A DNA stretch of 64,000 bases from Sphingorhabdus rigui (GTDB lineage: Bacteria > Pseudomonadota > Alphaproteobacteria > Sphingomonadales > Sphingomonadaceae), in assembly GCF_014196595.1 (NCBI RefSeq), contig NZ_JACIEA010000003.1, positions 62,001-126,000 of the forward strand, read 5' to 3'. The translations under genes and the position numbers were made by a program. Under the pieces are notes generated by a model. The model saw only the letters and a program-made list of their open reading frames with translations. It was not told the origin of the DNA and did no database searches. Positions 1 to 64,000 of the stretch are shown in pieces; positions within the stretch are counted from its first letter, which is position 1; each line of letters begins with the position of its first letter.

Positions 1-243
1 CGCAGCACTAACAAAACAATATGGAGAGCCCGCTGTATAAATTTAAAGAGACTCGCTCACCGGTGGGACCGGTCAATGTGAATTTAATGCAGATCTATCT
101 GCTGAATGACAGTTGGCGGTTTCCTTCCACGAGCAGATGTGCTTGAGATTGTGGGTGTGCAGAGCGACATTAGGATGAGTGTTGCGGCCTCAGGTTTAGC
201 CATGAGATGATCTTTCAATTAGGTAAGCAAGCAGGAGGGGGAT
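1..243. other. Left-edge non-coding stretch
   Basis: No frame stays open through these bases. All three forward frames hit stops within the first 81 bases. One short open tail ends at 40 and could be the C-terminus of a gene entering from the left, but it is too short to identify. The last 20 bases carry a strong Shine-Dalgarno sequence (AGGAGGGGG) for the gene starting at 244. Confidence 0.3.
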
Positions 244-606
244 ATGTGGGAAGAAGATAACGACGACGAGGACCCATGCGGCTGCCCCTTTTGCGGTAAC
301 TTCGGGTGCGAACATCTATTGATATCAATAGATGAGACATTTCGATCGGCGGATGGAGGTCCCCTTGCCGAGGCGTTCAACACGCACTGGGGTAACCTTA
401 CCGAAGCTGGCGGCGATGATTTTGATGAGCATGAGCCTTGGCTAGACTTAGTCTCGCAATGCGAGGATTACGGTTGCCGTGACTCGTATTATAGAGATTC
501 CGGCCCCATGACCGCAACAAACACCATCGATCTCTACTGCGCTAGTAAAGAGGAGGTGTCTCGATCGATCAAAAAATTGAATAACTTATGGATTGAGATG
601 AGCTGA
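244..606 (+). CDS. Hypothetical acidic protein with Cys/His cluster
   Basis: This is a 120-residue acidic protein of unknown function. Residues 12-23 carry a compact cysteine/histidine cluster (CGCPFCGNFGCEH) of the kind that could bind a metal, followed by a Glu/Asp-rich body without membrane segments. A strong AGGAGGGGG ribosome site lies about 3-8 bases before the ATG, which makes translation credible. It sits in the low-GC accessory region left of the recombinase and converges on the methyltransferase on the opposite strand. I do not recognise a family; an immunity-like or regulatory protein of a mobile region is only a guess. Confidence 0.6.
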   Translation: MWEEDNDDEDPCGCPFCGNFGCEHLLISIDETFRSADGGPLAEAFNTHWGNLTEAGGDDFDEHEPWLDLVSQCEDYGCRDSYYRDSGPMTATNTIDLYCASKEEVSRSIKKLNNLWIEMS

Positions 607-624
607 AAACTAATTATCCCGTCA

Positions 625-1569
625 TCAATAATCCTCGGCGCTTTTACGCTGTGCAGCTTCGAAGCTCAAAGTTTTTTCGTGCCAAGGCGTGAGAGGAAAA
701 TTGGCATAATGTTGGAAAAAATTATCCCAGTAAAAAGTGTGCGCATTGTTAAGAGCATCGTAATCTACGACAGCATTGCGATTCTCAGTCATTTTAAAGA
801 TTCCGACTCCTGTTACGGGCCAATCTGCTTTCACTTCGAATGTACCGCCATGTTGAGCTCCGCCGACTCTACCTGCCGCGATCAACTCGACCCCAAATTC
901 ATTTAACGAAGGTTGAATCGCCGACCACCACTTGTGATCATGAAAATCAGCTGTTGAAATTATTGCTGATCCACCCGCATTTAGGCAACCAAATATGCAA
1001 CTGATTGCATTTGATTGTTGATCAGGCTTGAGGTGGTGCAGGACGTCTATGCAAAGCGCTAAGTCATATTTTTGTTCAGTCTCGAAAGGTAGCTTTCCAA
1101 TTTGCAATTCAACATTTTTTAGGCCTTTGAGTTGTTCCTTTGCCGCTTCAATCGCCTTTGCAGAAGGATCAATTCCTGTGAATTCATTTGCAAATTTTTG
1201 CGCAAGGAACTTCAGTAAAATTCCATTTTGACAGCCTATATCGATTACCTTTCCAGAGACACTGCTGCGCTGCATCCAAGAAAATGATAGAGCGATCAGA
1301 TCGAGTATATATGTCCGACGGCAATCAGAAACATGAAATGCATGGATATCGAAATCAGCCATTGCATCTGTCACCAGCTTTTCATTTTTCTTCTTACACA
1401 GACGTTCAAATCGCTGCCAGCGGGATAGTCCGACTTTTTTCATTTTGGCCAAAATCTGCTCGTGTGTGAGCAAATACTCAATATGCCAGTCTTCAATTAA
1501 GTAGCGATCAATTTCCGAAAGGACATCGTACTTTGGAAACCAGCAATCGAGATTGATGTTCGAGACCAT
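625..1569 (-). CDS. Class I SAM-dependent methyltransferase
   Basis: This is a cytoplasmic Rossmann-fold methyltransferase of unknown substrate, 314 residues from the chosen start. The SAM site is visible as VIDIGCQNG, followed by an acidic residue at the second strand (FTGIDPS) and a motif-III-like LCIDVLHHL. The long N-terminal part (about 110 residues) is helical and charged and may bind substrate. The ATG at 1569 is preferred over the one at 1626 because GGAA precedes it at good distance. GC is visibly lower than in the housekeeping genes, consistent with the accessory region. Methyltransferases of this style modify small molecules, lipids or sugars; nothing nearby fixes the target. Confidence 0.75.
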   Translation of the reverse strand: MVSNINLDCWFPKYDVLSEIDRYLIEDWHIEYLLTHEQILAKMKKVGLSRWQRFERLCKKKNEKLVTDAMADFDIHAFHVSDCRRTYILDLIALSFSWMQRSSVSGKVIDIGCQNGILLKFLAQKFANEFTGIDPSAKAIEAAKEQLKGLKNVELQIGKLPFETEQKYDLALCIDVLHHLKPDQQSNAISCIFGCLNAGGSAIISTADFHDHKWWSAIQPSLNEFGVELIAAGRVGGAQHGGTFEVKADWPVTGVGIFKMTENRNAVVDYDALNNAHTFYWDNFFQHYANFPLTPWHEKTLSFEAAQRKSAEDY

Positions 1570-1900
1570 ATTTTTTCCAGTTCGTGCGTTTTTGCTAGGT
1601 ATGTGAGGGCAAAGTTGATGTCGCATGCCGGTGTTGGCAACGGTAAGTGCTATAATATAAGGGTTTTACCTTCTAAGAAATAAGCAGCTTACTGGTTCGG
1701 CCGTCAAGCACTTCCACTTACCTGTTCGGTTAAAGGCGTTCAACATAGAGCATCGGAACCGTGCTATGGTCTTTTTCCTCCGTTATGACGATTCTTCTTT
1801 GAGACATCCAAGGCAGGGATAGAAATTTTTCTGCTGCGGTTTGCATTGGCAAATGTTAAAGCAACAGTGGTTTATACTTTTTGCTGAAAGGGAATAATTT
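1570..1900. other. Intergenic, no gene seen
   Basis: The stretch between the methyltransferase start and the small gene at 1901 contains no convincing open frame, repeat or RNA gene. It presumably holds the two promoters for the flanking divergent genes. Confidence 0.3.
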
Positions 1901-2080
1901 ATGGCAGCTGCAGGAATGCGGAAGCCGCTCGATGTGTTGCTCAGCGACATTGATTTTCTTAATGAATACCTTCTCGAACTTAGTGAACGTTTCAGATCGG
2001 AAGGTAACACAGAAGAAGCCGAGCGAGCTAATGATTGGGCAATGCTAACTGACGAGATAACGGACCGTCTCTCTGAATGA
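1901..2080 (+). CDS. Small acidic hypothetical protein (59 aa)
   Basis: A short frame opens with ATG (MAAAGMRKPLD) and ends with TGA after 59 residues. It is rich in Glu, Asp and Leu and predicted helical (SDIDFLNEYLLELSERF). GAAAGGGAA lies about 8 bases upstream and is a credible ribosome site. The overlapping minus-strand frame has no such site and low-complexity serine/arginine content, so the plus strand is preferred. No family is recognised. Size, charge and helicity would suit a small regulator, antitoxin or anti-repressor, but that is speculation. Confidence 0.5.
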   Translation: MAAAGMRKPLDVLLSDIDFLNEYLLELSERFRSEGNTEEAERANDWAMLTDEITDRLSE

Positions 2081-2301
2081 AGGTAATGATTTAGCAAATC
2101 AGCTCCGCTGCGGGGGTGCCCTCACTATGACAGCGGGATGAGACTTTTAGATTTTGAAATCTGATTTTCTGCCGAAGGCTCGGGAGTGGGCACAAATGGT
2201 ACCAACAGGTTCGTGCCCCCATTCCTGTACCACGCCCCCCCCCCGCCGCCGCTCCATATTCAAGTCCTTTGATAGCAGCAGTGAATTTAGGAGGGCCGAC
2301 A

Positions 2302-2532
2302 TTAGCTTCGGATTAGATTCAAGCCATAGGATCGACAAATTGCATCCCGCTTGTTGACGTCTTTGTATTCTTGAAACGTCATTACATACTGAGCGTTCGG
2401 ATGAGCTAGAAACTCGGCCTTTAGCTCTCTAGCTTTCGCACTGTCCGTCTTTCTTCTTCTTTCATTTGGCTTACTACTAAGTTTACTGCTGTTTTCTATG
2501 AGCCATCTATTAGCATTTTTGTCTAAGTACAT
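2302..2532 (-). CDS. Hypothetical basic protein (76 aa)
   Basis: This is a small, strongly basic protein starting MYLDKNANRW. The ATG at 2532 is chosen because AGGA precedes it by about six bases; a longer frame reaches 2622 but has no ribosome site. The composition (KPNERRRKTDSAKARELKAE) suggests a helical nucleic-acid-binding or partner-binding protein. It lies in the accessory DNA left of the recombinase. No family is recognised and it could still be a chance frame. Confidence 0.35.
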   Translation of the reverse strand: MYLDKNANRWLIENSSKLSSKPNERRRKTDSAKARELKAEFLAHPNAQYVMTFQEYKDVNKRDAICRSYGLNLIRS

Positions 2533-2622
2533 CGTAAATCCTGAACCTTGGTGGAGATCTTCTGTGGGCATAGCTTTGCCTGCGAGACAGAAAGGCTTCC
2601 CCTTCTGCCTTGGCAAAGCCAT

Positions 2623-3445
2623 GTTCCTGAACCTCGGAGCCAGCCCACAGGTTTAGTCACAGTTAGATCAGCGGCACCTGTTAAAAGGTGGGGGTGGTCA
2701 TGCTGTCGCCCGATTACCCGCTACTTGTTGACGCAGAAAACGTGAGCCGATCTAATGACTACCACGCTTCTTGTGGGTTCCTGCAAAGGAGAGCCCACTC
2801 ACACAGCCGAAGCTGCTTGGCACCAGTCTGCAAAGACTGGCTGGACAGGTTTCCCTGTCTTCGATCTGCCGTCGCCTCACTCCCATGTCTTACCTCAACG
2901 GGCTGGGAAGGCGGCCCATAGGGGGCGGGATATCACACCCCCACTGCAGATAGATGCGGAGGCAACTGAGAAGATAGGACTTTTGGATTGGATTGCAAGT
3001 AGAAAAATAACCTAAGCTACTGAAAATATTACATAAAAGATATGACTGGTGTTTTAAAAAAATTGTTCCTTATGTACGCAGCGGCTTCCGTTGACGATCA
3101 ATTTTGACACGCCAATGCATTGATGGATGGGCGCTTCTCGAAAGCGCCGCTCACCAACTCAAGCTGTAAACTTATGTATTTTGATGAAGCCGCTAGGCTC
3201 TAACTTCCCTGCCCTCAGAACTATATTTTTTGGGAAACACAAACAGTCACGCTTCGCGGTTCTATTGAACAGTACTATGGCCGAGTCCGACGCCCCAAAG
3301 GAAACGCGTAGGCGCCTCAAACCATGAGCTAACACTGAGCACGAGCCGCTGCTTCCGCGCTTCCAGACGCCGGAGAAGGCGACACGATATCAATTGGAAA
3401 TATGATGGCCCTTATAGTTTTGAGCCAGTAGCACTGCACACGGCC
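2623..3445. other. Gene-poor accessory DNA
   Basis: About 820 bases hold only short overlapping frames in several phases, all without good ribosome sites. The protein they would give is Pro/Ser/His-rich and unlike real proteins of this genome. I see no terminator, RNA gene or repeat. It reads as decayed or non-coding island DNA. Confidence 0.35.
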
Positions 3446-4609
3446 TTAAAATACGAGCCCCGCCAGTGCTTTTTCTGCGTCGCCTTGGATTAAATGTCCG
3501 TAATGACGTTCAATCATGACAATGCTGGTGCCTGCTAACTGCGCTACCGTCAGGGCAGGTACGTTCTTCCTGATGAGTTCTGTTATGACACTATGGCGCA
3601 ATGTGTAGGCGCAAACACCCATGGGTAATCCGCTAGCAAATACGGCTTCTTTGATTGGTCCCTTCCAAGCATCCTTGTTCCAAGGCCTTCCGTCACGCCG
3701 TGCGAAGATCGGCGATGTAGGTGGCTTATCTTTGCAATGCGGCTCTATAACTGACGCTATGCTTGGGGGTACGACAAGTTGACGGGCGCCGCCGCTCTTG
3801 TCCCGCCCAATCGTTAGTGTTCGAGTTTTGGGATCAAAGTCTTTTACTGTTAGCGCCGCGAGTGCTCCGGCTCGCAACGGCAAAAAACATAGGCCGCGCA
3901 AAAAGCCTTCGATTTCCTGATTAGCACACGCCACCAATCTTCTCCGGTCCGCTTCGTCCAAAAACAAGACGCGTCGTTTGTCGGCGTTTCTATAAGGCCT
4001 CAAAGCCTCTTGCCACGCCGCGTCGGTATTAGGCGCGCCCTCCGATAAGACCTTCCGCAATGCCGCCCGCAATGGAGACATGTCTCTGTTAACGGTAGAC
4101 TTGGATCGCTGTTTGGTCGTGATGTTCGTCTTATTTCTCGAAATGAGAGCGGGGGTATCTTCCAGCCTCCTTCTCCATCCTTGCAAATGGTGGCGCCGTA
4201 ATTTTTTAAGCTTCACGCTCGCGATCGGATCACTGAATACCGTCCGCTCTAAAATACCCAACTCCGAAGGCTGTTTTAATGCGGCATAAGAGCGGCAAGC
4301 ATCACCGACCGTGATTATGTTCTCCGGTCCCGTTCCACCACACTCTATTTTTGCGGCCCATTGCTCTGCGTCGCGCCGTGCTTGGTTGAAGACCTCATGC
4401 CCATTTAGGCTGGGATAGTCACCTAGGGCAGCCCGCTGATACTTCCCAATGTCGGCGTCATAAGCACGTGCAAGCCACGCGCCTCTTCCCCCACGCTTAG
4501 AAGGACGAAATCCAACGTAGCAGCCGTTCATGATGCGCTGCCAATGAGGCTCGTCTCCCCTTTTTGGTTTCAAACGCTCCCGCTCGCCGATTTTACTGAG
4601 GTCTGCCAT
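3446..4609 (-). CDS. Tyrosine-type site-specific recombinase (integrase)
   Basis: This is a phage-type integrase of 387 residues, expected to integrate and excise a genomic island at a tRNA gene. The N-terminal third is an arm-binding region typical of P4-like/island integrases. The C-terminal catalytic domain shows the first arginine in FLPLRAGALAAL, the second in AYTLRHSVI (Tyr where many family members have His, then Leu-Arg-His), and a C-terminal IERHYGHL with the likely nucleophilic Tyr. GGAG precedes the ATG. It lies 85 bases from a tRNA-Gly-like att sequence and reads away from it. The sulfide island on the other side of that att has no recombinase, so this gene may belong to a second, tandem island extending left. 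Confidence 0.9.
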   Translation of the reverse strand: MADLSKIGERERLKPKRGDEPHWQRIMNGCYVGFRPSKRGGRGAWLARAYDADIGKYQRAALGDYPSLNGHEVFNQARRDAEQWAAKIECGGTGPENIITVGDACRSYAALKQPSELGILERTVFSDPIASVKLKKLRRHHLQGWRRRLEDTPALISRNKTNITTKQRSKSTVNRDMSPLRAALRKVLSEGAPNTDAAWQEALRPYRNADKRRVLFLDEADRRRLVACANQEIEGFLRGLCFLPLRAGALAALTVKDFDPKTRTLTIGRDKSGGARQLVVPPSIASVIEPHCKDKPPTSPIFARRDGRPWNKDAWKGPIKEAVFASGLPMGVCAYTLRHSVITELIRKNVPALTVAQLAGTSIVMIERHYGHLIQGDAEKALAGLVF

Positions 4610-4693
4610 TTAGCCACTCCATGAAACACGCATGAAAAACATACTGCTGCAACATGAAATGCCGTCGGAAAAAAAGACGTAATTTCAATGTCT

Positions 4694-4768
4694 AATGGCG
4701 TAGCTCAGGGGTAGAGCACAACCTTGCCAAGGTTGGGGTCGAGGGTTCGAATCCCTTCGCCCGCTCCA
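4694..4768 (+). pseudogene. tRNA-Gly(GCC)-like att sequence with broken acceptor stem
   Basis: The D arm (GTAGCTCAGGGGTAGAGC), anticodon arm with GCC (CCTTGCCAAGG), variable region, T arm (GGGTTCGAATCCC) and 3' end CGCCCGCTCCA are all intact. The 5' acceptor strand reads AATGGCG instead of a sequence pairing with CGCCCGC, so the first three acceptor pairs are mismatched. It is therefore probably not a working tRNA but the att remnant left by integration next to the recombinase gene. An intact tRNA-Gly should exist elsewhere. Confidence 0.7.
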
Positions 4769-5149
4769 ATGATTTCAATGACTTAGGCGATATCGCCTTT
4801 GCAGCCCAAAGAGTGGCTACAGCGTGCGTTTTTATCAGCGTTCTGATTGGAACGCCGGCTCAAAAATCGGAAAAATTCAGTGTTTAAGTAGGCCTTGGAT
4901 GAGACATTGCCGGTTTACGTGATTGGCACTGCGCTCATCTTTGTGTTCAGCACGCTCCTAAAAACGGATGAGCGACGATCATCCGTAACGCTTTGGGACT
5001 GGTCCGCCAATCCCAAACGTCACATTTGCCCGGGAAGAGCCGTTGGCGTCGAGCATCGTTCGCCAGCGTTCCAATTGGAACAGCTTGCCCTAACGGAAAG
5101 CCTAATCGGCCGTCGTCCTTGAGCAGGTGTCATGGCAACTTTTGGGCCG
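4723..5149. repeat. Direct repeat copy A (att-associated, left)
   Basis: Bases 4723-4810 (tRNA anticodon loop through 42 bases of 3' flank) match 14243-14330 at 83 of 88 positions by eye. After an unmatched stretch of about 205 bases (4811-5015), similarity resumes at 5016-5149 against about 14338-14470, including the shared run ATCGTTCGCCAGCGTTCC. Together the copies bracket the sulfide gene block and look like attL/attR, or duplicated integration flanks. Confidence 0.75.
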
Positions 5150-5234
5150 CTCAAAACGCTTGGCAGTTCTCACTTACATAGCGGCCGCTCATTTCGGTTG
5201 GCCAAAGCACGGCTTCAGTTAGAAGAGGTCATGT
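4769..5234. other. Intergenic between att and methyltransferase
   Basis: This stretch has no credible gene. It contains the 3' flank of the tRNA-like sequence, a roughly 205-base segment absent from the right copy, and the distal part of direct repeat A. Short frames here are repeat shadows. Confidence 0.45.
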
Positions 5235-6098
5235 TTAAGCAGTCGCCGACACAAGCCAAGCCTTACCGTGCATGATCACGCCTTGCCCGGCTACATAATG
5301 CGTCTGGAATAGTTCGAGCAAATCTGTTTCAGCTGCCGCGCGAACATCTGCACCTTGTTCCTCTAGAGCGCGTCCAGCCGCCATTGAAGACAGCACGAAC
5401 GATACCGCATCATGAGCTGTGGCATTCACGCCACCAATTGGTTGAAGCCCATTATATGCCACGACGCTGGCTTCCGAAAAACCGGCGCTCGCGAGTATTT
5501 CGTTCAGATAGTCGAGGTCTTCAAACGCGAATGGCCCGGGCGCCCGGGGAACCGCCGGGGGGATATCGACATAGCGACGAACGACGCCCATCATTTCCAT
5601 CATCCACAAATTGTCGCGTGGTGGACCCCAGACCGCCAGATCAATCCGCGCACCGGGACGCAGCAGACTGTGCAAATTTGCAAAGGCCTTATGCGGTTCG
5701 GGAAAAAACATACTGCCAAAGCGCGAAAAGAGCCTGTCAAATGGGGCATCTTCCAACTGGACCGTGGCTCCATCAGCGCAGATGAATCCAATGTTGGTAA
5801 CTCCAGCGTCTTTGGCACGCCGCAGAGACGCGGTCGTCAAGTCGGGTGAAATGTCGATGCCAACCACTTCACCGGAAGGCGCAATGGCCTTTGCTATGGC
5901 AATTGTCGTCCCGCCACCACCGCAGCCGATATCAAGCACGCGTTCGCCGGTTTTAAAATCGGCTTGCCGAAGAAGCGCCTCGCCAATCGGGGCAATCATG
6001 CCCTCAAAACATGCGAGATTGGCAAGCCATTTGGCACCCATCTCGCCCGCCCAATCTTCACCCTTCAATGCTTCGGGGCCGTTGTGTATCTCGGTCAT
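5235..6098 (-). CDS. Class I SAM-dependent methyltransferase
   Basis: This is a soluble methyltransferase of 287 residues with the SAM-binding signature VLDIGCGGGG, an acidic second-strand residue (VVGIDIS) and the post-motif region FDRLFSRFGSMFFPEPHKAF. Substrate is unknown. The ATG at 6098 is chosen over upstream ones because GGGGAG precedes it at about nine bases and the upstream frame overlaps the DUF2474 gene. It begins 26 bases after that gene ends on the same strand, so it is probably the last gene of the bd-oxidase operon. A role in thiol or sulfide S-methylation would fit the context but is inference only. Confidence 0.75.
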   Translation of the reverse strand: MTEIHNGPEALKGEDWAGEMGAKWLANLACFEGMIAPIGEALLRQADFKTGERVLDIGCGGGGTTIAIAKAIAPSGEVVGIDISPDLTTASLRRAKDAGVTNIGFICADGATVQLEDAPFDRLFSRFGSMFFPEPHKAFANLHSLLRPGARIDLAVWGPPRDNLWMMEMMGVVRRYVDIPPAVPRAPGPFAFEDLDYLNEILASAGFSEASVVAYNGLQPIGGVNATAHDAVSFVLSSMAAGRALEEQGADVRAAAETDLLELFQTHYVAGQGVIMHGKAWLVSATA

Positions 6099-6124
6099 TT
6101 TTGCGCCACTCCCCATGCAATCTT

Positions 6125-6226
6125 TTAGAGCAATACCCATCGGATAGCACTGCCGACGATCGCCAGCGCCGCGACGCTCAGCAGCCAGATGCCGAAGAAC
6201 CAGCCCAATTGTTTGGCGCGCGGCAT
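6125..6226 (-). CDS. DUF2474-like cyd operon membrane peptide
   Basis: This 33-residue single-pass membrane peptide (MPRAKQLGWFFGIWLLSVAAL then a short tail) starts inside the cydB stop codon (TGATG overlap), so translation is coupled. Short peptides of the DUF2474 type with a W-F-x-x-I-W-x-x-S-V pattern follow cydB in many CIO-type operons and are thought to stabilise the oxidase, like CydX in E. coli. Family assignment rests on the pattern and position. Confidence 0.7.
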   Translation of the reverse strand: MPRAKQLGWFFGIWLLSVAALAIVGSAIRWVLL

Positions 6227-7224
6227 CAATGATATCCGTCGTGGCCGACTTTGCCGCGAAACACCCAATAGGACCATGCGGTATAAGCAACGATGATCGG
6301 GACCATGATAGACGCGCCGATCAGCATGAAGACTTGGCTGCGATGTGGTGCGGCCGCTTCCCAAATGGTGACCCGCGCCGGAATGACGTTTGGCCAGATC
6401 GAAATGCCAAGGCCAATCAGGCATAAGCCGAACAATGCGAGTGCCCAGAAGAACGGCTGCGCGTCTTTGGTCTGGCGCAGGCTGCGGTAAAAGAGGAATG
6501 TCACGGCAATGGTGGCAATCGGCACTATGGCCGTTGCCAATACACCCGGATAGCTCAACCAACGCAGATAATATTGCGCCTCAAGCGTCAATGTGGCGAG
6601 GCTGATCAGGCCGATCATCAAAAGCAAGCTTATGCCCAGCCGTCCGGCATAAGTGACCGCCTGACGCTGCAATGCCCCTTCGGTCTTCCAGTTCAGCCAG
6701 CACGCACCCAAAAGCGCATAGCCGACCACCAACCCAAAGCCGGTCAAAATACTAAATGGCGACAACCATTCCCACCATCCACCGGCGTAGGAGCGGCCTT
6801 CAATGGTAATGCCTTGGAGCAGCGCGCCAAGCGCTATCCCTTGCGCGAAGGTGGCAATGAACGATCCCAGCGTAAACGCCCTGTCCCATAGTTCGCGATG
6901 TGCGGGGTCACGCCAGCGAAATTCGAACGCAACGCCGCGAAACACAAGGCCAAGCAGCATCGCAATCATCGGTGCATAGAGCGCAGGCAAAATGATGGCG
7001 TACGCCAGCGGGAACGCCGCAAGCAAACCGCCTACCCCCATCACCAGCCATGTTTCATTTCCGTCCCAGACAGGCGCGATACTGTTCATCGCGGTATCGC
7101 GGTCCTTGCCCACTTTGAAAAAGGGAAACAATATGCCGATGCCAAGATCAAATCCGTCCATGACGACATAAGCAATGATGGCAAAGCCAATGATGCTGGC
7201 CCAAATGACTGTCAGATCGATCAT
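6226..7224 (-). CDS. cydB: Cytochrome bd ubiquinol oxidase subunit II (CIO type)
   Basis: CydB is the non-haem or haem-sharing partner of CydA in the bd quinol oxidase of the inner membrane. This 332-residue protein has the family's repeated hydrophobic helices and the motif WDGNETWLV near residue 52, followed by FPLAYA. Its start overlaps the cydA stop (ATGA) and its stop overlaps the DUF2474 start. In this island the oxidase most likely takes electrons from quinol reduced by the nearby sulfide:quinone oxidoreductase. bd oxidases are known to stay active under sulfide that poisons haem-copper oxidases. Confidence 0.93.
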   Translation of the reverse strand: MIDLTVIWASIIGFAIIAYVVMDGFDLGIGILFPFFKVGKDRDTAMNSIAPVWDGNETWLVMGVGGLLAAFPLAYAIILPALYAPMIAMLLGLVFRGVAFEFRWRDPAHRELWDRAFTLGSFIATFAQGIALGALLQGITIEGRSYAGGWWEWLSPFSILTGFGLVVGYALLGACWLNWKTEGALQRQAVTYAGRLGISLLLMIGLISLATLTLEAQYYLRWLSYPGVLATAIVPIATIAVTFLFYRSLRQTKDAQPFFWALALFGLCLIGLGISIWPNVIPARVTIWEAAAPHRSQVFMLIGASIMVPIIVAYTAWSYWVFRGKVGHDGYH

Positions 7225-8627
7225 GCCGATGCTCCTTCCAATACCGCGGGTGCAGGGGTGATGCCTGCGCTTCGGATAGGGGCACCATCGAGCGCGCTTT
7301 CATGCGCCTCCGGTGCTTTCTTCATCAAGCGCAGCAAATACCAAATGCCCATGCCGAATACTGCGAAATACACGACGACAAAGGCGAGAAGCGAGAAAGC
7401 CACAGCAGGTGCATCCAGCGGCGACGCGCTATCAACGGTGCGCAACACGCCATAGATTGTGAAGGGTTGCCGCCCAACTTCGGTCACGACCCAGCCGGCA
7501 AGCACCGCAATGAAGCCAGACGGGCCCATCACTAATGCGGCCTTATGAAGCCACGACCATTCATATAGCTGCTTTCTTGCCCGCGCGAGCAGGCTCCACA
7601 TGCCGATGGCTACCATCGCCATGCCGAGACCGACCATGATCCGGAATGCCCAGAAGACAATGCCAACCGGCGGCTCGTCTGCGTCGGGGATGGTATCAAG
7701 CCCAGCGAGCGGTGCATTCAGGTCATGCTTCAGGATTAACGACGATGCTTTGGGAATTTCGATGGCGTAATCGACCGTGCGCTCTTTGCTGTTGGGAATG
7801 CCAAACAATATCAATGGCGCGCCGTCGGGATGGCTTTGATAATGCCCTTCCATCGCCATGACCTTCGCGGGCTGACGCTCCAACGTATTGATGCCGTGAA
7901 AGTCACCCGCCACGACCTGAAGCGGCGCGACGATGGCCGCCATCCACATTGCCATCGAAAACATTTTGCGCGCGCCCGGATTGGATTTGTCTTTCAACAA
8001 ATGCCAGGCACCAACCGCCCCCACGGCAAAGGCTGTGGTCAGATAGGCCGCCAGTAAAGTGTGGACGAGGCGGTAGGGGAAGCTCGGGTTGAAGATGATG
8101 GTCCACCAGCTATCACCGGGCATGAACTGACCATTGGCCGCAATCTCATATCCCACCGGTGTTTGCATCCAGCTGTTCACTGACAGTATCCAGAATGCCG
8201 AAATGAAGGTGCCAATGGCGACGGCCAGCGTTGCGACAAAGTGGAGCTTACGCCCAACCTTGTTGATGCCAAAAAGCATGACACCCAGAAAGCCAGCCTC
8301 CAAAAAGAATGCCGTCAGCACTTCATAGGCCATCAAAGGCCCAATGACGGGACCGGCCTTGTCCGAAAATACCGACCAGTTGGTGCCGAATTGGTAGGAC
8401 ATGACGATGCCCGAAACGACGCCCATCGCAAAAACGACGGCGAATATCTTGAGCCAGTAACGAAATAGATTGGCGTACACGCCCTTACCGGTTTTGAGCC
8501 ACAGCCCCTCAAGAACCGCGAGAAAGCTCGCCAGCCCAATCGAAAACGCCGGGAACAGAAAGTGGAAGCTTACGGTAAAAGCAAATTGTGCGCGGGCCAG
8601 AATTATTGCCCATTCTTGTTCAATCAT
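7221..8627 (-). CDS. cydA: Cytochrome bd ubiquinol oxidase subunit I (CIO type)
   Basis: CydA carries the haems and the quinol site of bd oxidase. The 468-residue length and the short periplasmic loop place it in the CIO (short Q-loop) class rather than the E. coli long-loop class. Visible landmarks are the N-terminal RAQFAFTVSFHFLFPAFSIG with the haem-ligand His, the glutamate pair region AYEVLTAFFLEAG, VAGDFHGI, and the C-terminal TEVGRQPFTIYGVLRT. The last normally reads GRQPW; here Trp is Phe. The gene leads the operon cydA-cydB-DUF2474-methyltransferase and lies just downstream of the sulfur genes on the same strand. Confidence 0.95.
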   Translation of the reverse strand: MIEQEWAIILARAQFAFTVSFHFLFPAFSIGLASFLAVLEGLWLKTGKGVYANLFRYWLKIFAVVFAMGVVSGIVMSYQFGTNWSVFSDKAGPVIGPLMAYEVLTAFFLEAGFLGVMLFGINKVGRKLHFVATLAVAIGTFISAFWILSVNSWMQTPVGYEIAANGQFMPGDSWWTIIFNPSFPYRLVHTLLAAYLTTAFAVGAVGAWHLLKDKSNPGARKMFSMAMWMAAIVAPLQVVAGDFHGINTLERQPAKVMAMEGHYQSHPDGAPLILFGIPNSKERTVDYAIEIPKASSLILKHDLNAPLAGLDTIPDADEPPVGIVFWAFRIMVGLGMAMVAIGMWSLLARARKQLYEWSWLHKAALVMGPSGFIAVLAGWVVTEVGRQPFTIYGVLRTVDSASPLDAPAVAFSLLAFVVVYFAVFGMGIWYLLRLMKKAPEAHESALDGAPIRSAGITPAPAVLEGASA

Positions 8628-8688
8628 CTCAACGCTCCTGCCGATCTAGCATTCCGGTGTTCAATTTTTTGTGATGAATTCAAATCAC

Positions 8689-9474
8689 TCATGCCAGCAA
8701 TTCCATGGCGCTGCGCCAGAGCATGTAAAACGCCACCACTAAGACAAATGAGGCAAATATTGTATTCAATTTACCCTTGTCTGCCGACAATATGCCTGAA
8801 ACGCGTGTCCCCAATGCACTCCCAAAGATGCCGCCGAAGATGAAGACAGCAGCCAGCGGCCAATTCACCAGCCCTGACAGGGTGTAGTTGAATGATGTTG
8901 TTAGTCCGAACGCAGTAACGGCGATGAGCGATGTGCCGATGGCGCGAACGATCGGCATTGAGGTTGAGGCGACAAGCCCGGGAACAATCAGGAAACCTCC
9001 GCCAATGCCAAAAAAGCCAGAAAAGACGCCAGTGGCAAGGCCGTAGCCAGCCACTTTTCCGACATTTTCGCGGTTACATTGCGCGCCCTCGACACCGACA
9101 TCGCCGCGGTTGCGAAACATCATTACGGCCACAACGATCATCAATATGGCAAATAAGACGAGCAATTTGTGTCCATCTATATTTTTGCCGATGGTTGATC
9201 CCGCAAAAGCGCCCACGACGCCCGCCGCGGCATAGATGTAACCGCAGCGCCAATTTACTGTCCCCGCTTTTGCATGGTTCCACAAGCCAATTGCGGCGTT
9301 TGCGGCGACTGCGAATGCGCTGGTGCCAATCGCAACATGCGGATTTTTCACGCCAACCAAATAGAGCAGCAGAGGTACCGCCAAGATGGATCCGCCTCCG
9401 CCCACCAATCCCAAAACGAAGCCGACTAGGACGCCCGAAAAGGCACCAAGTGCATAATGTAATGTATCGATCAT
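8689..9474 (-). CDS. TauE/SafE family sulfite/sulfonate exporter-like permease
   Basis: This is an inner-membrane permease of 261 residues with eight or so hydrophobic segments and the duplicated Gly-rich family motifs: FVLGLVGGGGSILAVPLL near the N-terminus and GFFGIGGGFLIVPGL after the central loop. TauE/SafE proteins move sulfite, sulfoacetate or related anions. Lying three bases downstream of the sulfide:quinone oxidoreductase stop and near a persulfide dioxygenase, whose product is sulfite, it most likely exports sulfite. Substrate is inferred from context. Confidence 0.88.
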   Translation of the reverse strand: MIDTLHYALGAFSGVLVGFVLGLVGGGGSILAVPLLLYLVGVKNPHVAIGTSAFAVAANAAIGLWNHAKAGTVNWRCGYIYAAAGVVGAFAGSTIGKNIDGHKLLVLFAILMIVVAVMMFRNRGDVGVEGAQCNRENVGKVAGYGLATGVFSGFFGIGGGFLIVPGLVASTSMPIVRAIGTSLIAVTAFGLTTSFNYTLSGLVNWPLAAVFIFGGIFGSALGTRVSGILSADKGKLNTIFASFVLVVAFYMLWRSAMELLA

Positions 9475-9477
9475 AGC

Positions 9478-11064
9478 TTAGTTCGCTGCCCCTATTGTGT
9501 GTGGCTTGACCATCCACTCATGTCCTTTGAGCATGCCATGCCAGTAAATCGGCGGCAGGATGGTATCCTTTAACAGCCATGACAGGCGCGATGGGCGCGT
9601 GCCGTCGATTAGCCAATTCGGGAAGCTCGGCAGCAATTTTCCGCCATACCCGAATTCGGCGAGCACAATCTTGCCGCGCTCAACCGTCAACGGGCAACTG
9701 CCATAGCCGTCATAATCGGCGACAGGTGGCTTGCCCTCAAGAGCAGCCAATACATTCACCGCGACCACTGGCGCTTGCTTGCGTGCCGCCGCCATTGTCT
9801 TGGCGTTTGATGCTGAGCAGGCGTCGCCCAAGGCGAAGACATTAGGATAGCGCACATGCTGCAATGTCGCTTCATTGACCTCAATGAAGCCACTTGCGGC
9901 AGCCAGCGGACTGTTGCGCACAAAATCTGGCGCGACTTGCGGCGGGACGACATGGATCATGTCGAACTTTTCGTCGACCTGCGTGACGATGTCGCCGCGT
10001 TTCTGTTCAAATGTCGCAATTTTGGCAGGGCCATCGATCGCAACCAGCTTTGATTCAAAATTTAAGTGCGCGTCATAGCGTTCGATATATTCCATCAGTG
10101 CGGGCACATAGGCGGCAACCCCGAACAGCACTGCGCCGCTGTTATGGAATTGCACATCAATGTCTTTTAACACCCCGGCACGTTCCCACGCACTGCATGA
10201 TAGATACATTGATTTTTGCGGCGCGCCTGCACATTTAATCGGCATGGGCGGCTGCGTGAACAGCGCGCGGCCTTGCTTGAAATCCTTCACAAGGCGGTTG
10301 GTATAAGGGGCAAGGTCGTAACGATAGTTGGACGTTACGCCATTTTGACCGAGTGTTTCGGTCAAGCCGTCGATAGCCGCCCAATCCAGCTTAATGCCGG
10401 GGCATGCCACCAGCACGCGATAGGCAACCGAACTGCCATCGGCGAGCAGCACCTTGTTGTCCTCAGGCACAAATCCAGAGGCTGCCTTTTTGATCCAGTC
10501 AACCGCTTTGGGCATGACCGATTTTTCGGTGCGCTTGGTGAATTCAGCCGAGAAAACACCAGCCCCAACCATAGTCCAGCCGGGCTGATAATAATGGTCT
10601 TCTGAAGGTTCGATTACGGCAACCGATAGCTTCTGATTGCGCTTTAACAGGCTGGCGGCTGTGGCGATGCCGGCACTGCCGCCGCCCACGATAACCACAT
10701 CATAGATTTTGGCGGAGGATGGCGCTGCATCCTGAGCTTTTGTCGCCATTTCCCAAAGCTTGGCTGAACGCGCGCCGGAGCGGCAATAGGCAAGAATGGG
10801 GGGTGGCATTTGGGCCAGAGCCGCTTTCATCTTCGCCGCATCATCGTCCGTAACTGCGCCTGAGACGGCTGGAATATACGTGAATGACAGGCCAAGCGCT
10901 TCTGCTTCTTTCTGAATGGCGGCGGCGGATGGTTGCCCCGCCTCTTCGCCATCTGGCCGGTTGCAGATAACCGATTTGAAGCCCTGCGCGGCAGCGTGAT
11001 GCAGATCTTCTGTCGTCAATTGCCCTGACACAGAAAAGCCTGGCGTGATGGATTTGAACGTCAT
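9478..11064 (-). CDS. DUF442-sulfide:quinone oxidoreductase fusion
   Basis: This 528-residue fusion has an N-terminal DUF442/TIGR01244 domain (about 1-110) with the phosphatase-like loop AYCRSGARS. An FAD-dependent SQR-type oxidoreductase follows from about residue 122, starting with VVIVGGGSAG. The SQR part keeps cysteine-bearing signatures ACPGIKLDW and PIKCAGAPQKS and the late FAD motif FALGDACSA. SQR oxidises sulfide to persulfide and reduces quinone at the membrane. DUF442 domains are otherwise fused to persulfide dioxygenases (Blh), so here the domain has moved to the other enzyme of the pathway. Its stop overlaps nothing, but its start overlaps the second YedE gene (ATGA). Confidence 0.9.
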   Translation of the reverse strand: MTFKSITPGFSVSGQLTTEDLHHAAAQGFKSVICNRPDGEEAGQPSAAAIQKEAEALGLSFTYIPAVSGAVTDDDAAKMKAALAQMPPPILAYCRSGARSAKLWEMATKAQDAAPSSAKIYDVVIVGGGSAGIATAASLLKRNQKLSVAVIEPSEDHYYQPGWTMVGAGVFSAEFTKRTEKSVMPKAVDWIKKAASGFVPEDNKVLLADGSSVAYRVLVACPGIKLDWAAIDGLTETLGQNGVTSNYRYDLAPYTNRLVKDFKQGRALFTQPPMPIKCAGAPQKSMYLSCSAWERAGVLKDIDVQFHNSGAVLFGVAAYVPALMEYIERYDAHLNFESKLVAIDGPAKIATFEQKRGDIVTQVDEKFDMIHVVPPQVAPDFVRNSPLAAASGFIEVNEATLQHVRYPNVFALGDACSASNAKTMAAARKQAPVVAVNVLAALEGKPPVADYDGYGSCPLTVERGKIVLAEFGYGGKLLPSFPNWLIDGTRPSRLSWLLKDTILPPIYWHGMLKGHEWMVKPHTIGAAN

Positions 11065-11504
11065 TTAGGCCCCGCTTGTTTTGGTTTTTGGGATAAAAAA
11101 GGTACGAAGCGTTGCGCGGCCATGCCGACAAACATCGCAACGACAAATGGCGCGACATCGCCCGGCGCAATCGCCAAGTCAGCAAGCGCAGGGCCGGGGC
11201 AAAGGCCGGCAATGCCCCAACCCATTCCAAACAATATGGCCCCAATGGCAAGCGGGCGATCTAGCTTGGTCGTGCCTGGTAAATCGAACGTTGGTGCCGC
11301 AAGCGGCGAAGACAGCCGCGATCTAATCACCCAAGCCACGGCCATTGGCAGCATGGCGCCACCCATGACGAAAGCGAGCGTTGGATCCCATTGGCCAAGC
11401 AGATCCAGAAACGCCTGAACGCGGGCAGGATCTGACATGCCCGAATAGGCAAGGCCTGCCCCGAACAGCGTTCCAGAGAGCAATGCGATAAGCGCCCGGG
11501 TCAT
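11061..11504 (-). CDS. YeeE/YedE-type sulfur permease, second half-gene
   Basis: This 147-residue membrane protein begins MTRALIALLSG and contains the YeeE/YedE signature GMGWGIAGLCPGPAL with its conserved cysteine. YeeE/YedE proteins take up thiosulfate or move other reduced sulfur. Here the usual single permease is split into two half-size genes that overlap by ATGA (11501-11504), so they are likely made together and pair up. The ATG at 11504 is chosen because of this overlap; a longer frame to 11606 only shadows the neighbour. BigR-type operons of other proteobacteria carry the same paired half-genes. Confidence 0.85.
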   Translation of the reverse strand: MTRALIALLSGTLFGAGLAYSGMSDPARVQAFLDLLGQWDPTLAFVMGGAMLPMAVAWVIRSRLSSPLAAPTFDLPGTTKLDRPLAIGAILFGMGWGIAGLCPGPALADLAIAPGDVAPFVVAMFVGMAAQRFVPFLSQKPKQAGPK

Positions 11505-11941
11505 TGCCAGCCTCCCGCGCGCAGAAGCCCCACGGTCACAAACCCGCTTGCCATGAACATGCCGGTTGCCACCATCGACCGCGGCGAAAGACGCGACAGC
11601 CCGCATACGCCATGGCCACTGGTGCAGCCCGAGCCGAGCCGTGTGCCATAACCAACGAGCAAGCCACCGATGATCAGCGGCCAGATGGATGCTGGAAAAC
11701 TGACGTTCACCGCACCAACGGTCTGCGCGATCAGAAGCGCACCAAGCGGAAGGCCGACGACGAATGCGATTGCGACATTTCGCGGCGCTCCGCTATCCGC
11801 GATGCCGGTTGCCCGTGCCGCCATTCCGCTGACGCCGGCGATCCGGCCAAGGCCGAGCAGCATGATTGCGGCCGCAAGTCCAATCAGCAAGCCGCCCATA
11901 AAGCCCTCAACAGGCATGGCGTTGGGAAAGGCCGATATCAT
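11501..11941 (-). CDS. YeeE/YedE-type sulfur permease, first half-gene
   Basis: This 146-residue inner-membrane protein carries the other YeeE/YedE cysteine motif, GTRLGSGCTSGHGVCGLSR, in a field of hydrophobic helices. The cysteines in this loop pass the sulfur species in structurally known YeeE. Its ATG overlaps the stop of the upstream dioxygenase (ATGA at 11938-11941) and its stop overlaps the next half-permease, so the three are translationally coupled. Thiosulfate or persulfide sulfur transport is likely; direction is not shown by sequence. Confidence 0.87.
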   Translation of the reverse strand: MISAFPNAMPVEGFMGGLLIGLAAAIMLLGLGRIAGVSGMAARATGIADSGAPRNVAIAFVVGLPLGALLIAQTVGAVNVSFPASIWPLIIGGLLVGYGTRLGSGCTSGHGVCGLSRLSPRSMVATGMFMASGFVTVGLLRAGGWQ

Positions 11942-12855
11942 ACGGCGTTGACCGGGATTTTGAGGTATGTGATGCCATTGTCGTCCGCCGCGGGCATATG
12001 GCCTGCGCGCATATTCACTTGCACCGACGGCAAAATCAGGCGCGGCATATCCAGCGTCGCATCGCGCGCCTCACGCATCGCGACAAATTCATCCTCGGTT
12101 ATGCCGTCATGGGCATGGATATTGCCTTTACGCTCTGCCTCCACCGTCGTTTCCCATGCATATTCCGTGCGGCCAGCAGGCAGATAGTCGTGGCACATGA
12201 AGAGCCGCGTCGTGGCAGGCAGCGACAATATCCGGCGCAACGACTGGAACAATTGCCGCGCGTTCCCGCCGGGAAAATCCGCGCGCGCCGTGCCGTAATC
12301 GGGCATGAACATTGTGTCGCCCGTGAACACGGCATCGCCAATGACATAGGCAATGTCCGCAGGCGTATGACCGGGGACATGGAGGACTGTTACGTCCAGC
12401 TTCCCAATTTGGAAGTGGTCGCCATCGGCAAACAGCCGGTCAAAGTCCGACCCATCACGCTGAAAATCAGTGCCAGCGTTAAACAGCTTTCCGAACACAT
12501 TCTGGACGGTGACGATATGTTCGCCAATTGCGATTTTGCCGCCAAGCTTTTGCTGCAAATAAGGTGCTGCCGAAAGGTGATCGGCATGCGCATGGGTTTC
12601 GAGCAGCCAATCAACGGCCAAGCCCTGCTGTGCAACATATGCGATAATGGCATCCGCCGACGCGAACGATGTTCGCCCTGAGGCAGGATCAAAATCAAGC
12701 ACGCTATCAATGATCGCAGCCTTCTTAGTTTCAGGATCGTGAACCACATAGCTGACGGTGAAAGTCGGTTTGTCGAAAAAGGCACGAATTATCGGAACAC
12801 CCTTTTGGGCATCACTCACCTGCGCGATGGCATTTTCTAACGCTGAGTCGGGCAT
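11938..12855 (-). CDS. ETHE1/Blh-like persulfide dioxygenase (MBL fold)
   Basis: This 305-residue metallo-beta-lactamase-fold protein has THAHADHLSA (H-x-H-x-D-H), HVPGHTPAD, GDTMFMPD and MCHDYLPAGR. The last two are characteristic of ETHE1-type persulfide dioxygenases, which use one iron to turn glutathione persulfide into sulfite. No rhodanese domain follows; the DUF442 domain that accompanies Blh elsewhere is instead on the SQR gene of this operon. It is the first gene of the leftward operon and its 5' end faces the ArsR-type operator at 12879-12895. Other MBL hydrolases share the fold, but context makes the sulfur role strong. Confidence 0.88.
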   Translation of the reverse strand: MPDSALENAIAQVSDAQKGVPIIRAFFDKPTFTVSYVVHDPETKKAAIIDSVLDFDPASGRTSFASADAIIAYVAQQGLAVDWLLETHAHADHLSAAPYLQQKLGGKIAIGEHIVTVQNVFGKLFNAGTDFQRDGSDFDRLFADGDHFQIGKLDVTVLHVPGHTPADIAYVIGDAVFTGDTMFMPDYGTARADFPGGNARQLFQSLRRILSLPATTRLFMCHDYLPAGRTEYAWETTVEAERKGNIHAHDGITEDEFVAMREARDATLDMPRLILPSVQVNMRAGHMPAADDNGITYLKIPVNAV

Positions 12856-12878
12856 GGGAAACTCCTATAAATTCATAT

Positions 12879-12895
12879 TTACATAAATTGTGTAA
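12879..12895. promoter_or_regulatory. Putative ArsR/BigR-type operator
   Basis: The inverted repeat TTACA-N7-TGTAA lies in the 105-base divergent region between the persulfide dioxygenase and the peroxiredoxin-regulator pair. AT-rich imperfect palindromes of this size are typical for ArsR-family repressors. Position suggests that the ArsR-type protein encoded at 13590 binds here and controls both operons. Confidence 0.5.
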
Positions 12896-12960
12896 TCGAT
12901 TATCCATGTTGCGTCAATATGAGTCTCGTGGCAGCGCCGACCGATGAACAGGATGAAGAA

Positions 12961-13593
12961 ATGAACGACACGAAAGCAGTTGCCTCACAGCCCATTAGGA
13001 TCGGCGAAACAGCGCCGGACTTTCGCGCGCGGACAACGCTCGGGGAACGGAGCCTATCGGAATATCGGGGCCAGTGGCTCATCTTGTTTTCGCACCCTGC
13101 AGACTTTACGCCCGTGTGCACGACGGAATTTGTTGCGCTTGCCAAGTCGGCCGCTGCGTTCGAAACAACTGGTTGTGCATTGCTCGGGCTTTCCGTGGAC
13201 AGTATCCATTCGCACATTGCGTGGGTGACTGCGATTAAACATAAATTTGGGGTGAATGTTCCTTTCCCGATCATTGAAGACCCCTCCATGGCCATTGGCC
13301 GCGCATATGGCATGATTGACGATACTGCAGCGGATAGCGCCGCGGTTCGCTCAACCTATTTCATCGACCCCGACGGCATCATTCGTGCCATCACGACGTA
13401 CCCGCATAATGTGGGGCGCTCGGTCAGTGAAATGCTGCGCCTTCTTCGCGCATTGCAAGCTACGCAGGGCGGCACTGGCCTTGCTCCAGAAGGATGGCAG
13501 CCAGGGGACAAATTGCTTGCATTACCAATTATAAACAGCGCCGAAATCAGTGGTGACGATGATTGGTTTTGCCATTTGGCCGACACGAAATGA
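12961..13593 (+). CDS. Peroxiredoxin, 1-Cys/Prx6-like
   Basis: This 210-residue peroxiredoxin contains the active-site segment HPADFTPVCTTEF with the peroxidatic cysteine and the Prx6-type C-terminal region PEGWQPGDKLLALP. These enzymes reduce peroxides and can reduce polysulfides or persulfide oxidation products. The ATG at 12961 has a purine-rich AGGATGAAGAA ribosome site; an upstream in-frame ATG at 12919 has none. Its stop overlaps the start of the ArsR regulator (ATGA), so both are probably one operon, divergent from the sulfur operon. Confidence 0.88.
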   Translation: MNDTKAVASQPIRIGETAPDFRARTTLGERSLSEYRGQWLILFSHPADFTPVCTTEFVALAKSAAAFETTGCALLGLSVDSIHSHIAWVTAIKHKFGVNVPFPIIEDPSMAIGRAYGMIDDTAADSAAVRSTYFIDPDGIIRAITTYPHNVGRSVSEMLRLLRALQATQGGTGLAPEGWQPGDKLLALPIINSAEISGDDDWFCHLADTK

Positions 13594-13988
13594 CGTCGCT
13601 GTTTGAAAGTCGCGACCGCGCCGTAAAAGCGGCGGATAAGCTAAAAGTCTATGCGCAGCCGCAGCGGCTCATGATCTTGTCTTGCCTATTGCGCGGTGAA
13701 CGCACGGTGAGCGAAATCGATGCCGCAACGGGCATAGGCCAACCTGCGCTTAGCCAGCAACTTGCGGAACTGCGCCGCAACGACCTCGTCAAAACGCGCC
13801 GTGCGTCCAAGCAAATCTGGTATGATTTAGCGGATGATAAAGTCTGCTTATGCGTTCGCAGCATGGAAGCCATCCTTGGAGACGAAGGCGATGTGGGGCA
13901 AATGTTGAATACCGCCCTGCAATTGAACAAGCCTGAGGTACGTTCGCCTCCAGCGAGTGGTGCGGCAGGGTTCGCCCGCATCATTTAA
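13590..13988 (+). CDS. ArsR-family, BigR/SqrR-like persulfide-responsive repressor
   Basis: This 132-residue winged-helix regulator has the recognition helix IGQPALSQQLAELR, closely like the BigR/SqrR group. Those repressors sense persulfides by a disulfide or polysulfide bridge between a Cys in helix 2 and one in helix 5. Here C32 (LMILSCLL) matches the first, but the C-terminal position reads Gly (AILGD). Instead C86 and C88 (KVCLCV) lie two to three helical turns earlier. The sensing chemistry may thus be rearranged. The alignment to BigR is from memory. The gene overlaps the peroxiredoxin stop and likely represses both divergent operons. Confidence 0.85.
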   Translation: MTSLFESRDRAVKAADKLKVYAQPQRLMILSCLLRGERTVSEIDAATGIGQPALSQQLAELRRNDLVKTRRASKQIWYDLADDKVCLCVRSMEAILGDEGDVGQMLNTALQLNKPEVRSPPASGAAGFARII

Positions 13989-14674
13989 CGGGGTTATATT
14001 CTAGCCATCAAAATATGGCCATTCCAACAGAACGAATGGCAAATCGCTGGGTCTTTGGCCTTCAAAGCGGACGGTGCAGAACGTCGTAAAACGCAATCAT
14101 AGCAATCTTGCTGGAACAATATCCGCTCATAAGGACACAAAGCTCTTTGAGCAAGTGGCGTGGAAAATGTTCGGATCGTGTTCGGATTTTTCAGGAGCTT
14201 TATAAATATCTGATTTATATTGGAAATTTCATAGAGCCGAATCTTGCCAAGGTTGGGGTCGAGGGTTCGAAGCCCTTCGCCCGCTCCAATAATTTCAATG
14301 CTTTAGGCGATAGCGCCTTTGCTGCCCAAACCCCACCTAAACGGCATTTACCCAGGAAGATCGGTGGGCGTCGAACATCGTTCGCCAGCGTTCCAATTGG
14401 AATAGTTTGCCCTGTCGAAAAGCCCATGCGGCCCTCATCCTTGACCAGGTGTCACGGCAGTTTCTGGACCGGAAGCGCGCTGTCCGGTTTATGGATCAAA
14501 ACGTGCCAATGCTGACATTCGACCAGAGAATCATTGAGGTGGTTATTGCTCATGGCGGCGCCTTTCGATTGTCAGCGACCAATCGATAGTTCTGCCATCG
14601 GTTCAGAACGATATGAGATGACCGTTACCAGCCTTGAGCTGCACATATCTGATCTGCCGCGTTTCACAGCCCGG
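13989..14674. other. Intergenic with right att repeat
   Basis: No gene is supported in these 686 bases. The centre is direct repeat copy B. Short frames here, including one with the familiar false protein string LERAKGFEPSTPTLA, are translations of the tRNA-Gly fragment. Confidence 0.5.
14243..14470. repeat. Direct repeat copy B: 3' fragment of tRNA-Gly plus flank
   Basis: It starts abruptly at the anticodon loop (CTTGCCAAGGTTGGGGTC), continues through the T arm and CCA end (14288), and then follows the same 3' flank as copy A. Only the 3' 46 bases of the tRNA are present, the classic size of an island att core. It bounds the sulfide gene block on the right; no recombinase is found on this side. 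Confidence 0.75.
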
Positions 14675-16024
14675 TCAGTTCTTGCGTGTCTCGGATTCTA
14701 GGCGAAAGTCTTTGGACCGCAAACCATACCGGTTCAACTTATCGTAAAGCGTTTTGCGGGGTGTACCCAGTGCTTGCTCGAGAAGGTGAATATTCCCTTC
14801 AACAGCCCGCAACGCATTCTCAATTACAGTTCGTTCGAACTCTGCCACCGAAAGGTGCAGGGGGCGGCTGTCCATTGCGACCAGCGCTTTCTTGTTGGGC
14901 AAGTTGAGGCCGATTGCCCACGTTTGGGCGAATGCTTCGAGTTCGCGGACGTTGCCCGTCCACTCATGGGTCTGCAAATATTGCCAGACATCTCCGGTGA
15001 CCTCGCGATGCGACAACCCTAGTCCGGCTTCATGCTGGGCAAGAAAATACTGAAACAGAGGGGCTATGTCCTCGCGCCGGCGCGCTAACGGAGCCATCAT
15101 GAGCCTGACCGCGCTGAGCCGTTCATGGAACATGCTTCGGCCACTGTCGAGATGGTCAGACGGACTGTGTAATTGCCGGGTGACCACGACACACAGGTTC
15201 AGTTTGCGCGATTTCTCCGCCCCGGCAGGCAAAATCGAACGGGTCCCCAGGACCGACAGCAGCCGGGCCTGTAAGGACGGGCTGGCCGTTTCGATTTCGT
15301 CTATTAATAATGTCCCGCCATTCGCGCGCTCGATTAGCCCGGTTCGCGAAAGGCCGCCACGGCCAGGTTCCCGTCCGAATAGCAACAGATCGACGTCTTC
15401 GTGGGTGAGTGTTCCTGCATCGATTGCAACGAACGGGCGGCTGTGGCGCGGGCCAAGTTCATGGATCAATCTTGCAACGAACGTCTTGCCGGTACCGGCC
15501 TCTCCCTCGACGACGACATCGACCTCGGTCTGGGCCACAGCCGAGAGCATAGCGCGCAGCCGCACGGCGAATTCCGAAGATCCGATGAACCCGCTTTGCG
15601 TCTGCTGCTTTAGGGCATGACTAAGCCTTCGGTTTTCCAGCACGAGCCGGCGTCTCTCTGCAGCAACCGTGATAGCACGTATCAGTGCAGCGGACGAATA
15701 TGGCTTGGCAAGGAAATCCGCAGCGCCGCCCTTCATCGCTGCCACTGCCATTTCCACGTCGCCGTGGCCGGTGGTGATGATTATTGGCAGCTCGGGATCC
15801 TGTTCCTGCAGTTGCGCAAACAGCGCGAGACCATCCATCCCAGGTAAGCGCACATCGCTCACCACTACGCCGGGAAAGTCGGCAGGTAAGGCACGCAGCG
15901 CGCTGACGGCATCGCTAAACAATGCAACCTCGATGCCTTCTAATTGCAACGCCTGCGCGACCGCTGGACCGAGGGCATCGTCGTCTTCAACCAGAATAAC
16001 ATTGATGGGGTCGCGTTTGATCAT
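14675..16024 (-). CDS. dctD: NtrC-family response regulator, DctD-like, with degenerate GAFTGA
   Basis: This 449-residue regulator has a receiver domain (about 8-120; VVVSDVRLPGMDG with the phospho-acceptor Asp, IITTGHGD, FLAKPY), an AAA+ domain (Walker A GEAGTGKTF, Walker B GGTLLIDEIE) and a C-terminal Fis-type helix-turn-helix (GNIHLLEQALGTPRKTLYDKL). The loop that should read GAFTGA and contact sigma-54 reads GRGGLS (in FGREPGRGGLSRTG), so it may not activate sigma-54 promoters. It overlaps the sensor gene by ATGA and with it faces dctA. DctD normally turns on dicarboxylate uptake; here its mode may differ. Confidence 0.85.
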   Translation of the reverse strand: MIKRDPINVILVEDDDALGPAVAQALQLEGIEVALFSDAVSALRALPADFPGVVVSDVRLPGMDGLALFAQLQEQDPELPIIITTGHGDVEMAVAAMKGGAADFLAKPYSSAALIRAITVAAERRRLVLENRRLSHALKQQTQSGFIGSSEFAVRLRAMLSAVAQTEVDVVVEGEAGTGKTFVARLIHELGPRHSRPFVAIDAGTLTHEDVDLLLFGREPGRGGLSRTGLIERANGGTLLIDEIETASPSLQARLLSVLGTRSILPAGAEKSRKLNLCVVVTRQLHSPSDHLDSGRSMFHERLSAVRLMMAPLARRREDIAPLFQYFLAQHEAGLGLSHREVTGDVWQYLQTHEWTGNVRELEAFAQTWAIGLNLPNKKALVAMDSRPLHLSVAEFERTVIENALRAVEGNIHLLEQALGTPRKTLYDKLNRYGLRSKDFRLESETRKN

Positions 16025-17715
16025 ACGGCAGGGATCAACATTGTGAAACGCGTGCCGACTGCCACTGGTTCTTCTATTAAATCTCCGTCAAGCCCACGCA
16101 TGATGTCTTGTGAAATTACGAGACCTAGGCCCAGCCCTTCAGACTTAGTCGTAACAAAGGGCTGGAAGAGGCTGGCGCGTTGATCCGCAGTCAAACCGCA
16201 ACCATTATCGGTGACTGATAGTTTTCGAAACTTGCCCGTTTCTATAATGTCTACGGAAACCGTTCCCTCTTGCCCGGTTGCATCGAAGGCATTCTGCAAA
16301 AGGTTGACGAGCACCTGCTCGAGCGCAACATGCTCACCCCGAACTATCAGGTCGAGATTGGTCTCCGGTGGCAGGATAAGGTCGATATTTAATTGTGCCA
16401 TCCGGTCCCGCAACAACAAAAGCGCACCATCGATCACCTGACGCAAGGGAACCTCGCGTGGTTCACGAAGGCCCCGTCGGCTAAATCGCCGCAGTTCGTC
16501 GGTTATGGTGCCGATCCGGTCGGCCAGAGCGGTTATTCTAGCAAAGTTGGCGGTGGCCTCGGTATGGGCGCCGCGTTCGCCCAGCCGTTCGCCGGTCTCC
16601 GCAAGTATCCGAATAGCGGCCACCGGCTGGCGAATTTCATGCCCGACGCCGGCTGTAATCTGTCCAAGCGTCGCAAGCCGGTTCGCCTGTTGAAGCTGTT
16701 CGCGCAGACGCCCCGTCCGTTCGGTGACAAGCGCTTCTGCGCGGGCTTCACGCCTACGAACGCCGAAAACTGCTAGCGCGGCGATAGCAGCGGTGAGCAG
16801 CAGTAACAGAAGAAACAGCAAACGGCCGTTCGCCTTCGCTGCCGCGAGCGAGGTTGACGGATCAGACCGCAAATGCAGGTTCCAATTGAGCGATGGAACT
16901 GGTTGAAGGCTTTCAATCAAAGCAGGGGTAAGCGTCGACTCGCGATTCTTTCCGGGATCGAAGGGCGGCAGCTTCGCCATGCCAAATTGCTGAAGATCCT
17001 GCTGCGCATCGCGTGTTCCTGGTGCGACCGACGCAGTGGTACTGAAACGCCAAGCCGGATTGCTAGTGACCAGGATCACGCCATCAGCATCTGTTACATA
17101 TACCCCGGACGTGGCCTTGGCCCAGCTGGCTTCGAGCGGGTTGAACTCTACCTTGATTGCTACCACCCCTACCGGGCCAGAAGCGGCATCGACGCGACGG
17201 GCGATATAGAGGCCTGGTCGGCGACTTACCGTGCCGAGTGCAAACTCAGTTGCTACGCCTGACGCCTTCGCATCCACAAAGTAGCGCCGGAAGCTGTAGG
17301 CAGAACCGACAAAACTGTCTGGCAGGTTCCAATTGCTTGCTGCCAGCGTCATGCCGTCCCGGTTCATCAGGTAGATGACGGCAGCTCCGGTCTGTTGAGC
17401 AATTTGTTGAAGGCGCTGGTTGAGATCGGACTGCTGTGTGCGGTCTCCCGCCATAAGCGATTGAACCTGGGGATCGCGTGCAAGCACCAACGGAACCAGA
17501 CTGAATTTGTCCAACTCACTTTCCAACCCGGCCGCAAGGATAGCGGCCTCGTTGTCGGCCGCATTTTCTGCTTCATCAATTGCCGAAGCCCGCATGGTTC
17601 GGTCGATCGCCAGCAAACCCAACGCAGCAAGCAGGAGGATTCCTATCGCCGTTATGCCCGCGAGATATCGGCGGCCAGGCTGCGATAGTGAAGGCGTTTT
17701 GCCGGTCAGATTCAT
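16021..17715 (-). CDS. dctB: DctB-like sensor histidine kinase
   Basis: This membrane sensor of about 564 residues has an N-terminal transmembrane helix (YLAGITAIGILLLAALGLLAI) and a periplasmic double-PAS-like region with YLMNRDGMTLAASNW and FRRYFVDA. A second helix (LFLLLLLLLTAAIAALAVFG) precedes a HisKA segment (TAGVGHEIRQPVAAI, phospho-acceptor His) and an ATPase domain (VLVNLLQNAFDA, DNGCG, GLGLGLVIS). DctB senses C4-dicarboxylates. Start is uncertain: 17715 is preferred, 17754 is possible; neither has a good ribosome site. It forms an operon with dctD and diverges from dctA. Confidence 0.88.
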   Translation of the reverse strand: MNLTGKTPSLSQPGRRYLAGITAIGILLLAALGLLAIDRTMRASAIDEAENAADNEAAILAAGLESELDKFSLVPLVLARDPQVQSLMAGDRTQQSDLNQRLQQIAQQTGAAVIYLMNRDGMTLAASNWNLPDSFVGSAYSFRRYFVDAKASGVATEFALGTVSRRPGLYIARRVDAASGPVGVVAIKVEFNPLEASWAKATSGVYVTDADGVILVTSNPAWRFSTTASVAPGTRDAQQDLQQFGMAKLPPFDPGKNRESTLTPALIESLQPVPSLNWNLHLRSDPSTSLAAAKANGRLLFLLLLLLTAAIAALAVFGVRRREARAEALVTERTGRLREQLQQANRLATLGQITAGVGHEIRQPVAAIRILAETGERLGERGAHTEATANFARITALADRIGTITDELRRFSRRGLREPREVPLRQVIDGALLLLRDRMAQLNIDLILPPETNLDLIVRGEHVALEQVLVNLLQNAFDATGQEGTVSVDIIETGKFRKLSVTDNGCGLTADQRASLFQPFVTTKSEGLGLGLVISQDIMRGLDGDLIEEPVAVGTRFTMLIPAV

Positions 17716-17754
17716 ATATTGTCTGTCGCCTGACACAAAGGCGGCACGCCCCAT

Positions 17755-18073
17755 GACGCGACGATCGATAACTGCATTGGCAAGTGCGGGACAAATGGCA
17801 ACGGGTGCAGTCCTTCATAATTACGAAACGTCATTCAACTCGGGCCGCGCCCTCGGAATGTCTGACTATAAATCTTATTTGCAGGCTATGTCTGGAAATC
17901 CGCATTTATAGCAAGACTTTTGTCTGGAATATCAGAATTCTTTTATCCGAAATCATGTTATCCAACTGTTTTTATTATGTTAAATTAATTTTACATTATT
18001 GGTTGCATGTGAATAAGTGCGCCTTATCCTGACGCGGAACCGAGCGCCCACGTCCGGAAAAGGGGAAGAATTA
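17755..18073. promoter_or_regulatory. dctB-dctA divergent region with phased GTCTG repeats
   Basis: The sequence GTCTG occurs at 17860, 17890 and 17922, about three helical turns apart. The second and third are followed by GGAAATCC and GGAATATCAG, giving partial dyads (TCTG-N6-CAGA at the third). Such phased sites would suit an enhancer-type regulator like DctD. I found no -24/-12 sigma-54 element with proper GG-N10-GC spacing. The part next to dctA is AT-rich. Confidence 0.35.
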
Positions 18074-19459
18074 ATGCAGGCGATAACGCCGACCATCGGT
18101 GGAAATGGCAAGCCCGTTAAGCTACCATTCTATCGTCAACTATATGTCCAGGTGTTAGCTGCCATCTTCCTAGGTGCGGTTTTGGGGCATCTTTATCCTG
18201 ACGTCGGGTCGGCATTAAAGCCGCTGGGTGACGGCTTCATCAAGCTGGTAAAGATGATCATCGCGCCGGTCATTTTCCTCACCGTCGCCACGGGCATCGC
18301 AGGAATGCGTAACCTGTCAACTGTCGGGCGCGTAGCGGGAAAGGCATTTGCGTATTTCCTGTTTTTCTCCACTCTTGCGCTGATCATCGGTCTGGTTGTT
18401 GGCAATATTGTGCAGCCCGGTGCTGGCCTTAATATTGATCCGGCTACCCTTGATGCCAGCAAAGTTGCGGACTATGCCAAGACATCGGAAGGCCAGACGA
18501 TAGCCGGCTTTCTGTTGAACATCATTCCCGAAACTTTGTTCAGCGCGATGACCGATGGCAACATATTGCAGGTCCTTCTCGTCGCCATTTTGACAGGGTT
18601 GGCGCTTTCTGCCACCCGCCCGCACAGCGACCTCGTACTTGACGTCCTCGCCTCGTTTAACGCCGTGGTCTTCAAGCTCGTTCACATGCTGATGAAACTG
18701 GCGCCGATCGGGGCATTCGGCGCGATTGCGTTTACCATTGGTGAATTTGGCATAAGGTCGTTAGCCAACCTTGCCGCATTAGTGGCTACTTTCTATCTCA
18801 CGTCGCTGTTCTTTGTGATCGTCGTGCTCGGCGCTGTCGCCTATTTCGCAGGCTTCTCTATCTTTAAGATGATCCGTTATCTGCGCGAGGAACTGCTTCT
18901 GGTTCTGGGCACATCGTCGTCGGAAGCAGCACTGCCCAGTCTAATGGAAAAGCTGGAAATCGCTGGTGCGCGCAAATCTGTGGTCGGTCTCGTGGTTCCA
19001 ACCGGCTATTCGTTCAATCTCGACGGCACCAATATCTACATGACCTTGGCGGCGCTGTTCATTGCGCAGGCCGTCGGCATTGATTTGTCGATGTCCGAAC
19101 AATTTGCGTTGGTACTGGTCGCCATGATCAGTTCGAAAGGTGCGGCGGGCGTTACGGGTGCCGGGTTTGTCATTCTTGCGACAACGTTATCGGTCGTGCC
19201 ATCTGTGCCTGTAGCAGGCATGGCGCTGATACTGGGTATCGACCGGTTCATGAGCGAATGCCGCGCGCTGACTAACTTCATCGGAAACGCCGTGGCAACG
19301 ATTGTAGTCGCGCGTTGGGAAGGCGCGCTGGATACTGAGCGTTTGGCGGCTGCGATGGCTGGCACACCCATTCCGTTGCCCGAAGATGATCTAGAGCGAC
19401 ATGAACGCAGCGGGCCGCGCAGCCAAGCATTGTCAGAGGCATTGGGCGAACCTGCATGA
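18074..19459 (+). CDS. dctA: C4-dicarboxylate:cation symporter DctA
   Basis: This is an inner-membrane sodium/proton:dicarboxylate symporter (SLC1/DAACS family), 461 residues. Family landmarks are present: the serine-rich reentrant loop [13 protein letters not shown], the substrate-site stretch [32 protein letters not shown] and the terminal [20 protein letters not shown]. DctA takes up succinate, fumarate, malate and also aspartate. ATG 18074 is chosen for GGGGAAG just upstream. It is the first gene of a coupled operon with the hydrolase at 19456 (ATGA overlap), so the hydrolases downstream probably release its substrate. Confidence 0.95.
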
Positions 19460-20421
19460 TCGCGCGCCGCACCTTGCTGCAAAACCTTGCCGCGCTGTCG
19501 GCGGTTGGCGCCGTGCAATTGGGCAGCGTCATGCCTGCGTTTGCGCAAGAGCGCGAAGAAATTCCGTTGTGGCCCGGTAAACCGCCTGGCCATGGCGGGG
19601 TGACGGGTCCGGAAAAGTTGGGCGAATCCGGCGCAGGATTGGGCGCTCTGTCAAACATCTCGGTCCCGCGTATGCGCGTCTATCGCCCGACAAAACCAAA
19701 CGGTGCGGCCGTTATCGTGTGTGGCGGTGGTGGGTATTTCCGTATTCAGGTGAAGAAAGAAAGCACACCAATTGCCGGTTGGCTGCAAGCGCGCGGTTTT
19801 ACCGTGTTTGAACTGCTTTATCGCCTGCCCAACGACGGCTGGGATGCCGCCGTACCGTTTATGGACGCACAACGGGCCATGCGGATCGTGCGGACCCGAG
19901 CATCGGAGTTCGCCATCGATGCAAAGCAAATCGGCATTATGGGCTTTTCCGCAGGCGGACATCTCGCGGGGTTCACTGCACTTCAACCGCAACGACAATT
20001 ATATGCCGGGTCGGACAAATATGAGAAAGTCAGCGCCAGGCCCGATTTCTCTGTGCTGCTGTTCCCGGTCGTTTCCCTCCGGAAGCCCTATGATACAACA
20101 CGCACCCGGCGTGAAATCATTGGCGAAGCACCCAGCGCAGAAGCAGAAAATGCCTGGTCGCTCGACACATATGCCAGTGCGGATGCGCCGCCGACGATCA
20201 TCTTTGCATCGGCCGATGATAAAACTGCGCCGCCACAGCACGGTATCATGCTGTTTGAAAAGCTTAACGCTGCCGGTGCATCAGCAGAGTTACATATGTT
20301 TCGCGACGGCGGTCATGGCTGGGGTCTTGGCCGTCCGGAACAGGTCCTGAGCCAATGGCCAGAAATGTTCGTGAAGTGGTTTGATTCAGGAAAAATTATA
20401 CAAAACAAGCAGGGAGAATGA
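19456..20421 (+). CDS. Exported alpha/beta hydrolase (esterase-like)
   Basis: This 321-residue secreted or periplasmic hydrolase has an N-terminal signal with paired arginines ([15 protein letters not shown] ... AFAQ), so Tat export is possible. The core shows an oxyanion-type CGGGGYFRI, nucleophile elbow GFSAGGHLA, an acidic residue in [10 protein letters not shown] and the catalytic His in GGHGWGLG, as in Aes/BD-FAE-type carbohydrate or short-chain esterases. Start and dctA stop overlap (ATGA). Its exact bond is unknown; in this operon it may unmask or trim the polymer that the downstream peptidases digest. Confidence 0.8.
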
Positions 20422-20423
20422 AG

Positions 20424-23400
20424 ATGGGGACCAAGATATTACGCAAGGTGGCGCTGTTCAGCACAACCGCGTTGATGACAGCAAATATGGCGTATGCACA
20501 AGATGCTGCGACCGTCGCGACCGAGGAAGCCGAAGCATCAATCGTTGTGACCGGCTCACGGATCCAGGGCGCGCAGATCAATGACGTCCTTCCGGTTACT
20601 GTTCTTGACGAACAACAGATCGAAAATACGGGCGCTTCGTCAGGCGACGAACTTTTCCGTGCACTTCCGCAGAACGGAACTATCGCGTTTAACGAACAAA
20701 ATGCCACCACCCAGAACAACGTTCGCGGTGATGTCGGTTCGGTGAACTTGCGCGACTTGGGCACAGGAAACACATTGCTGTTGATCAATGGCCGCCGGAT
20801 GAACCTACACCCCGGTTTCCAGACCGAATTGCTGGTGCCCGTAGTCAGCCCCGACACCAACGAGATTGCACCCGGCAGCGTTCGCCGGATTGAAGTCCTA
20901 CGCGACGGTGCTTCTGCCATCTATGGAGCCGATGCTGTCGCAGGCGTGATCAACACCGTACTCAAGGGCAATTTGAAAGGCGGTTTCCTTGAAGCTGACT
21001 GGCGTGCGTCGGATGGAACCAGCTTGTACAGCTATTCCATCAGCGGCGGCTTAGGGTTCGATTTCGGCGGCGGACGCGGCAATTTGACCGTCTATGGCGG
21101 CCGTTTCCATGAAAACGGCCTTGGTGCGCAAAAACGGGATTATTCGCGCGACGATGATCGCACGCGGTTGCTCGTGGGAACCGATTTCGAAGGTGAGGCC
21201 TCGTTCAACAACCGCAACACTTTCGGGCCGTTCGGTCAATTTGATATTCAGACGTCACCCAACAGCCGAACACCGATAAACGACGACGACTTCTATCTGC
21301 AACCAAGCACGTTCACCGGCTGCCGCATGGATTTCCGTAACGGGATCTGTGCCCGTAACGGAGAGACGCCTACCACGGCCGTCCGTTATAACACCATATT
21401 CGGTAACTCGCTGATTAGCCGCAAGGACCGCTATAATGCGATGGCGCTGCTGAACTACGAACTGACGGACAGTGTCGAAGCGTATTTCGAAGGCAGCTAT
21501 TACCGATCGGAAAACCAGCGCTTTAATGATGCATCGGCTATCCTCAGCGCTGTTCCAGTCGGCATTGCACGAACCGCCTATTGGAACCCGTTTGGCCCGA
21601 CCACGCTGGTTGGCGGCGGAGCCAACCCCAACCGTTTGCCTGGCACCACCATCCCTACGACCGGCGCTGATGTAATTATGGAGCGCTATCGCTTTGTCGA
21701 TGGCGGCAACCGCAGCGTTTTGGTGGACAAGGACGCTTACCGTCTTGTCGCGGGTCTGCGCGGCAATTTCGGCGCGTGGGACTTTGACACCGGGTTCGTT
21801 TATTCCGAATCGAAGCTGACGGATCTTGAAACCAACCGCGTGTCGCTCACCGCGATGCAGCAATCGATCAACCGTACGACGCCCGATGCTTACAATCCGT
21901 TCAATGGCGGATGTCTCAATGACCCCGGCCAAGGAGATTGCACGCCGAATCCGACCGCTGTATTCGACACTTTCCACATCAACGTGTCCCGCAAGGGCGG
22001 CACCAGCCTTGCACTGGCAGACTTCAAGGTCAGCCGCGACGACCTGTTCGTCCTCCCCGGCGGCAACGTTGGCGTTGCAACAGGTATTGAATGGCGTCGT
22101 GAGACCTTTTTCGATGATCGTGACCCTCGCCTCGACGGCACGATTACATTTACCGACAGTGTGACCGGCGTATTCAACGGCAGTGATGTTGCGGGAACCA
22201 GCCCGTCACCCGACACAGATGGGTCGCGCACAGTATATTCGGCCTTCGCCGAATTGTTCGTGCCTGTCGTCAGCGCAGACATGAACATTCCACTGGTCGA
22301 AGAATTCAATGTGCAGATGGCCGGACGGGTCGAGCGTTTCGAAGACATCGACGCGACCGCGATGGTTCCGCGCGTGGCCGCATCATGGACCACCATTCCC
22401 GGCATCACATTCCGGGGCGCATGGTCGCAAGGCTTCCGCGCGCCAAATCTCGCTCAGGTCAATGATGACGGCACCACCCGGTCCAATACACGCGATGATT
22501 TCGTGTTTTGCCAGGCACAGGTCCGAAAAGGCCTTCTATCTGGCCTCGACGCCTGCCCCGGTGCCGGTGTCATCAGCTTCCGGTCGGGTGCTCGCAGCCT
22601 AAAGCCTGAAGATAGTGAAAGCATAAACCTTGGTATCGTGCTTGAGCCGAAGTTTATTCCGGGCCTGACACTCACCGCCGACTATTGGCGGGTAAAGCAA
22701 GCCGAGTTGGTTGGTACGTTCGGCGACGACAACGCAATTGCACTTGATTTGCTCCGCCGCCTCGGGGGTAGCACCAATCCAAATGTTATCCGTGCGGCCC
22801 CAACCGTGGATGACATAGCGTTGTTCACCGGTACTGGCCTTGCCCCGGCGGGCAAGATCGTCCAGGTGCTCGATCCTTATCTTAACCTTGATAGCCGCGT
22901 GTCCAAGGGCTGGGACTTCGGGATGGCCTACAACGTGCCCGATTTCGGGGCAGGTAAGTTCCGCCTTCGCTTGAATGCGGCACGGCTAAACAGCTTCGTC
23001 CAAAGCGCCAGCGTTGATGGTGAGGAACTGCTTGCTGGAATTGCGGCTGGCACGTTGCCGGCCGATGTCACGGTTGGCGGGCTGGGTGAATTGCTCGAAA
23101 TCGACGGCCGTCCCAAATGGCGTGTCAGCGGATCGATCAATTGGGAAACTGGTCCAGTCGAGATCGGCCTGTTTGGCCAATATACCGGCAAGGTATGGGA
23201 CACCAGCGTTGTCCGCGACATATTGCTGGTTTCGGATGATCCAAATGCCAACTTCTACCGGGTCAACGACCAGTTCCTTACCAACCTTTCGGTTTCTTAC
23301 ACGATCAACAACGACACGGCTCTTAACGGAACCCGGCTGCGCTTTGCGATCAACAACCTGTTCGACAAGGATCCGCCGCTCGCGGATGAAACCTATGGTT

Positions 23401-23465
23401 TCTACAGCGAGTTGTACACTGCGCGCGGACGTGTCTTCCACGTCGAACTCCGGAAGAAGTTTTGA
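20424..23465 (+). CDS. TonB-dependent outer-membrane receptor
   Basis: This 1013-residue receptor has a signal peptide (MGTKILRKVALFSTTALMTA...AYA), a TonB-box-like EASIVVTGSRI, a plug domain (LRDLGTGNTLLLINGRRM, VRRIEVLRDGASAIYGADAVAG) and a large barrel ending in aromatic-terminated LRKKF. The ATG at 20424 has AGGGAG seven bases upstream; an ATG at 20418 is too close to it. These receptors import oligomers or chelates across the outer membrane. Between dctA and three exported hydrolases, it most likely brings in the oligomer those enzymes cleave. Confidence 0.92.
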   Translation: MGTKILRKVALFSTTALMTANMAYAQDAATVATEEAEASIVVTGSRIQGAQINDVLPVTVLDEQQIENTGASSGDELFRALPQNGTIAFNEQNATTQNNVRGDVGSVNLRDLGTGNTLLLINGRRMNLHPGFQTELLVPVVSPDTNEIAPGSVRRIEVLRDGASAIYGADAVAGVINTVLKGNLKGGFLEADWRASDGTSLYSYSISGGLGFDFGGGRGNLTVYGGRFHENGLGAQKRDYSRDDDRTRLLVGTDFEGEASFNNRNTFGPFGQFDIQTSPNSRTPINDDDFYLQPSTFTGCRMDFRNGICARNGETPTTAVRYNTIFGNSLISRKDRYNAMALLNYELTDSVEAYFEGSYYRSENQRFNDASAILSAVPVGIARTAYWNPFGPTTLVGGGANPNRLPGTTIPTTGADVIMERYRFVDGGNRSVLVDKDAYRLVAGLRGNFGAWDFDTGFVYSESKLTDLETNRVSLTAMQQSINRTTPDAYNPFNGGCLNDPGQGDCTPNPTAVFDTFHINVSRKGGTSLALADFKVSRDDLFVLPGGNVGVATGIEWRRETFFDDRDPRLDGTITFTDSVTGVFNGSDVAGTSPSPDTDGSRTVYSAFAELFVPVVSADMNIPLVEEFNVQMAGRVERFEDIDATAMVPRVAASWTTIPGITFRGAWSQGFRAPNLAQVNDDGTTRSNTRDDFVFCQAQVRKGLLSGLDACPGAGVISFRSGARSLKPEDSESINLGIVLEPKFIPGLTLTADYWRVKQAELVGTFGDDNAIALDLLRRLGGSTNPNVIRAAPTVDDIALFTGTGLAPAGKIVQVLDPYLNLDSRVSKGWDFGMAYNVPDFGAGKFRLRLNAARLNSFVQSASVDGEELLAGIAAGTLPADVTVGGLGELLEIDGRPKWRVSGSINWETGPVEIGLFGQYTGKVWDTSVVRDILLVSDDPNANFYRVNDQFLTNLSVSYTINNDTALNGTRLRFAINNLFDKDPPLADETYGFYSELYTARGRVFHVELRKKF

Positions 23466-23469
23466 TGTA

Positions 23470-24660
23470 ATGCGGCGGGCAGGAACTTGGTTATCGCTCG
23501 CCGCGTGGATTGGGATCGGGTCGGTTGCACATGCGCAGCCACCCGCTACCCCAGCGTCATCTGATTCCAAACCTACCCTGTCTGGCTGCCATACAGCCAA
23601 AGGTAGCGTTAAATTTGATTTTGAGGGTGCGTCCCGCTCTGTTTGTTACGTGGAGGATGAACGGACGCTATCGATTCTGGTTACGCCCGAGCATCTTCCG
23701 CCAATCAACCCGAGCCCGTGGTATGCCTTCCGATACAGCGCGGCGGAAGGTGGCAGTCTTAACGTTAACGTACGTTACCTTGGCGCACGGCATCGTTATG
23801 CGCCCAAGTGGCGCGGACGTGGCGACCCTTCGGCGTTTTCCGTCGTGATTGCCAATGACGCCAGTTCGGTATCAATTACACTCCCACCGGGCGAAGGTGT
23901 CGTTAGTGGCCAGCCGCTTTTGACGAGTGCCCATTACGACAATTTGCTTGCTCAACTTACGAAAAGTGGCGGCGGCAGCCGGATTGTGATTGGCCAATCA
24001 CAGGATAGACGCCCCGTCGAAGCCGTTCATTTGGGCTCTACCGATGCTCCGCGCCTTGTGGTGCTGCTGGGCAGGCAGCACCCACCTGAAGTGACCGGTG
24101 TCTTCGCGATGGATGCGTTTTCGCTTAAGATTGCAGAGCTGATCCGCTCAGGTGCTATCGACGGGAAGCAGTTCCAGTTTCTGATTGTGCCTTTACTCAA
24201 TCCCGACGGCGTCGCCCGTGGGCACTGGCGGGGTAATCTAGGTGGGACAGACCTCAACCGCGACTGGGGGATATTCAAGCAGCCGGAAACGCGCGCGGTC
24301 CACGATTGGCTTGCCTCGCTACCCGCACAAGTACAGCCGGTGTTGATGCTCGATTTCCATTCAACCAACCGCAACCTTTTCTATGTGCAGGGTGACGAGG
24401 CGAATGCGCAAGGCAAGGCTTTCCTCGCTGCGTGGCTCGGGGGCAAAGAGAACGCCTTTGCGGGATATCCGTTCAAGATTGAGCCGCGCGATGCCAATTC
24501 CGGCTCAGGCACAACAAAGAATTGGTTCAGCGCAACATATGGTATTCCGGCCTATACGTACGAGGTCGGAGATGATTCAGACCCTCTCGCAGTTCGCGCT
24601 GCAGCGGAGGCGTTGGCACAAAATTTGGTACCATCTCTGGTTATGCCGCCTAAGGAGTGA
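23470..24660 (+). CDS. Exported M14 zinc carboxypeptidase, cytosolic-carboxypeptidase-like
   Basis: This 396-residue protein has a signal peptide (cleavage near AHA, residue 22), a beta-sandwich N-domain (about 45-130; WYAFRYSAAEGG) and an M14 catalytic domain. Zinc ligands appear as H204/E207 in GRQHPPEVTG and H297 in LDFHSTN; the catalytic Glu is E365 in YTYEVGDD; DLNRDW holds the substrate-binding Arg. The LNPDGVARGHWRGN and N-domain pattern match the CCP/AGBL subfamily, whose eukaryotic members trim C-terminal acidic residues (polyglutamate) from tubulin. It starts five bases after the receptor stop. I infer it removes acidic residues from the imported polymer. Confidence 0.82.
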   Translation: MRRAGTWLSLAAWIGIGSVAHAQPPATPASSDSKPTLSGCHTAKGSVKFDFEGASRSVCYVEDERTLSILVTPEHLPPINPSPWYAFRYSAAEGGSLNVNVRYLGARHRYAPKWRGRGDPSAFSVVIANDASSVSITLPPGEGVVSGQPLLTSAHYDNLLAQLTKSGGGSRIVIGQSQDRRPVEAVHLGSTDAPRLVVLLGRQHPPEVTGVFAMDAFSLKIAELIRSGAIDGKQFQFLIVPLLNPDGVARGHWRGNLGGTDLNRDWGIFKQPETRAVHDWLASLPAQVQPVLMLDFHSTNRNLFYVQGDEANAQGKAFLAAWLGGKENAFAGYPFKIEPRDANSGSGTTKNWFSATYGIPAYTYEVGDDSDPLAVRAAAEALAQNLVPSLVMPPKE

Positions 24661-24711
24661 TGCACGGGCATATGTGCGGGGGCGATGCTCAGTTTGATCC
24701 GGAGATTTTTA

Positions 24712-26856
24712 ATGAGCCTTACCATGACCTATCGCGTCGCGTGCTTCCTCGCTTGTCTCTCGGCGTCTTTTGTAGCAGCGCCAGCGATGGCAAAAGCGTG
24801 CGATCCGCTTGCCGCCGGATCATCGCAGATTGTTTTTTCCGGCTGGTCAGGGCCTAAACTCCCCGTCTTCGTGCACAAGCCACAAACGGCGGGAGCCGAT
24901 AGCCGAATCGTTTTCGTCATGCACGACGTTCAACGTGACGGCGAGCGTTATCGCGACGAATGGCGCGATCTGGCCGAACAGCATAATCTTATCGTCGTCG
25001 TGCCGACGTTTGGCAGAGAGGATTTTCCCACCACCGGCTCTTACAATCTTGGCAACATAATCGATAAGAAAGGCCGAAAAACGCCCAAGGCGGAATGGTC
25101 ATTCTCCGCTATCGAGCCTTTGTTCGACGACATCGTTTGCCGCGTGTCTGGTAACCAGCGGGGCTATGCGCTCTATGGTCATTCTGCCGGTGGGCAGTTC
25201 GTTCATCGCTATGTCGCCTTTGCCGATGCACCCCGAATGGACAGTGCCGTTGCTGCGAATTCGGGATGGTACACGATGCCGGACGATCGAGCTTTCCCTT
25301 ATGGCTGGGGCGGCGATGTGGCAGGACTGGTTTCGCCTGCGAAGGCATTTCAGCGGCCGTTGACCATCCTGCTTGGGACCGAAGATATTGACCGCAAGGA
25401 TCCCAATCTGCGCGTCAACGGGCAAGCTGACAAACAGGGCCAGACGCGTTTCGACAGGGGGCACAGTTTTCTGGCCGCTGCACACAAGCGGGCAGGCGTC
25501 GCCATGCCGATCAGCTGGAAGATCGCTTACGCACCGGGGGTCGGCCACGACAATGGTCAAATGGCACCGTTTGCTATTCCCCACCTTTTAGGCGCAGCTG
25601 CCAGGGCGCCATCGCCGCAAGTCGCCGTTAAGGCCCAAGCGGATATTGAAAAATTGCGATCGCGCAAGGCCGTCACAGCCGCAATGGCGACGATAATTGA
25701 GCTTGAAAGCGATTGGGCCATCCAGCGGCTCGTTGAACTAACAGAAATACCTGCCCCCCCGTTCGAAGAGGAAAAGCGCGGGCTGGCTTTTGCCCGCATG
25801 TTGCGTGAAATCGGTGGCCTCGATGTTCGAATTGACGAGATTGGGAATGTGATCGCGCGGCGTAAAGGCACTGGCACAGGTTCGGCTGTCATGCTGGCCG
25901 CCCATCTCGATACCGTTTTTGCCAAAGACGTAGATGTGACGGTAAAACGCGACGGTGACCGTTTCACCGCTCCGGGCATTGGCGACAATTCACGCGGCCT
26001 GGTATCGCTTTTGTTGGTTGCACGCGCGCTGGAAAGGCATGCCATTTACACCGAACGGGACATCCTGTTTGTTGGGACGGTGGGTGAGGAAGGTACGGGC
26101 GACCTGCGCGGCATGCGACATATCTTTTCTAAGCCAGATCACGCGATTGGCAGCGTCATCGCAATCGACGGAGGCGAAATGGGCCGACTGATCGACACGG
26201 CTGTAGGTTCAAACCGCTACCGGGTGAAATTTACCGGTCCAGGCGGCCACAGCTATGGCGCCTTTGGAACCGTCAATCCGCATCACGCCACGGCGCGAGC
26301 GATTACCCGTTTTCTCGACCGCGCCGAACCCGTTACAGCCTCCGGTTCAAAGGCAACCTACTCGGTTGCCTTGTTGGAAGGTGGCCTTGGCATCAACGTC
26401 ATACCAACGGACAGTGCATTCGAAATCGACCTGCGATCGTCGGACGCTAACCGTCTGGCTGCTCTGGATGCGATACTGCGATCGGCAATTGGTGCAACGC
26501 TTGCCAGCGAGAATGCTGGTAAGAAACAAGGCGGGCTGTTGGCAGTCGAGATCAAGGACCTTGGAAAGCGCCCGGCAGGCACGAATGCCGCCAACGCCCC
26601 GTTGGTCTCCAATGCTGAAGCGGCCCTTTCTTCTTTGGGCGTCGAACCAAGCCGGAACGCCTCATCCACCGATGCAAATCTGCCCATGTCGCTCGGCATT
26701 CCCAGCATAACCATAAGCCGCGGGGGCATCAGTGAGCGATCGCATTCTAATGATGAATACTGGATTGCAAAGGACCCACATTTTGGGCCCCAAGCAGCAT
26801 TACTCATTAGCCTCCTTGAGGCTGCGGTCAGCAACGATATTGGCGATGCAAGATAG
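24712..26856 (+). CDS. Fusion: PahZ1-like alpha/beta hydrolase + PahZ2-like M20 peptidase
   Basis: This is a 714-residue exported protein. After a signal peptide (residues 1-27, AMA/KA), residues 30-295 form an alpha/beta hydrolase of the PHB-depolymerase-like/PahZ1 kind: S158 in YGHSAGGQ, likely D225 in GTEDID, H279 in GVGHDN, plus GWYT...DRAFPYGWG. After a charged linker, residues 335-705 are an M20 metallopeptidase: H398 and D400 (AAHLDTVF), D425 (GIGDNSRG), E459/E460 (VGEEGTGDLRG), D486, H513 (GPGGHSYG), H678. In Sphingomonas KT-1 separate PahZ1 (endo, beta-amide) and PahZ2 (exo) degrade poly(aspartic acid). GGAG before 24712 decides the start. Confidence 0.85.
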   Translation: MSLTMTYRVACFLACLSASFVAAPAMAKACDPLAAGSSQIVFSGWSGPKLPVFVHKPQTAGADSRIVFVMHDVQRDGERYRDEWRDLAEQHNLIVVVPTFGREDFPTTGSYNLGNIIDKKGRKTPKAEWSFSAIEPLFDDIVCRVSGNQRGYALYGHSAGGQFVHRYVAFADAPRMDSAVAANSGWYTMPDDRAFPYGWGGDVAGLVSPAKAFQRPLTILLGTEDIDRKDPNLRVNGQADKQGQTRFDRGHSFLAAAHKRAGVAMPISWKIAYAPGVGHDNGQMAPFAIPHLLGAAARAPSPQVAVKAQADIEKLRSRKAVTAAMATIIELESDWAIQRLVELTEIPAPPFEEEKRGLAFARMLREIGGLDVRIDEIGNVIARRKGTGTGSAVMLAAHLDTVFAKDVDVTVKRDGDRFTAPGIGDNSRGLVSLLLVARALERHAIYTERDILFVGTVGEEGTGDLRGMRHIFSKPDHAIGSVIAIDGGEMGRLIDTAVGSNRYRVKFTGPGGHSYGAFGTVNPHHATARAITRFLDRAEPVTASGSKATYSVALLEGGLGINVIPTDSAFEIDLRSSDANRLAALDAILRSAIGATLASENAGKKQGGLLAVEIKDLGKRPAGTNAANAPLVSNAEAALSSLGVEPSRNASSTDANLPMSLGIPSITISRGGISERSHSNDEYWIAKDPHFGPQAALLISLLEAAVSNDIGDAR

Positions 26857-27292
26857 ATAAGAAACGCCTAAAAAGAACCTCCAAGGCGTCCAAGACCAGG
26901 CCAGCCCCGATTATGGCGACCCGGTGCCGACACCCTGTCCGTGGTGAGCGGGGCCGGTAGATAGAGCGCGAAGACATTTGTCTTTTATGGGGCACTTCTT
27001 TTCCAGGCTGAAGCACTGTCGCACGTTGGCCACCCGATAAGACAAATTCGCTGAGAGCGTCCTCGGCATGGCCCAGCTGGCGTGAATGCGCCTGTGGCTC
27101 TGCGCTTATGAGTCCACGGTATATCTAAGTAAATCCCGCTAAGTATTATTACGAATTTAAAACAAAACACAAATGTTATTAATTACTTCAAATTTATAAA
27201 AAAATCACATTAAATTAAAAAATATAATTATTTATTTTTAAAATATTCAATAATCTTAAAAAAATAAATTATAATAATTTGAGGATATTTTT
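26857..27292. promoter_or_regulatory. Intergenic with extremely AT-rich promoter region
   Basis: Bases 26857-27120 have normal GC and no gene. From about 27120 to 27280 the DNA is almost pure A/T, with runs such as AAAAAATCACATTAAATTAAA, then TTGAGGATATTTTT gives a ribosome site for the gene at 27293. No other 150-base stretch of this window is so AT-rich. It probably carries a promoter open to silencing by a xenogeneic silencer; no clear -35/-10 pair can be singled out. Confidence 0.45.
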
Positions 27293-28657
27293 ATGGACGG
27301 AAATAATGATAGTTTCACATCAATTTCTTCTTTAAGAAATAATCTGTCTAAAGAAAATAATATTTCTCCTGAACAAAAAAAATTTAAAATAAATAAAGAA
27401 GAATGCTCGTACGCGAAATCGCATATTCAAATTGGAGATATCACGGAAATCTCGCAGGGATCAGGTGGGGGCCGCCTCAAAACCAGCAATATATCGCGGC
27501 AACTGATTGTGGAAAAGATCGACCAACAGATTTTTCGCGATGCGAAGCAATCCTTTGTAACCCGACGTGTCGAACAAGATTCCATGTCTACCCTTATTAA
27601 GGGCCCTATTCGGCCTCGCACTGGTGACCTTGCGCTGGCGCAGGTAGAGCGCATCCACTTCCATCGGCGATTGGAGCTCACGAACGGCCGAAAGGCAACG
27701 TTAGAGCCTGGCGACAAGATTATCGTTGCATATGGAGATCGTTACGCCACCGACCAATTCGAGGCTGAAATTCCTTTGGATCTTGGCACCACGAACCTTG
27801 TTGCCACTGGTGGCATCGCTTCGCGCATGCTGTCGCGTAACGGGGGGATCCGACCAGCGAGCATCATTTGCCCCCTTGGTCTGATCGGAGATGGCGACGG
27901 CGTGCCGTTAAACCTGTCGCGTTTCGCAGCTTCTCCTCCGCCGCTGCCTGACCGACGCCCGATAGTCATGGCAGTGCTTGGTACTTCGATGAACTCCGGG
28001 AAAACCACAATCAACTATTCCATGGTTAACGGACTGCGAAGGGCAGGCCACCGCCCCGGCGTGGCGAAAATCACGGGAACAGGTTCTGGTGGGGATTATT
28101 GGTTGATGGTCGACGCAGGCGCGCATGCCGTCGTCGACTTCACCGATGCAGGCTATGCTGCAACATACAAGCTTTCCATCCCACAAATAGAATACATCCT
28201 CCAGAGCTTGATCGCTCAGCTTATAGGAAAAGGCGTTAATATAATATTGATAGAGATAGCCGACGGGATCTTTCAGGAACAAAATGTCGAGCTGATCCGC
28301 TCTCCGCTTTTCGGCCAACTGGTAGATAAGGTCATCTTTGCCGCTGGCGAAGCGATGGGCGCGCTAATGGGTATACATACCCTGCAAGAAGCGGCCGCTC
28401 CCCTTATCGGAATTTCAGGCAAGATGACCGCCTCCGAGTTGGCAATCAGGGAATGCCGAGCGGCCAGCACAACCCCAGTATATACCCGTGCCGAACTTTC
28501 TGACCCGTCCAGCGTGTGCAAGATTATCGGGATACCTCTGGAAGGTGATCTTCCGCTGGTGGATGTCGCCCCGTTAACCTCGTGTTGCCCGACCATTTCA
28601 TCGGACACTCCCGCCCGGTCGGTCGCAAGTTCCATTGTTAAGGGCAAAGCGACATGA
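27293..28657 (+). CDS. P-loop NTPase of unknown function (MobB/CobQ/DUF1611-like)
   Basis: This is a 454-residue soluble protein. Residues 1-45 are Asn/Lys/Ser-rich, encoded by AT-rich codons, and look unstructured. Residues about 100-215 form a beta-rich domain (RPRTGDLALAQVERI, GDKIIVAYGDRYATDQFEAEI). From 222 a P-loop domain follows: Walker A GTSMNSGKTT at 230-239, then AKITGTGSGGDYW, VDFTDAGYAATYKL, IILIEIADGIFQ (Walker B-like) and VIFAAGEAMGA. The layout resembles MobB/BioD/CobQ-type enzymes that activate a carboxylate or carry a nucleotide. GAGG before the ATG supports the start. ATGA overlap links it to the ABC transporter. Confidence 0.65.
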   Translation: MDGNNDSFTSISSLRNNLSKENNISPEQKKFKINKEECSYAKSHIQIGDITEISQGSGGGRLKTSNISRQLIVEKIDQQIFRDAKQSFVTRRVEQDSMSTLIKGPIRPRTGDLALAQVERIHFHRRLELTNGRKATLEPGDKIIVAYGDRYATDQFEAEIPLDLGTTNLVATGGIASRMLSRNGGIRPASIICPLGLIGDGDGVPLNLSRFAASPPPLPDRRPIVMAVLGTSMNSGKTTINYSMVNGLRRAGHRPGVAKITGTGSGGDYWLMVDAGAHAVVDFTDAGYAATYKLSIPQIEYILQSLIAQLIGKGVNIILIEIADGIFQEQNVELIRSPLFGQLVDKVIFAAGEAMGALMGIHTLQEAAAPLIGISGKMTASELAIRECRAASTTPVYTRAELSDPSSVCKIIGIPLEGDLPLVDVAPLTSCCPTISSDTPARSVASSIVKGKAT

Positions 28658-30366
28658 GCGAGCTACAGACCTTAAGAATGAGGGATTGTCTGACACGCTC
28701 AGAAATTATTACCGTGCTTGGAACTGCGCTGGCAAGCGCGGCGTCAGTGATCTTGCTATTCCTATCAATGAAGACCGTATTAAAGACATTAGAATACGGC
28801 ACCACTAGCTTGACCCGATCCGAAAACCTAACGGCATTGGCAATTCTGTTAGCGGCGGCGACAGCCCATTCCGTGCTAAAGGGTCTCGAATTCGCGGTTC
28901 CAGAAGCGATAGGATTCCAGGCCGTCAGCAGGCTTCGTATGTCACTGCACAAGCACATGTCAGGCATGTCCGCGCGCCAAATTCAACACCGATCTCGTGG
29001 AAGCTTGATACTCCGCTTAACTGGCGATCTCACCATGCTTCGAACCTGGCTCAGCCGAGGACTTGGTAGAGGCATAATCGCCGGCATTTCGATGATGGCC
29101 TGCATCTTAATCGTGGGAACAATTAGCCCGAAGCTCGCTGGCGTCATCACCATCTGTGTTTTTTCCGGCATTATTGTTTCGTTCGCAATTGGTCGGCGTC
29201 TTCAGAAGGTCACGGCACGCGTGCGGCGCAAGCGCTCATTGCTAACGAGCAACATCGACGAACAGGTCCATGGATTGGCAACAATCCAGACTTCCGGGCG
29301 GTTCAACGGAGAACTCTCCCGATTGGCGCGGCAAAGCGAAAGTTTAACTGCGTCGCTTGTCCGAGAAGCGCGGCTTCGCGGTTGGCTAAGGAGCACGGCA
29401 TCTGCCTCCGGCTGGTTAGCCATGTGCGGTATTATTGGACTAGGTGGGTTCGACATTGCGAATGGCGCACTCGACCTTAGTTCGGTGATGGTCGCCATTG
29501 TTGCGACGCGTCTTTTACAAGGTTATGTCAGCACACTCGGTTTGGTGTACGATTATTGGTGCCGCGCCGAAGTATCGAGACGGAAGCTGGAAGATTTCCT
29601 GAACAGTTCGTCGCAGTTGCTCGCTGATCCCGCTCTGGAACCTCTTCGTCACAACCGGGCGCCCATTCGGTTTGAGTCTTTAAGCGTGGACGGGGCCCTT
29701 CAAGACATCACCGCTCTTGTTCCGGCTGGATGGCATGTGGCAATCGTTGGGCCGAGTGGTTCTGGAAAAACGACCCTTCTCCACGCAATCGCCAGAATGG
29801 TGAAACCTCAGAAAGGCTCTGTGTTCATCGGTGATCAGGATTTGGCAAGCTGTCAGATTGCTAGCGTGTTTCGCAAGATAGGTCTGGTCAGCCCGGATCT
29901 GCCGCTTCTAAGAGGTACTATCAGACGCAATCTGTGCTACCGAAAGCCAGCGGCCGGCGATGTCGAAATGTCAGCCCTGCTTACCCGCTGTGGCCTTAAG
30001 CCGCTTGTGGATTCCTTTTCCGACGGACTTGATCACTGGATCACAGAAGAGGGTAGGAACATTTCCGTCGGTGAACGCCAGCGGCTGGCTCTGGCGCGGG
30101 CCATGATGGGCAGTCCACCAATCTTGCTCCTCGATGACCCTATCGCTCCGCTTGACAGAAAAAACCGCCAGATTTTTCGCAGGATCATTGCACAGTACGC
30201 CGGGACCATTCTCCACGTCACCGAGGATCCAGATGATATCGTCATTGCAGACCTTGTCTGGACGATGGAGAACGGCCGCCTCGTATCTACAGAAACTTCG
30301 CAAAGTTATCTTAACCGGATGCGTCAACAGCCTGACGCTATCCATCAGTTCTCTCTGGTTGGCTGA
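28654..30366 (+). CDS. ABC exporter half-transporter with degenerate ATPase motifs
   Basis: This 570-residue protein has an N-terminal six-helix ABC-type-1 membrane domain (about 1-310) fused to a nucleotide-binding domain (about 330-560). Walker A is intact (GPSGSGKTT, near 366) and the signature reads ISVGERQRL. Three other sites deviate: the Q-loop reads VSPD (412-415) instead of VPQD, Walker B has Asp-Asp (D494-D495) where the catalytic Glu should be, and the switch His is Glu (VTEDP, E524). It probably dimerises and exports the product of neighbouring genes, but ATP hydrolysis may be slow or may need a partner. ATGA-coupled upstream; next gene starts two bases after its stop. Confidence 0.88.
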   Translation: MSELQTLRMRDCLTRSEIITVLGTALASAASVILLFLSMKTVLKTLEYGTTSLTRSENLTALAILLAAATAHSVLKGLEFAVPEAIGFQAVSRLRMSLHKHMSGMSARQIQHRSRGSLILRLTGDLTMLRTWLSRGLGRGIIAGISMMACILIVGTISPKLAGVITICVFSGIIVSFAIGRRLQKVTARVRRKRSLLTSNIDEQVHGLATIQTSGRFNGELSRLARQSESLTASLVREARLRGWLRSTASASGWLAMCGIIGLGGFDIANGALDLSSVMVAIVATRLLQGYVSTLGLVYDYWCRAEVSRRKLEDFLNSSSQLLADPALEPLRHNRAPIRFESLSVDGALQDITALVPAGWHVAIVGPSGSGKTTLLHAIARMVKPQKGSVFIGDQDLASCQIASVFRKIGLVSPDLPLLRGTIRRNLCYRKPAAGDVEMSALLTRCGLKPLVDSFSDGLDHWITEEGRNISVGERQRLALARAMMGSPPILLLDDPIAPLDRKNRQIFRRIIAQYAGTILHVTEDPDDIVIADLVWTMENGRLVSTETSQSYLNRMRQQPDAIHQFSLVG

Positions 30367-30367
30367 A

Positions 30368-31186
30368 ATGGCTGATTTCCAAGCATCAACACGCCTTAAA
30401 GGCGACCATGTACTGGGCTATCACCTGTTTGCCCCTTCCAAGCTGAAGCACCCTCGACTTCTGGTCCTTGTTCACGGAAGGCAGACGACACCTGAAGCGA
30501 TCATCCGACTGTTTGCGCCTATTGCAAGGACGTGCGGCATTGCACTTTTAGCGCCAGATTTTTCAGATTTTCGGTTCAAAGGGTACCAGCAACTGCGCGG
30601 TAGCAGTGGCAAGAACGCTGCGGCAACCGCGCTAGATACATTAGCGCGCTTACAATCAAACTACCTTGGCCTCGACGAACAACGGTTTGATCTTTTTGGC
30701 TTTTCAGCAGGCGCGCAGTTCGCACATCGTTTTGCCCTCGCTTTGCCCAACCGCACGGCACGGCTCATAGTCGCAGCGGCCGGATGGTATACTGATCTCT
30801 CTTGTGATCGCTCTTTTCCGCACGGCCTTGGTCGGTATCGCGCTCATCTGAAACAGTTTCTGCAAATACCCACGCTACTTTTAGTGGGAGAGCGGGATTG
30901 CTGCAAAACAGACCAGTCCCTGAGGCGATCACCGGATCTTGATGCCCGTCAGGGCGAAGATCGTGTTTCGCGTGCGCGCAATTGGTTAGAACAGATCGAA
31001 CAGCAAAGTGCGGCATATGGGCTGCCCTGCAAAGCAAGGCTCGCGATCCTGCCCAACACCGGACACAGCTTGCACGAAGCGATAGCATTAGGTGGCCTAG
31101 AAATAGCGGCCTTAAAACACCTCCTGGCGGACAGGGATGCCGGTGCGGGCGAATGGACACAGCGCCAACGACATTCATTGAACTGA
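30368..31186 (+). CDS. Cytoplasmic PahZ1-like alpha/beta hydrolase
   Basis: This 272-residue hydrolase has no signal peptide. The nucleophile elbow is FGFSAGAQFAHR (S113), the likely acid is D177 in VGERDCC, and the base H233 is in NTGHSL. The segment AGWYTDLSCDRSFPHGLG matches SGWYTMPDDRAFPYGWG in the exported fusion at 24712, and the order of motifs is the same, so the two are paralogous. A cytoplasmic counterpart next to an exporter could edit, cyclise or transfer rather than degrade. It starts two bases after the ABC stop and continues the operon. Confidence 0.78.
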   Translation: MADFQASTRLKGDHVLGYHLFAPSKLKHPRLLVLVHGRQTTPEAIIRLFAPIARTCGIALLAPDFSDFRFKGYQQLRGSSGKNAAATALDTLARLQSNYLGLDEQRFDLFGFSAGAQFAHRFALALPNRTARLIVAAAGWYTDLSCDRSFPHGLGRYRAHLKQFLQIPTLLLVGERDCCKTDQSLRRSPDLDARQGEDRVSRARNWLEQIEQQSAAYGLPCKARLAILPNTGHSLHEAIALGGLEIAALKHLLADRDAGAGEWTQRQRHSLN

Positions 31187-31199
31187 TGAGAGTTATGTG

Positions 31200-32108
31200 A
31201 TGACAAATCCATCCCTTCGAAACGCCGTCGGACGTGTTGTTGTATTTACGTCCCTTTTTGCGCCGATGACTGCCCACGCTGAAGCACTAGAGAGTGACGC
31301 CCAGCTTACGCTGTCAGCCAGTGGGGTTATCGCATCCGGCAAATGGATCGACGGCACTGAGGACCCCGACAAATCGGGGGGCGTTTTTGGCGTGAAGGCT
31401 TCATGGGACCTGAAAGGCGACGCGACCTATTTAGGAATCGATCTTTCCAGCAGCTATTACGCCTATTCAGATGAAGACCGCGACGATCGCTGGAGCAACA
31501 GGATTGCAGGCATTTACGAACGCCAAGTGGCTCCGACGCTCAAGATTGGAGCGCGTGCAGACTTCGCATCTAGGATGGCAGCGCTGGAGAGCAGCTCAGC
31601 TGACCAGGCACAGATTCAGGGCATGCTGACTTGGGGAAAACGCAAGGACAGAGTGAGATTGAGCGCTGGATGGCGCTGGCGCGGCTATCGTGACGGCAGC
31701 GATGGGTCGGGCGATGGCGCAATTGCGGCCATTTCCTGGCGTCGTCGCTTGGACAAGCGTCAATTTCTGGAGATCTCGGGAAGCTACGACACTATAGATT
31801 CTACGATCGATCGGCGCGACTATCGTCGATACACCATCAATGCCGAATACCGCCTGCGCCCAATTGACAAGTTGGAGCTCGGCATAGGCCTTGCCTTGAA
31901 GAATTGGCGCTATCGCAATCGACGCTTAGGCGATGGTTACCAGCACGACCACAGCTGGACGCCAAAGGTAAATGTCTCGTACGAAGTGGCCAAGGGTTGG
32001 TTCGCTGATCTCGAAGGAGAGATGATTTCGCGAAATTCCAGCGATTCCACATATGATAACGAAATAAAGCGCGGTAAAATCGGAATACGCAAGAAATTAT
32101 ATTTTTGA
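31200..32108 (+). CDS. Outer-membrane beta-barrel protein, unknown
   Basis: This 302-residue protein has a signal peptide (through AHA, about residue 26), alternating amphipathic strands rich in Tyr, Trp and Arg (YLGIDLSSSYYAYSDEDRD, VRLSAGWRWRGYRDGS) and a C-terminal aromatic residue (KKLYF) typical for BAM substrates. About 12-14 strands can be counted roughly. ATG 31200 is chosen over a GTG at 31197. It probably forms the outer-membrane exit or a surface anchor for the cluster; no named family is recognised. Confidence 0.7.
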   Translation: MTNPSLRNAVGRVVVFTSLFAPMTAHAEALESDAQLTLSASGVIASGKWIDGTEDPDKSGGVFGVKASWDLKGDATYLGIDLSSSYYAYSDEDRDDRWSNRIAGIYERQVAPTLKIGARADFASRMAALESSSADQAQIQGMLTWGKRKDRVRLSAGWRWRGYRDGSDGSGDGAIAAISWRRRLDKRQFLEISGSYDTIDSTIDRRDYRRYTINAEYRLRPIDKLELGIGLALKNWRYRNRRLGDGYQHDHSWTPKVNVSYEVAKGWFADLEGEMISRNSSDSTYDNEIKRGKIGIRKKLYF

Positions 32109-32148
32109 TAAATTTTTAAATTCTCAAAACATATTAAAGTAAATTAAC

Positions 32149-33369
32149 ATGTCAGAAGAATTAAATGTATTCGATCAACCCTTAATCGGCCCAAAATGGA
32201 AATACAAACGTCATTTTTTGCGACGAATGTTTATATTTTTGATCGCTTTTTCTGTGATCATTACTTGCGTGACCGGACAGAAGCCTCTCAAAGGCATCGC
32301 GCCAATAGTGGTGATAGGTGGCGACACGCATTTCGGGGAAAACTATGCTTCTCGAAAGTCGTTTGGAGGGCCGTGGGGAAACGGACAAAATGTTGACTAC
32401 AGTCGCGGCTTTTTTTGGCTGAAGCCCTTGCTGGATCGGGCGATGTGGAAGGTCGTCAACCTTGAAACGCCTTTAAGCAGTGCTCTTAATGAAACACGTC
32501 TGGATAAGGAGTATGTTCATTGGGCGCATGCAGAAAATGCGGGCAGGGCATTGGCCGCAGGGGGGATAAATGCCGTCGGCCTCGCTAACAACCACGTCCT
32601 TGATCAGGGGCCACAGGGCTTAAAAAAAACGTTTTCGACGCTAAACCGCTACGGTATCGGCGCGTTTGGCGCCGGCATGGACCTGTCTCAGGCTCGGGCG
32701 CCGCTGGTGCGGAAAATTAGCCTTGCCGAGAGGCGGGCTAGAACTGTCGCAATATTCGGCATGTTTGAAGTCCGTAGAAATTATCGAGAAAAACTAGATT
32801 TCTACGCAGATACTAACAAACTGGGCGTGGCACCCATTGATGTCGCAGCCTTTGCCAAGCAAGTCTCGGTCTTACGCAAAACAGATCCGAACGCATTCGT
32901 AATAGCTTATCCTCATTGGGGGAAAAACTATATGTGGGCCACCGATACACAGGTGGAGATTGGCCATGCATTAATCGATGCCGGTGCCGATATCGTAATC
33001 GGCCATCACGCCCATACATTGCAGGAAATTGAACGATACAAATCTAAGTGGATTCTTTATGGGATAGGTAATTTCATATTCAACGCGCCGGGCCGTTACG
33101 CCAAGTATCCCAGTAGCCTCCCATTCAGCCTGGTGGTGGAATTGGTTTTCGGCGGCGATCCAACTGCCATCCCTCGCGTAAAGCTTCATCCATTTCTATC
33201 AGATAATCTGCAAACACGTTACCAGCCACGCCCAGCCTCTGCCGACGAAGCGCGCATTATTATGGGGGCAATCAGAGCAAGGCCGCACGCAAAAGGCTTT
33301 GCCGCGGAATTAGTTGACGATAGCTCGGGTACGAAGGCTATATTACTGACGTCCGATGAGGCGAAGTGA
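32149..33369 (+). CDS. CapA/PgsA-type poly-gamma-glutamate-associated protein
   Basis: This 406-residue protein has an N-terminal membrane anchor (FIFLIAFSVIITCVTG, about 28-43) and an extracytoplasmic CapA domain of calcineurin-like fold. The domain's motifs are visible in order: IGGDTHFGEN, NLETPL, VGLANNHVLDQG, AYPHWGKNY, IGHHAHTLQ and GIGNFIF. CapA/PgsA is needed for poly-gamma-glutamate synthesis, export or anchoring in Bacillus, though CapA-like proteins also occur elsewhere. No CapB/PgsB ligase or CapC/PgsC is nearby. The first 150 bases and the gap before them are AT-rich, unlike the rest of the gene. Confidence 0.85.
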   Translation: MSEELNVFDQPLIGPKWKYKRHFLRRMFIFLIAFSVIITCVTGQKPLKGIAPIVVIGGDTHFGENYASRKSFGGPWGNGQNVDYSRGFFWLKPLLDRAMWKVVNLETPLSSALNETRLDKEYVHWAHAENAGRALAAGGINAVGLANNHVLDQGPQGLKKTFSTLNRYGIGAFGAGMDLSQARAPLVRKISLAERRARTVAIFGMFEVRRNYREKLDFYADTNKLGVAPIDVAAFAKQVSVLRKTDPNAFVIAYPHWGKNYMWATDTQVEIGHALIDAGADIVIGHHAHTLQEIERYKSKWILYGIGNFIFNAPGRYAKYPSSLPFSLVVELVFGGDPTAIPRVKLHPFLSDNLQTRYQPRPASADEARIIMGAIRARPHAKGFAAELVDDSSGTKAILLTSDEAK

Positions 33370-33485
33370 AATGCGTCTAACAACTGGGGTGCAGATACCG
33401 GACTGGACCCTGTTCGAATACCGCAGAAAACCAGGAATTGAGCGTTGCTCAATATTCAAAGATTCATGCGTTCAAAGAAATAGAT

Positions 33486-33504
33486 GCGGCGTTTCAGGCG
33501 CCGC
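33486..33504 (-). terminator. Weak terminator-like hairpin at desaturase end
   Basis: GCGGCG and CGCCGC form a 6-bp stem with a 7-base loop that overlaps the desaturase stop codon. Read on the minus strand it is followed by ATCTATTTCTTTG, a moderately U-rich tail. It may end transcription of the desaturase. Confidence 0.3.
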
Positions 33505-34657
33505 GCACCAATGTGCTGCGCGCAAGACGGTATACCAATCCGGCAAGCCCGTCATAATTGGCATGGTGGTAAGCTGAATCGGGTGCCAATTGTGCGGTCA
33601 GGCGTTTGTGCGCCGTCCCTAGTGCATGATAAGGCACGCTGGGCAGCAAGTGATGCAATGCGTGGTAACGCAGGCCCACAGGTGCCCAGATCTCTGCCAG
33701 CAGCCCAGGGGGCGGGACGTTGACGCTGTCGAGGAACTGCGCGGTCACACTCAGCGGTTCACCATCATTTTCCCATAAATGCGCGACGAGCGTGCGGACT
33801 TGGTTGAGCACGGCAACGCTTGCGACGATGGCAAGGAAGATCAGGAAAGACTGGAGCGGGATGAAACCGGTAAATACGCCAGTCAGCAGTGCGATCGACC
33901 AGATGCTGGCGGCGGTTTCTTGCACGATCCAGTTGCGATGTGCGTCGCCCTCGGCGGGTCTGCGCCGAAATGCAGGGTTGATCGCGAGACCCGAATAACG
34001 TTCGACCACGACCTTGCGCAACGCAGGGATAAACAGCGACAGCGGCGCAAGCACGGCGTTGCGGAACAGCAAGGCAATTGGCGCCAGCAACGAAACGATG
34101 ATGAACACAGGCAGCGTCCATGGTTTCATCAGCGCCAATGGCAGATATTCGGGATCTTGATCGGTGCCATAACGTGTGCGTGCATGGTGCAGGTTGTGGA
34201 TGCCTTCATACATATAAGACGGCACGAGCAGGGGCACACCAATTACCGCGTTAAAGCCAAAGCGGAAACCGGGAAGCGCGGAATGCTTCACATGCGTCAC
34301 TTCGTGAATGAAGCCGCCGGCGCGATATAGGCCAAGGATCGAGACCAACGCCGCAGCGCACTGAACCCACAGGGTTCCGGACATGATGGCCACCGCAAGT
34401 CCGGCATAGCCAACCAGCGCCGACACAAGGAAATCCGACCAGAAAATGCGCGGGTTCGGCGCGGCAAGATCCCGCGTGAGTTCGGCAACCGCGCGCAACA
34501 TCGCTTTGTCATCAGGAACCTGTTTAAGACGCGCTGCACGGCCGACGAAATCACCGCCTAAAACGGCACCGTCTACCTGTGTGTGCGGGGTCAGTAACAT
34601 TTCACTCATGCGCGTATCAATCTGCCTGTCGGAACCTGTTTGACCGTACATAGGCAT
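33494..34657 (-). CDS. Membrane fatty acid desaturase family protein
   Basis: This is an integral membrane di-iron desaturase/hydroxylase of 387 residues. The three histidine boxes are present: HEVTH near residue 118, HNLHHAR near 153, and YHALHHLLP near 333, separated by hydrophobic helices. Such enzymes desaturate or hydroxylate acyl lipids, sphingolipid bases or carotenoids; the substrate cannot be told here. Either of two near-terminal ATGs could start it (34657 or 34609), and neither has a clear ribosome site. It converges on the capA-like gene and diverges from the GH42 gene. Confidence 0.85.
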   Translation of the reverse strand: MPMYGQTGSDRQIDTRMSEMLLTPHTQVDGAVLGGDFVGRAARLKQVPDDKAMLRAVAELTRDLAAPNPRIFWSDFLVSALVGYAGLAVAIMSGTLWVQCAAALVSILGLYRAGGFIHEVTHVKHSALPGFRFGFNAVIGVPLLVPSYMYEGIHNLHHARTRYGTDQDPEYLPLALMKPWTLPVFIIVSLLAPIALLFRNAVLAPLSLFIPALRKVVVERYSGLAINPAFRRRPAEGDAHRNWIVQETAASIWSIALLTGVFTGFIPLQSFLIFLAIVASVAVLNQVRTLVAHLWENDGEPLSVTAQFLDSVNVPPPGLLAEIWAPVGLRYHALHHLLPSVPYHALGTAHKRLTAQLAPDSAYHHANYDGLAGLVYRLARSTLVRGA

Positions 34658-34772
34658 TAGTCGTGGCGATAAAATGGCAGAATGTATGAATTATGGCCGC
34701 TTTCTTTCGGCGCGCTAAGCCTAACATGTGCTCAGGCTTGCCAGCCGTGGGTTGGGCGCTAAACAAACGGGC

Positions 34773-36731
34773 ATGTTAGGTGTCTGTTATTATCCCGAGC
34801 ACTGGTCCGAGGATCATTGGCCGCGCGACGCACAAAGAATGCGTGATCTTGGGCTGCGTTATGTCCGGATTGGCGAATTTGCGTGGGGTCGCATCGAAAA
34901 GGCTGAAGGCCTATTCGATTGGGCGTGGATGGACCGCGCGATCGACGTGCTCGGCGCAGCCGGACTGAAAGTCGTGCTTGGCACGCCCACGGCAACGCCG
35001 CCCAAATGGCTGTGCGAAAAATATCCCGACATTTTGCCTGTTGATATTCAAACGGGCCAAGTGCGTGGTTTCGGATCGCGCCGCCATTATGACTTTTCGA
35101 GCGAAACCTATCTGGTGCAGGCGGAACGTATCACCGCTGCCATGGCGCAGCGTTATGGCAGCCATCCGCATGTGGCCGGTTGGCAAACCGACAATGAATT
35201 GTGCTGCCACGATACGACCATGAGCGTATCGCCAGCGGCGCTGGAAAAATTCCGGGCCTATTGTGCGCAACGTTATGGCACGATTGCGGCGCTCAATGCG
35301 GCGTGGGGTAATGTGTTCTGGTCGATGGAATATGACCATTTTGACCAGATCGATCTGCCCTTTTTCACGGTCTGCGAAACGAACCCCGCGCATCGCTTGG
35401 CCTATCGGCGCTTTGCGTCGGAACAGGTCGTGCGCTTTCATGACGTCATGATATCGGCCATTCGCCGCCACGCCGCACCGCACCAGTGGGTGACGCATAA
35501 TATCATTCCGCCAGCAACAACAGGCGTAGACAACGCAGCGCTGACCCGCGACCTCGATTTTGTCAGCTATGACAATTATCCGCTCGGTTTTTCCGATCAG
35601 CTCATGGCCAAAGCATCAGCTGATGAATGGAAGCCATTCATGCGCACGGGGCATCCTGATTTGGCGGCGCTCAATTTTGATTCGGTGCGCGGGCTATCCA
35701 AAGGTGCATGGTGGGTGATGGAGCAGCAGCCCGGACCCGTTAACTGGGCGCCGCATAATCCGCGTCCTGCGCCGGGCATGGTGCGGCACTGGACGCTTCA
35801 GGCTTTTGCCCATGGCGCGGCCTGCGTGGCCTATTTCCGGTGGCGGCAAGTGCCCTTTGCGCAAGAACAAATGCATGCCGGGCTTCGGCGGCCTGATGAC
35901 ATGCCCGCCGCGGCATGGGCGGAAGTGGAACAGGCTGCATCGGAAATGCAGTTGCTTGGCGACTTGTCTGTTGTCGCGGCGAAGTCCCCGGTCGCCATCG
36001 TCATTGATCCGGTGTCCGGATGGGTCGACGATATTGAACGGCAGGGTGCGGGATATCGCTATGATGCGGTCGTCTTCCAATATTATCGCGCATTGCGTGG
36101 CCTGGGCGTGGATGTTGACTTTGTGTCCGCAGGCGACGCGCAGCTGGCTGGATATCCACTGGTCATCGTACCGACCATGGCGGTGGTTGACGATGCCGCG
36201 TTCGATGCGTTGCAGGCGAGCGATGGCATATTGCTGTTCGGGCCACGCGCGGGCGCGAAGACTGACGAGTTCTCGATGAGCGAAGGCCTACCGCCCGGAC
36301 GGCTGCGTGAACTTGTACCGGTAAAAGTCACTTCGGTTGAAACGCTGCGCGCGGATTGCGGCGGCAGCATTGCGTATAAAGGCGCGGAATATGAAAGCGG
36401 CCGTTGGCGCGAGACGATTGAAGTGGGCGGTGCGGACATCATCGCAACCTATGAAGACGGCGCACCGGCGGCGGTGCAGGCAGGTCGAAGCATCTATCTT
36501 GCGACGCTGACGGACGATGCCTTTCTGACGAACTTGTTGGTCGATTTATGTGCGGAGACGGACGTGCAGATTACGCCGCTTCCGCCCACGCTGCGTTTGC
36601 GCCGCCGCGGTGAACTGACCTTTGCGTTCAATCTGGATAGCGTCAGCGCGCGCGCGCCTGCACCCGCAGGCGCAGAGTTTGTCATCGGCGGTTCGGACAT
36701 CGAACCCTATGGCATTGCTGTCTGGCGTTAG
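34773..36731 (+). CDS. GH42 beta-galactosidase
   Basis: This is a glycoside hydrolase family 42 enzyme of 652 residues that removes terminal beta-galactosyl (or related alpha-arabinosyl) groups. The N-terminal [10 protein letters not shown], the acid/base region [11 protein letters not shown] (Glu of NE) and the nucleophile region [13 protein letters not shown] match the family. A trimerisation-type alpha/beta domain ([30 protein letters not shown]) and a C-terminal beta domain follow. No signal peptide is visible, so it is cytoplasmic. The start at 34773 gives the usual N-terminus, but its ribosome site is weak. Its stop overlaps the prfC stop from the other strand. Confidence 0.92.
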
Positions 36732-38290
36732 CGCTCTTTGGTCGCGCTGAATTTCAGGTCCGGATGCTTTTCCTGCTGATAACCAACATCCCATGACGAA
36801 CGCGCCATAAATACCGGATGGCCATCGCGATCCTTCGCCATGTTTCCGCCATTGAACGAGATGAATTGCGCCAGCGCCGTATCCGACCCGATGAGCCAGC
36901 GCGCGGTGTCATAAGGTGCGGGCTCCAGAAACGCATCGACCTTATATTCCGCCTCAAGCCGCGAAATCAGAACGTCGAGCTGAAGTTGCCCGACGACGCC
37001 AATTACCCAGTTTGAACCGATCTCCGGATAGAATACCTGAATGACGCCCTCTTCGCTCAGGTCATCCAGCGCCTTGCGCAGCTGCTTGGTCTTCGTGGGG
37101 TCGCGTAAGACGACGCGGCGCAAAATTTCCGGCGCGAAGTTGGGCAGGCCCGTAAAGCGCACGTCATTGCGCTCGGATAAAGTATCGCCGACGCGCAAGG
37201 TGCCATGGTTTGGAATGCCGATGATATCGCCGGGTTCCGCGCTGTCGGCAATTTCGCGATCTTGCGCGAAAAACAGGATCGGCGAATGAATCGCGACGGG
37301 CTTGCCAAGCCCCGAAGGCGTCAGCTTCATGCCGCGTTTGAACGTGCCGGAGCACAATCGCATGAACGCGATGCGGTCACGGTGCTGCGGATCCATATTG
37401 GCCTGCACCTTGAAAATGAAGCCCGTGACTTCTTTTTCAGACGGATCAATATCACCCTTCGAACTGGGTTGCGGGCGGGGTGGCGGCGCATATTTGGCGA
37501 TCGCGTTGATGAGCTCGATCACGCCGAATTCTTTCAGCGCGGAACCGAAATAAACAGGCGTTAGGTCGCCATTTTGGAACGCGGTCAGATCGAACTCGGA
37601 ATATCCAGCCTGGGCAAGCTCCGCCTCTTCGCGCAGCCGCGCGACGCCCGCGGGCGTGAGCACATCTTCAAGGCTCGTCGCATTCAGGCCGGCATGGTCA
37701 CTGATTTTGCCTTCAAACGCCTTGCTGTCGCCCGATGGCTGGCTCAGGCGACCGCTGTTGAAGTCGTAAAGCCCTTCAAACTCGCCGCCCATGCCCACGG
37801 GCCAGTTCATAGGGCACACATCCAGCGCCAGCGCATCGGCGACTTCGTCAATCGTTTCAAATGCGGGGCGACCTTCACGGTCCACCTTGTTGACGAAGGT
37901 AATGATCGGAACGCTGCGCAGGCGGCAAACTTCGAAAAGCTTGCGGGTCTGCGGCTCAATACCCTTTGCGGCGTCGATGACCATGATGGCAGAATCGACC
38001 GCGGTTAGCGTCCTGTAGGTGTCTTCGGAGAAATCTTCATGCCCCGGCGTGTCGAGCAGGTTGAAGACAATGCCGTCCTTTTGAAACGTCATCACCGATG
38101 ACGTAACCGAAATTCCGCGCTGCTGTTCGATCTTCATCCAGTCGGAACGCGCACGGCGTGCCTGACCGCGCGCCTTTACTTCGCCTGCCAAGTGAATGGC
38201 GCCACCTTGAAGCAAAAGCTTCTCAGTCAGCGTTGTTTTACCCGCATCGGGGTGGGAGATAATGGCAAAGGTTCGGCGGTTGAGCGTCAT
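36728..38290 (-). CDS. prfC: Peptide chain release factor 3
   Basis: RF3 is a translational GTPase that recycles RF1/RF2 from the ribosome. The 520-residue protein shows the G motifs [13 protein letters not shown], the switch region [22 protein letters not shown] and NKVDREGR, followed by the beta-barrel domain 2 and the RF3-specific domain 3. Length and order are normal. It is convergent with the GH42 gene and stands 24 bases from the TetR gene on the same strand. Confidence 0.96.
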
Positions 38291-38314
38291 ACCGCGCGGC
38301 TTAGGGATGATTGA

Positions 38315-38938
38315 TTATCGCTTCAACCCGTTTGTCAGAAGGTCAGCAGCGATAGTCGCAACTTCAGCTGCATCGCGATCTTCATCAAGGACACCAAAAC
38401 GCAGCCCCAAAAACACGTTCATGCCGACAATGGCCCACGCATGCACCTCCTCGACATCGTCCCGCACTTGCCCTTTGGTCGCGGCTTCTTTCAAGCTTGC
38501 GAGATATCCGTTGACGGTATTTTCATAATGCGCGCGGTAACTTGGCGGATCGACAAATTCAGCCTCGTCAATAATCCGGTACAGTTCCTTATGCTCGCGC
38601 ACAAAATTCAAAAATTTGTTCAGGCCCTTACGCTCACCTTCAAGACGGTCTGGCTCCGCAGCGATCACGGGCCCTACCGTCTGCCGCACCTGCGCCGACA
38701 TGTCGCGGACCAGCGCGCGGAAGAGCGAATCCTTGGAATCAAAATAGGTGTAGAAGCTGCCCAAGGCCACGCCGGCGCGCTGCGTAATCGATACGACGGA
38801 GCTTTCGTGAAACCCCTTTTCGCCAAATTCGGCGGCAGCCGCGTCCAACAACAGACGCAATGTTTTGCGGCCCCGTTCGGTGCGGGGTGTTTTTTCAGCC
38901 GGTGTCATTGTTGCTGATATGCCACGTTCGACCGACAT
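38315..38938 (-). CDS. TetR-family transcriptional regulator
   Basis: This 207-residue repressor has an N-terminal TetR helix-turn-helix (LLLDAAAAEFGEKGFHESSVVSITQRAGVALGSFYTYFDSKDSL) and a helical ligand-binding C-terminal part. It is divergent from the TonB receptor at 39042; a perfect 8-bp inverted repeat 24 bases upstream of its start is the probable operator. It therefore most likely represses itself and the receptor and responds to the receptor's cargo or a derivative, which may be a fatty or aromatic compound as is common for this style of TetR protein. Confidence 0.88.
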   Translation of the reverse strand: MSVERGISATMTPAEKTPRTERGRKTLRLLLDAAAAEFGEKGFHESSVVSITQRAGVALGSFYTYFDSKDSLFRALVRDMSAQVRQTVGPVIAAEPDRLEGERKGLNKFLNFVREHKELYRIIDEAEFVDPPSYRAHYENTVNGYLASLKEAATKGQVRDDVEEVHAWAIVGMNVFLGLRFGVLDEDRDAAEVATIAADLLTNGLKR

Positions 38939-38961
38939 TCGCTACACTTCCTAAAGCCACT

Positions 38962-38993
38962 AAGTTGAAACATGGTTCAACTTTCAGTATACG
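38962..38993 (+). promoter_or_regulatory. TetR operator overlapping a sigma-70 promoter
   Basis: AAGTTGAA and TTCAACTT form a perfect 8-bp inverted repeat with a 6-base spacer (38962-38983). Within it TTGAAA (38965-38970) is followed after exactly 17 bases by TATACG (38988-38993), a good -35/-10 pair for the TonB receptor gene. A repressor bound to the palindrome would cover the -35 box. Confidence 0.65.
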
Positions 38994-39041
38994 CATATTT
39001 GGAAATGGGTAAAGGCCCGCATTTCAATCAGGAGAGTGACA

Positions 39042-41393
39042 ATGAAATCCACCAAAATTTCGATGATCCGCGCAGCATTATTGGCCAGCATTGCCGTTTC
39101 CGGCGTGGCAGTGACCGCGCCTGTTATGGCGCAAGACGAAGCTGCGAGCGCGGAAAATGGTGATGAAATCATCGTCACTGCCCGCCGCCGCGAAGAAAAT
39201 CTGCTCGATGTGCCCATCGCCGTCAGCGCATTTTCGGGCGAAGCGCTTGAATTGCGTGGCGCGCTTGACCTGACCGACATTGGCAACATCACGCCGAACA
39301 CCACGCTTGAAACATCGCGCGGCAGTAACTCGACGCTGTCGGCATTTATTCGCGGTATCGGGCAACAGGATCCCGTGTCGGGTTTTGAACCCGGTGTCGG
39401 CATCTATCTGGACGATGTGTATTTGAACCGTCCACAGGCTGCGGTCCTCGACATTTATGAGGTAGAACGCATCGAAGTTCTGCGCGGACCGCAAGGTACG
39501 CTGTACGGCCGCAACACCATCGGCGGCGCGGTGAAATATGTCACAAAGCGTTTGCCGCAAGAGTTCGCCTTGAGCGCACGGGCAACGGTCGGAACTTATG
39601 ATCAGGCCGACGGCGTGTTGACGGTCTCCGCCCCGATTGGCGACATCGTTCGCGTCGGCGGCAGCGTCGCGCGGCTTTCACGCGGCGGCTTTGGCGATAA
39701 CCTGACCACCGGCCTTGAAAATTATAACAAGGATGTATGGGCAGCGCGCGGCACCTTGGAGCTTGGCGGATATGGCGCGCCGGTTTCGGTTCGTATCAGC
39801 GGCGATTATAGCCATGACAAGAGCGACCCACGCGGCGGTCATCGTATCATTCCCGGATTGTTGTCGGGCGCACCCGTGCTGGACAATGTTTTTGACACAC
39901 GCGGCGGACTTGTTGATCCGAAACAGGATATCGAAGCTTATGGCCTCGCTATGAACATTTCGGTGGACCTGTCCGAAACCCTGACGCTGCGGTCCATCAG
40001 TGCATGGCGTAAAGATGACACGCTGACCCCCATCGATTTTGATGCGCTGCCTGCGGCGGATGTTGACGTCCCCGGTGGCTATTTCAACGAACAGGTCAGT
40101 CAGGAAGTGCAATTGCTTGTGGACGCTGGTCCGTTCAGCGGCATGGTCGGTGCATATTATCTGGATGCCACGGCAGATACCTTGTTCGATGTGCGCCTGT
40201 TCACGACGCTCAGCGGATTGACGGCATTTACGAAGGCTGCGGTCGATACGGAAACCTACGCCATCTTCGGTGATTTTACGTACGACCTTTCCGAACAGCT
40301 CAGCCTGTCGGTTGGCGGCCGTTACACATGGGATAAGCGCACCGCGAATATCCTGCGCCAAAACTATCTCGGCGGCGGATCGCCCTTCTTTGGCGGGGCA
40401 GGCGTCGCCTTTGGCGCAGCCAGCACAAACTTCAGCGGACAGCGTGATTTCAAAAAGTTCACGCCCCGCATATCGCTCAGCTTTAAGCCAACGCCAGACG
40501 ACAATATCTACGCCAGCTTCAGCCAAGGGTTCAAGGGCGGCGGCTTTGACCCGCGCGGCGTGGGTGCCAACGCGCCAGATCTGAACGGCAATGGCATCCG
40601 CGGCGAAAATGACGAAGTGGCTGCGTTTTTGAGCTTCCGTCCAGAAAGCGTCGACAGCTACGAAGTTGGTTATAAGGGCAATGCGTTCGACGGCGGCCTA
40701 ACCTTCGCGCTCGCTGGTTTCTACGCCGATTATACGGACGTCCAAATCCCCGGTTCGGTCGCATGTATCGTCAGCGGCCTGCCATCCTTCTGCGGCGTCA
40801 CGTCCAACGCGGGCAAGGCCACATTCAAGGGCGTCGAGCTTGAGTTTAACGCACGGCTTGGCGAAAGCGTTGCCAATGATGGTGACCGTTTGAACCTGCT
40901 GGGTGCAGTGGGTTATATTGATGCGCAGTTCGACCAATATATCTCGAACATCGCGAGCGTCCCGACCGATGTTGCCGCCTTCCGCGATGTGCAGAACACG
41001 CCTTCATGGACAGCCAGCGCAACGCTTGCCTACATGACGCCAGTTGGCGCCGGACGCTTGAATCTGGGCACAACCGTTTCGTACCGCAGCAGCACGACGC
41101 AGTTCGAAATTCCGAACCCGTATATCGATCAGTCCGGCTATGCCCTCGTCGACGCAAGCCTGGTGTATACCGCGCCTGACGATCGTTGGAGCATTGGGCT
41201 TTATGGTAAGAACCTGCTCGACAAGGAATATAAGACTTCGGGCTACAGCTTCATTGCTGGCAATGCGACGACTGGCGTGCCGATCCTTGGCGGCAACGGT
41301 TTGCCCGTTGCGTCACTGGGCCGCGAAGGCACGCTGACCGCATTCTACGGCAACCCGCGTCAGGTGTTTGTGACCGCTGGCGTGAAGTTCTAA
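39042..41393 (+). CDS. TonB-dependent outer-membrane receptor
   Basis: This 783-residue receptor has a signal peptide (to VMA/QDE), TonB-box-like DEIIVTARRREENLLDVP, a plug (VERIEVLRGPQGTLYGRNTIGGAVKYVT) and a barrel ending in VTAGVKF. AGGAGAG precedes the ATG. It belongs to the large sphingomonad group of receptors with unknown cargo, many of which sit beside TetR regulators as here. A bidirectional terminator follows it. No enzyme genes are linked, so cargo cannot be inferred. Confidence 0.93.
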   Translation: MKSTKISMIRAALLASIAVSGVAVTAPVMAQDEAASAENGDEIIVTARRREENLLDVPIAVSAFSGEALELRGALDLTDIGNITPNTTLETSRGSNSTLSAFIRGIGQQDPVSGFEPGVGIYLDDVYLNRPQAAVLDIYEVERIEVLRGPQGTLYGRNTIGGAVKYVTKRLPQEFALSARATVGTYDQADGVLTVSAPIGDIVRVGGSVARLSRGGFGDNLTTGLENYNKDVWAARGTLELGGYGAPVSVRISGDYSHDKSDPRGGHRIIPGLLSGAPVLDNVFDTRGGLVDPKQDIEAYGLAMNISVDLSETLTLRSISAWRKDDTLTPIDFDALPAADVDVPGGYFNEQVSQEVQLLVDAGPFSGMVGAYYLDATADTLFDVRLFTTLSGLTAFTKAAVDTETYAIFGDFTYDLSEQLSLSVGGRYTWDKRTANILRQNYLGGGSPFFGGAGVAFGAASTNFSGQRDFKKFTPRISLSFKPTPDDNIYASFSQGFKGGGFDPRGVGANAPDLNGNGIRGENDEVAAFLSFRPESVDSYEVGYKGNAFDGGLTFALAGFYADYTDVQIPGSVACIVSGLPSFCGVTSNAGKATFKGVELEFNARLGESVANDGDRLNLLGAVGYIDAQFDQYISNIASVPTDVAAFRDVQNTPSWTASATLAYMTPVGAGRLNLGTTVSYRSSTTQFEIPNPYIDQSGYALVDASLVYTAPDDRWSIGLYGKNLLDKEYKTSGYSFIAGNATTGVPILGGNGLPVASLGREGTLTAFYGNPRQVFVTAGVKF

Positions 41394-41421
41394 AAAGCTG
41401 CGCGAAGGCGCATGAAAAAAG

Positions 41422-41454
41422 AAGGCTGGGCCATCATGCCCGGCCTTTCTTTTT
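41422..41454. terminator. Bidirectional intrinsic terminator
   Basis: AAGGCTGGGC and GCCCGGCCTT pair in a 10-bp stem (one G-T) around a 6-base loop. TTCTTTTT follows on the plus strand, and CTTTTTTC on the minus strand. It lies between the convergent TonB receptor and pheT and can serve both. Confidence 0.85.
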
Positions 41455-43852
41455 ATCCGCGAAGCACCGCGCCAAGTTTGGCCGCGGCCGCAATGACCTT
41501 ATCTGAAATCAGTTTCAGATCATCATCGCCATAGCTTTTGTCGGTGGGTTGAAGCGTAATTTCAACCGCCAGACTGACTTGCCCCTCGGGTACGCCCTGC
41601 CCAGAAAAGCGGTCAAACAAACGCGCTGCGACAATGTTGTCTTTGTCGCATCCCTTAATGGCCCGAACCAGATCATTGGCCGGCGTATCTTGCGCAACCA
41701 GAAACGCAAAGTCGCGGGTAACGGCTTGCAATGCAGGCGGTGTGAAGGCCGGACGCATAAAGCCAGTGGCTTTTTTGAGCGGTATCGCATCCAAAAAGAT
41801 TTCCGCTGCGACAACGCTGCCATCAAGGTCAAAGGCCTTTGCCGTTGCCGGATGCAGCGTGCCGAATGCGCCAAGAATATTCTTTGGTCCCATACGCAAT
41901 GTCGCCGATTGTCCGGGATGATAATGCGCACCGGCATCGTCCATCACAAGCAGGCTGTCGGTTGCGACACCCGCTGCCTTGAGCAACGCGATGGCCTCTG
42001 CCTTGGCATCAAAAGCATCAAATTTTGCCGATTTACCGGTCGCCCAATTGCGCACGGATTTGTCGCCCGCCAGAACGATTCCCGCCGTCAGACGCTCGTC
42101 GCTTGTGCCATCCGTCGCAGCAAAATAACGCCGTCCGATTTCGAACAGACGTACCGATGATGCGCCGCGGTCCATGTTCCGCTGCGCGGCGGACAGCAAT
42201 CCCGGCAACAGCGAAGGGCGCATGACCTTCATGTCTTCGGAGATCGGGTTGGCAAGGCTCCATGTGCCGCCACCAAATGCGTCCGCCGCCTTTTGCGGCA
42301 GGAACGACCAGTTGATCGCCTCGTTCAAGCCACGGGCTGCCGCTGCGCGCCGCACTTTGCGTTCCAGCGACTGGACAGGCGTTGCGGTTGGTTTGGCGAC
42401 GCCGTCTGCACGGGGCAATGGTACGGACACGACATTGTCGAGGCCGACGATACGCACGACTTCTTCGACAATATCTGCGGGGCCATCGACGTCACGACGC
42501 CATGTCGGCACGGTAACGCGCCAGTCGTCGCTTACCGAAAAGCCCAGTCTTTCCAATATATTGCGCTGTTCCTCCGGCGCAACATCGACGCCGCCAAGCT
42601 GCTGGCAATATTGGGTGTCATAAGAAATGTTGCGCGGCGCAACTGGTGCAGTGCCCGACCGGGTGATGGCACTTGGCGTCCCGCCGCAATGATCAAGCAC
42701 GAGCTTGGTCGCGATCGCCAAGCCGTCTTCCAAAAACGCAGGGTCAACGCCGCGTTCAAAACGTTGCCGCGCATCGCTGGTCAAAGCCAGCTTCTGTCCG
42801 GTGCGCGCAATATGTTCAGGGTCGAAATAGGCGCACTCGATGAGAACATCAGTCGTCGTTTCCGAAACGCCACTATGCTCGCCACCCATGATGCCACCAA
42901 TGTCATGCACCATGCTGTCGTCAGCGATGACGGTCATGCTGGAATCCAGCGTATAGGTCTTGCCGTTGAGGGCGACCATGTCTTCACCATCGACCGCCTT
43001 ACGGGCCACCAGCGCGCCGTTCAGCTTCGCGCGGTCATAGACGTGCAACGGCCGGCCAAGATCGATGGAGATGAAGTTGGTGATGTCGACGAGCACTGAA
43101 ATGGGCTTTTGGCCAATGGCTTTCAGCTTGCTGCGCATCCATTCGGGGGCGTCGCCATTGCGGACACCCGATACAGCCTGTGCGTAAAACGCAGGGCAGC
43201 CTGCGGCGTCGTCTGTGCGCACGATCGGCGCGGGTCCGCTGCCTTCATGTGGCGTGTCCAAATTGATGCGGTAGACTTCGTTCAGCGGGCGCAATGTCCC
43301 AAGGCCTGCTGCGGCAAGGTCACGCGCGATGCCGCGAACGCCCATGCAATCCTGACGGTTGGGAGTGATGCTGACATCAATGACGGGGTCGTCCAAACCA
43401 GCCCAATCGGCATAGACTGTCCCCACCGGCGCGTCGGCGGCGAGTTCGATGATGCCATCATGATCGTCGCCCAGTTCCAGCTCGGCAATCGAACACATCA
43501 TGCCGTTGGATTCGACGCCTCTGATCGCGGCGACCTTTAGCACCATGCCATTTGCGGGAACGACTGCGCCGGCTGGACCGAATACGCCAAGCATGCCTGC
43601 GCGTGCATTGGGTGCGCCGCAGACCACCTGAAGCGGGTCGCCGCCCGCATCAACGGACAACACTTGCAATTTATCGGCCTGGGGATGCGGCGCTGCGCTC
43701 AGCACCTTTGCAATGCGGAACGCGGACAATTTGTCTGCCGGGTTCTCGATGCCCTCAACCTCAAGCCCGATACGGTTCAGGCAATCGGCAACGGCCTGCA
43801 TATCGGCATCGGTATCAAGATGCTCTTTCAGCCATGATAATGAGAATTTCAT
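41453..43852 (-). CDS. pheT: Phenylalanine--tRNA ligase beta subunit
   Basis: PheT is the editing and tRNA-binding subunit of the alpha2-beta2 PheRS. The 799-residue protein has the N-terminal EMAP-like tRNA-binding domain (about 40-150), the B3/B4 editing region ([22 protein letters not shown]), B5, a catalytic-like core ([10 protein letters not shown]) and the C-terminal anticodon-binding FDX domain ([14 protein letters not shown]-like). Its start overlaps the pheS stop (ATGA). Normal length. Confidence 0.97.
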
Positions 43853-44931
43853 GCGCCTACTCCTCCGCTCAGCGTCGGTACGTCGAGCGCGTCAAATCCG
43901 TAATGTTGCAGCCAGCGATTATCGCCGTCGAAAAAGGCGCGCAGATCGTCCATCCCATATTTCAGCATGGCAAGGCGGTCGACACCGGTGCCGAAGGCAA
44001 AGCCCTGCCATATATCGGGATCAAGCCCGCAAGCCTCGATAACCTTGCGATGGACCATGCCGGAACCAAGAACCTCCATCCAGCCTTCCGATCCGCCAAT
44101 GACGCGCTTGCCGTTGACCATCGAATAGCCGACGTCGACTTCAACCGATGGTTCGGTGAACGGAAAATAGCTTGGACGCAGACGCAAGACGACATCTTCG
44201 CGTTCGAAATAGGCCTTTAGAAATGTCTCCAACGTCCATTTCAGATGACCAAGGTGAATGCCCTTGTCGATGACAAGGCCTTCGATCTGGTGGAACATCG
44301 GCGTGTGCGTCGCATCGCTGTCGCTGCGGTATACCCGGCCAGGTGCGATAATGCGGATTGGCGGTTCTTGTGAGGTCATGGTGCGGATTTGCACAGGTGA
44401 TGTGTGCGTCCGCAGCAGCATTTTGCTGCCCTCACGCGCCATTTCGTCGGGGAAATAGAATGTATCATGCATCGCGCGGGCAGGATGTGTTTCGGGAATA
44501 TTGAGCGCGGTGAAATTGTGCCAGTCGTCTTCGATCTCACGCCCTTCGGCAACCGCAAAGCCCATGTCGGCAAAGATTTCGGCAAGCTCGTCCATGACTT
44601 GGCTGACCGGATGCACTGTGCCGCGCGGCGTTTCGGGCGCAGGCAATGTCATGTCGACATATTCGCTTGCGAGACGCCGGTTCAACTCCGCCGTTTCCAA
44701 GGCTGCTTTTTTCGCGGCCAGCCCCGCTGTCACGCTTTCGCGCAGACCGTTGATGATCGGGCCTTGCGTCTGACGTTCATCGGGCGACATCGCGCCCATC
44801 GTCTTGAGCAACGCCGAAACGCTGCCTTGCTTGCCAAGGGCGGATATCCGAACAGCATCCAGCGCATCCAGCGTATCCGCGGAATCAATCGCTGCCATCA
44901 GTTCGGTTTGGAGTGTCGCAATATCTGTCAT
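43849..44931 (-). CDS. pheS: Phenylalanine--tRNA ligase alpha subunit
   Basis: PheS carries the aminoacylation site. The 360-residue protein starts [12 protein letters not shown], with a coiled-coil N-terminus followed by class II motifs ([62 protein letters not shown]). A second ATG directly before it (44934) is equally possible; AGGCG lies just upstream. A strong stem-loop separates it from rplT, so it may have its own promoter or be attenuated. Confidence 0.96.
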
Positions 44932-44950
44932 CATGGTTCGCCTGAATAAG

Positions 44951-44990
44951 CAAAAGGGCGCGAACGGCAAGTGCCGCCCACGCCCTTTTG
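44951..44990 (-). terminator. Stem-loop between rplT and pheS
   Basis: CAAAAGGGCG and CGCCCTTTTG pair perfectly over 10 bp, enclosing a second small hairpin (GGCAAGTGCC). Read on the minus strand it ends in TTTTG and lies 24 bases after rplT and 20 before pheS. It could terminate the ribosomal operon or act as an attenuator for pheST. Confidence 0.65.
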
Positions 44991-45013
44991 CGCAATATCG
45001 AAGTTTTAGGAGC

Positions 45014-45379
45014 TTATGCTGCTTTCGCGAGCGCTGCCTTCGACTGCGCAATGATCGTGCTAAACATCGCGGCTTCGTTCATCGCGAGGTCGGCAAGTAC
45101 CTTGCGGTCCAGTTCAACGTTAGCAAGCTTCAGGCCATGCATGAACACGCCATAGGTCATGCCTTCGGCGCGGACTGCGGCGTTGATACGCTGGATCCAC
45201 AATGCGCGGAAGTTCCGCTTGTTTACCTTACGGTCGCGATATGCGTACTGACCGGCCTTTTCGACCGCCTGACGTGCGACGCGGATGGTATTTTTGCGAC
45301 GGCCATAATAGCCCTTCGCCTGCTCTAAAATTCTTTTATGTTTAGCTTTGGTGGTCACACCACGTTTGACGCGTGCCAT
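45014..45379 (-). CDS. rplT: 50S ribosomal protein L20
   Basis: L20 binds 23S rRNA early in 50S assembly. The 121-residue sequence begins [20 protein letters not shown] and contains [24 protein letters not shown], both diagnostic. It follows rpmI by about 100 bases on the same strand, the usual gene order. Confidence 0.98.
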
Positions 45380-45478
45380 AATCTATATCCTTTTCGTTTT
45401 TCGTGGTCGCGTGGCTTAACCGAAAAACCGGTTCCCACTTTTTCGCACCACGCTCAGTCTGAAAACGTACGCGCAGTC

Positions 45479-45679
45479 TTAAAGACCGTATGGCGCCCAT
45501 TTCTTGATTGTCTTGGCATCGGGATCAGAGATCACGCTGGTGCCACGGTTTTGGCGGATATACTTGGCATTATGGCTGCTCAAACGGTGCCGTTTTCCAA
45601 CGACGCCATGCTTGATCTTGCCTGTTGCGGTGATTTTGAAGCGTTTCTTCACACCGCTCTTGGTCTTGAGCTTGGGCAT
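45479..45679 (-). CDS. rpmI: 50S ribosomal protein L35
   Basis: L35 is a small basic ribosomal protein; the 66-residue sequence [20 protein letters not shown] is diagnostic, and length is normal. It heads the rpmI-rplT unit; infC, often upstream, is not in the neighbourhood, where hisN stands instead. Confidence 0.97.
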
Positions 45680-45820
45680 TTTGGTCTCCTTTGTTGAGTC
45701 CGTATCAAGCCGACATGGCAGCCCTATTGGCCAGCCTGCTTATTCGGAAGGGGCGCGCCTAACCGGATTCGCGCGCGATTGCAAGCATATTGCCGGTAAT
45801 ATGGCCCGGACTGCTGCGTT

Positions 45821-46600
45821 TTAGTGTTGGCACGCCAATGCTTCGAGCACGTCATCAAGCCGGGCTGGGTCGCCCACCGCAATGATATGGCCGTCGGAAG
45901 CGCCGTGTAGTGGCTCCCCCGACCAATCGCTCATCATCCCCCCCGCGCCCGTTACGATGGGGATTAAGGCAGCAAAATCATGCAGCTTTAAGCCAGCTTC
46001 GACGACGATGTCGATATGACCAGTGGCGAGCAGGGCGTAGTTGTAACAATCGCCACCGAACAGCATTTTTTTATGTGCCGTTTGCGCCGCGAGCTCCATA
46101 AAATGATCGCCGTCATGCTGCGAAAAATATTGTGGCCCCGTCGTTGCCAGAGTGGCTTGATTCAACGCGGTGCATGCTCTTGTCGTAACAGGATTGCCGT
46201 TCAGTGTCGTCGGATAGCCCGCAGCGCCGACCCAGCGCTCGCCACTGATGCATTGGTCAATGACACCAAGGACAGGCCAGCCGTCTTCGAGCAACGCAAT
46301 CAATGTTCCGAATATCGGCCGCCCGGCCATGAAGCTTACGGTTCCGTCGATCGGGTCAATAATCCAGCTGCGGCCCGAACTGCCGGTTTTTTCGCCATAT
46401 TCCTCACCGATGATCGTATCGCGGGGGCACTCGGCATCCAGAATGTGGCGGATAGCGCTCTCGGCGGCGCGGTCGGCTTCTGTTACCGGGGACGCATCGG
46501 CCTTTGCCTCATGACTATAGGCTGCCCGGAAAAAGGGCCGGATAGCGTGGCCCGCTGCCTCGGCCAAACGGTTGGCCAGAAGGATATCCGCCGGTGTCAT
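45821..46600 (-). CDS. hisN: Histidinol-phosphatase of the inositol-monophosphatase type
   Basis: This 259-residue Mg-dependent phosphatase has the IMPase motifs IIGEEYGEK and WIIDPIDGTVSF and the later GLKLHDFAALIPIVTGAGG (normally WD at the metal site; here HD). This subgroup is annotated as histidinol-phosphatase HisN, completing histidine synthesis in alphaproteobacteria. Its ATG overlaps the prs stop (TGATG). An inositol- or other sugar-phosphatase role is the alternative. Confidence 0.82.
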   Translation of the reverse strand: MTPADILLANRLAEAAGHAIRPFFRAAYSHEAKADASPVTEADRAAESAIRHILDAECPRDTIIGEEYGEKTGSSGRSWIIDPIDGTVSFMAGRPIFGTLIALLEDGWPVLGVIDQCISGERWVGAAGYPTTLNGNPVTTRACTALNQATLATTGPQYFSQHDGDHFMELAAQTAHKKMLFGGDCYNYALLATGHIDIVVEAGLKLHDFAALIPIVTGAGGMMSDWSGEPLHGASDGHIIAVGDPARLDDVLEALACQH

Positions 46601-47535
46601 CAGTCGAACAAAGAACTGACAGAACTTTCATCCGCAATGCGCTTAATCGCTTCGCCCAACAACGGTGCGATGGGCAGCTGGCGTATTTTGGGACTGGCAT
46701 TGGCAATGTCGGATGCCAGGATGGAGTCGGTGATAACCAGCTTGCGCAGTGAGGACGCGTTGACCCGGTTCACGGCTTCGCCCGACAATACGCCGTGGGT
46801 AATATAGGCGACGACGTCTGACGCACCGGCGGCTTTTAACGCGTCGGCCGCGTTACACAGCGTGCCTGCGCTATCTGCGATGTCGTCAATCAATATGCAG
46901 AAACGGTCTTTAACATCGCCAATGATGTTCATGACTTCGGAAACACCGGCTTTTTCGCGGCGCTTGTCGACGATTGCCAGTGGCGCATCATCAAGACGCT
47001 TTGCCAGTGCGCGCGCACGGACAACGCCGCCGACATCCGGCGATACGACGGTGATATTCTTGTCGCCATGGCGCTCCAAAATATCCGCGCTCATGACAGG
47101 TGCGCCGTAAAGATTGTCGGTTGGGATATCGAAAAAGCCCTGAATCTGGCCTGCATGCAAATCCACGGTCAACACGCGGTCAGCGCCAGCCTGGGTAATC
47201 AGATTAGCGACAAGCTTTGCGGAAATGGGCGTGCGTGGCCCCGGTTTCCGATCCTGCCGCGCATAGCCGAAATACGGAAGAACCGCGGTGATGCGTTTTG
47301 CCGATGCGCGGCGCAACGCATCAATCATGATCAGCAATTCCATCAAATTGTCATTGGCCGGGTGGCTGGTCGATTGGATAACAAACATATCTTCGCCGCG
47401 CACATTTTCATGGATCTCAACGAAAATCTCATTGTCGGCGAAACGGCGCACGCTGGCGTCGGTCAGCGGCAAGTTCATATAATCTGCAATGCCCTTCGCC
47501 AAAGGAAGATTGCTGTTGCCTGTCATCAATTTCAT
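46600..47535 (-). CDS. prs: Ribose-phosphate pyrophosphokinase
   Basis: PRPP synthase makes phosphoribosyl pyrophosphate for nucleotides, histidine and tryptophan. The 311-residue protein shows [58 protein letters not shown] and the PRPP loop [12 protein letters not shown]. Standard length. It is coupled to hisN, which fits a shared supply of the histidine pathway. Confidence 0.97.
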
Positions 47536-47658
47536 GTGCGTGTCCCCGGACCCCTGAGCGTTGAATTGCGCGTCAAAGTTTCGCCAATCGCCTTAGCGAC
47601 GCGCAACTGGCCTGACAATCGGCTTGCCCCGCTACATTGTGGACAATAGGGTGATGAA

Positions 47659-49317
47659 ATGACAAATCGGCTCAATATTGCAATGGCGCAGCTTAACCAG
47701 CGCGTGGGTGACCTGGCAGGTAACGCCGGCAAGATGCTTGAATGGCGCGCAAAAGCGACAGATGCCGACCTGATCGTGTTTCCCGAACAGCAGTTGATTG
47801 GGTATCCGGCCGAGGATCTGGTGCTGAAGCCAGCCTTTGCCGCGCGCGCTGCGGTGGAGCTTTCCAAGCTGGCGGCGGCGACAGCCGATGGCGGGCCTGC
47901 CATGCTCGTGGGTTCGATATTCCTCGACGATGGCGCATTGTACAACGGAATTGCATTGCTCGATGGCGGTCAGATTGCAGCCGTGCGTTACAAGCATGAG
48001 CTGCCCAATTACGGAACCTTTGATGAAAAGCGGATTTTCGCCGCTGGCCCCATGCCGGAACCCGTGCTGTTTAAGGGCGTACGCATTGGCGTTCCGATTT
48101 GCGAAGATGGCTGGCTCGCGCCGGTCAGCCTCCATTTGAAGGAACGCGGCGCTGAGTTGCTTATTTCGACCAACGGCAGCCCATATGAAATCGATAAGGA
48201 TGACCGGCGTTTGGAAGAGGTTTTTGCGGCACGTGTGCGCGAAACCGGATTGCCGCTGATGTTTCTAAATCGTGTCGGTGGGCAGGACGAGCTGGTGTTC
48301 GATGGCAGTTCCTTTGTCCTGAACGCGGATGGTGCGGCTGCACATCGTTTGCCCGACTGGGAAGAGCATCTGCGCATGACGCATTGGACGCGCGGCGACG
48401 ATGGCTGGCAATGTGCAGATGGGCCAAAGGCGCTTTGGGAAGACCATCCGGCGGATATCTACAGCGCGATGGTCACGGGCCTGCGCGATTACGTCAACAC
48501 CAATGGCTTTCCCGGCGTCGTGTTGGGCATGTCGGGCGGTATCGATAGTGCGATATGCGCCGCCATTGCCGCAGATGCGCTTGGGCCGGACCGCGTTTGG
48601 TGTGTCATGTTGCCCAGCCGCTATACCAGCCAATCCAGTCTGGACGACGCTGCGCAATGCGCCGAAATGATTGGCTGCCGGATTGATACGATCCCGATTG
48701 CACCGGCCGTAATGGCGTTCGATGATATGCTCTCGGGCAGCTTTTCCGACCGCGATGTCGACATTACCGAAGAAAATATTCAGTCGCGTATCCGCGGGGT
48801 CACGTTGATGGCCCTGTCCAACAAATTTGGACATATGCTTTTGACTACTGGAAACAAAAGCGAAATGAGCGTCGGCTATGCGACGATTTATGGCGATATG
48901 GCCGGTGGCTATAATCCGATAAAAGATGCCTATAAAATGACGGTGTTTGCCATTTCCGAATGGCGCAATGCGCATAAGCCGCGCATTGGTCTTGGCCGGG
49001 ATGGCCCAGTGATACCCGGCAATATCATTACCAAGCCCCCCAGCGCGGAATTGCGGCCGGACCAGAAAGACAGCGATTCGCTTCCGGATTATCCTGTCCT
49101 TGATAAAATGCTGCATGCCTTGGTGGAGGAAGAACGCTCGGTCGATGAGGTCGTTGCGCAAGGCTTTGACCGTGACACGGTGGTACGGATTGAACGGCTG
49201 CTCTATCTGGCCGAATATAAACGGCGGCAGGCACCCCCGGGGGTAAAGCTTGGCACACGAAACTTTGGACGGGATCGCCGCTACCCCATTACAAACGCGT
49301 TCCGAAGTGGCCGATAA
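47659..49317 (+). CDS. nadE: NAD+ synthase, glutamine-hydrolysing
   Basis: This 552-residue two-domain enzyme has an N-terminal nitrilase-type glutaminase (Glu in FPEQQLIGYP, Lys in YKHELPNY, Cys in VPICEDGW) and a C-terminal synthetase with the ATP loop GMSGGIDSA and the region TTGNKSEMSVGYATIYGDMAGGY. It amidates deamido-NAD in the last step of NAD synthesis. It is divergent from prs. Confidence 0.96.
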   Translation: MTNRLNIAMAQLNQRVGDLAGNAGKMLEWRAKATDADLIVFPEQQLIGYPAEDLVLKPAFAARAAVELSKLAAATADGGPAMLVGSIFLDDGALYNGIALLDGGQIAAVRYKHELPNYGTFDEKRIFAAGPMPEPVLFKGVRIGVPICEDGWLAPVSLHLKERGAELLISTNGSPYEIDKDDRRLEEVFAARVRETGLPLMFLNRVGGQDELVFDGSSFVLNADGAAAHRLPDWEEHLRMTHWTRGDDGWQCADGPKALWEDHPADIYSAMVTGLRDYVNTNGFPGVVLGMSGGIDSAICAAIAADALGPDRVWCVMLPSRYTSQSSLDDAAQCAEMIGCRIDTIPIAPAVMAFDDMLSGSFSDRDVDITEENIQSRIRGVTLMALSNKFGHMLLTTGNKSEMSVGYATIYGDMAGGYNPIKDAYKMTVFAISEWRNAHKPRIGLGRDGPVIPGNIITKPPSAELRPDQKDSDSLPDYPVLDKMLHALVEEERSVDEVVAQGFDRDTVVRIERLLYLAEYKRRQAPPGVKLGTRNFGRDRRYPITNAFRSGR

Positions 49318-49376
49318 GCCCGGCCTCTTTACATCGGGCACTGGAAATCGCGCGATATCCGTCTTATTGGATAGTC

Positions 49377-49784
49377 ATGTCGTTTTTTAAAGATGTCTCG
49401 CTGCGCAGTGCGGGCACAGATCTGATCAGCTTTTTCCGCACAACGGGCACGCATAGTCCGTGGCTGTTTCTCGCTGCCTGTGTGCCGACGGCGATTATCA
49501 TCTACACATTTTACATCGATACGCTTGAAAAGGCGAAGCCGCCGCCACCAACCGTGACCTATTTCGAAAGCTGGCCCGCGACGCGCACGATCGAGGAATC
49601 GAAAGCGGCGATTGCGGAATATCAAAAGCGAAAAGACGAAATGCGCGCCCGCGAGAAGGAGGCATATAAAGCATTCGGTCGCGCTGTCGGGATGGACGTG
49701 GAAAAAATTGAGCGTGAAGCCCAGCTGGAGCGTGCGAAAAAAGATGCGCAAGCGGACGACTCTGCCGCGGGAGCAAAACAATAG
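49377..49784 (+). CDS. Hypothetical single-pass membrane protein
   Basis: This 135-residue protein has one transmembrane helix (about 28-47, WLFLAACVPTAIIIYTFYI) and a long charged, probably coiled-coil C-terminal tail (ESKAAIAEYQKRKDEMRAREKEA). Proteins like this precede ribD in sphingomonads; function is unknown. Its stop codon TAG shares bases with the possible ATA start of ribD (ATAG). Confidence 0.75.
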   Translation: MSFFKDVSLRSAGTDLISFFRTTGTHSPWLFLAACVPTAIIIYTFYIDTLEKAKPPPPTVTYFESWPATRTIEESKAAIAEYQKRKDEMRAREKEAYKAFGRAVGMDVEKIEREAQLERAKKDAQADDSAAGAKQ

Positions 49785-50749
49785 CCACCGCTGATCACCG
49801 CTTCATGGCCGCAGCTTTGGCGCTGGCGGAACGTGGCGTTGGCCAGACGGGGCTGAACCCGTCGGTTGGCTGTATCATCGTCAAGGAAGGCATCGTCGTT
49901 GGACGCGGCTGGACCCAAAAGGGGGGCCGTCCCCATGCAGAAGCCATGGCGCTGGCGCAGGCCGGTTCTGCGGCGCACGGCAGCGTTATTTACGTCACGC
50001 TTGAGCCCTGTGCACATCAATCCGACCGTGGGCCGGCGTGCGCCCTATTGCTTATGGACGCCCGGCCAGCCCGAGTGGTGGTTGCGCTGGAGGACCCCGA
50101 TCTCCGGACTGCGGGTGAAGGCATCAAGGCGCTCATGGCCGCGGGCATCGCTGTCGAAACTGGCGTCATGGCGTCCGAGGCGCGCAAAAGTCTCGCCGGG
50201 TTTCTGAGCCGCATGCAGCTGCTGCGACCATTTGTAACGTTAAAAATCGCGACTTCGCTGGATGGTCAAATCGCAATGGCCGATGGCAGCAGCCGTTGGA
50301 TTACGGGGGATATCGCGCGTGCGCATAGCCACATTGAACGCGCGCGGGCGGATGCCATTTTGGTCGGATCGGGCACCGTAAAGGCAGACGCACCACAATT
50401 GAATGTGCGGCTGACAGGACTCGAACACCGGTCGCCACGCAAGGTCATGCTGGGCAGCGGTGACGCCCCCGACGGGTGGGAAATCATCCGTGCGCCGGCG
50501 GACATCGCAAAGCTGGATTGCAATAATGTGATGGTCGAAGGCGGCGCCGCGACGGCCACGGCTTTTTTGAAAGCTGGGTTGGTTGACCGGCTATCATTGT
50601 ACCGCGCACCCATTTTCATCGGGGCAGGCAAAGCGTGCCTTGGCGACATTGGATTGGGGCAACTGGCCGACGCACATGGGCTTTGGCAGCTGTGCGATTC
50701 CCGCAGTCTTGGCAAAGACCGTCTCGAAGTCTACGAACGCGCCAATTAA
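49781..50749 (+). CDS. ribD: Bifunctional riboflavin biosynthesis deaminase/reductase
   Basis: RibD deaminates and then reduces the pyrimidine intermediate of riboflavin synthesis. The deaminase part has the zinc site HAEAMAL and EPCAHQSDRGPAC; the reductase part has LKIATSLDGQIAMADGSSRWIT and MVEGGAATATAF. The first ATG (49805) would cut off the family's N-terminal D-x-R-F-M segment. Starting at ATA (49781) gives ATADHRFMAAALALAERG, which fits, with GGAG about eight bases upstream and an ATAG overlap with the preceding stop. I therefore annotate an ATA start, tentatively. At about 322 residues it is shorter than E. coli RibD. Confidence 0.88.
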   Translation: MATADHRFMAAALALAERGVGQTGLNPSVGCIIVKEGIVVGRGWTQKGGRPHAEAMALAQAGSAAHGSVIYVTLEPCAHQSDRGPACALLLMDARPARVVVALEDPDLRTAGEGIKALMAAGIAVETGVMASEARKSLAGFLSRMQLLRPFVTLKIATSLDGQIAMADGSSRWITGDIARAHSHIERARADAILVGSGTVKADAPQLNVRLTGLEHRSPRKVMLGSGDAPDGWEIIRAPADIAKLDCNNVMVEGGAATATAFLKAGLVDRLSLYRAPIFIGAGKACLGDIGLGQLADAHGLWQLCDSRSLGKDRLEVYERAN

Positions 50750-50764
50750 AGAGGCAATATATAT

Positions 50765-51373
50765 ATGTTCACAGGTATCATCACGGACGTTGGCAATATT
50801 CGTTCATCCGAACAGCGGGGCGATTTGCGCCTCGTGATTGACTGTGCATATGACATGGACACTGTCGCCATCGGCGCGTCTATCGCCTGTTCGGGCGTTT
50901 GCCTGACCGTTGTTGATAAGGGCGAAGGCTGGTTCGCCATTGATGCGTCTGCCGAAACCGTCTCACGCACCCCGGCGGGTATGTGGGAAGCAGGGACCAA
51001 ATTGAACCTGGAACGCGCGCTGAAGGTTGGCGATGAATTGGGCGGACATATTGTCACCGGCCATGTCGACGGGGTCGGTCATATTGTTGACAGCGAAACC
51101 GTGGGTGACAGTTGGAAAGTCACCGTCGCCGCACCGGGCAGCCTAGCGCCCTATATCGCGGCCAAAGGATCTATAACCGTTGATGGCGTGTCGCTGACCG
51201 TCAATGACATTGCTGATCAGGCCGATGGTTCGGCGCATTTCATGCTGAACATCATTCCGCACACGGCGCAGATGACGACGTTAGGGACGCTGAGCGCCGG
51301 GCGGCAGGTCAATCTGGAGATTGACGTACTCGCCCGGTACTTGAAACGGATGGAAGATATGCGCGCCCGTTAG
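50765..51373 (+). CDS. ribE: Riboflavin synthase alpha chain
   Basis: This 202-residue enzyme joins two lumazine molecules to form riboflavin. Duplicate lumazine-binding folds begin MFTGIITDVG and GHIVTGHVDGVG, with SIACSGVCLTVV and SITVDGVSLTVN as the matched second motifs. It follows ribD by 15 bases in one operon. Its end overlaps the eipA end on the other strand. Confidence 0.96.
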   Translation: MFTGIITDVGNIRSSEQRGDLRLVIDCAYDMDTVAIGASIACSGVCLTVVDKGEGWFAIDASAETVSRTPAGMWEAGTKLNLERALKVGDELGGHIVTGHVDGVGHIVDSETVGDSWKVTVAAPGSLAPYIAAKGSITVDGVSLTVNDIADQADGSAHFMLNIIPHTAQMTTLGTLSAGRQVNLEIDVLARYLKRMEDMRAR

Positions 51374-52116
51374 AAGGGCAGCCAGCGCTGCTTTTTGGAA
51401 AAGCGCATATATCCGACATTGGCGCCCAGCCGAATTCCGGCGCCTACCCTGATGGGAATGAGCACGACATCGCCGCGGCGCAGATAGCTCGCGTTGAAGC
51501 CACCGCCGAGATACACGACGCCCTCTCCGGCGGGATAGCGTTTGTAGATGTCCTCGGTGTCGTAAAGATTGTAGACAAGCACAAAGGTGCTGCCCCCATT
51601 TGCGCCAAGGTCGGGTCCAATCGATGGGCCCGTCCAATAGACGGTCTTTTGGCCCTCAATCTTATGATTTAGCGTGCCCGAGCCGTAACGTAGTCCAACG
51701 ACAAGTGCGCCACCACCTTCGCGGCCAACGATGTAGCCATTTGGCCGACCCTGCTTTTTCAAAATGTCTTCAATCAGCTTGCCCAGTCCTTGGGCGCTTC
51801 TGCCAAAGACGCCCTCAGCTGCGCCGATCAAATCATCTTGCTGATAGGTGTCCTCGGTCGGGATCGCGGGAGACGCGGACGACGTTTCGGGTAATGCTGC
51901 AGGGGCATCTGTCGGAACGCCATCTTGAACAGTCGGAGCAACATCCGCTGCCGGGGCGGTGGCTGGTGCCGGTGTGCCAAGGTCTGAATCGATGACATCA
52001 TTGGGATCAACGGTGTTAATCTGCGCTATTGCTGGTGAAGCGACAAGTGCGCCGGCTGCGAGCAGCATCAGCACATGATGTATCGACCGTTTCAGGCCCC
52101 GGTTGACTGCTAGCAT
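51370..52116 (-). CDS. EipA/DUF1134 envelope protein
   Basis: This 248-residue exported protein has a signal peptide (to SPAIA/QIN), an Ala/Pro-rich spacer and the DUF1134 domain (about 95-248; GRPNGYIVGREGGGALVVGLRYG, KTVYWTGPSIGPDLGANGG). EipA of Brucella and Caulobacter is a small periplasmic beta-barrel needed for envelope integrity. It ends tail-to-tail with ribE. Confidence 0.88.
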   Translation of the reverse strand: MLAVNRGLKRSIHHVLMLLAAGALVASPAIAQINTVDPNDVIDSDLGTPAPATAPAADVAPTVQDGVPTDAPAALPETSSASPAIPTEDTYQQDDLIGAAEGVFGRSAQGLGKLIEDILKKQGRPNGYIVGREGGGALVVGLRYGSGTLNHKIEGQKTVYWTGPSIGPDLGANGGSTFVLVYNLYDTEDIYKRYPAGEGVVYLGGGFNASYLRRGDVVLIPIRVGAGIRLGANVGYMRFSKKQRWLPF

Positions 52117-52312
52117 GCGTATCCCACCCTCTTAAAATCAAGCGCCACTATATGATCCTCTGGATGAGCCTATGATGAACGGCCGACAATGTGCGTTCAG
52201 TGCGCGCCAGAGCGATCCTATTTCGTTAATTTTCTTCTTATACCATGCGCGTGTCAATAACCATTGCAGCCAAATGCATGCGACGCTATAGGCCGCCGAT
52301 GCCAAACGCGCT

Positions 52313-52405
52313 GGAGACGTGGGTGAGTGGCTGAAACCAACGGTTTGCTAAACCGTCGTACTGGTAAATCCGGTACCGAGGGTTCGAATCCCTCCGTCTC
52401 CGCCA
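52313..52405 (+). tRNA. tRNA-Ser(GCT)
   Basis: A 93-base tRNA with acceptor GGAGACG/CGTCTCC, anticodon stem-loop CGGTTTGCTAAACCG (anticodon GCT), a long class II variable arm (GTACTGGTAAATCCGGTACC), T loop GGGTTCGAATCCC and encoded CCA. It reads serine AGC/AGT codons. Confidence 0.95.
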
Positions 52406-52545
52406 ACAAAATTTCACGCAATCGCAAGATTTCAGCATCAGCAATGATCGCCGGAACCAATTTCGTGCTGCAGGCTGTAGCAACCAGCTTGGCGCAGAAT
52501 GCACACTCCGCGTGTTCAATATCAGCAAGCGTTAATGTGAAGAAT

Positions 52546-52648
52546 AGAGCTTGATCAGGAGGATATCCGATCAAGCTCTTAAGGAAAGGGCGCCCCTCCT
52601 TAAGTGAGAAGCCCTCGGGTCGCAGGACCCATATAGGCTTCATTTTTT
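52546..52648 (+). ncRNA. Candidate structured RNA downstream of tRNA-Ser
   Basis: Three adjoining hairpins occur on the plus strand: AGAGCTTGATC/GATCAAGCTCT (11 bp, 52546-52579), CTTAAGGA/TCCTTAAG (8 bp, 52578-52604), and GAAGCC/GGCTTC enclosing GGGTC-GCAG-GACCC (52608-52641), followed by ATTTTTT. The last is a terminator. The loop of hairpin 1 contains AGGAGG, and CCCCTCCTT in hairpin 2 could pair with it as an alternative fold. It may be a small RNA or a tRNA-Ser 3' trailer. Confidence 0.5.
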
Positions 52649-52655
52649 CCTTCAC

Positions 52656-52677
52656 GCGTGACGCAGGTCACGCTTTT
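52656..52677 (+). terminator. Second hairpin with U-tail after the structured RNA
   Basis: GCGTGAC-GCAG-GTCACGC is a perfect 7-bp stem with the same GCAG loop as the preceding hairpin, followed by TTTT. It overlaps the end of the GST gene on the other strand and probably backs up the terminator at 52608-52648. Confidence 0.6.
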
Positions 52678-53549
52678 GCAGCGGCAATCTTATCCTGCGT
52701 TTTGGTGTCGAAGTCGCTGGCGTCATGCCGCTCATGCAGCTGGCTGGCCGGATCACCCATGACGCGATTGACCATGCGTCCACGCTTCACAGCTGGTCGT
52801 TCGGCAATCAAGTCAGTCCAACGGATGACATTTTTATATTCATGGACAGATAGAAACGCGCCTGCGTCGTAAATCAGGCCTTTGACGAGCGCGCCATACC
52901 ATGGCCAAATCGCCATATCGGCGATGCTGTATTCGTCGCCCGCCATATAAATGCGGTCGGCAAGGTTGCGGTCCAGCACGTCCAGCTGCCGCTTCACCTC
53001 CATCGCGAATCGGTCGATGGCATATTCAAATTTGAACGGCGCATAGGCATAAAAATGGCCAAAACCGCCACCTAGATAGGGCGCGCTGCCCATTTGCCAC
53101 ATCAGCCAGTTGATCGTTTCCGTCCGCGCGTGATGCTCGGTCGGTAGGAACGCGCCGAACTTTTCGGCAAGATATAAAAGGATCGACCCCGATTCAAAGA
53201 CGCGTGTCGGTTTCGGCGTCGAATGGTCGAACAATGCGGGAATTTTGGAATTGGGATTGGCTTCGACAAAGCCGCTCGAAAACTGGTTGCCGTCGCGGAT
53301 ATTGACAAGCCACGCGTCATATTCTGCGCCTGTATGGCCAAGCGCGAGCAGCTCCTCAAGCATGACCGTCACCTTCACGCCATTGGGCGTGGCAAGGGAA
53401 TAAAGTTGCATCGGATGCTTGCCAACGGGGCGTTCTTTGTCATGCGTTGCGCCGGCAATGGGCCGGTTGATATTCGCAAACTGGCCCCCGTTTTCGGTAT
53501 TCCATTCCCAGACCTTCGCTGGCGTGTAATCGGAAAAAGTCTGGGTCAT
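52668..53549 (-). CDS. yghU: Glutathione S-transferase family protein, YghU-like
   Basis: This 293-residue cytoplasmic thioredoxin-fold enzyme is of the YghU/disulfide-bond oxidoreductase class. It has the long N-terminal extension (VWEWNTENGGQFANINRPIAG), the G-site region LYSLATPNGVKVTVMLEEL, PNSKIPAL and ESGSILLYLAEKFG, and a helical C-domain. YghU binds two glutathiones and reduces disulfides or peroxides. Standard length. It is followed on the same strand by nothing but the tRNA-Ser trailer in antisense. Confidence 0.9.
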   Translation of the reverse strand: MTQTFSDYTPAKVWEWNTENGGQFANINRPIAGATHDKERPVGKHPMQLYSLATPNGVKVTVMLEELLALGHTGAEYDAWLVNIRDGNQFSSGFVEANPNSKIPALFDHSTPKPTRVFESGSILLYLAEKFGAFLPTEHHARTETINWLMWQMGSAPYLGGGFGHFYAYAPFKFEYAIDRFAMEVKRQLDVLDRNLADRIYMAGDEYSIADMAIWPWYGALVKGLIYDAGAFLSVHEYKNVIRWTDLIAERPAVKRGRMVNRVMGDPASQLHERHDASDFDTKTQDKIAAAKA

Positions 53550-53601
53550 GGATGTGCTATTCCTCAGGTGAAATCATCGGGTGTCGGTTGATAGGCGGGG
53601 T

Positions 53602-55404
53602 TTAGGACAAGGGCGCGCACGCCTCATGTGCCCAAGCCAGCGCGTCGCCGTCCAGCTGTGGCGCGATAATCGACAGCACCTTGGCATGATAATCATTCCA
53701 CCAGCGCAGCTCTTCGCCGTTTAGCAAGCTGACATCCACTAACGTCTTGTCAATAGGTGCGAAGGTGAGCGTTTCGAAACCGAAATAGCGGCCTTCCGCG
53801 CCGGCGATTTCGCGTTCTTCGACCAGCACCAGATTTTCGATGCGAATGCCATATTCGCCGGCTTTGTAATAGCCCGGCTCGTTGGAGAGGAACATGCCTG
53901 CTTGCAAAGGCTCGTCTGTGCCAGCCTGTCCGCCCGAGAATTTCCCAATGCGCTGCGGCCCTTCATGCACCGCAAGGAAGCTGCCGACGCCGTGGCCGGT
54001 GCCATGGGCGTAATCAAGGCCAGCCTGCCAGAGTGCGGCCCGCGCCATCGTGTCGAGTTGCGCGCCGCGGGTGCCTTCTGGGAATACCGCTAGCGCAAGC
54101 GCGATATGGCCCTTAAGCACACGGGTGAAACGGTCCTTCATTTCGGCTGTTGGCTGTCCGGGGCCGACCCAGATCGTGCGGGTTACGTCCGTGGTGCCGT
54201 CCAAATACTGCCCGCCGCTATCGACCAGATAGATGCTGTTGGGTTCAATCGCCCGGTTGCTCTTTTCGTCGACCTTGTAATGGCAATGCGCGCCATTGGG
54301 ACCAGTCGCCGAAATCGTGTCGAACGACAGATCGTGCAGCATGCCGGTATCTTGGCGGAAGGATTTCAACCGCGCTGCCGCCGACAATTCGTCCAGCCCG
54401 CCCTTATGCGCCGTTTCGCTCATCCAGTGCAGGAAGCGGCTTAGCGCTGCGCCGTCACGCGCCTGCGCCGCACGATGGCCGGCTTGCTCGACATGGTTTT
54501 TGACGGCCTTTGGCAAAATGGTCGGGTCACGCGCTTCGACGATCGTAGCCCCGCCATCCTTCAGTGCGCCGAATATCGCCGCGACGGCACGATCCGGATC
54601 CACGGCGATGCGTTTGCCGTTCATGGCTTTCAATGCAGGAACAAACTCTTCCGGGGTGCGCAAGCGCACGGCATTGCCCAAATGCGCCCGGACGTCATCG
54701 CCGACCTTTTCCGGGGCGACAAACAGGTCTGCCGTGCCATCGGCATGGGCGAGCACGAAGCTGAGCGCCACCGGCGTATTCGCGACATCAGAGCCGCGGA
54801 CATTCAGAAGCCATGCCACCGAATCGAGTGCAGAAATCACCGTGCTGTCCAAAGCATTGGCCGTCAGCCATTCGGCAACCGCCGCGCGTTTCTCCGCGCT
54901 GCTTTGTCCGGCAAAACGGTCTTCATGGACCATGAGCTTGGCGTCGCTTTTACCCGGCTGATCCGCCCATACGGCATCAATCGGGTTGCTTTTGACCGCG
55001 ACCAACTCTGCGCCTTTGGCTTTCAACGCCACTGTCGCGCTTTCGACCCAACCCTTTGTGTGGACCCACGGGTCATAACCGATGCGCGCGCCTGCGGGCG
55101 TGTGTTCTTTCAACCAATCAGAAATGCTCGTTTGCGGCACGCCGACATATTGCCAATTGTTGCCGTCGACCTGCTCGCGCACCTGAAGCGTGTAGCGGCC
55201 GTCGGTGAAGATAGCCGCTTCTTCCGATAAGACCACCGCAGAGCCTGCAGACCCGCCAAAGCCCGTAAGCCAGCCAAGACGTTGGGCATAGTCCCCGACA
55301 TATTCGGACATATGTTCATCGCAAATCGGAACGACGAATCCATCGAGCTGATCTTTTTTCAGTTGGACGCGCAAGGCAGTAAGGCGGGCTTCGTAGGTGG
55401 ACAT
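53602..55404 (-). CDS. pepP: Xaa-Pro aminopeptidase (M24, aminopeptidase P)
   Basis: This 600-residue metalloenzyme removes N-terminal residues before proline. Two creatinase-like N-domains precede the pita-bread catalytic domain with YLDGTTDVTRTIW (two Asp metal ligands), HGTGHGVGSFLAVHEGP (His) and LSNEPGYYKAGEYGIRIENL (Glu). The ATG at 55404 is chosen because ACGGAAG precedes it; the upstream open frame lacks homology-like content. Divergent from the prolyl oligopeptidase gene, with a shared palindrome between them, so both may be co-regulated for proline-peptide use. Confidence 0.92.
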   Translation of the reverse strand: MSTYEARLTALRVQLKKDQLDGFVVPICDEHMSEYVGDYAQRLGWLTGFGGSAGSAVVLSEEAAIFTDGRYTLQVREQVDGNNWQYVGVPQTSISDWLKEHTPAGARIGYDPWVHTKGWVESATVALKAKGAELVAVKSNPIDAVWADQPGKSDAKLMVHEDRFAGQSSAEKRAAVAEWLTANALDSTVISALDSVAWLLNVRGSDVANTPVALSFVLAHADGTADLFVAPEKVGDDVRAHLGNAVRLRTPEEFVPALKAMNGKRIAVDPDRAVAAIFGALKDGGATIVEARDPTILPKAVKNHVEQAGHRAAQARDGAALSRFLHWMSETAHKGGLDELSAAARLKSFRQDTGMLHDLSFDTISATGPNGAHCHYKVDEKSNRAIEPNSIYLVDSGGQYLDGTTDVTRTIWVGPGQPTAEMKDRFTRVLKGHIALALAVFPEGTRGAQLDTMARAALWQAGLDYAHGTGHGVGSFLAVHEGPQRIGKFSGGQAGTDEPLQAGMFLSNEPGYYKAGEYGIRIENLVLVEEREIAGAEGRYFGFETLTFAPIDKTLVDVSLLNGEELRWWNDYHAKVLSIIAPQLDGDALAWAHEACAPLS

Positions 55405-55419
55405 CTTTGACTTCCGTTC

Positions 55420-55440
55420 ATATGGTTGTGCAAACCATAT
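55420..55440. promoter_or_regulatory. Palindrome in the pepP / prolyl oligopeptidase divergent promoter
   Basis: ATATGGTT-GTGCA-AACCATAT is a perfect 8-bp inverted repeat with a 5-base spacer, centred in the 54-base gap between two divergent peptidase starts. It is a plausible operator for an unknown regulator controlling both; as RNA it could also fold, but no U-tail follows. Confidence 0.45.
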
Positions 55441-55458
55441 AAGCGAGGAAGTCTTCTC

Positions 55459-57615
55459 ATGAAAGCACTGCTCCCACTCATTATTGCGATTGGTGCGATA
55501 TCCGCGCCTGCATTTGCCCAGAAAGACATTATGACTGAAAAAACCGCCGGTGAAATTAAGCCCCCCGTTGCTGAAAAGCGCCCGCACAGTGCCACGTGGC
55601 ACGGGGTTATAATTACCGATGATTATCATTGGCTGCGCGATTCGGGTTATCCGACGATCGATGATAAAGAGATACTCGCGCATCTGAATGCCGAGAACGC
55701 CTATTTTGAAGCGCAGATGGCACCGCAGGCGCAGCTGACCGAAACCATCTTTCAGGAAATGAAAGGCCGCGTCAAAGAAGACGACAGCTCGGTCCCGCAA
55801 AAGGATGGCGACTATATCTATTGGTCAAAATTCGAAGAAGGCGCGCAATATCGCAAGCATTATCGCAAGCCAGTTGCCGGCGGTGCCGATCAGCTCATCC
55901 TCGACGAAAATATACTCGCCAAGGGCAAGGCCTATTTCCGCCTTGGTGCTGCAGAGATCAGTCCCGATGGCAAAATATTGGCATATGCGTACGACGATAA
56001 TGGGTCGGAACGGTTTGACCTACATTTTCGCAATCTGGAAACCGGCGAAAAATTGCGCGACATCATCCCCGGCACATTGTCGGGCATTGTCTGGTCATCG
56101 GACAGCAAAGGCGTTGTTTACGGCCTCGCCAATGAAAATTGGCGCACCGACAATGCGTGGTACCACCGGCTGGGTGAAGATCTGACCAAAGCGAAGTTGC
56201 TGTATAAAGAACAGGACATCGGTTTTGGCGTTGGTGTCGGCCTGACTGCGCAAGAGGATTGGATCGTCATTGGTACGGGCGACAATGTGACGAGCGAAGT
56301 CCGGCTGGTCCCCGCCAGCGACCCAACCGCAACGCCGATCATGGTGTCCCCGCGCAAGACGGGACGCCAATATAGCGTCGATGTGCGCGATGGCACTTTG
56401 TATGTTTTGACCAATGACGATCACGTCAATTTCCGCGTCGCCACCGCCAGCATGAAGGCACCGGGCGAATGGAAAACGCTCATCGCCGGGTCTGACCGCC
56501 ACTATTTGACGGGGCTGTCGCTGTTCAAAAATTTCTACGTCACTGAAGGCCGCATCGATGGCCTCGATCAAGTTGAAATCCGCGATTATGCCGATGCCAG
56601 CAAGGTGCAGCCAATCAAATTCCCTGAAGCCAGCTATGATGCGGGCCTTGGCGATAATCCCGAATATGATGTGACGAAGTTGCGGCTGGGTTATGAATCG
56701 ATGGTCACGCCGGACACGGTGTTCGACTATCATCTGGCCGATGGCCGCTTGGAAACATTGAAGGTTCAGGAAATCCCCAGCGGATATGATCCCGCGCAAT
56801 ATGTGACCGAACGCGTGATGATCACGGCGCGCGATGGTGCCAAGGTGCCGGTGTCCATCCTGACCAAAAAGGGTTTCAAAAAAGACGGCAGCCAGCCGCT
56901 GCATCTATATGCTTATGGCGCATATGGTTACGCGATGCCGCCCGGCTTTAGCGCCAACCGGCTGTCGATGGTCGACCGCGGCTTTGCCTATGCCATCGCG
57001 CATATTCGCGGCGGTGATGACCTTGGCTATCAATGGTATTTGGACGGCAAGCTGACCAAGCGCACCAACACGTTCAACGACTTTGTCGATGCGGCGAAAG
57101 GCCTTATCGATTTGGGCTTCACCAGCAAAGGCAAGGTTACCGCAAGCGGTGGTTCGGCTGGCGGTGAATTGATGGGCGCGGTGGTCAATCAGGCACCCGA
57201 ATTGTTCGGCGCGGTCGTCAGCCATGTGGCCTTTGTCGATGTGCTCAACACGATGCTCGACAAGGATCTGCCGCTGACGCCGGGCGAATGGCCCGAATGG
57301 GGCAATCCAATCACAGACAAGGCGGCGTTCGACTATATCCGCAGCTATAGCCCCTATGACAATGTCGCGGCAAAGGCTTACCCGCCCATGCTGTGGACCG
57401 CTGGATTGAATGACCCGCGCGTGACCTATTGGGAGCCCGCAAAGATGGTCGCCAAGCTGCGCGATATGAAGACAGACGACAATGTGCTGCTGCTCAAAAC
57501 CAACATGGGCGCGGGCCATGGCGGAAAGTCCGGACGGTTCGAGCGGTTGCGCGAAAATGCCGAAGAGGCAGCGTTCATCATCTGGCAAATGGGGATGGCA
57601 TCATCACAAAAATGA
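55459..57615 (+). CDS. Exported prolyl oligopeptidase (S9)
   Basis: This 718-residue serine peptidase has a signal peptide (to FAQ), a beta-propeller N-terminal half (about 60-430; YHWLRD, GKILAYAYDDNGSERFDLHFRNL) and an alpha/beta hydrolase C-domain. The Ser is in TASGGSAGGELMG, the Asp in AGLNDPRVTYWEP and the His in GAGHGGKSGR. It cleaves short peptides after proline or basic residues (prolyl oligopeptidase/oligopeptidase B type), here in the periplasm. GAGGAAG before 55459 decides the start. Its stop overlaps the thioesterase start (ATGA). Confidence 0.92.
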   Translation: MKALLPLIIAIGAISAPAFAQKDIMTEKTAGEIKPPVAEKRPHSATWHGVIITDDYHWLRDSGYPTIDDKEILAHLNAENAYFEAQMAPQAQLTETIFQEMKGRVKEDDSSVPQKDGDYIYWSKFEEGAQYRKHYRKPVAGGADQLILDENILAKGKAYFRLGAAEISPDGKILAYAYDDNGSERFDLHFRNLETGEKLRDIIPGTLSGIVWSSDSKGVVYGLANENWRTDNAWYHRLGEDLTKAKLLYKEQDIGFGVGVGLTAQEDWIVIGTGDNVTSEVRLVPASDPTATPIMVSPRKTGRQYSVDVRDGTLYVLTNDDHVNFRVATASMKAPGEWKTLIAGSDRHYLTGLSLFKNFYVTEGRIDGLDQVEIRDYADASKVQPIKFPEASYDAGLGDNPEYDVTKLRLGYESMVTPDTVFDYHLADGRLETLKVQEIPSGYDPAQYVTERVMITARDGAKVPVSILTKKGFKKDGSQPLHLYAYGAYGYAMPPGFSANRLSMVDRGFAYAIAHIRGGDDLGYQWYLDGKLTKRTNTFNDFVDAAKGLIDLGFTSKGKVTASGGSAGGELMGAVVNQAPELFGAVVSHVAFVDVLNTMLDKDLPLTPGEWPEWGNPITDKAAFDYIRSYSPYDNVAAKAYPPMLWTAGLNDPRVTYWEPAKMVAKLRDMKTDDNVLLLKTNMGAGHGGKSGRFERLRENAEEAAFIIWQMGMASSQK

Positions 57616-58016
57616 CCCCATTCACGCGCATATTTACCGCGCAACCAGATGACATTGACGAGCTTGGCCACGTCAACAATGCGGTCTGGGTGCGGTGGAT
57701 TCAGGATATGGCGACAGCGCATTGGCAGGCGGTTGCTGCGCCTGAACATATCGCCGCCTATTTTTGGGTCGTGACGCGGCACGAAATTGATTACCGCGGG
57801 AACATTGCTGCAGGTGAGAGCGTGACGGCGCGGACGTGGATCGAAAGCGAACCAAAGGGTGCGCAATTTGACCGGCGGGTGGATTTTGTCGATGCCGCGG
57901 GCAAGGTCATTGTGCGGGCCAATACGACTTGGGCGATGATTGATAAAGCGACCGGGCGATTGGTGCGCGTGCGGCCCGAAGTGTCAGCCCCGTTTATGGG
58001 TCCTGACCCTAGGTAG
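57612..58016 (+). CDS. 4HBT-family acyl-CoA thioesterase
   Basis: This 134-residue hotdog-fold thioesterase has the 4HBT signature DIDELGHVNNAVWVRWIQDM near its N-terminus and HEIDYRGNIAAGESV. It hydrolyses acyl- or hydroxybenzoyl-CoA type thioesters; substrate is unknown. It overlaps the prolyl oligopeptidase stop by four bases and is probably translated from the same mRNA. Confidence 0.85.
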   Translation: MTPFTRIFTAQPDDIDELGHVNNAVWVRWIQDMATAHWQAVAAPEHIAAYFWVVTRHEIDYRGNIAAGESVTARTWIESEPKGAQFDRRVDFVDAAGKVIVRANTTWAMIDKATGRLVRVRPEVSAPFMGPDPR

Positions 58017-58059
58017 CCCAGTCTATGATATGCCGGAATATCGATGGACGATAGGCGGG

Positions 58060-58224
58060 TTAAAAATCGACCGCCACGCCCTTCAATTCCCAATCACCAT
58101 AACGCACGGGGTCCAGTCGTTCCGCATCTGGTTCGGGTTCGCGATCAACCGCTTTCGGTGCCGGCACGGGCGGGCTTTTCGACAAATAATCGGGTGCTTT
58201 GACATGTGAAGGGCGCGTGCCCAT
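58060..58224 (-). CDS. DUF1674 protein, SDHAF4-like
   Basis: This 54-residue protein ends with the family signature DPVRYGDWELKGVAVDF. SDHAF4 binds flavinylated SdhA and promotes assembly of succinate dehydrogenase in mitochondria, and alphaproteobacteria carry homologues. ATG 58224 has a perfect GAAGGAG nearby, so it is preferred over 58248. It is divergent from rsmB. Confidence 0.85.
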   Translation of the reverse strand: MGTRPSHVKAPDYLSKSPPVPAPKAVDREPEPDAERLDPVRYGDWELKGVAVDF

Positions 58225-58361
58225 GAAGCTTCTCCTTCGAAAGCGCATTCGGTTAACCCCTACATCGGTGCAGATGCACCCGTTTGCAAGGTGAAGCTGC
58301 GCATGGACCTGACATCGAACCGCTCTTCCCTTGTTTGGCGCAGACGCCTAGTGCGCTGTGT

Positions 58362-59630
58362 ATGACTGAAGAAATTTCCGGACTTCCGACCCGCCGCGCC
58401 GCATTACGGTTGCTTGATACCGTTATGCGCATGGGCACACCGTTGGATCAAGCAACGGCAAATGCGACCAAAGGGCTATCGCCGCCGGACCGCGCGCTCG
58501 CCATCGCGATTGCGCAAGAAACGCTGCGCTGGTCGGTTGATCTGGACCAGTTGATTGACAGCAAAACCAAACAGCCGCTGCCGGACGATGCCAAGGCGCG
58601 CATGGTATTGCGGCTGGCGCTGGCGCAAATATTGCGGCTGGGCACACCCGCCCATGCCGCGATTGCGACCGCGCTGCCGCTGGTTGATGGCGGACCACGG
58701 CGGCTGGTGCATGGCGTGTTGGGGTCGCTCTTGCGCGCCGAAGCCACGCTGCCCGCTCTACCGTCGCTGCCAGAGGCAGTGATGATGCGCTGGCATCCGG
58801 TATGGGGCGACGACATGATTGCAGGCGCACAGGCCGCATTGTCAGAACCGCCGCCGCTTGATCTCGCCTTGCGCGATCCTTCTTCCACACAGGCCTGGGC
58901 GGAACGACTGGGTGGCGTCAGCCTGATGCCCGGGCATGTCCGCCTGCCGCGCGGGACCGCCATTGAAGAACTCGATGGCTATGACGAAGGCGCATGGTGG
59001 GTGCAGGATCTCGCCGCCAGCCTTCCGGCGCGCTTGCTGGGCAACGGGCAGGGCAAAAGGGCGCTCGATTTATGTGCGGCCCCCGGCGGCAAGACTATGC
59101 AGCTTTCGGCCGCAGGTTTTACCGTGACTGCGCTGGATAACAGCGCCCGGCGCATGGACCGTCTGATGGCCAATCTGGAGCGCACGCAATTAAATGCAGA
59201 GCGCGTCAATGCCGACGTCATGGATTGGAAACCGGCGCAGCTGTTCGATGCCATTTTGCTGGATGCCCCATGCAGTGCGACGGGCACGATGCGGCGCCAT
59301 CCCGATGTGCTGCAGCGCATTGACCTGAAAGCCATCAACAATCTGGCGGCGATTCAAAGCGCGATGCTGGACCGTGCGGCGCAATGGTTGAAGCCCGGTG
59401 GCACCTTGGTCTTCGCGACCTGTTCGCTTGAACCGCATGAGGGCGAGGCGCAGGCAGAGGCGTTTCTTGCGCGGCAGCCGGAATATACGACGAAGCCTGT
59501 AACGGCTGACGAGTTGCCCATTGGGGTTACTGCAAACGCGCAAGGGCATGTCCGGACGATGCCGCCCATGCTGGCCGAACAAGGCGGCTTGGACGGATTT
59601 TTCGTGGCGCGGTTCTTGCGGGCTGGTTAA
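58362..59630 (+). CDS. rsmB: 16S rRNA m5C methyltransferase RsmB-like
   Basis: This 422-residue protein has an N-terminal NusB-like RNA-binding domain (about 10-140) and a NOL1/NOP2/Sun methyltransferase domain. The latter shows the SAM site DLCAAPGGKTMQLSA, the catalytic-region LLDAPCSATGTMRRHPDV and the second Cys motif FATCSLEPHEGE. RsmB makes m5C967 in 16S rRNA in E. coli. Start 58362 gives MTEEISGLPTRR at the usual N-terminus; a longer frame from 58284 has no homology-like content. Confidence 0.92.
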   Translation: MTEEISGLPTRRAALRLLDTVMRMGTPLDQATANATKGLSPPDRALAIAIAQETLRWSVDLDQLIDSKTKQPLPDDAKARMVLRLALAQILRLGTPAHAAIATALPLVDGGPRRLVHGVLGSLLRAEATLPALPSLPEAVMMRWHPVWGDDMIAGAQAALSEPPPLDLALRDPSSTQAWAERLGGVSLMPGHVRLPRGTAIEELDGYDEGAWWVQDLAASLPARLLGNGQGKRALDLCAAPGGKTMQLSAAGFTVTALDNSARRMDRLMANLERTQLNAERVNADVMDWKPAQLFDAILLDAPCSATGTMRRHPDVLQRIDLKAINNLAAIQSAMLDRAAQWLKPGGTLVFATCSLEPHEGEAQAEAFLARQPEYTTKPVTADELPIGVTANAQGHVRTMPPMLAEQGGLDGFFVARFLRAG

Positions 59631-59779
59631 GGTACAAAAAATACCGAAGCCCTGAGCCGTCAGCGCGCACGCGCTGGCGAAAAGTCGAGGGGCGGCTATC
59701 GTTCGCAAAGCGCGCTTCGACGGACGCACCCTCTACCCGGATGCTGCTCAGGGCTACGCTATGATCGGAGGGGAAGACA

Positions 59780-60310
59780 TTGACAGCGCCAACACTCACG
59801 ACCGAACGCCTCTCCATCGAACCCATGACGCGCGCGCATTGGGAAGATTATGCTGCGGCGTGGGCTGACCCGCGTATGACTGCGTTTATTGGCGGTGAGC
59901 CGCGCAGCCGCAATACAAGCTGGATGAAAATGCTTCAGGGCATCGGCATGTGGTCGCTGTTCGGCTATGGCTATTGGGCCTTTGTCGAGCGCGAGAGCGG
60001 ACGCTTTGTCGGCAATGGCGGGCTGGCGCAATTTGAACGCGGCATCAGCGATCTTGAAGGCTTTCCCGAAGCTGGCTGGGCGTTTACGCCCGATGCCTGG
60101 GGCAAGGGTTATGCGACCGAGGCGATGACTGCGATACTTGGCTGGGCAGACGCAACGAACTTGGGTGAAATCCGCTGCATCATCGACCGCGGCAACGCAG
60201 CTTCGCATAATGTCGCAGCGAAGCTTGGCTTCACCAAATTTGCGGAGTCGCATGATGTGATCGGTGACCTGTTCGTTTACCGCCGTGAGCCGCACCAAAG
60301 CGTGCGATAA
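59780..60310 (+). CDS. GNAT-family N-acetyltransferase (RimJ/RimL-like)
   Basis: This 176-residue acetyltransferase begins with TTG (TTG ACA GCG), supported by GGAGGGGAAG just upstream. It has the N-terminal LTTERLSIEPMTRAHW common to RimJ/RimL-type proteins, the acetyl-CoA loop GWAFTPDAWGKGYATEAM and NAASHNVAAKLGFTK. The acceptor could be a protein N-terminus, an antibiotic or a polyamine. It stands between rsmB and rpe on the same strand. Confidence 0.88.
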   Translation: MTAPTLTTERLSIEPMTRAHWEDYAAAWADPRMTAFIGGEPRSRNTSWMKMLQGIGMWSLFGYGYWAFVERESGRFVGNGGLAQFERGISDLEGFPEAGWAFTPDAWGKGYATEAMTAILGWADATNLGEIRCIIDRGNAASHNVAAKLGFTKFAESHDVIGDLFVYRREPHQSVR

Positions 60311-60370
60311 GCTGTGTATAACGCGGTCCGTTCGCTTGCCCATGCGCGGTCCAGCGTCTAAACGCAAAAT

Positions 60371-61033
60371 ATGACCAGCCCTGTTCGCATTGCGCCATCA
60401 ATTTTGTCCGCTGACTTTGCCCGATTGGGAGAAGAAGTGCGGGCCATTGATGCCGCCGGATGTGACTGGATTCATGTTGATGTCATGGACGGACATTTTG
60501 TCCCCAACATCACCATTGGCCCTGCGGTGGTAAAGGCGCTTCGCCCACACAGCGCAAAGCCGTTCGATGTGCATTTGATGATTTCGCCGGTCGACCAATA
60601 TGTGCAGGATTTTGCAGAGGCTGGCGCGGATATTATTTCATTCCATCCCGAAGCCGGGCCGCACCCGCATCGCACCGTGCAGCTGATCAAGTCGCTGGGT
60701 AAAATGGCGGGTATCGTGCTCAATCCGCACACGCCGGCCAAAATGCTGGATTATCTTATCGACGACATCGACCTTGTGCTGGTGATGAGCGTCAACCCCG
60801 GTTTTGGCGGCCAGAGCTTTATTTCAAGCCAGCTGCGCAAAATTGAAGCTATTCGCAAGATGATCGACAAAACAGGCCGCGATATCCGGTTGGAAGTTGA
60901 TGGCGGCATCACAACGCAAACGGCGCCACTGGCGATTTCGGCAGGGGCGGACACGTTGGTTGCCGGAACCGCGACCTTCAAGGGTGGCGCGGGCCAATAT
61001 GCGGCCAATATTTTGGCGCTGAGGGGTGAATGA
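60371..61033 (+). CDS. rpe: Ribulose-phosphate 3-epimerase
   Basis: This TIM-barrel enzyme (220 residues) interconverts ribulose-5-phosphate and xylulose-5-phosphate in the pentose phosphate pathway. It shows [16 protein letters not shown], the metal motif [41 protein letters not shown] and [13 protein letters not shown]. Its stop overlaps the heparinase-like start (ATGA). Confidence 0.97.
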
Positions 61034-62748
61034 CCGACGGCGATGAAGGCGACAATGGGCAACGGCAAACGGCGTTGATTGTCAGGCCCCAAGGCGCGGG
61101 CCAAAATCTTCTCGAGCGGTTGTCTCTCGAATTTTACAAATTAACATGGCGCACGCCGCTGCATAGCGGCAGGCTCACGGGCAAGGTTCCCATGCGCTTG
61201 CTCGCGGTGCCGAACGATCCCCTAAAAGGCGATGCCGGGCGCGGGCAGGCGCTGCGTATGGGCAAATTCCATTATCAGGGTTTTGAACAGGCGTTCGACG
61301 GCTTGGATTATGACAAGCTCGCGCTTCAGCCGTCGCTGACCGACTATATTCACCGATTTGATTGGCTGCGTGATTTGTCCGCGGCGACCAATCGCGGCGA
61401 AGGTGCACCGGTCGCAGCACAGATTGCCGATGCATGGTTGCTGGCCAATGGCATGAAAACGCGTGAACCGGCATGGCGCGTCGACAATTGTGCGTGGCGC
61501 TTGATGAACATGGCAGCGGGATCGCCCTTTCTGCTCAGCAGTGCGGACCCCATTTACCGTGCGCGCGTCATTAATCATTTCGCCCGGGTTGCGCGCCATC
61601 TCGATCAAACAGCCCCGCGTGCACAAAGCCATTTCGGCAAGACCGTGGGTTGGGCAGGCGTCGTCGCGGCATCGCTTTTGTTGCCAGAGGGCAAGGTGCG
61701 CCGCGCCGTTGGCGAGAGCGGCTTGGCTGAATCGTTGCGGGCGACCATTTTCCCCGATGGCGGCGTGGTGTCGCGCTCACCCGTTCAACTTATGGAATTG
61801 ATCGGCCTGCTCAGCTTGCTCAAGCAATGCTATACGGCGCGCAACGAGATGGTGCCTATATTCCTGCTCGAAGCGCTCGGACGGGCCGTGCCCGCGTTGC
61901 TTGGCCTTACCCATGCCGATGGCGGTCTTGGCGCGTGGCAAGGGTCAGCGCATATGGGTGCGGAACATATCGATGCGCTGGTGGCCGCCAGCGAAGTGCG
62001 CGCGCGACCACATCGGCAGGCGCTCGATTGGGGTTATCAGCGCGTTTCGGCGGGTAAGTCCGTGCTGCTGCTGGATGCAGGTCCCCCGCCACTGGCGCGT
62101 CAGTCCGCGTCAGGCTGCGCCTCAACGCTTGCGTTTGAATTGTCGCACGGTGGGCAGCGCGTGATTGTTAACTGCGGTGGTGCGGCGCTTGTCGGTGCAA
62201 CGATACCGGCTGCGTTGGCGCGCGGGCTTCGGACCACGGCGGCGCATTCGACATTATGCATGAATGATACCAACTCGACGGCCATCCTGCCCGGGGGCCA
62301 ATTGGGCAAAGGTGTTGTCGAAGTGGGGCTCGAACGCCGCGATATTGATCAAGCGACGCGCATTGAGGCCAGCCATGACGGTTACGTCCGGACCTTTGGC
62401 TATAGTCACACGCGATTGTTGATCCTGCGTTCCGATGGCATGGATCTGCGCGGAGAAGACACTTTGCTGCCCCGGGACAAACCTAAAGAAGGCGTGCCGG
62501 TGCATATCCGTTTCCATCTTGGGCCAGAAATCGAAATCGTCGCTTCCGATAGCCCACAAGCGGTGTTTTTGCGGATGGCCGACGGCAGCAATTGGGCATT
62601 TATGGCATCTGACGGTCAATTATCTGTGGATGACAGTCTCTGGGTTGATCAAAATGGTCGTCCCCACCCCACCCGCCAACTTGTGATTGCCACAGACACT
62701 GGTACAGGCGGCCTCACCATCGGCTGGCAGCTCCGCCATTTAGGATAA
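61030..62748 (+). CDS. Heparinase II/III-family protein
   Basis: This 572-residue protein has an N-terminal alpha/alpha toroid ([48 protein letters not shown]) and a C-terminal beta-sandwich heparinase II/III domain ([59 protein letters not shown]). Family members are uronate lyases, but the gene between rpe and purH is conserved in sphingomonads without polysaccharide genes around, so its substrate is unclear. No signal peptide is seen. It is coupled to rpe by ATGA. Confidence 0.88.
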
Positions 62749-62752
62749 ATTT

Positions 62753-64000
62753 ATGCAAGACGTCGTCATTAAGCGTGCCCTACTGTCCGTTTCGGACAAG
62801 GCGGGATTGGTTGAACTTGGACATGCTTTGGCAGCGCGCCATGTCGAACTGGTCTCCACCGGTGGTACCGCCAAGACGCTGCGTGATGCAGGGCTTCAGG
62901 TGAAGGACATTAGCGAGCTTACAGGTTTTCCCGAAATGATGGACGGCCGCGTTAAAACGCTGCATCCCAAAGTGCATGGCGGATTGCTTGCCGTTCGCGA
63001 CAATGCCGAACATGCAGCGTCGATGAAAGAACATGACATTGGCGCAATCGACCTTGTCGTCGTGAACCTTTATCCCTTTGCGCAAACCGTGGCGAAGGGT
63101 GCCTCGCGCGATGAAATTATCGAGAATATCGACATTGGCGGGCCGTCGATGGTGCGCAGCGCCGCGAAGAACCACGCATATGTCACGATCCTGACCGACC
63201 CATCCGATTATGACAATCTGATCGCGGAGTTGGAAGAAAGCGGCGGCAAAACAAGCTATGACTTCCGCCGTAAATGTGCGGCCAAAGCCTATTCGGCGAC
63301 CGCAGCATATGACAGTATGATCAGCCAATGGTTCGCGTTTGCAGATCAGCAGCAGCTGTTCCCGGATATGCTTGCGGTGAACGGAAATCGCCAAACCGAA
63401 TTGCGCTATGGCGAAAACCCGCATCAGCGCGCGGCGCTGTATGTGCCCGTCGGCCCGCATGGATCGGGTATTGCCCAAGCCGAACAGGTGCAGGGCAAAG
63501 AATTGTCCTATAACAACTATAACGACGCTGATGCGGCACTTGAACTGGTCAGCGAGTTTCGCGACGGACCACCTACCGTCGTCATCGTTAAGCATGCCAA
63601 CCCCTGCGGTGTGGCAACTGGCGAAACCTTAATCGACGCGTACCGCGCGGCGCTCGAATGCGACAGCGTGTCGGCATTTGGCGGTATTGTTGCGGTTAAC
63701 CGCCCACTGGATGGTGCTACTGCGGAAGCCATTACCGAGATATTCACCGAGGTCGTTGCCGCGCCATCGGCGGATGATGCCGCCAAGGCGGTGTTCGCAA
63801 AGAAAAAGAATCTGCGGCTTTTGTTGACGGGTGATCTGCCCGATCCAAAGCGCGGCGGCTTGTCGATTAAGCCGATCACGGGCGGTCTTTTGGTGCAGTC
63901 GCGCGATAACGGTCATGTTGCCGACAGCGATTTCAAAGTGGTGACCAAGCGTGCACCATCGGTGCAGGAATTGGCCGACTGCCGCTTTGCCTGGACCGTG
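62753..64000 (+). CDS. purH: Bifunctional AICAR transformylase/IMP cyclohydrolase (partial)
   Basis: This gene starts [16 protein letters not shown] and stays open to the right edge (416 codons seen of about 525-530), so its end is missing. The IMP cyclohydrolase domain (1-150) shows [26 protein letters not shown] and [18 protein letters not shown]. The transformylase domain has [24 protein letters not shown] and [12 protein letters not shown]. It performs the last two steps of IMP synthesis. It follows the heparinase-like gene by four bases, in the same operon. Confidence 0.97.

Follow-up and report, generated by a model that had tools for sequence, protein, structure and literature searches.

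A five-gene unit next to a poly(aspartate) degradation locus in Sphingorhabdus rigui, with a P-loop protein proposed as an amide ligase for an exported acidic product

The window analysed here is a stretch of 64,000 nucleotides of Sphingorhabdus rigui (contig NZ_JACIEA010000003.1, positions 62,001 to 126,000 of the forward strand), in which five genes at 27293-33369 encode a P-loop protein, an ABC exporter, an alpha/beta hydrolase, a predicted outer-membrane barrel and CapA (Table 1). The sequence-only reading had described these genes as coupled or closely spaced, and this held on inspection: all five open reading frames are real, run in the same direction and are tightly packed, with intergenic gaps of -4, +1, +13 and +40 nt, the negative value being the overlap between the first gene and the second. 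The hydrolase gene starts near 30368, 1 nt past the exporter stop, and not at the mechanical ORF start at 30134. The A+T content just upstream of the block (27150-27300) is 82-94%, and scans for promoters and terminators gave counts near chance, with promoter-like matches in the upstream region at about the shuffled expectation. Upstream, window 14675-26856 is a complete-looking poly(aspartate) utilisation locus, with a histidine kinase and NtrC-type regulator, DctA, an esterase, a TonB receptor, an M14/AspA-like peptidase and a PahZ1-PahZ2 fusion.

Table 1. Features of the five-gene block and the adjoining locus, in window positions.
Feature	Position	Strand	Basis or remark
Two-component pair	14675..17754	-	dCache histidine kinase 16021-17754; NtrC-type regulator 14675-16024
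DctA-type C4-dicarboxylate transporter	18074..19459	+	degradation locus
TonB-dependent receptor	20418..23465	+	degradation locus
Secreted M14/AspA-like metallopeptidase	23470..24660	+	degradation locus
Secreted PahZ1-PahZ2 fusion, equivalent to the secreted PahZ1 of other CapA-type loci	24685..26856	+	PDB matches, secretion signal
Upstream region, likely regulatory	27160..27292	.	very AT-rich, 82-94%
P-loop protein, proposed ATP-dependent amide ligase	27293..28657	+	454 aa; fold, motifs, gene context
ABC exporter, membrane domain and degenerate ATPase	28654..30366	+	family models, motif inspection
Alpha/beta hydrolase, PahZ1/LpqC relative, cytosolic clade	30368..31186	+	GFSAG nucleophile elbow; no evident signal peptide
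Predicted outer-membrane barrel	31197..32108	+	signal-like N-terminus, C-terminal ...KKLYF
CapA (PGA_cap), N-terminal membrane anchor/signal	32149..33369	+	PF09587

The five neighbouring genes are one inherited unit. In a genome of the same genus (G281), the counterpart of window 18074-26856 is followed directly by that of window 33494-34609 (reverse strand), with all five genes missing; nucleotide similarity to the window ends inside the PahZ gene and restarts at 33498, with one 33-nt match in between (window 26968-27000). A second genome of the genus (G084) has the PahZ fusion at 90% identity and no match to the P-loop protein. As both genomes hold the degradation locus without the five genes, these have been gained or lost together and are separable from that locus. 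We also observed that the PahZ1-PahZ2 gene of G281 is broken (locus L132, about 9230-10960), and that the junction lacking the five-gene block there holds a fragment resembling a tRNA 3' end.

The adjoining fusion protein carries a secretion signal and matches the solved PahZ1 and PahZ2 enzymes, its best PDB matches being 6ve6 (1.4e-59) and 7ljh (2.8e-90). PahZ1KP-2 selectively cuts the beta-amide bonds between the aspartate units of poly(Asp) (PMC4456602). Since the neighbouring TonB receptor-M14-PahZ1/PahZ2-DctA locus is conserved within the genus, the five genes could be an accessory to the import and breakdown of poly(aspartate) with no part in synthesis. We consider this very unlikely, as the two genomes above hold the degradation locus without the five genes, most P-loop loci elsewhere are without such a receptor or M20 fusion, and the transporter is of an exporter type. 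Across the 299 genomes of the window's order, PahZ was found in 58, the P-loop gene, patchily, in 13 and both in 5, a weak co-occurrence (5/13 versus 53/286) that we do not count as support. PahZ genes are thus present in many genomes without a P-loop gene, so the degradation locus can act on a substrate from outside.

The P-loop protein is composed of an N-terminal beta domain (about residues 70-215) and a dethiobiotin-synthetase-like P-loop domain (about residues 220-415). Its AlphaFold2 model has a pLDDT of 85 with the first 60 residues disordered, and as these roughly 60 residues are also AT-rich and missing from most relatives, the true start of the ORF is uncertain. The N-terminal domain modelled alone reached a pLDDT of 96, and a fold search of the PDB with it gave no match better than E 0.7. 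The C-terminal domain has the SIMIBI P-loop fold of dethiobiotin synthetase (3of5, 1.9e-7; CTP synthetase 1vco, 3.6e-6), and a phmmer search of the PDB with the window's P-loop sequence alone found nothing. Residues K237, K259, D268, D274 and E321 do not vary among the 68 relatives compared, nor among 18 representatives of the wider superfamily. In BioD and CTP synthetase, the P-loop lysine, a lysine after the second strand and acidic metal ligands make up the site of ATP-dependent activation; by analogy, such a site would also be present in the P-loop protein.

The P-loop protein belongs to no curated family, with all Pfam and NCBIfam models below cut-off. The MobB models gave 20 bits (PF03205, cut-off 26.6) and 23.1 bits (TIGR00176, cut-off 76.2), and the DUF1611/DgcN models gave 12.8 bits (PF07755, cut-off 25) and no match (NF041892). 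These weak scores, together with the label 'DUF1611 domain-containing' that RefSeq gives to some relatives, could indicate a DUF1611/DgcN-type N-acetyltransferase or a MobB-type cofactor protein, a reading that we regard as highly improbable because the scores lie below the curated cut-offs, profile comparison with DgcN gave no significant match, none of the DUF1611 structures 2obn, 2g0t and 7xrj is among the 50 best whole-protein fold matches listed, and the N-terminal domain is without a PDB match. Both identities were rejected on these scores and, for DgcN, on the profile comparison, and the worry of the sequence-only reading that the protein might belong to an unrelated pathway such as molybdopterin synthesis did not materialise.

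The transporter had been called a degenerate ABC exporter, aptly: it keeps Walker A (GPSGSGKTT) and the signature motif (ISVGERQR), and it lacks both the catalytic Glu that follows Walker B, replaced by Asp, and the H-loop His, replaced by Glu, which are canonical in most relatives and expected of an active ABC exporter. The ATPase motifs are canonical in most clades and damaged in Sphingomicrobium, Rhodobacterales, Rhizobiales and Novosphingobium, and in some sphingomonads the ATPase domain is wholly missing, with the hydrolase gene directly next (L028 10405-11403, L031 8408-9364). The window's exporter represents an intermediate stage of this decay, throughout which the P-loop protein stays intact. 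As the ATPase is decayed here and lost in relatives, synthesis or some other force probably powers transport, and an exporter without ATPase may support synthesis-driven transport, as in processive polymer synthases, or act as a channel; that an MFS protein can replace the exporter (see below) cautions against over-reading the loss. Stepwise loss of the exporter ATPase beside an intact synthetase offers an unusual natural experiment on synthesis-driven transport.

The hydrolase had been taken for a paralogue of a PahZ1-like domain next door, and it is indeed a PahZ1/LpqC relative, although the neighbour proved to be more than PahZ1-like, namely the PahZ1-PahZ2 fusion. The barrel matched no family model with confidence; at other loci the same position is taken by relatives of it, and members of the same family are found in Sphingomicrobium and Tsuneonella. 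CapA scored 197 bits against PF09587 (cut-off 27), has the calcineurin-like motifs GGDTHFG, NLETP, NNHVLD, YPHWG and GHHAH, and is the only copy in the 2.47-Mb genome. Searched genome-wide, the models for the CapB/PgsB ligase (TIGR04012) and CapC (PF14102) gave no match, and that for cyanophycin synthetase (TIGR02068) gave a best partial match of 100 bits against a cut-off of 850. The earlier claims of a CapA-type protein in the cluster and of a genome without CapB and CapC were therefore both correct. A lasso-peptide (RiPP) reading, suggested by a weak MslH match of CapA, was set aside; CapA retains its calcineurin-like motifs. A study of drought response that involves an Arthrobacter CapA gene (PMC9608346) could not be connected with the cluster. 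PADLOC models did not match any of four of the five proteins (all but the ABC exporter), and for these four an anti-phage defence system was rejected on that ground.

Gene neighbourhoods were tallied for 98 P-loop loci, a sample biased to the closest matches of the query. An ABC exporter lies beside or near the P-loop gene in 87 of these loci, a cytosolic-type hydrolase is present in 60, an outer-membrane protein in 36 and CapA in 14. Secreted PahZ1-type hydrolases, which split from the cytosolic hydrolases in a tree with a support of 1.0, are encoded at 13 of the 98 loci in addition to the window's own fusion, and those of the other loci are at most 46% identical to the window's PahZ1 domain. 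The secreted enzyme accompanies CapA in 13 of 14 CapA loci, compared with 1 of the 84 other loci (Fisher 3.6e-14, without phylogenetic correction). The P-loop protein, ABC exporter, CapA and secreted PahZ1 occur together in Arthrobacter, Knoellia, Microbacterium, Naasia and Phycicoccus. The locus most like that of the window is in Tsuneonella litorea (L037), where PahZ1, barrel, P-loop protein, ABC exporter and CapA stand together. The sequence-only reading had allowed that the five families might never meet elsewhere, and with these five genera and Tsuneonella this is not so. The loci of the closest P-loop relatives, of the Sphingomicrobium type, consist of P-loop protein, ABC exporter and barrel only. 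At several alphaproteobacterial loci (L027, L028, L031, L093, L108 and others) the operon is adjoined by a trio of an ECF sigma factor, an anti-sigma-like protein and an S8 protease.

A profile search in one genome per species revealed at least 562 relatives of the P-loop protein in at least six phyla, the best 80 of these being from Cyanobacteria, Actinobacteria, Acidimicrobiia, Acidobacteriota, Chloroflexi, Desulfobacterales and alpha-, beta- and gammaproteobacteria. Four genomes (L034, L149, L150, L151) have an argC-argB operon whose first gene encodes a distant relative where argA or argJ, for an enzyme that forms N-acetylglutamate, would be expected; this relative is followed in L149 by more arginine-pathway genes such as that for ornithine carbamoyltransferase, and is a candidate for an unrecognised glutamate N-acylating enzyme. 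A beta-aspartyl-peptidase gene lies directly 3' of a distant relative, with a divergent MFS transporter, at L155 (3043-5021) and L157 (5325-7286), two loci whose P-loop proteins are 69% identical to each other, and one further relative is followed by a RimK-like ligase. Some alphaproteobacterial loci also encode an Asp/Asn beta-hydroxylase (PF05118); the Pfam model confirmed this family at six loci (L018, L113, L114, L156, L176, L181), and comparable genes lie close to the P-loop gene at further ones. On a Priestia plasmid (L022 6772-15472), a distant relative is accompanied by two L-amino-acid-ligase-type ATP-grasps, ornithine carbamoyltransferase, an M20 protein and a gene of the PEP-mutase family, which together may form a phosphonate peptide cluster. 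On a Microvirga plasmid (L016 10004-11767), the P-loop reading frame continues into that of a Mutator-type transposase, and the annotation calls it a transposase.

What the PahZ, beta-hydroxylase, beta-aspartyl-peptidase, RimK-like ligase and argC-argB contexts appear to have in common is an ATP-driven step that acylates an acidic amino acid at its amino group. In the arginine operons this chemistry is directly testable by complementing an E. coli argA mutant. As the superfamily, with its unmatched domain and its scores below the Pfam and NCBIfam cut-offs, is spread over several phyla, the reaction matters beyond this genome.

The main rival to a polymer is a small secreted metabolite of beta-aspartyl type, which we judge a real though doubtful possibility: the P-loop enzyme would make a short N-acylated or beta-aspartyl compound (a dipeptide, osmolyte, chelator or signal) that is exported by the ABC or MFS protein, diffuses through a porin and is inactivated or released by the hydrolases. 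Consistent with this, an MFS protein replaces the ABC exporter in seven loci of proteobacterial MAGs (L071, L077, L082, L084, L091, L095, L102), members of Porin_O_P, Porin_4 and OprB are among the outer-membrane partners and fill the downstream position at many loci, and Asp beta-hydroxylases and two-component or ECF regulators are found at the loci; distant members stand beside single-step amino-acid enzymes (argC/argB) and, in the phosphonate-like cluster, beside L-amino-acid-ligase-type ATP-grasps. CapA and the secreted PahZ1 are each associated with poly-amino acids, and their linkage in nearly all CapA loci argues against a small molecule, as does the decay of the exporter ATPase, unexpected if a free metabolite were actively exported. 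A polymer joined by beta-ester bonds (polymalate or an oligomer of 3-hydroxyacids), with no amide, seems quite improbable to us. The hydrolases resemble PHB depolymerases (PMC4456602), and because PahZ1-fold enzymes are related to these an ester substrate is possible; DctA of the adjoining locus also belongs to a C4-dicarboxylate transporter family. The PahZ2-type M20 domain, the M14/AspA-like peptidase, the beta-aspartyl-peptidase, the beta-hydroxylase and the argC/argB contexts, however, indicate amino acids.

For mechanism and ALTERNATIVES, we tentatively favour, at somewhat less than an even chance, a ligase-exporter module for an acidic beta-amide product that is polymeric in the CapA/PahZ1 subtype of the window. 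Counted towards this reading are the beta-aspartyl partners, namely the PF05118 hydroxylase, the beta-aspartyl-peptidase, the RimK-like ligase and the P-loop-argC-argB operons. In the cytosol, the P-loop protein would bind ATP and activate a carboxylate, probably by forming an acyl phosphate in the manner of dethiobiotin and CTP synthetase. It would then couple this carboxylate to an acidic amino acid at its alpha-amino group, most likely giving a beta-amide-linked oligomer or polymer of aspartate. The ABC-type membrane protein would carry the product through the inner membrane, probably powered by synthesis or another force, with the cytosolic PahZ1-like hydrolase trimming or recycling it; the barrel would move it through the outer membrane, and CapA, outside the inner membrane, would hold or modify the chain. 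The secreted PahZ1-PahZ2 fusion would then depolymerise the chain to aspartate, to be taken up by DctA. The unit, the P-loop activator and the acidic amino-acid product of the sequence-only reading are in keeping with the empty site in the related genome, the BioD/CTP-synthetase-like fold and the beta-aspartyl links; its polymer and its export we infer, as we do the monomer, the bond, the ligase chemistry and the direction of transport.

In its most specific form, which we think unlikely on balance, this module would represent an undescribed class of poly-amino-acid synthase, a two-domain P-loop enzyme that links aspartate units by beta-amide bonds and threads the chain into an ABC-derived channel that can now do without its ATPase. 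Were beta-linked poly-aspartate made in this way, it would provide a reason for the existence of poly(aspartate) hydrolases and a way of producing a useful degradable polymer biologically. On this reading the superfamily would also supply the unrecognised glutamate N-acylating step of the arginine operons that it heads.

Of the known systems, BioD and CTP synthetase share with the P-loop protein the P-loop spacing and the Lys/Asp/Glu constellation and are its best fold matches, whereas the P-loop protein has an extra unmatched N-terminal domain and a different gene context, and the BioD model does not recognise it. DgcN (DUF1611), a D-glutamate N-acetyltransferase, likewise acts on an acidic amino acid and shows weak P-loop similarity, but the P-loop protein is below cut-off with an insignificant profile match, and DgcN's own neighbours are racemase genes. 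Cyanophycin synthetase CphA makes a polymer on a beta-aspartate backbone; it is a Mur-ligase/ATP-grasp enzyme, for which this genome gives sub-cut-off partial matches only. The Cap/Pgs system (CapB-CapC-CapA with a hydrolase) resembles the cluster in combining an ATP-using ligase, a membrane partner, CapA and a chain-cleaving hydrolase in one operon. In the window, however, the candidate ligase is a dethiobiotin-synthetase-like P-loop protein, the membrane partner is an ABC exporter and the hydrolase is PahZ1-like, and as CapB/PgsB and CapC, its two defining parts, were searched for and not found, the cluster is not a member of Cap/Pgs. We found no description of such a system in the open-licence literature on DUF1611 and related subjects, and with an uncurated synthetase family and a partly unmatched fold we consider the five-gene system, with the function proposed here, categorically new. 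PahZ1 and PahZ2 of Sphingomonas sp. KT-1 are fused in the window's upstream gene, and secreted PahZ1 relatives occur in other CapA-type loci. The KT-1 enzymes are known as degraders of synthetic poly(Asp), whereas the fusion adjoins a candidate producer, which, if our reading is true, would yield beta-linked poly(aspartate) in nature, presumably the natural substrate of enzymes that have been studied on the synthetic polymer.
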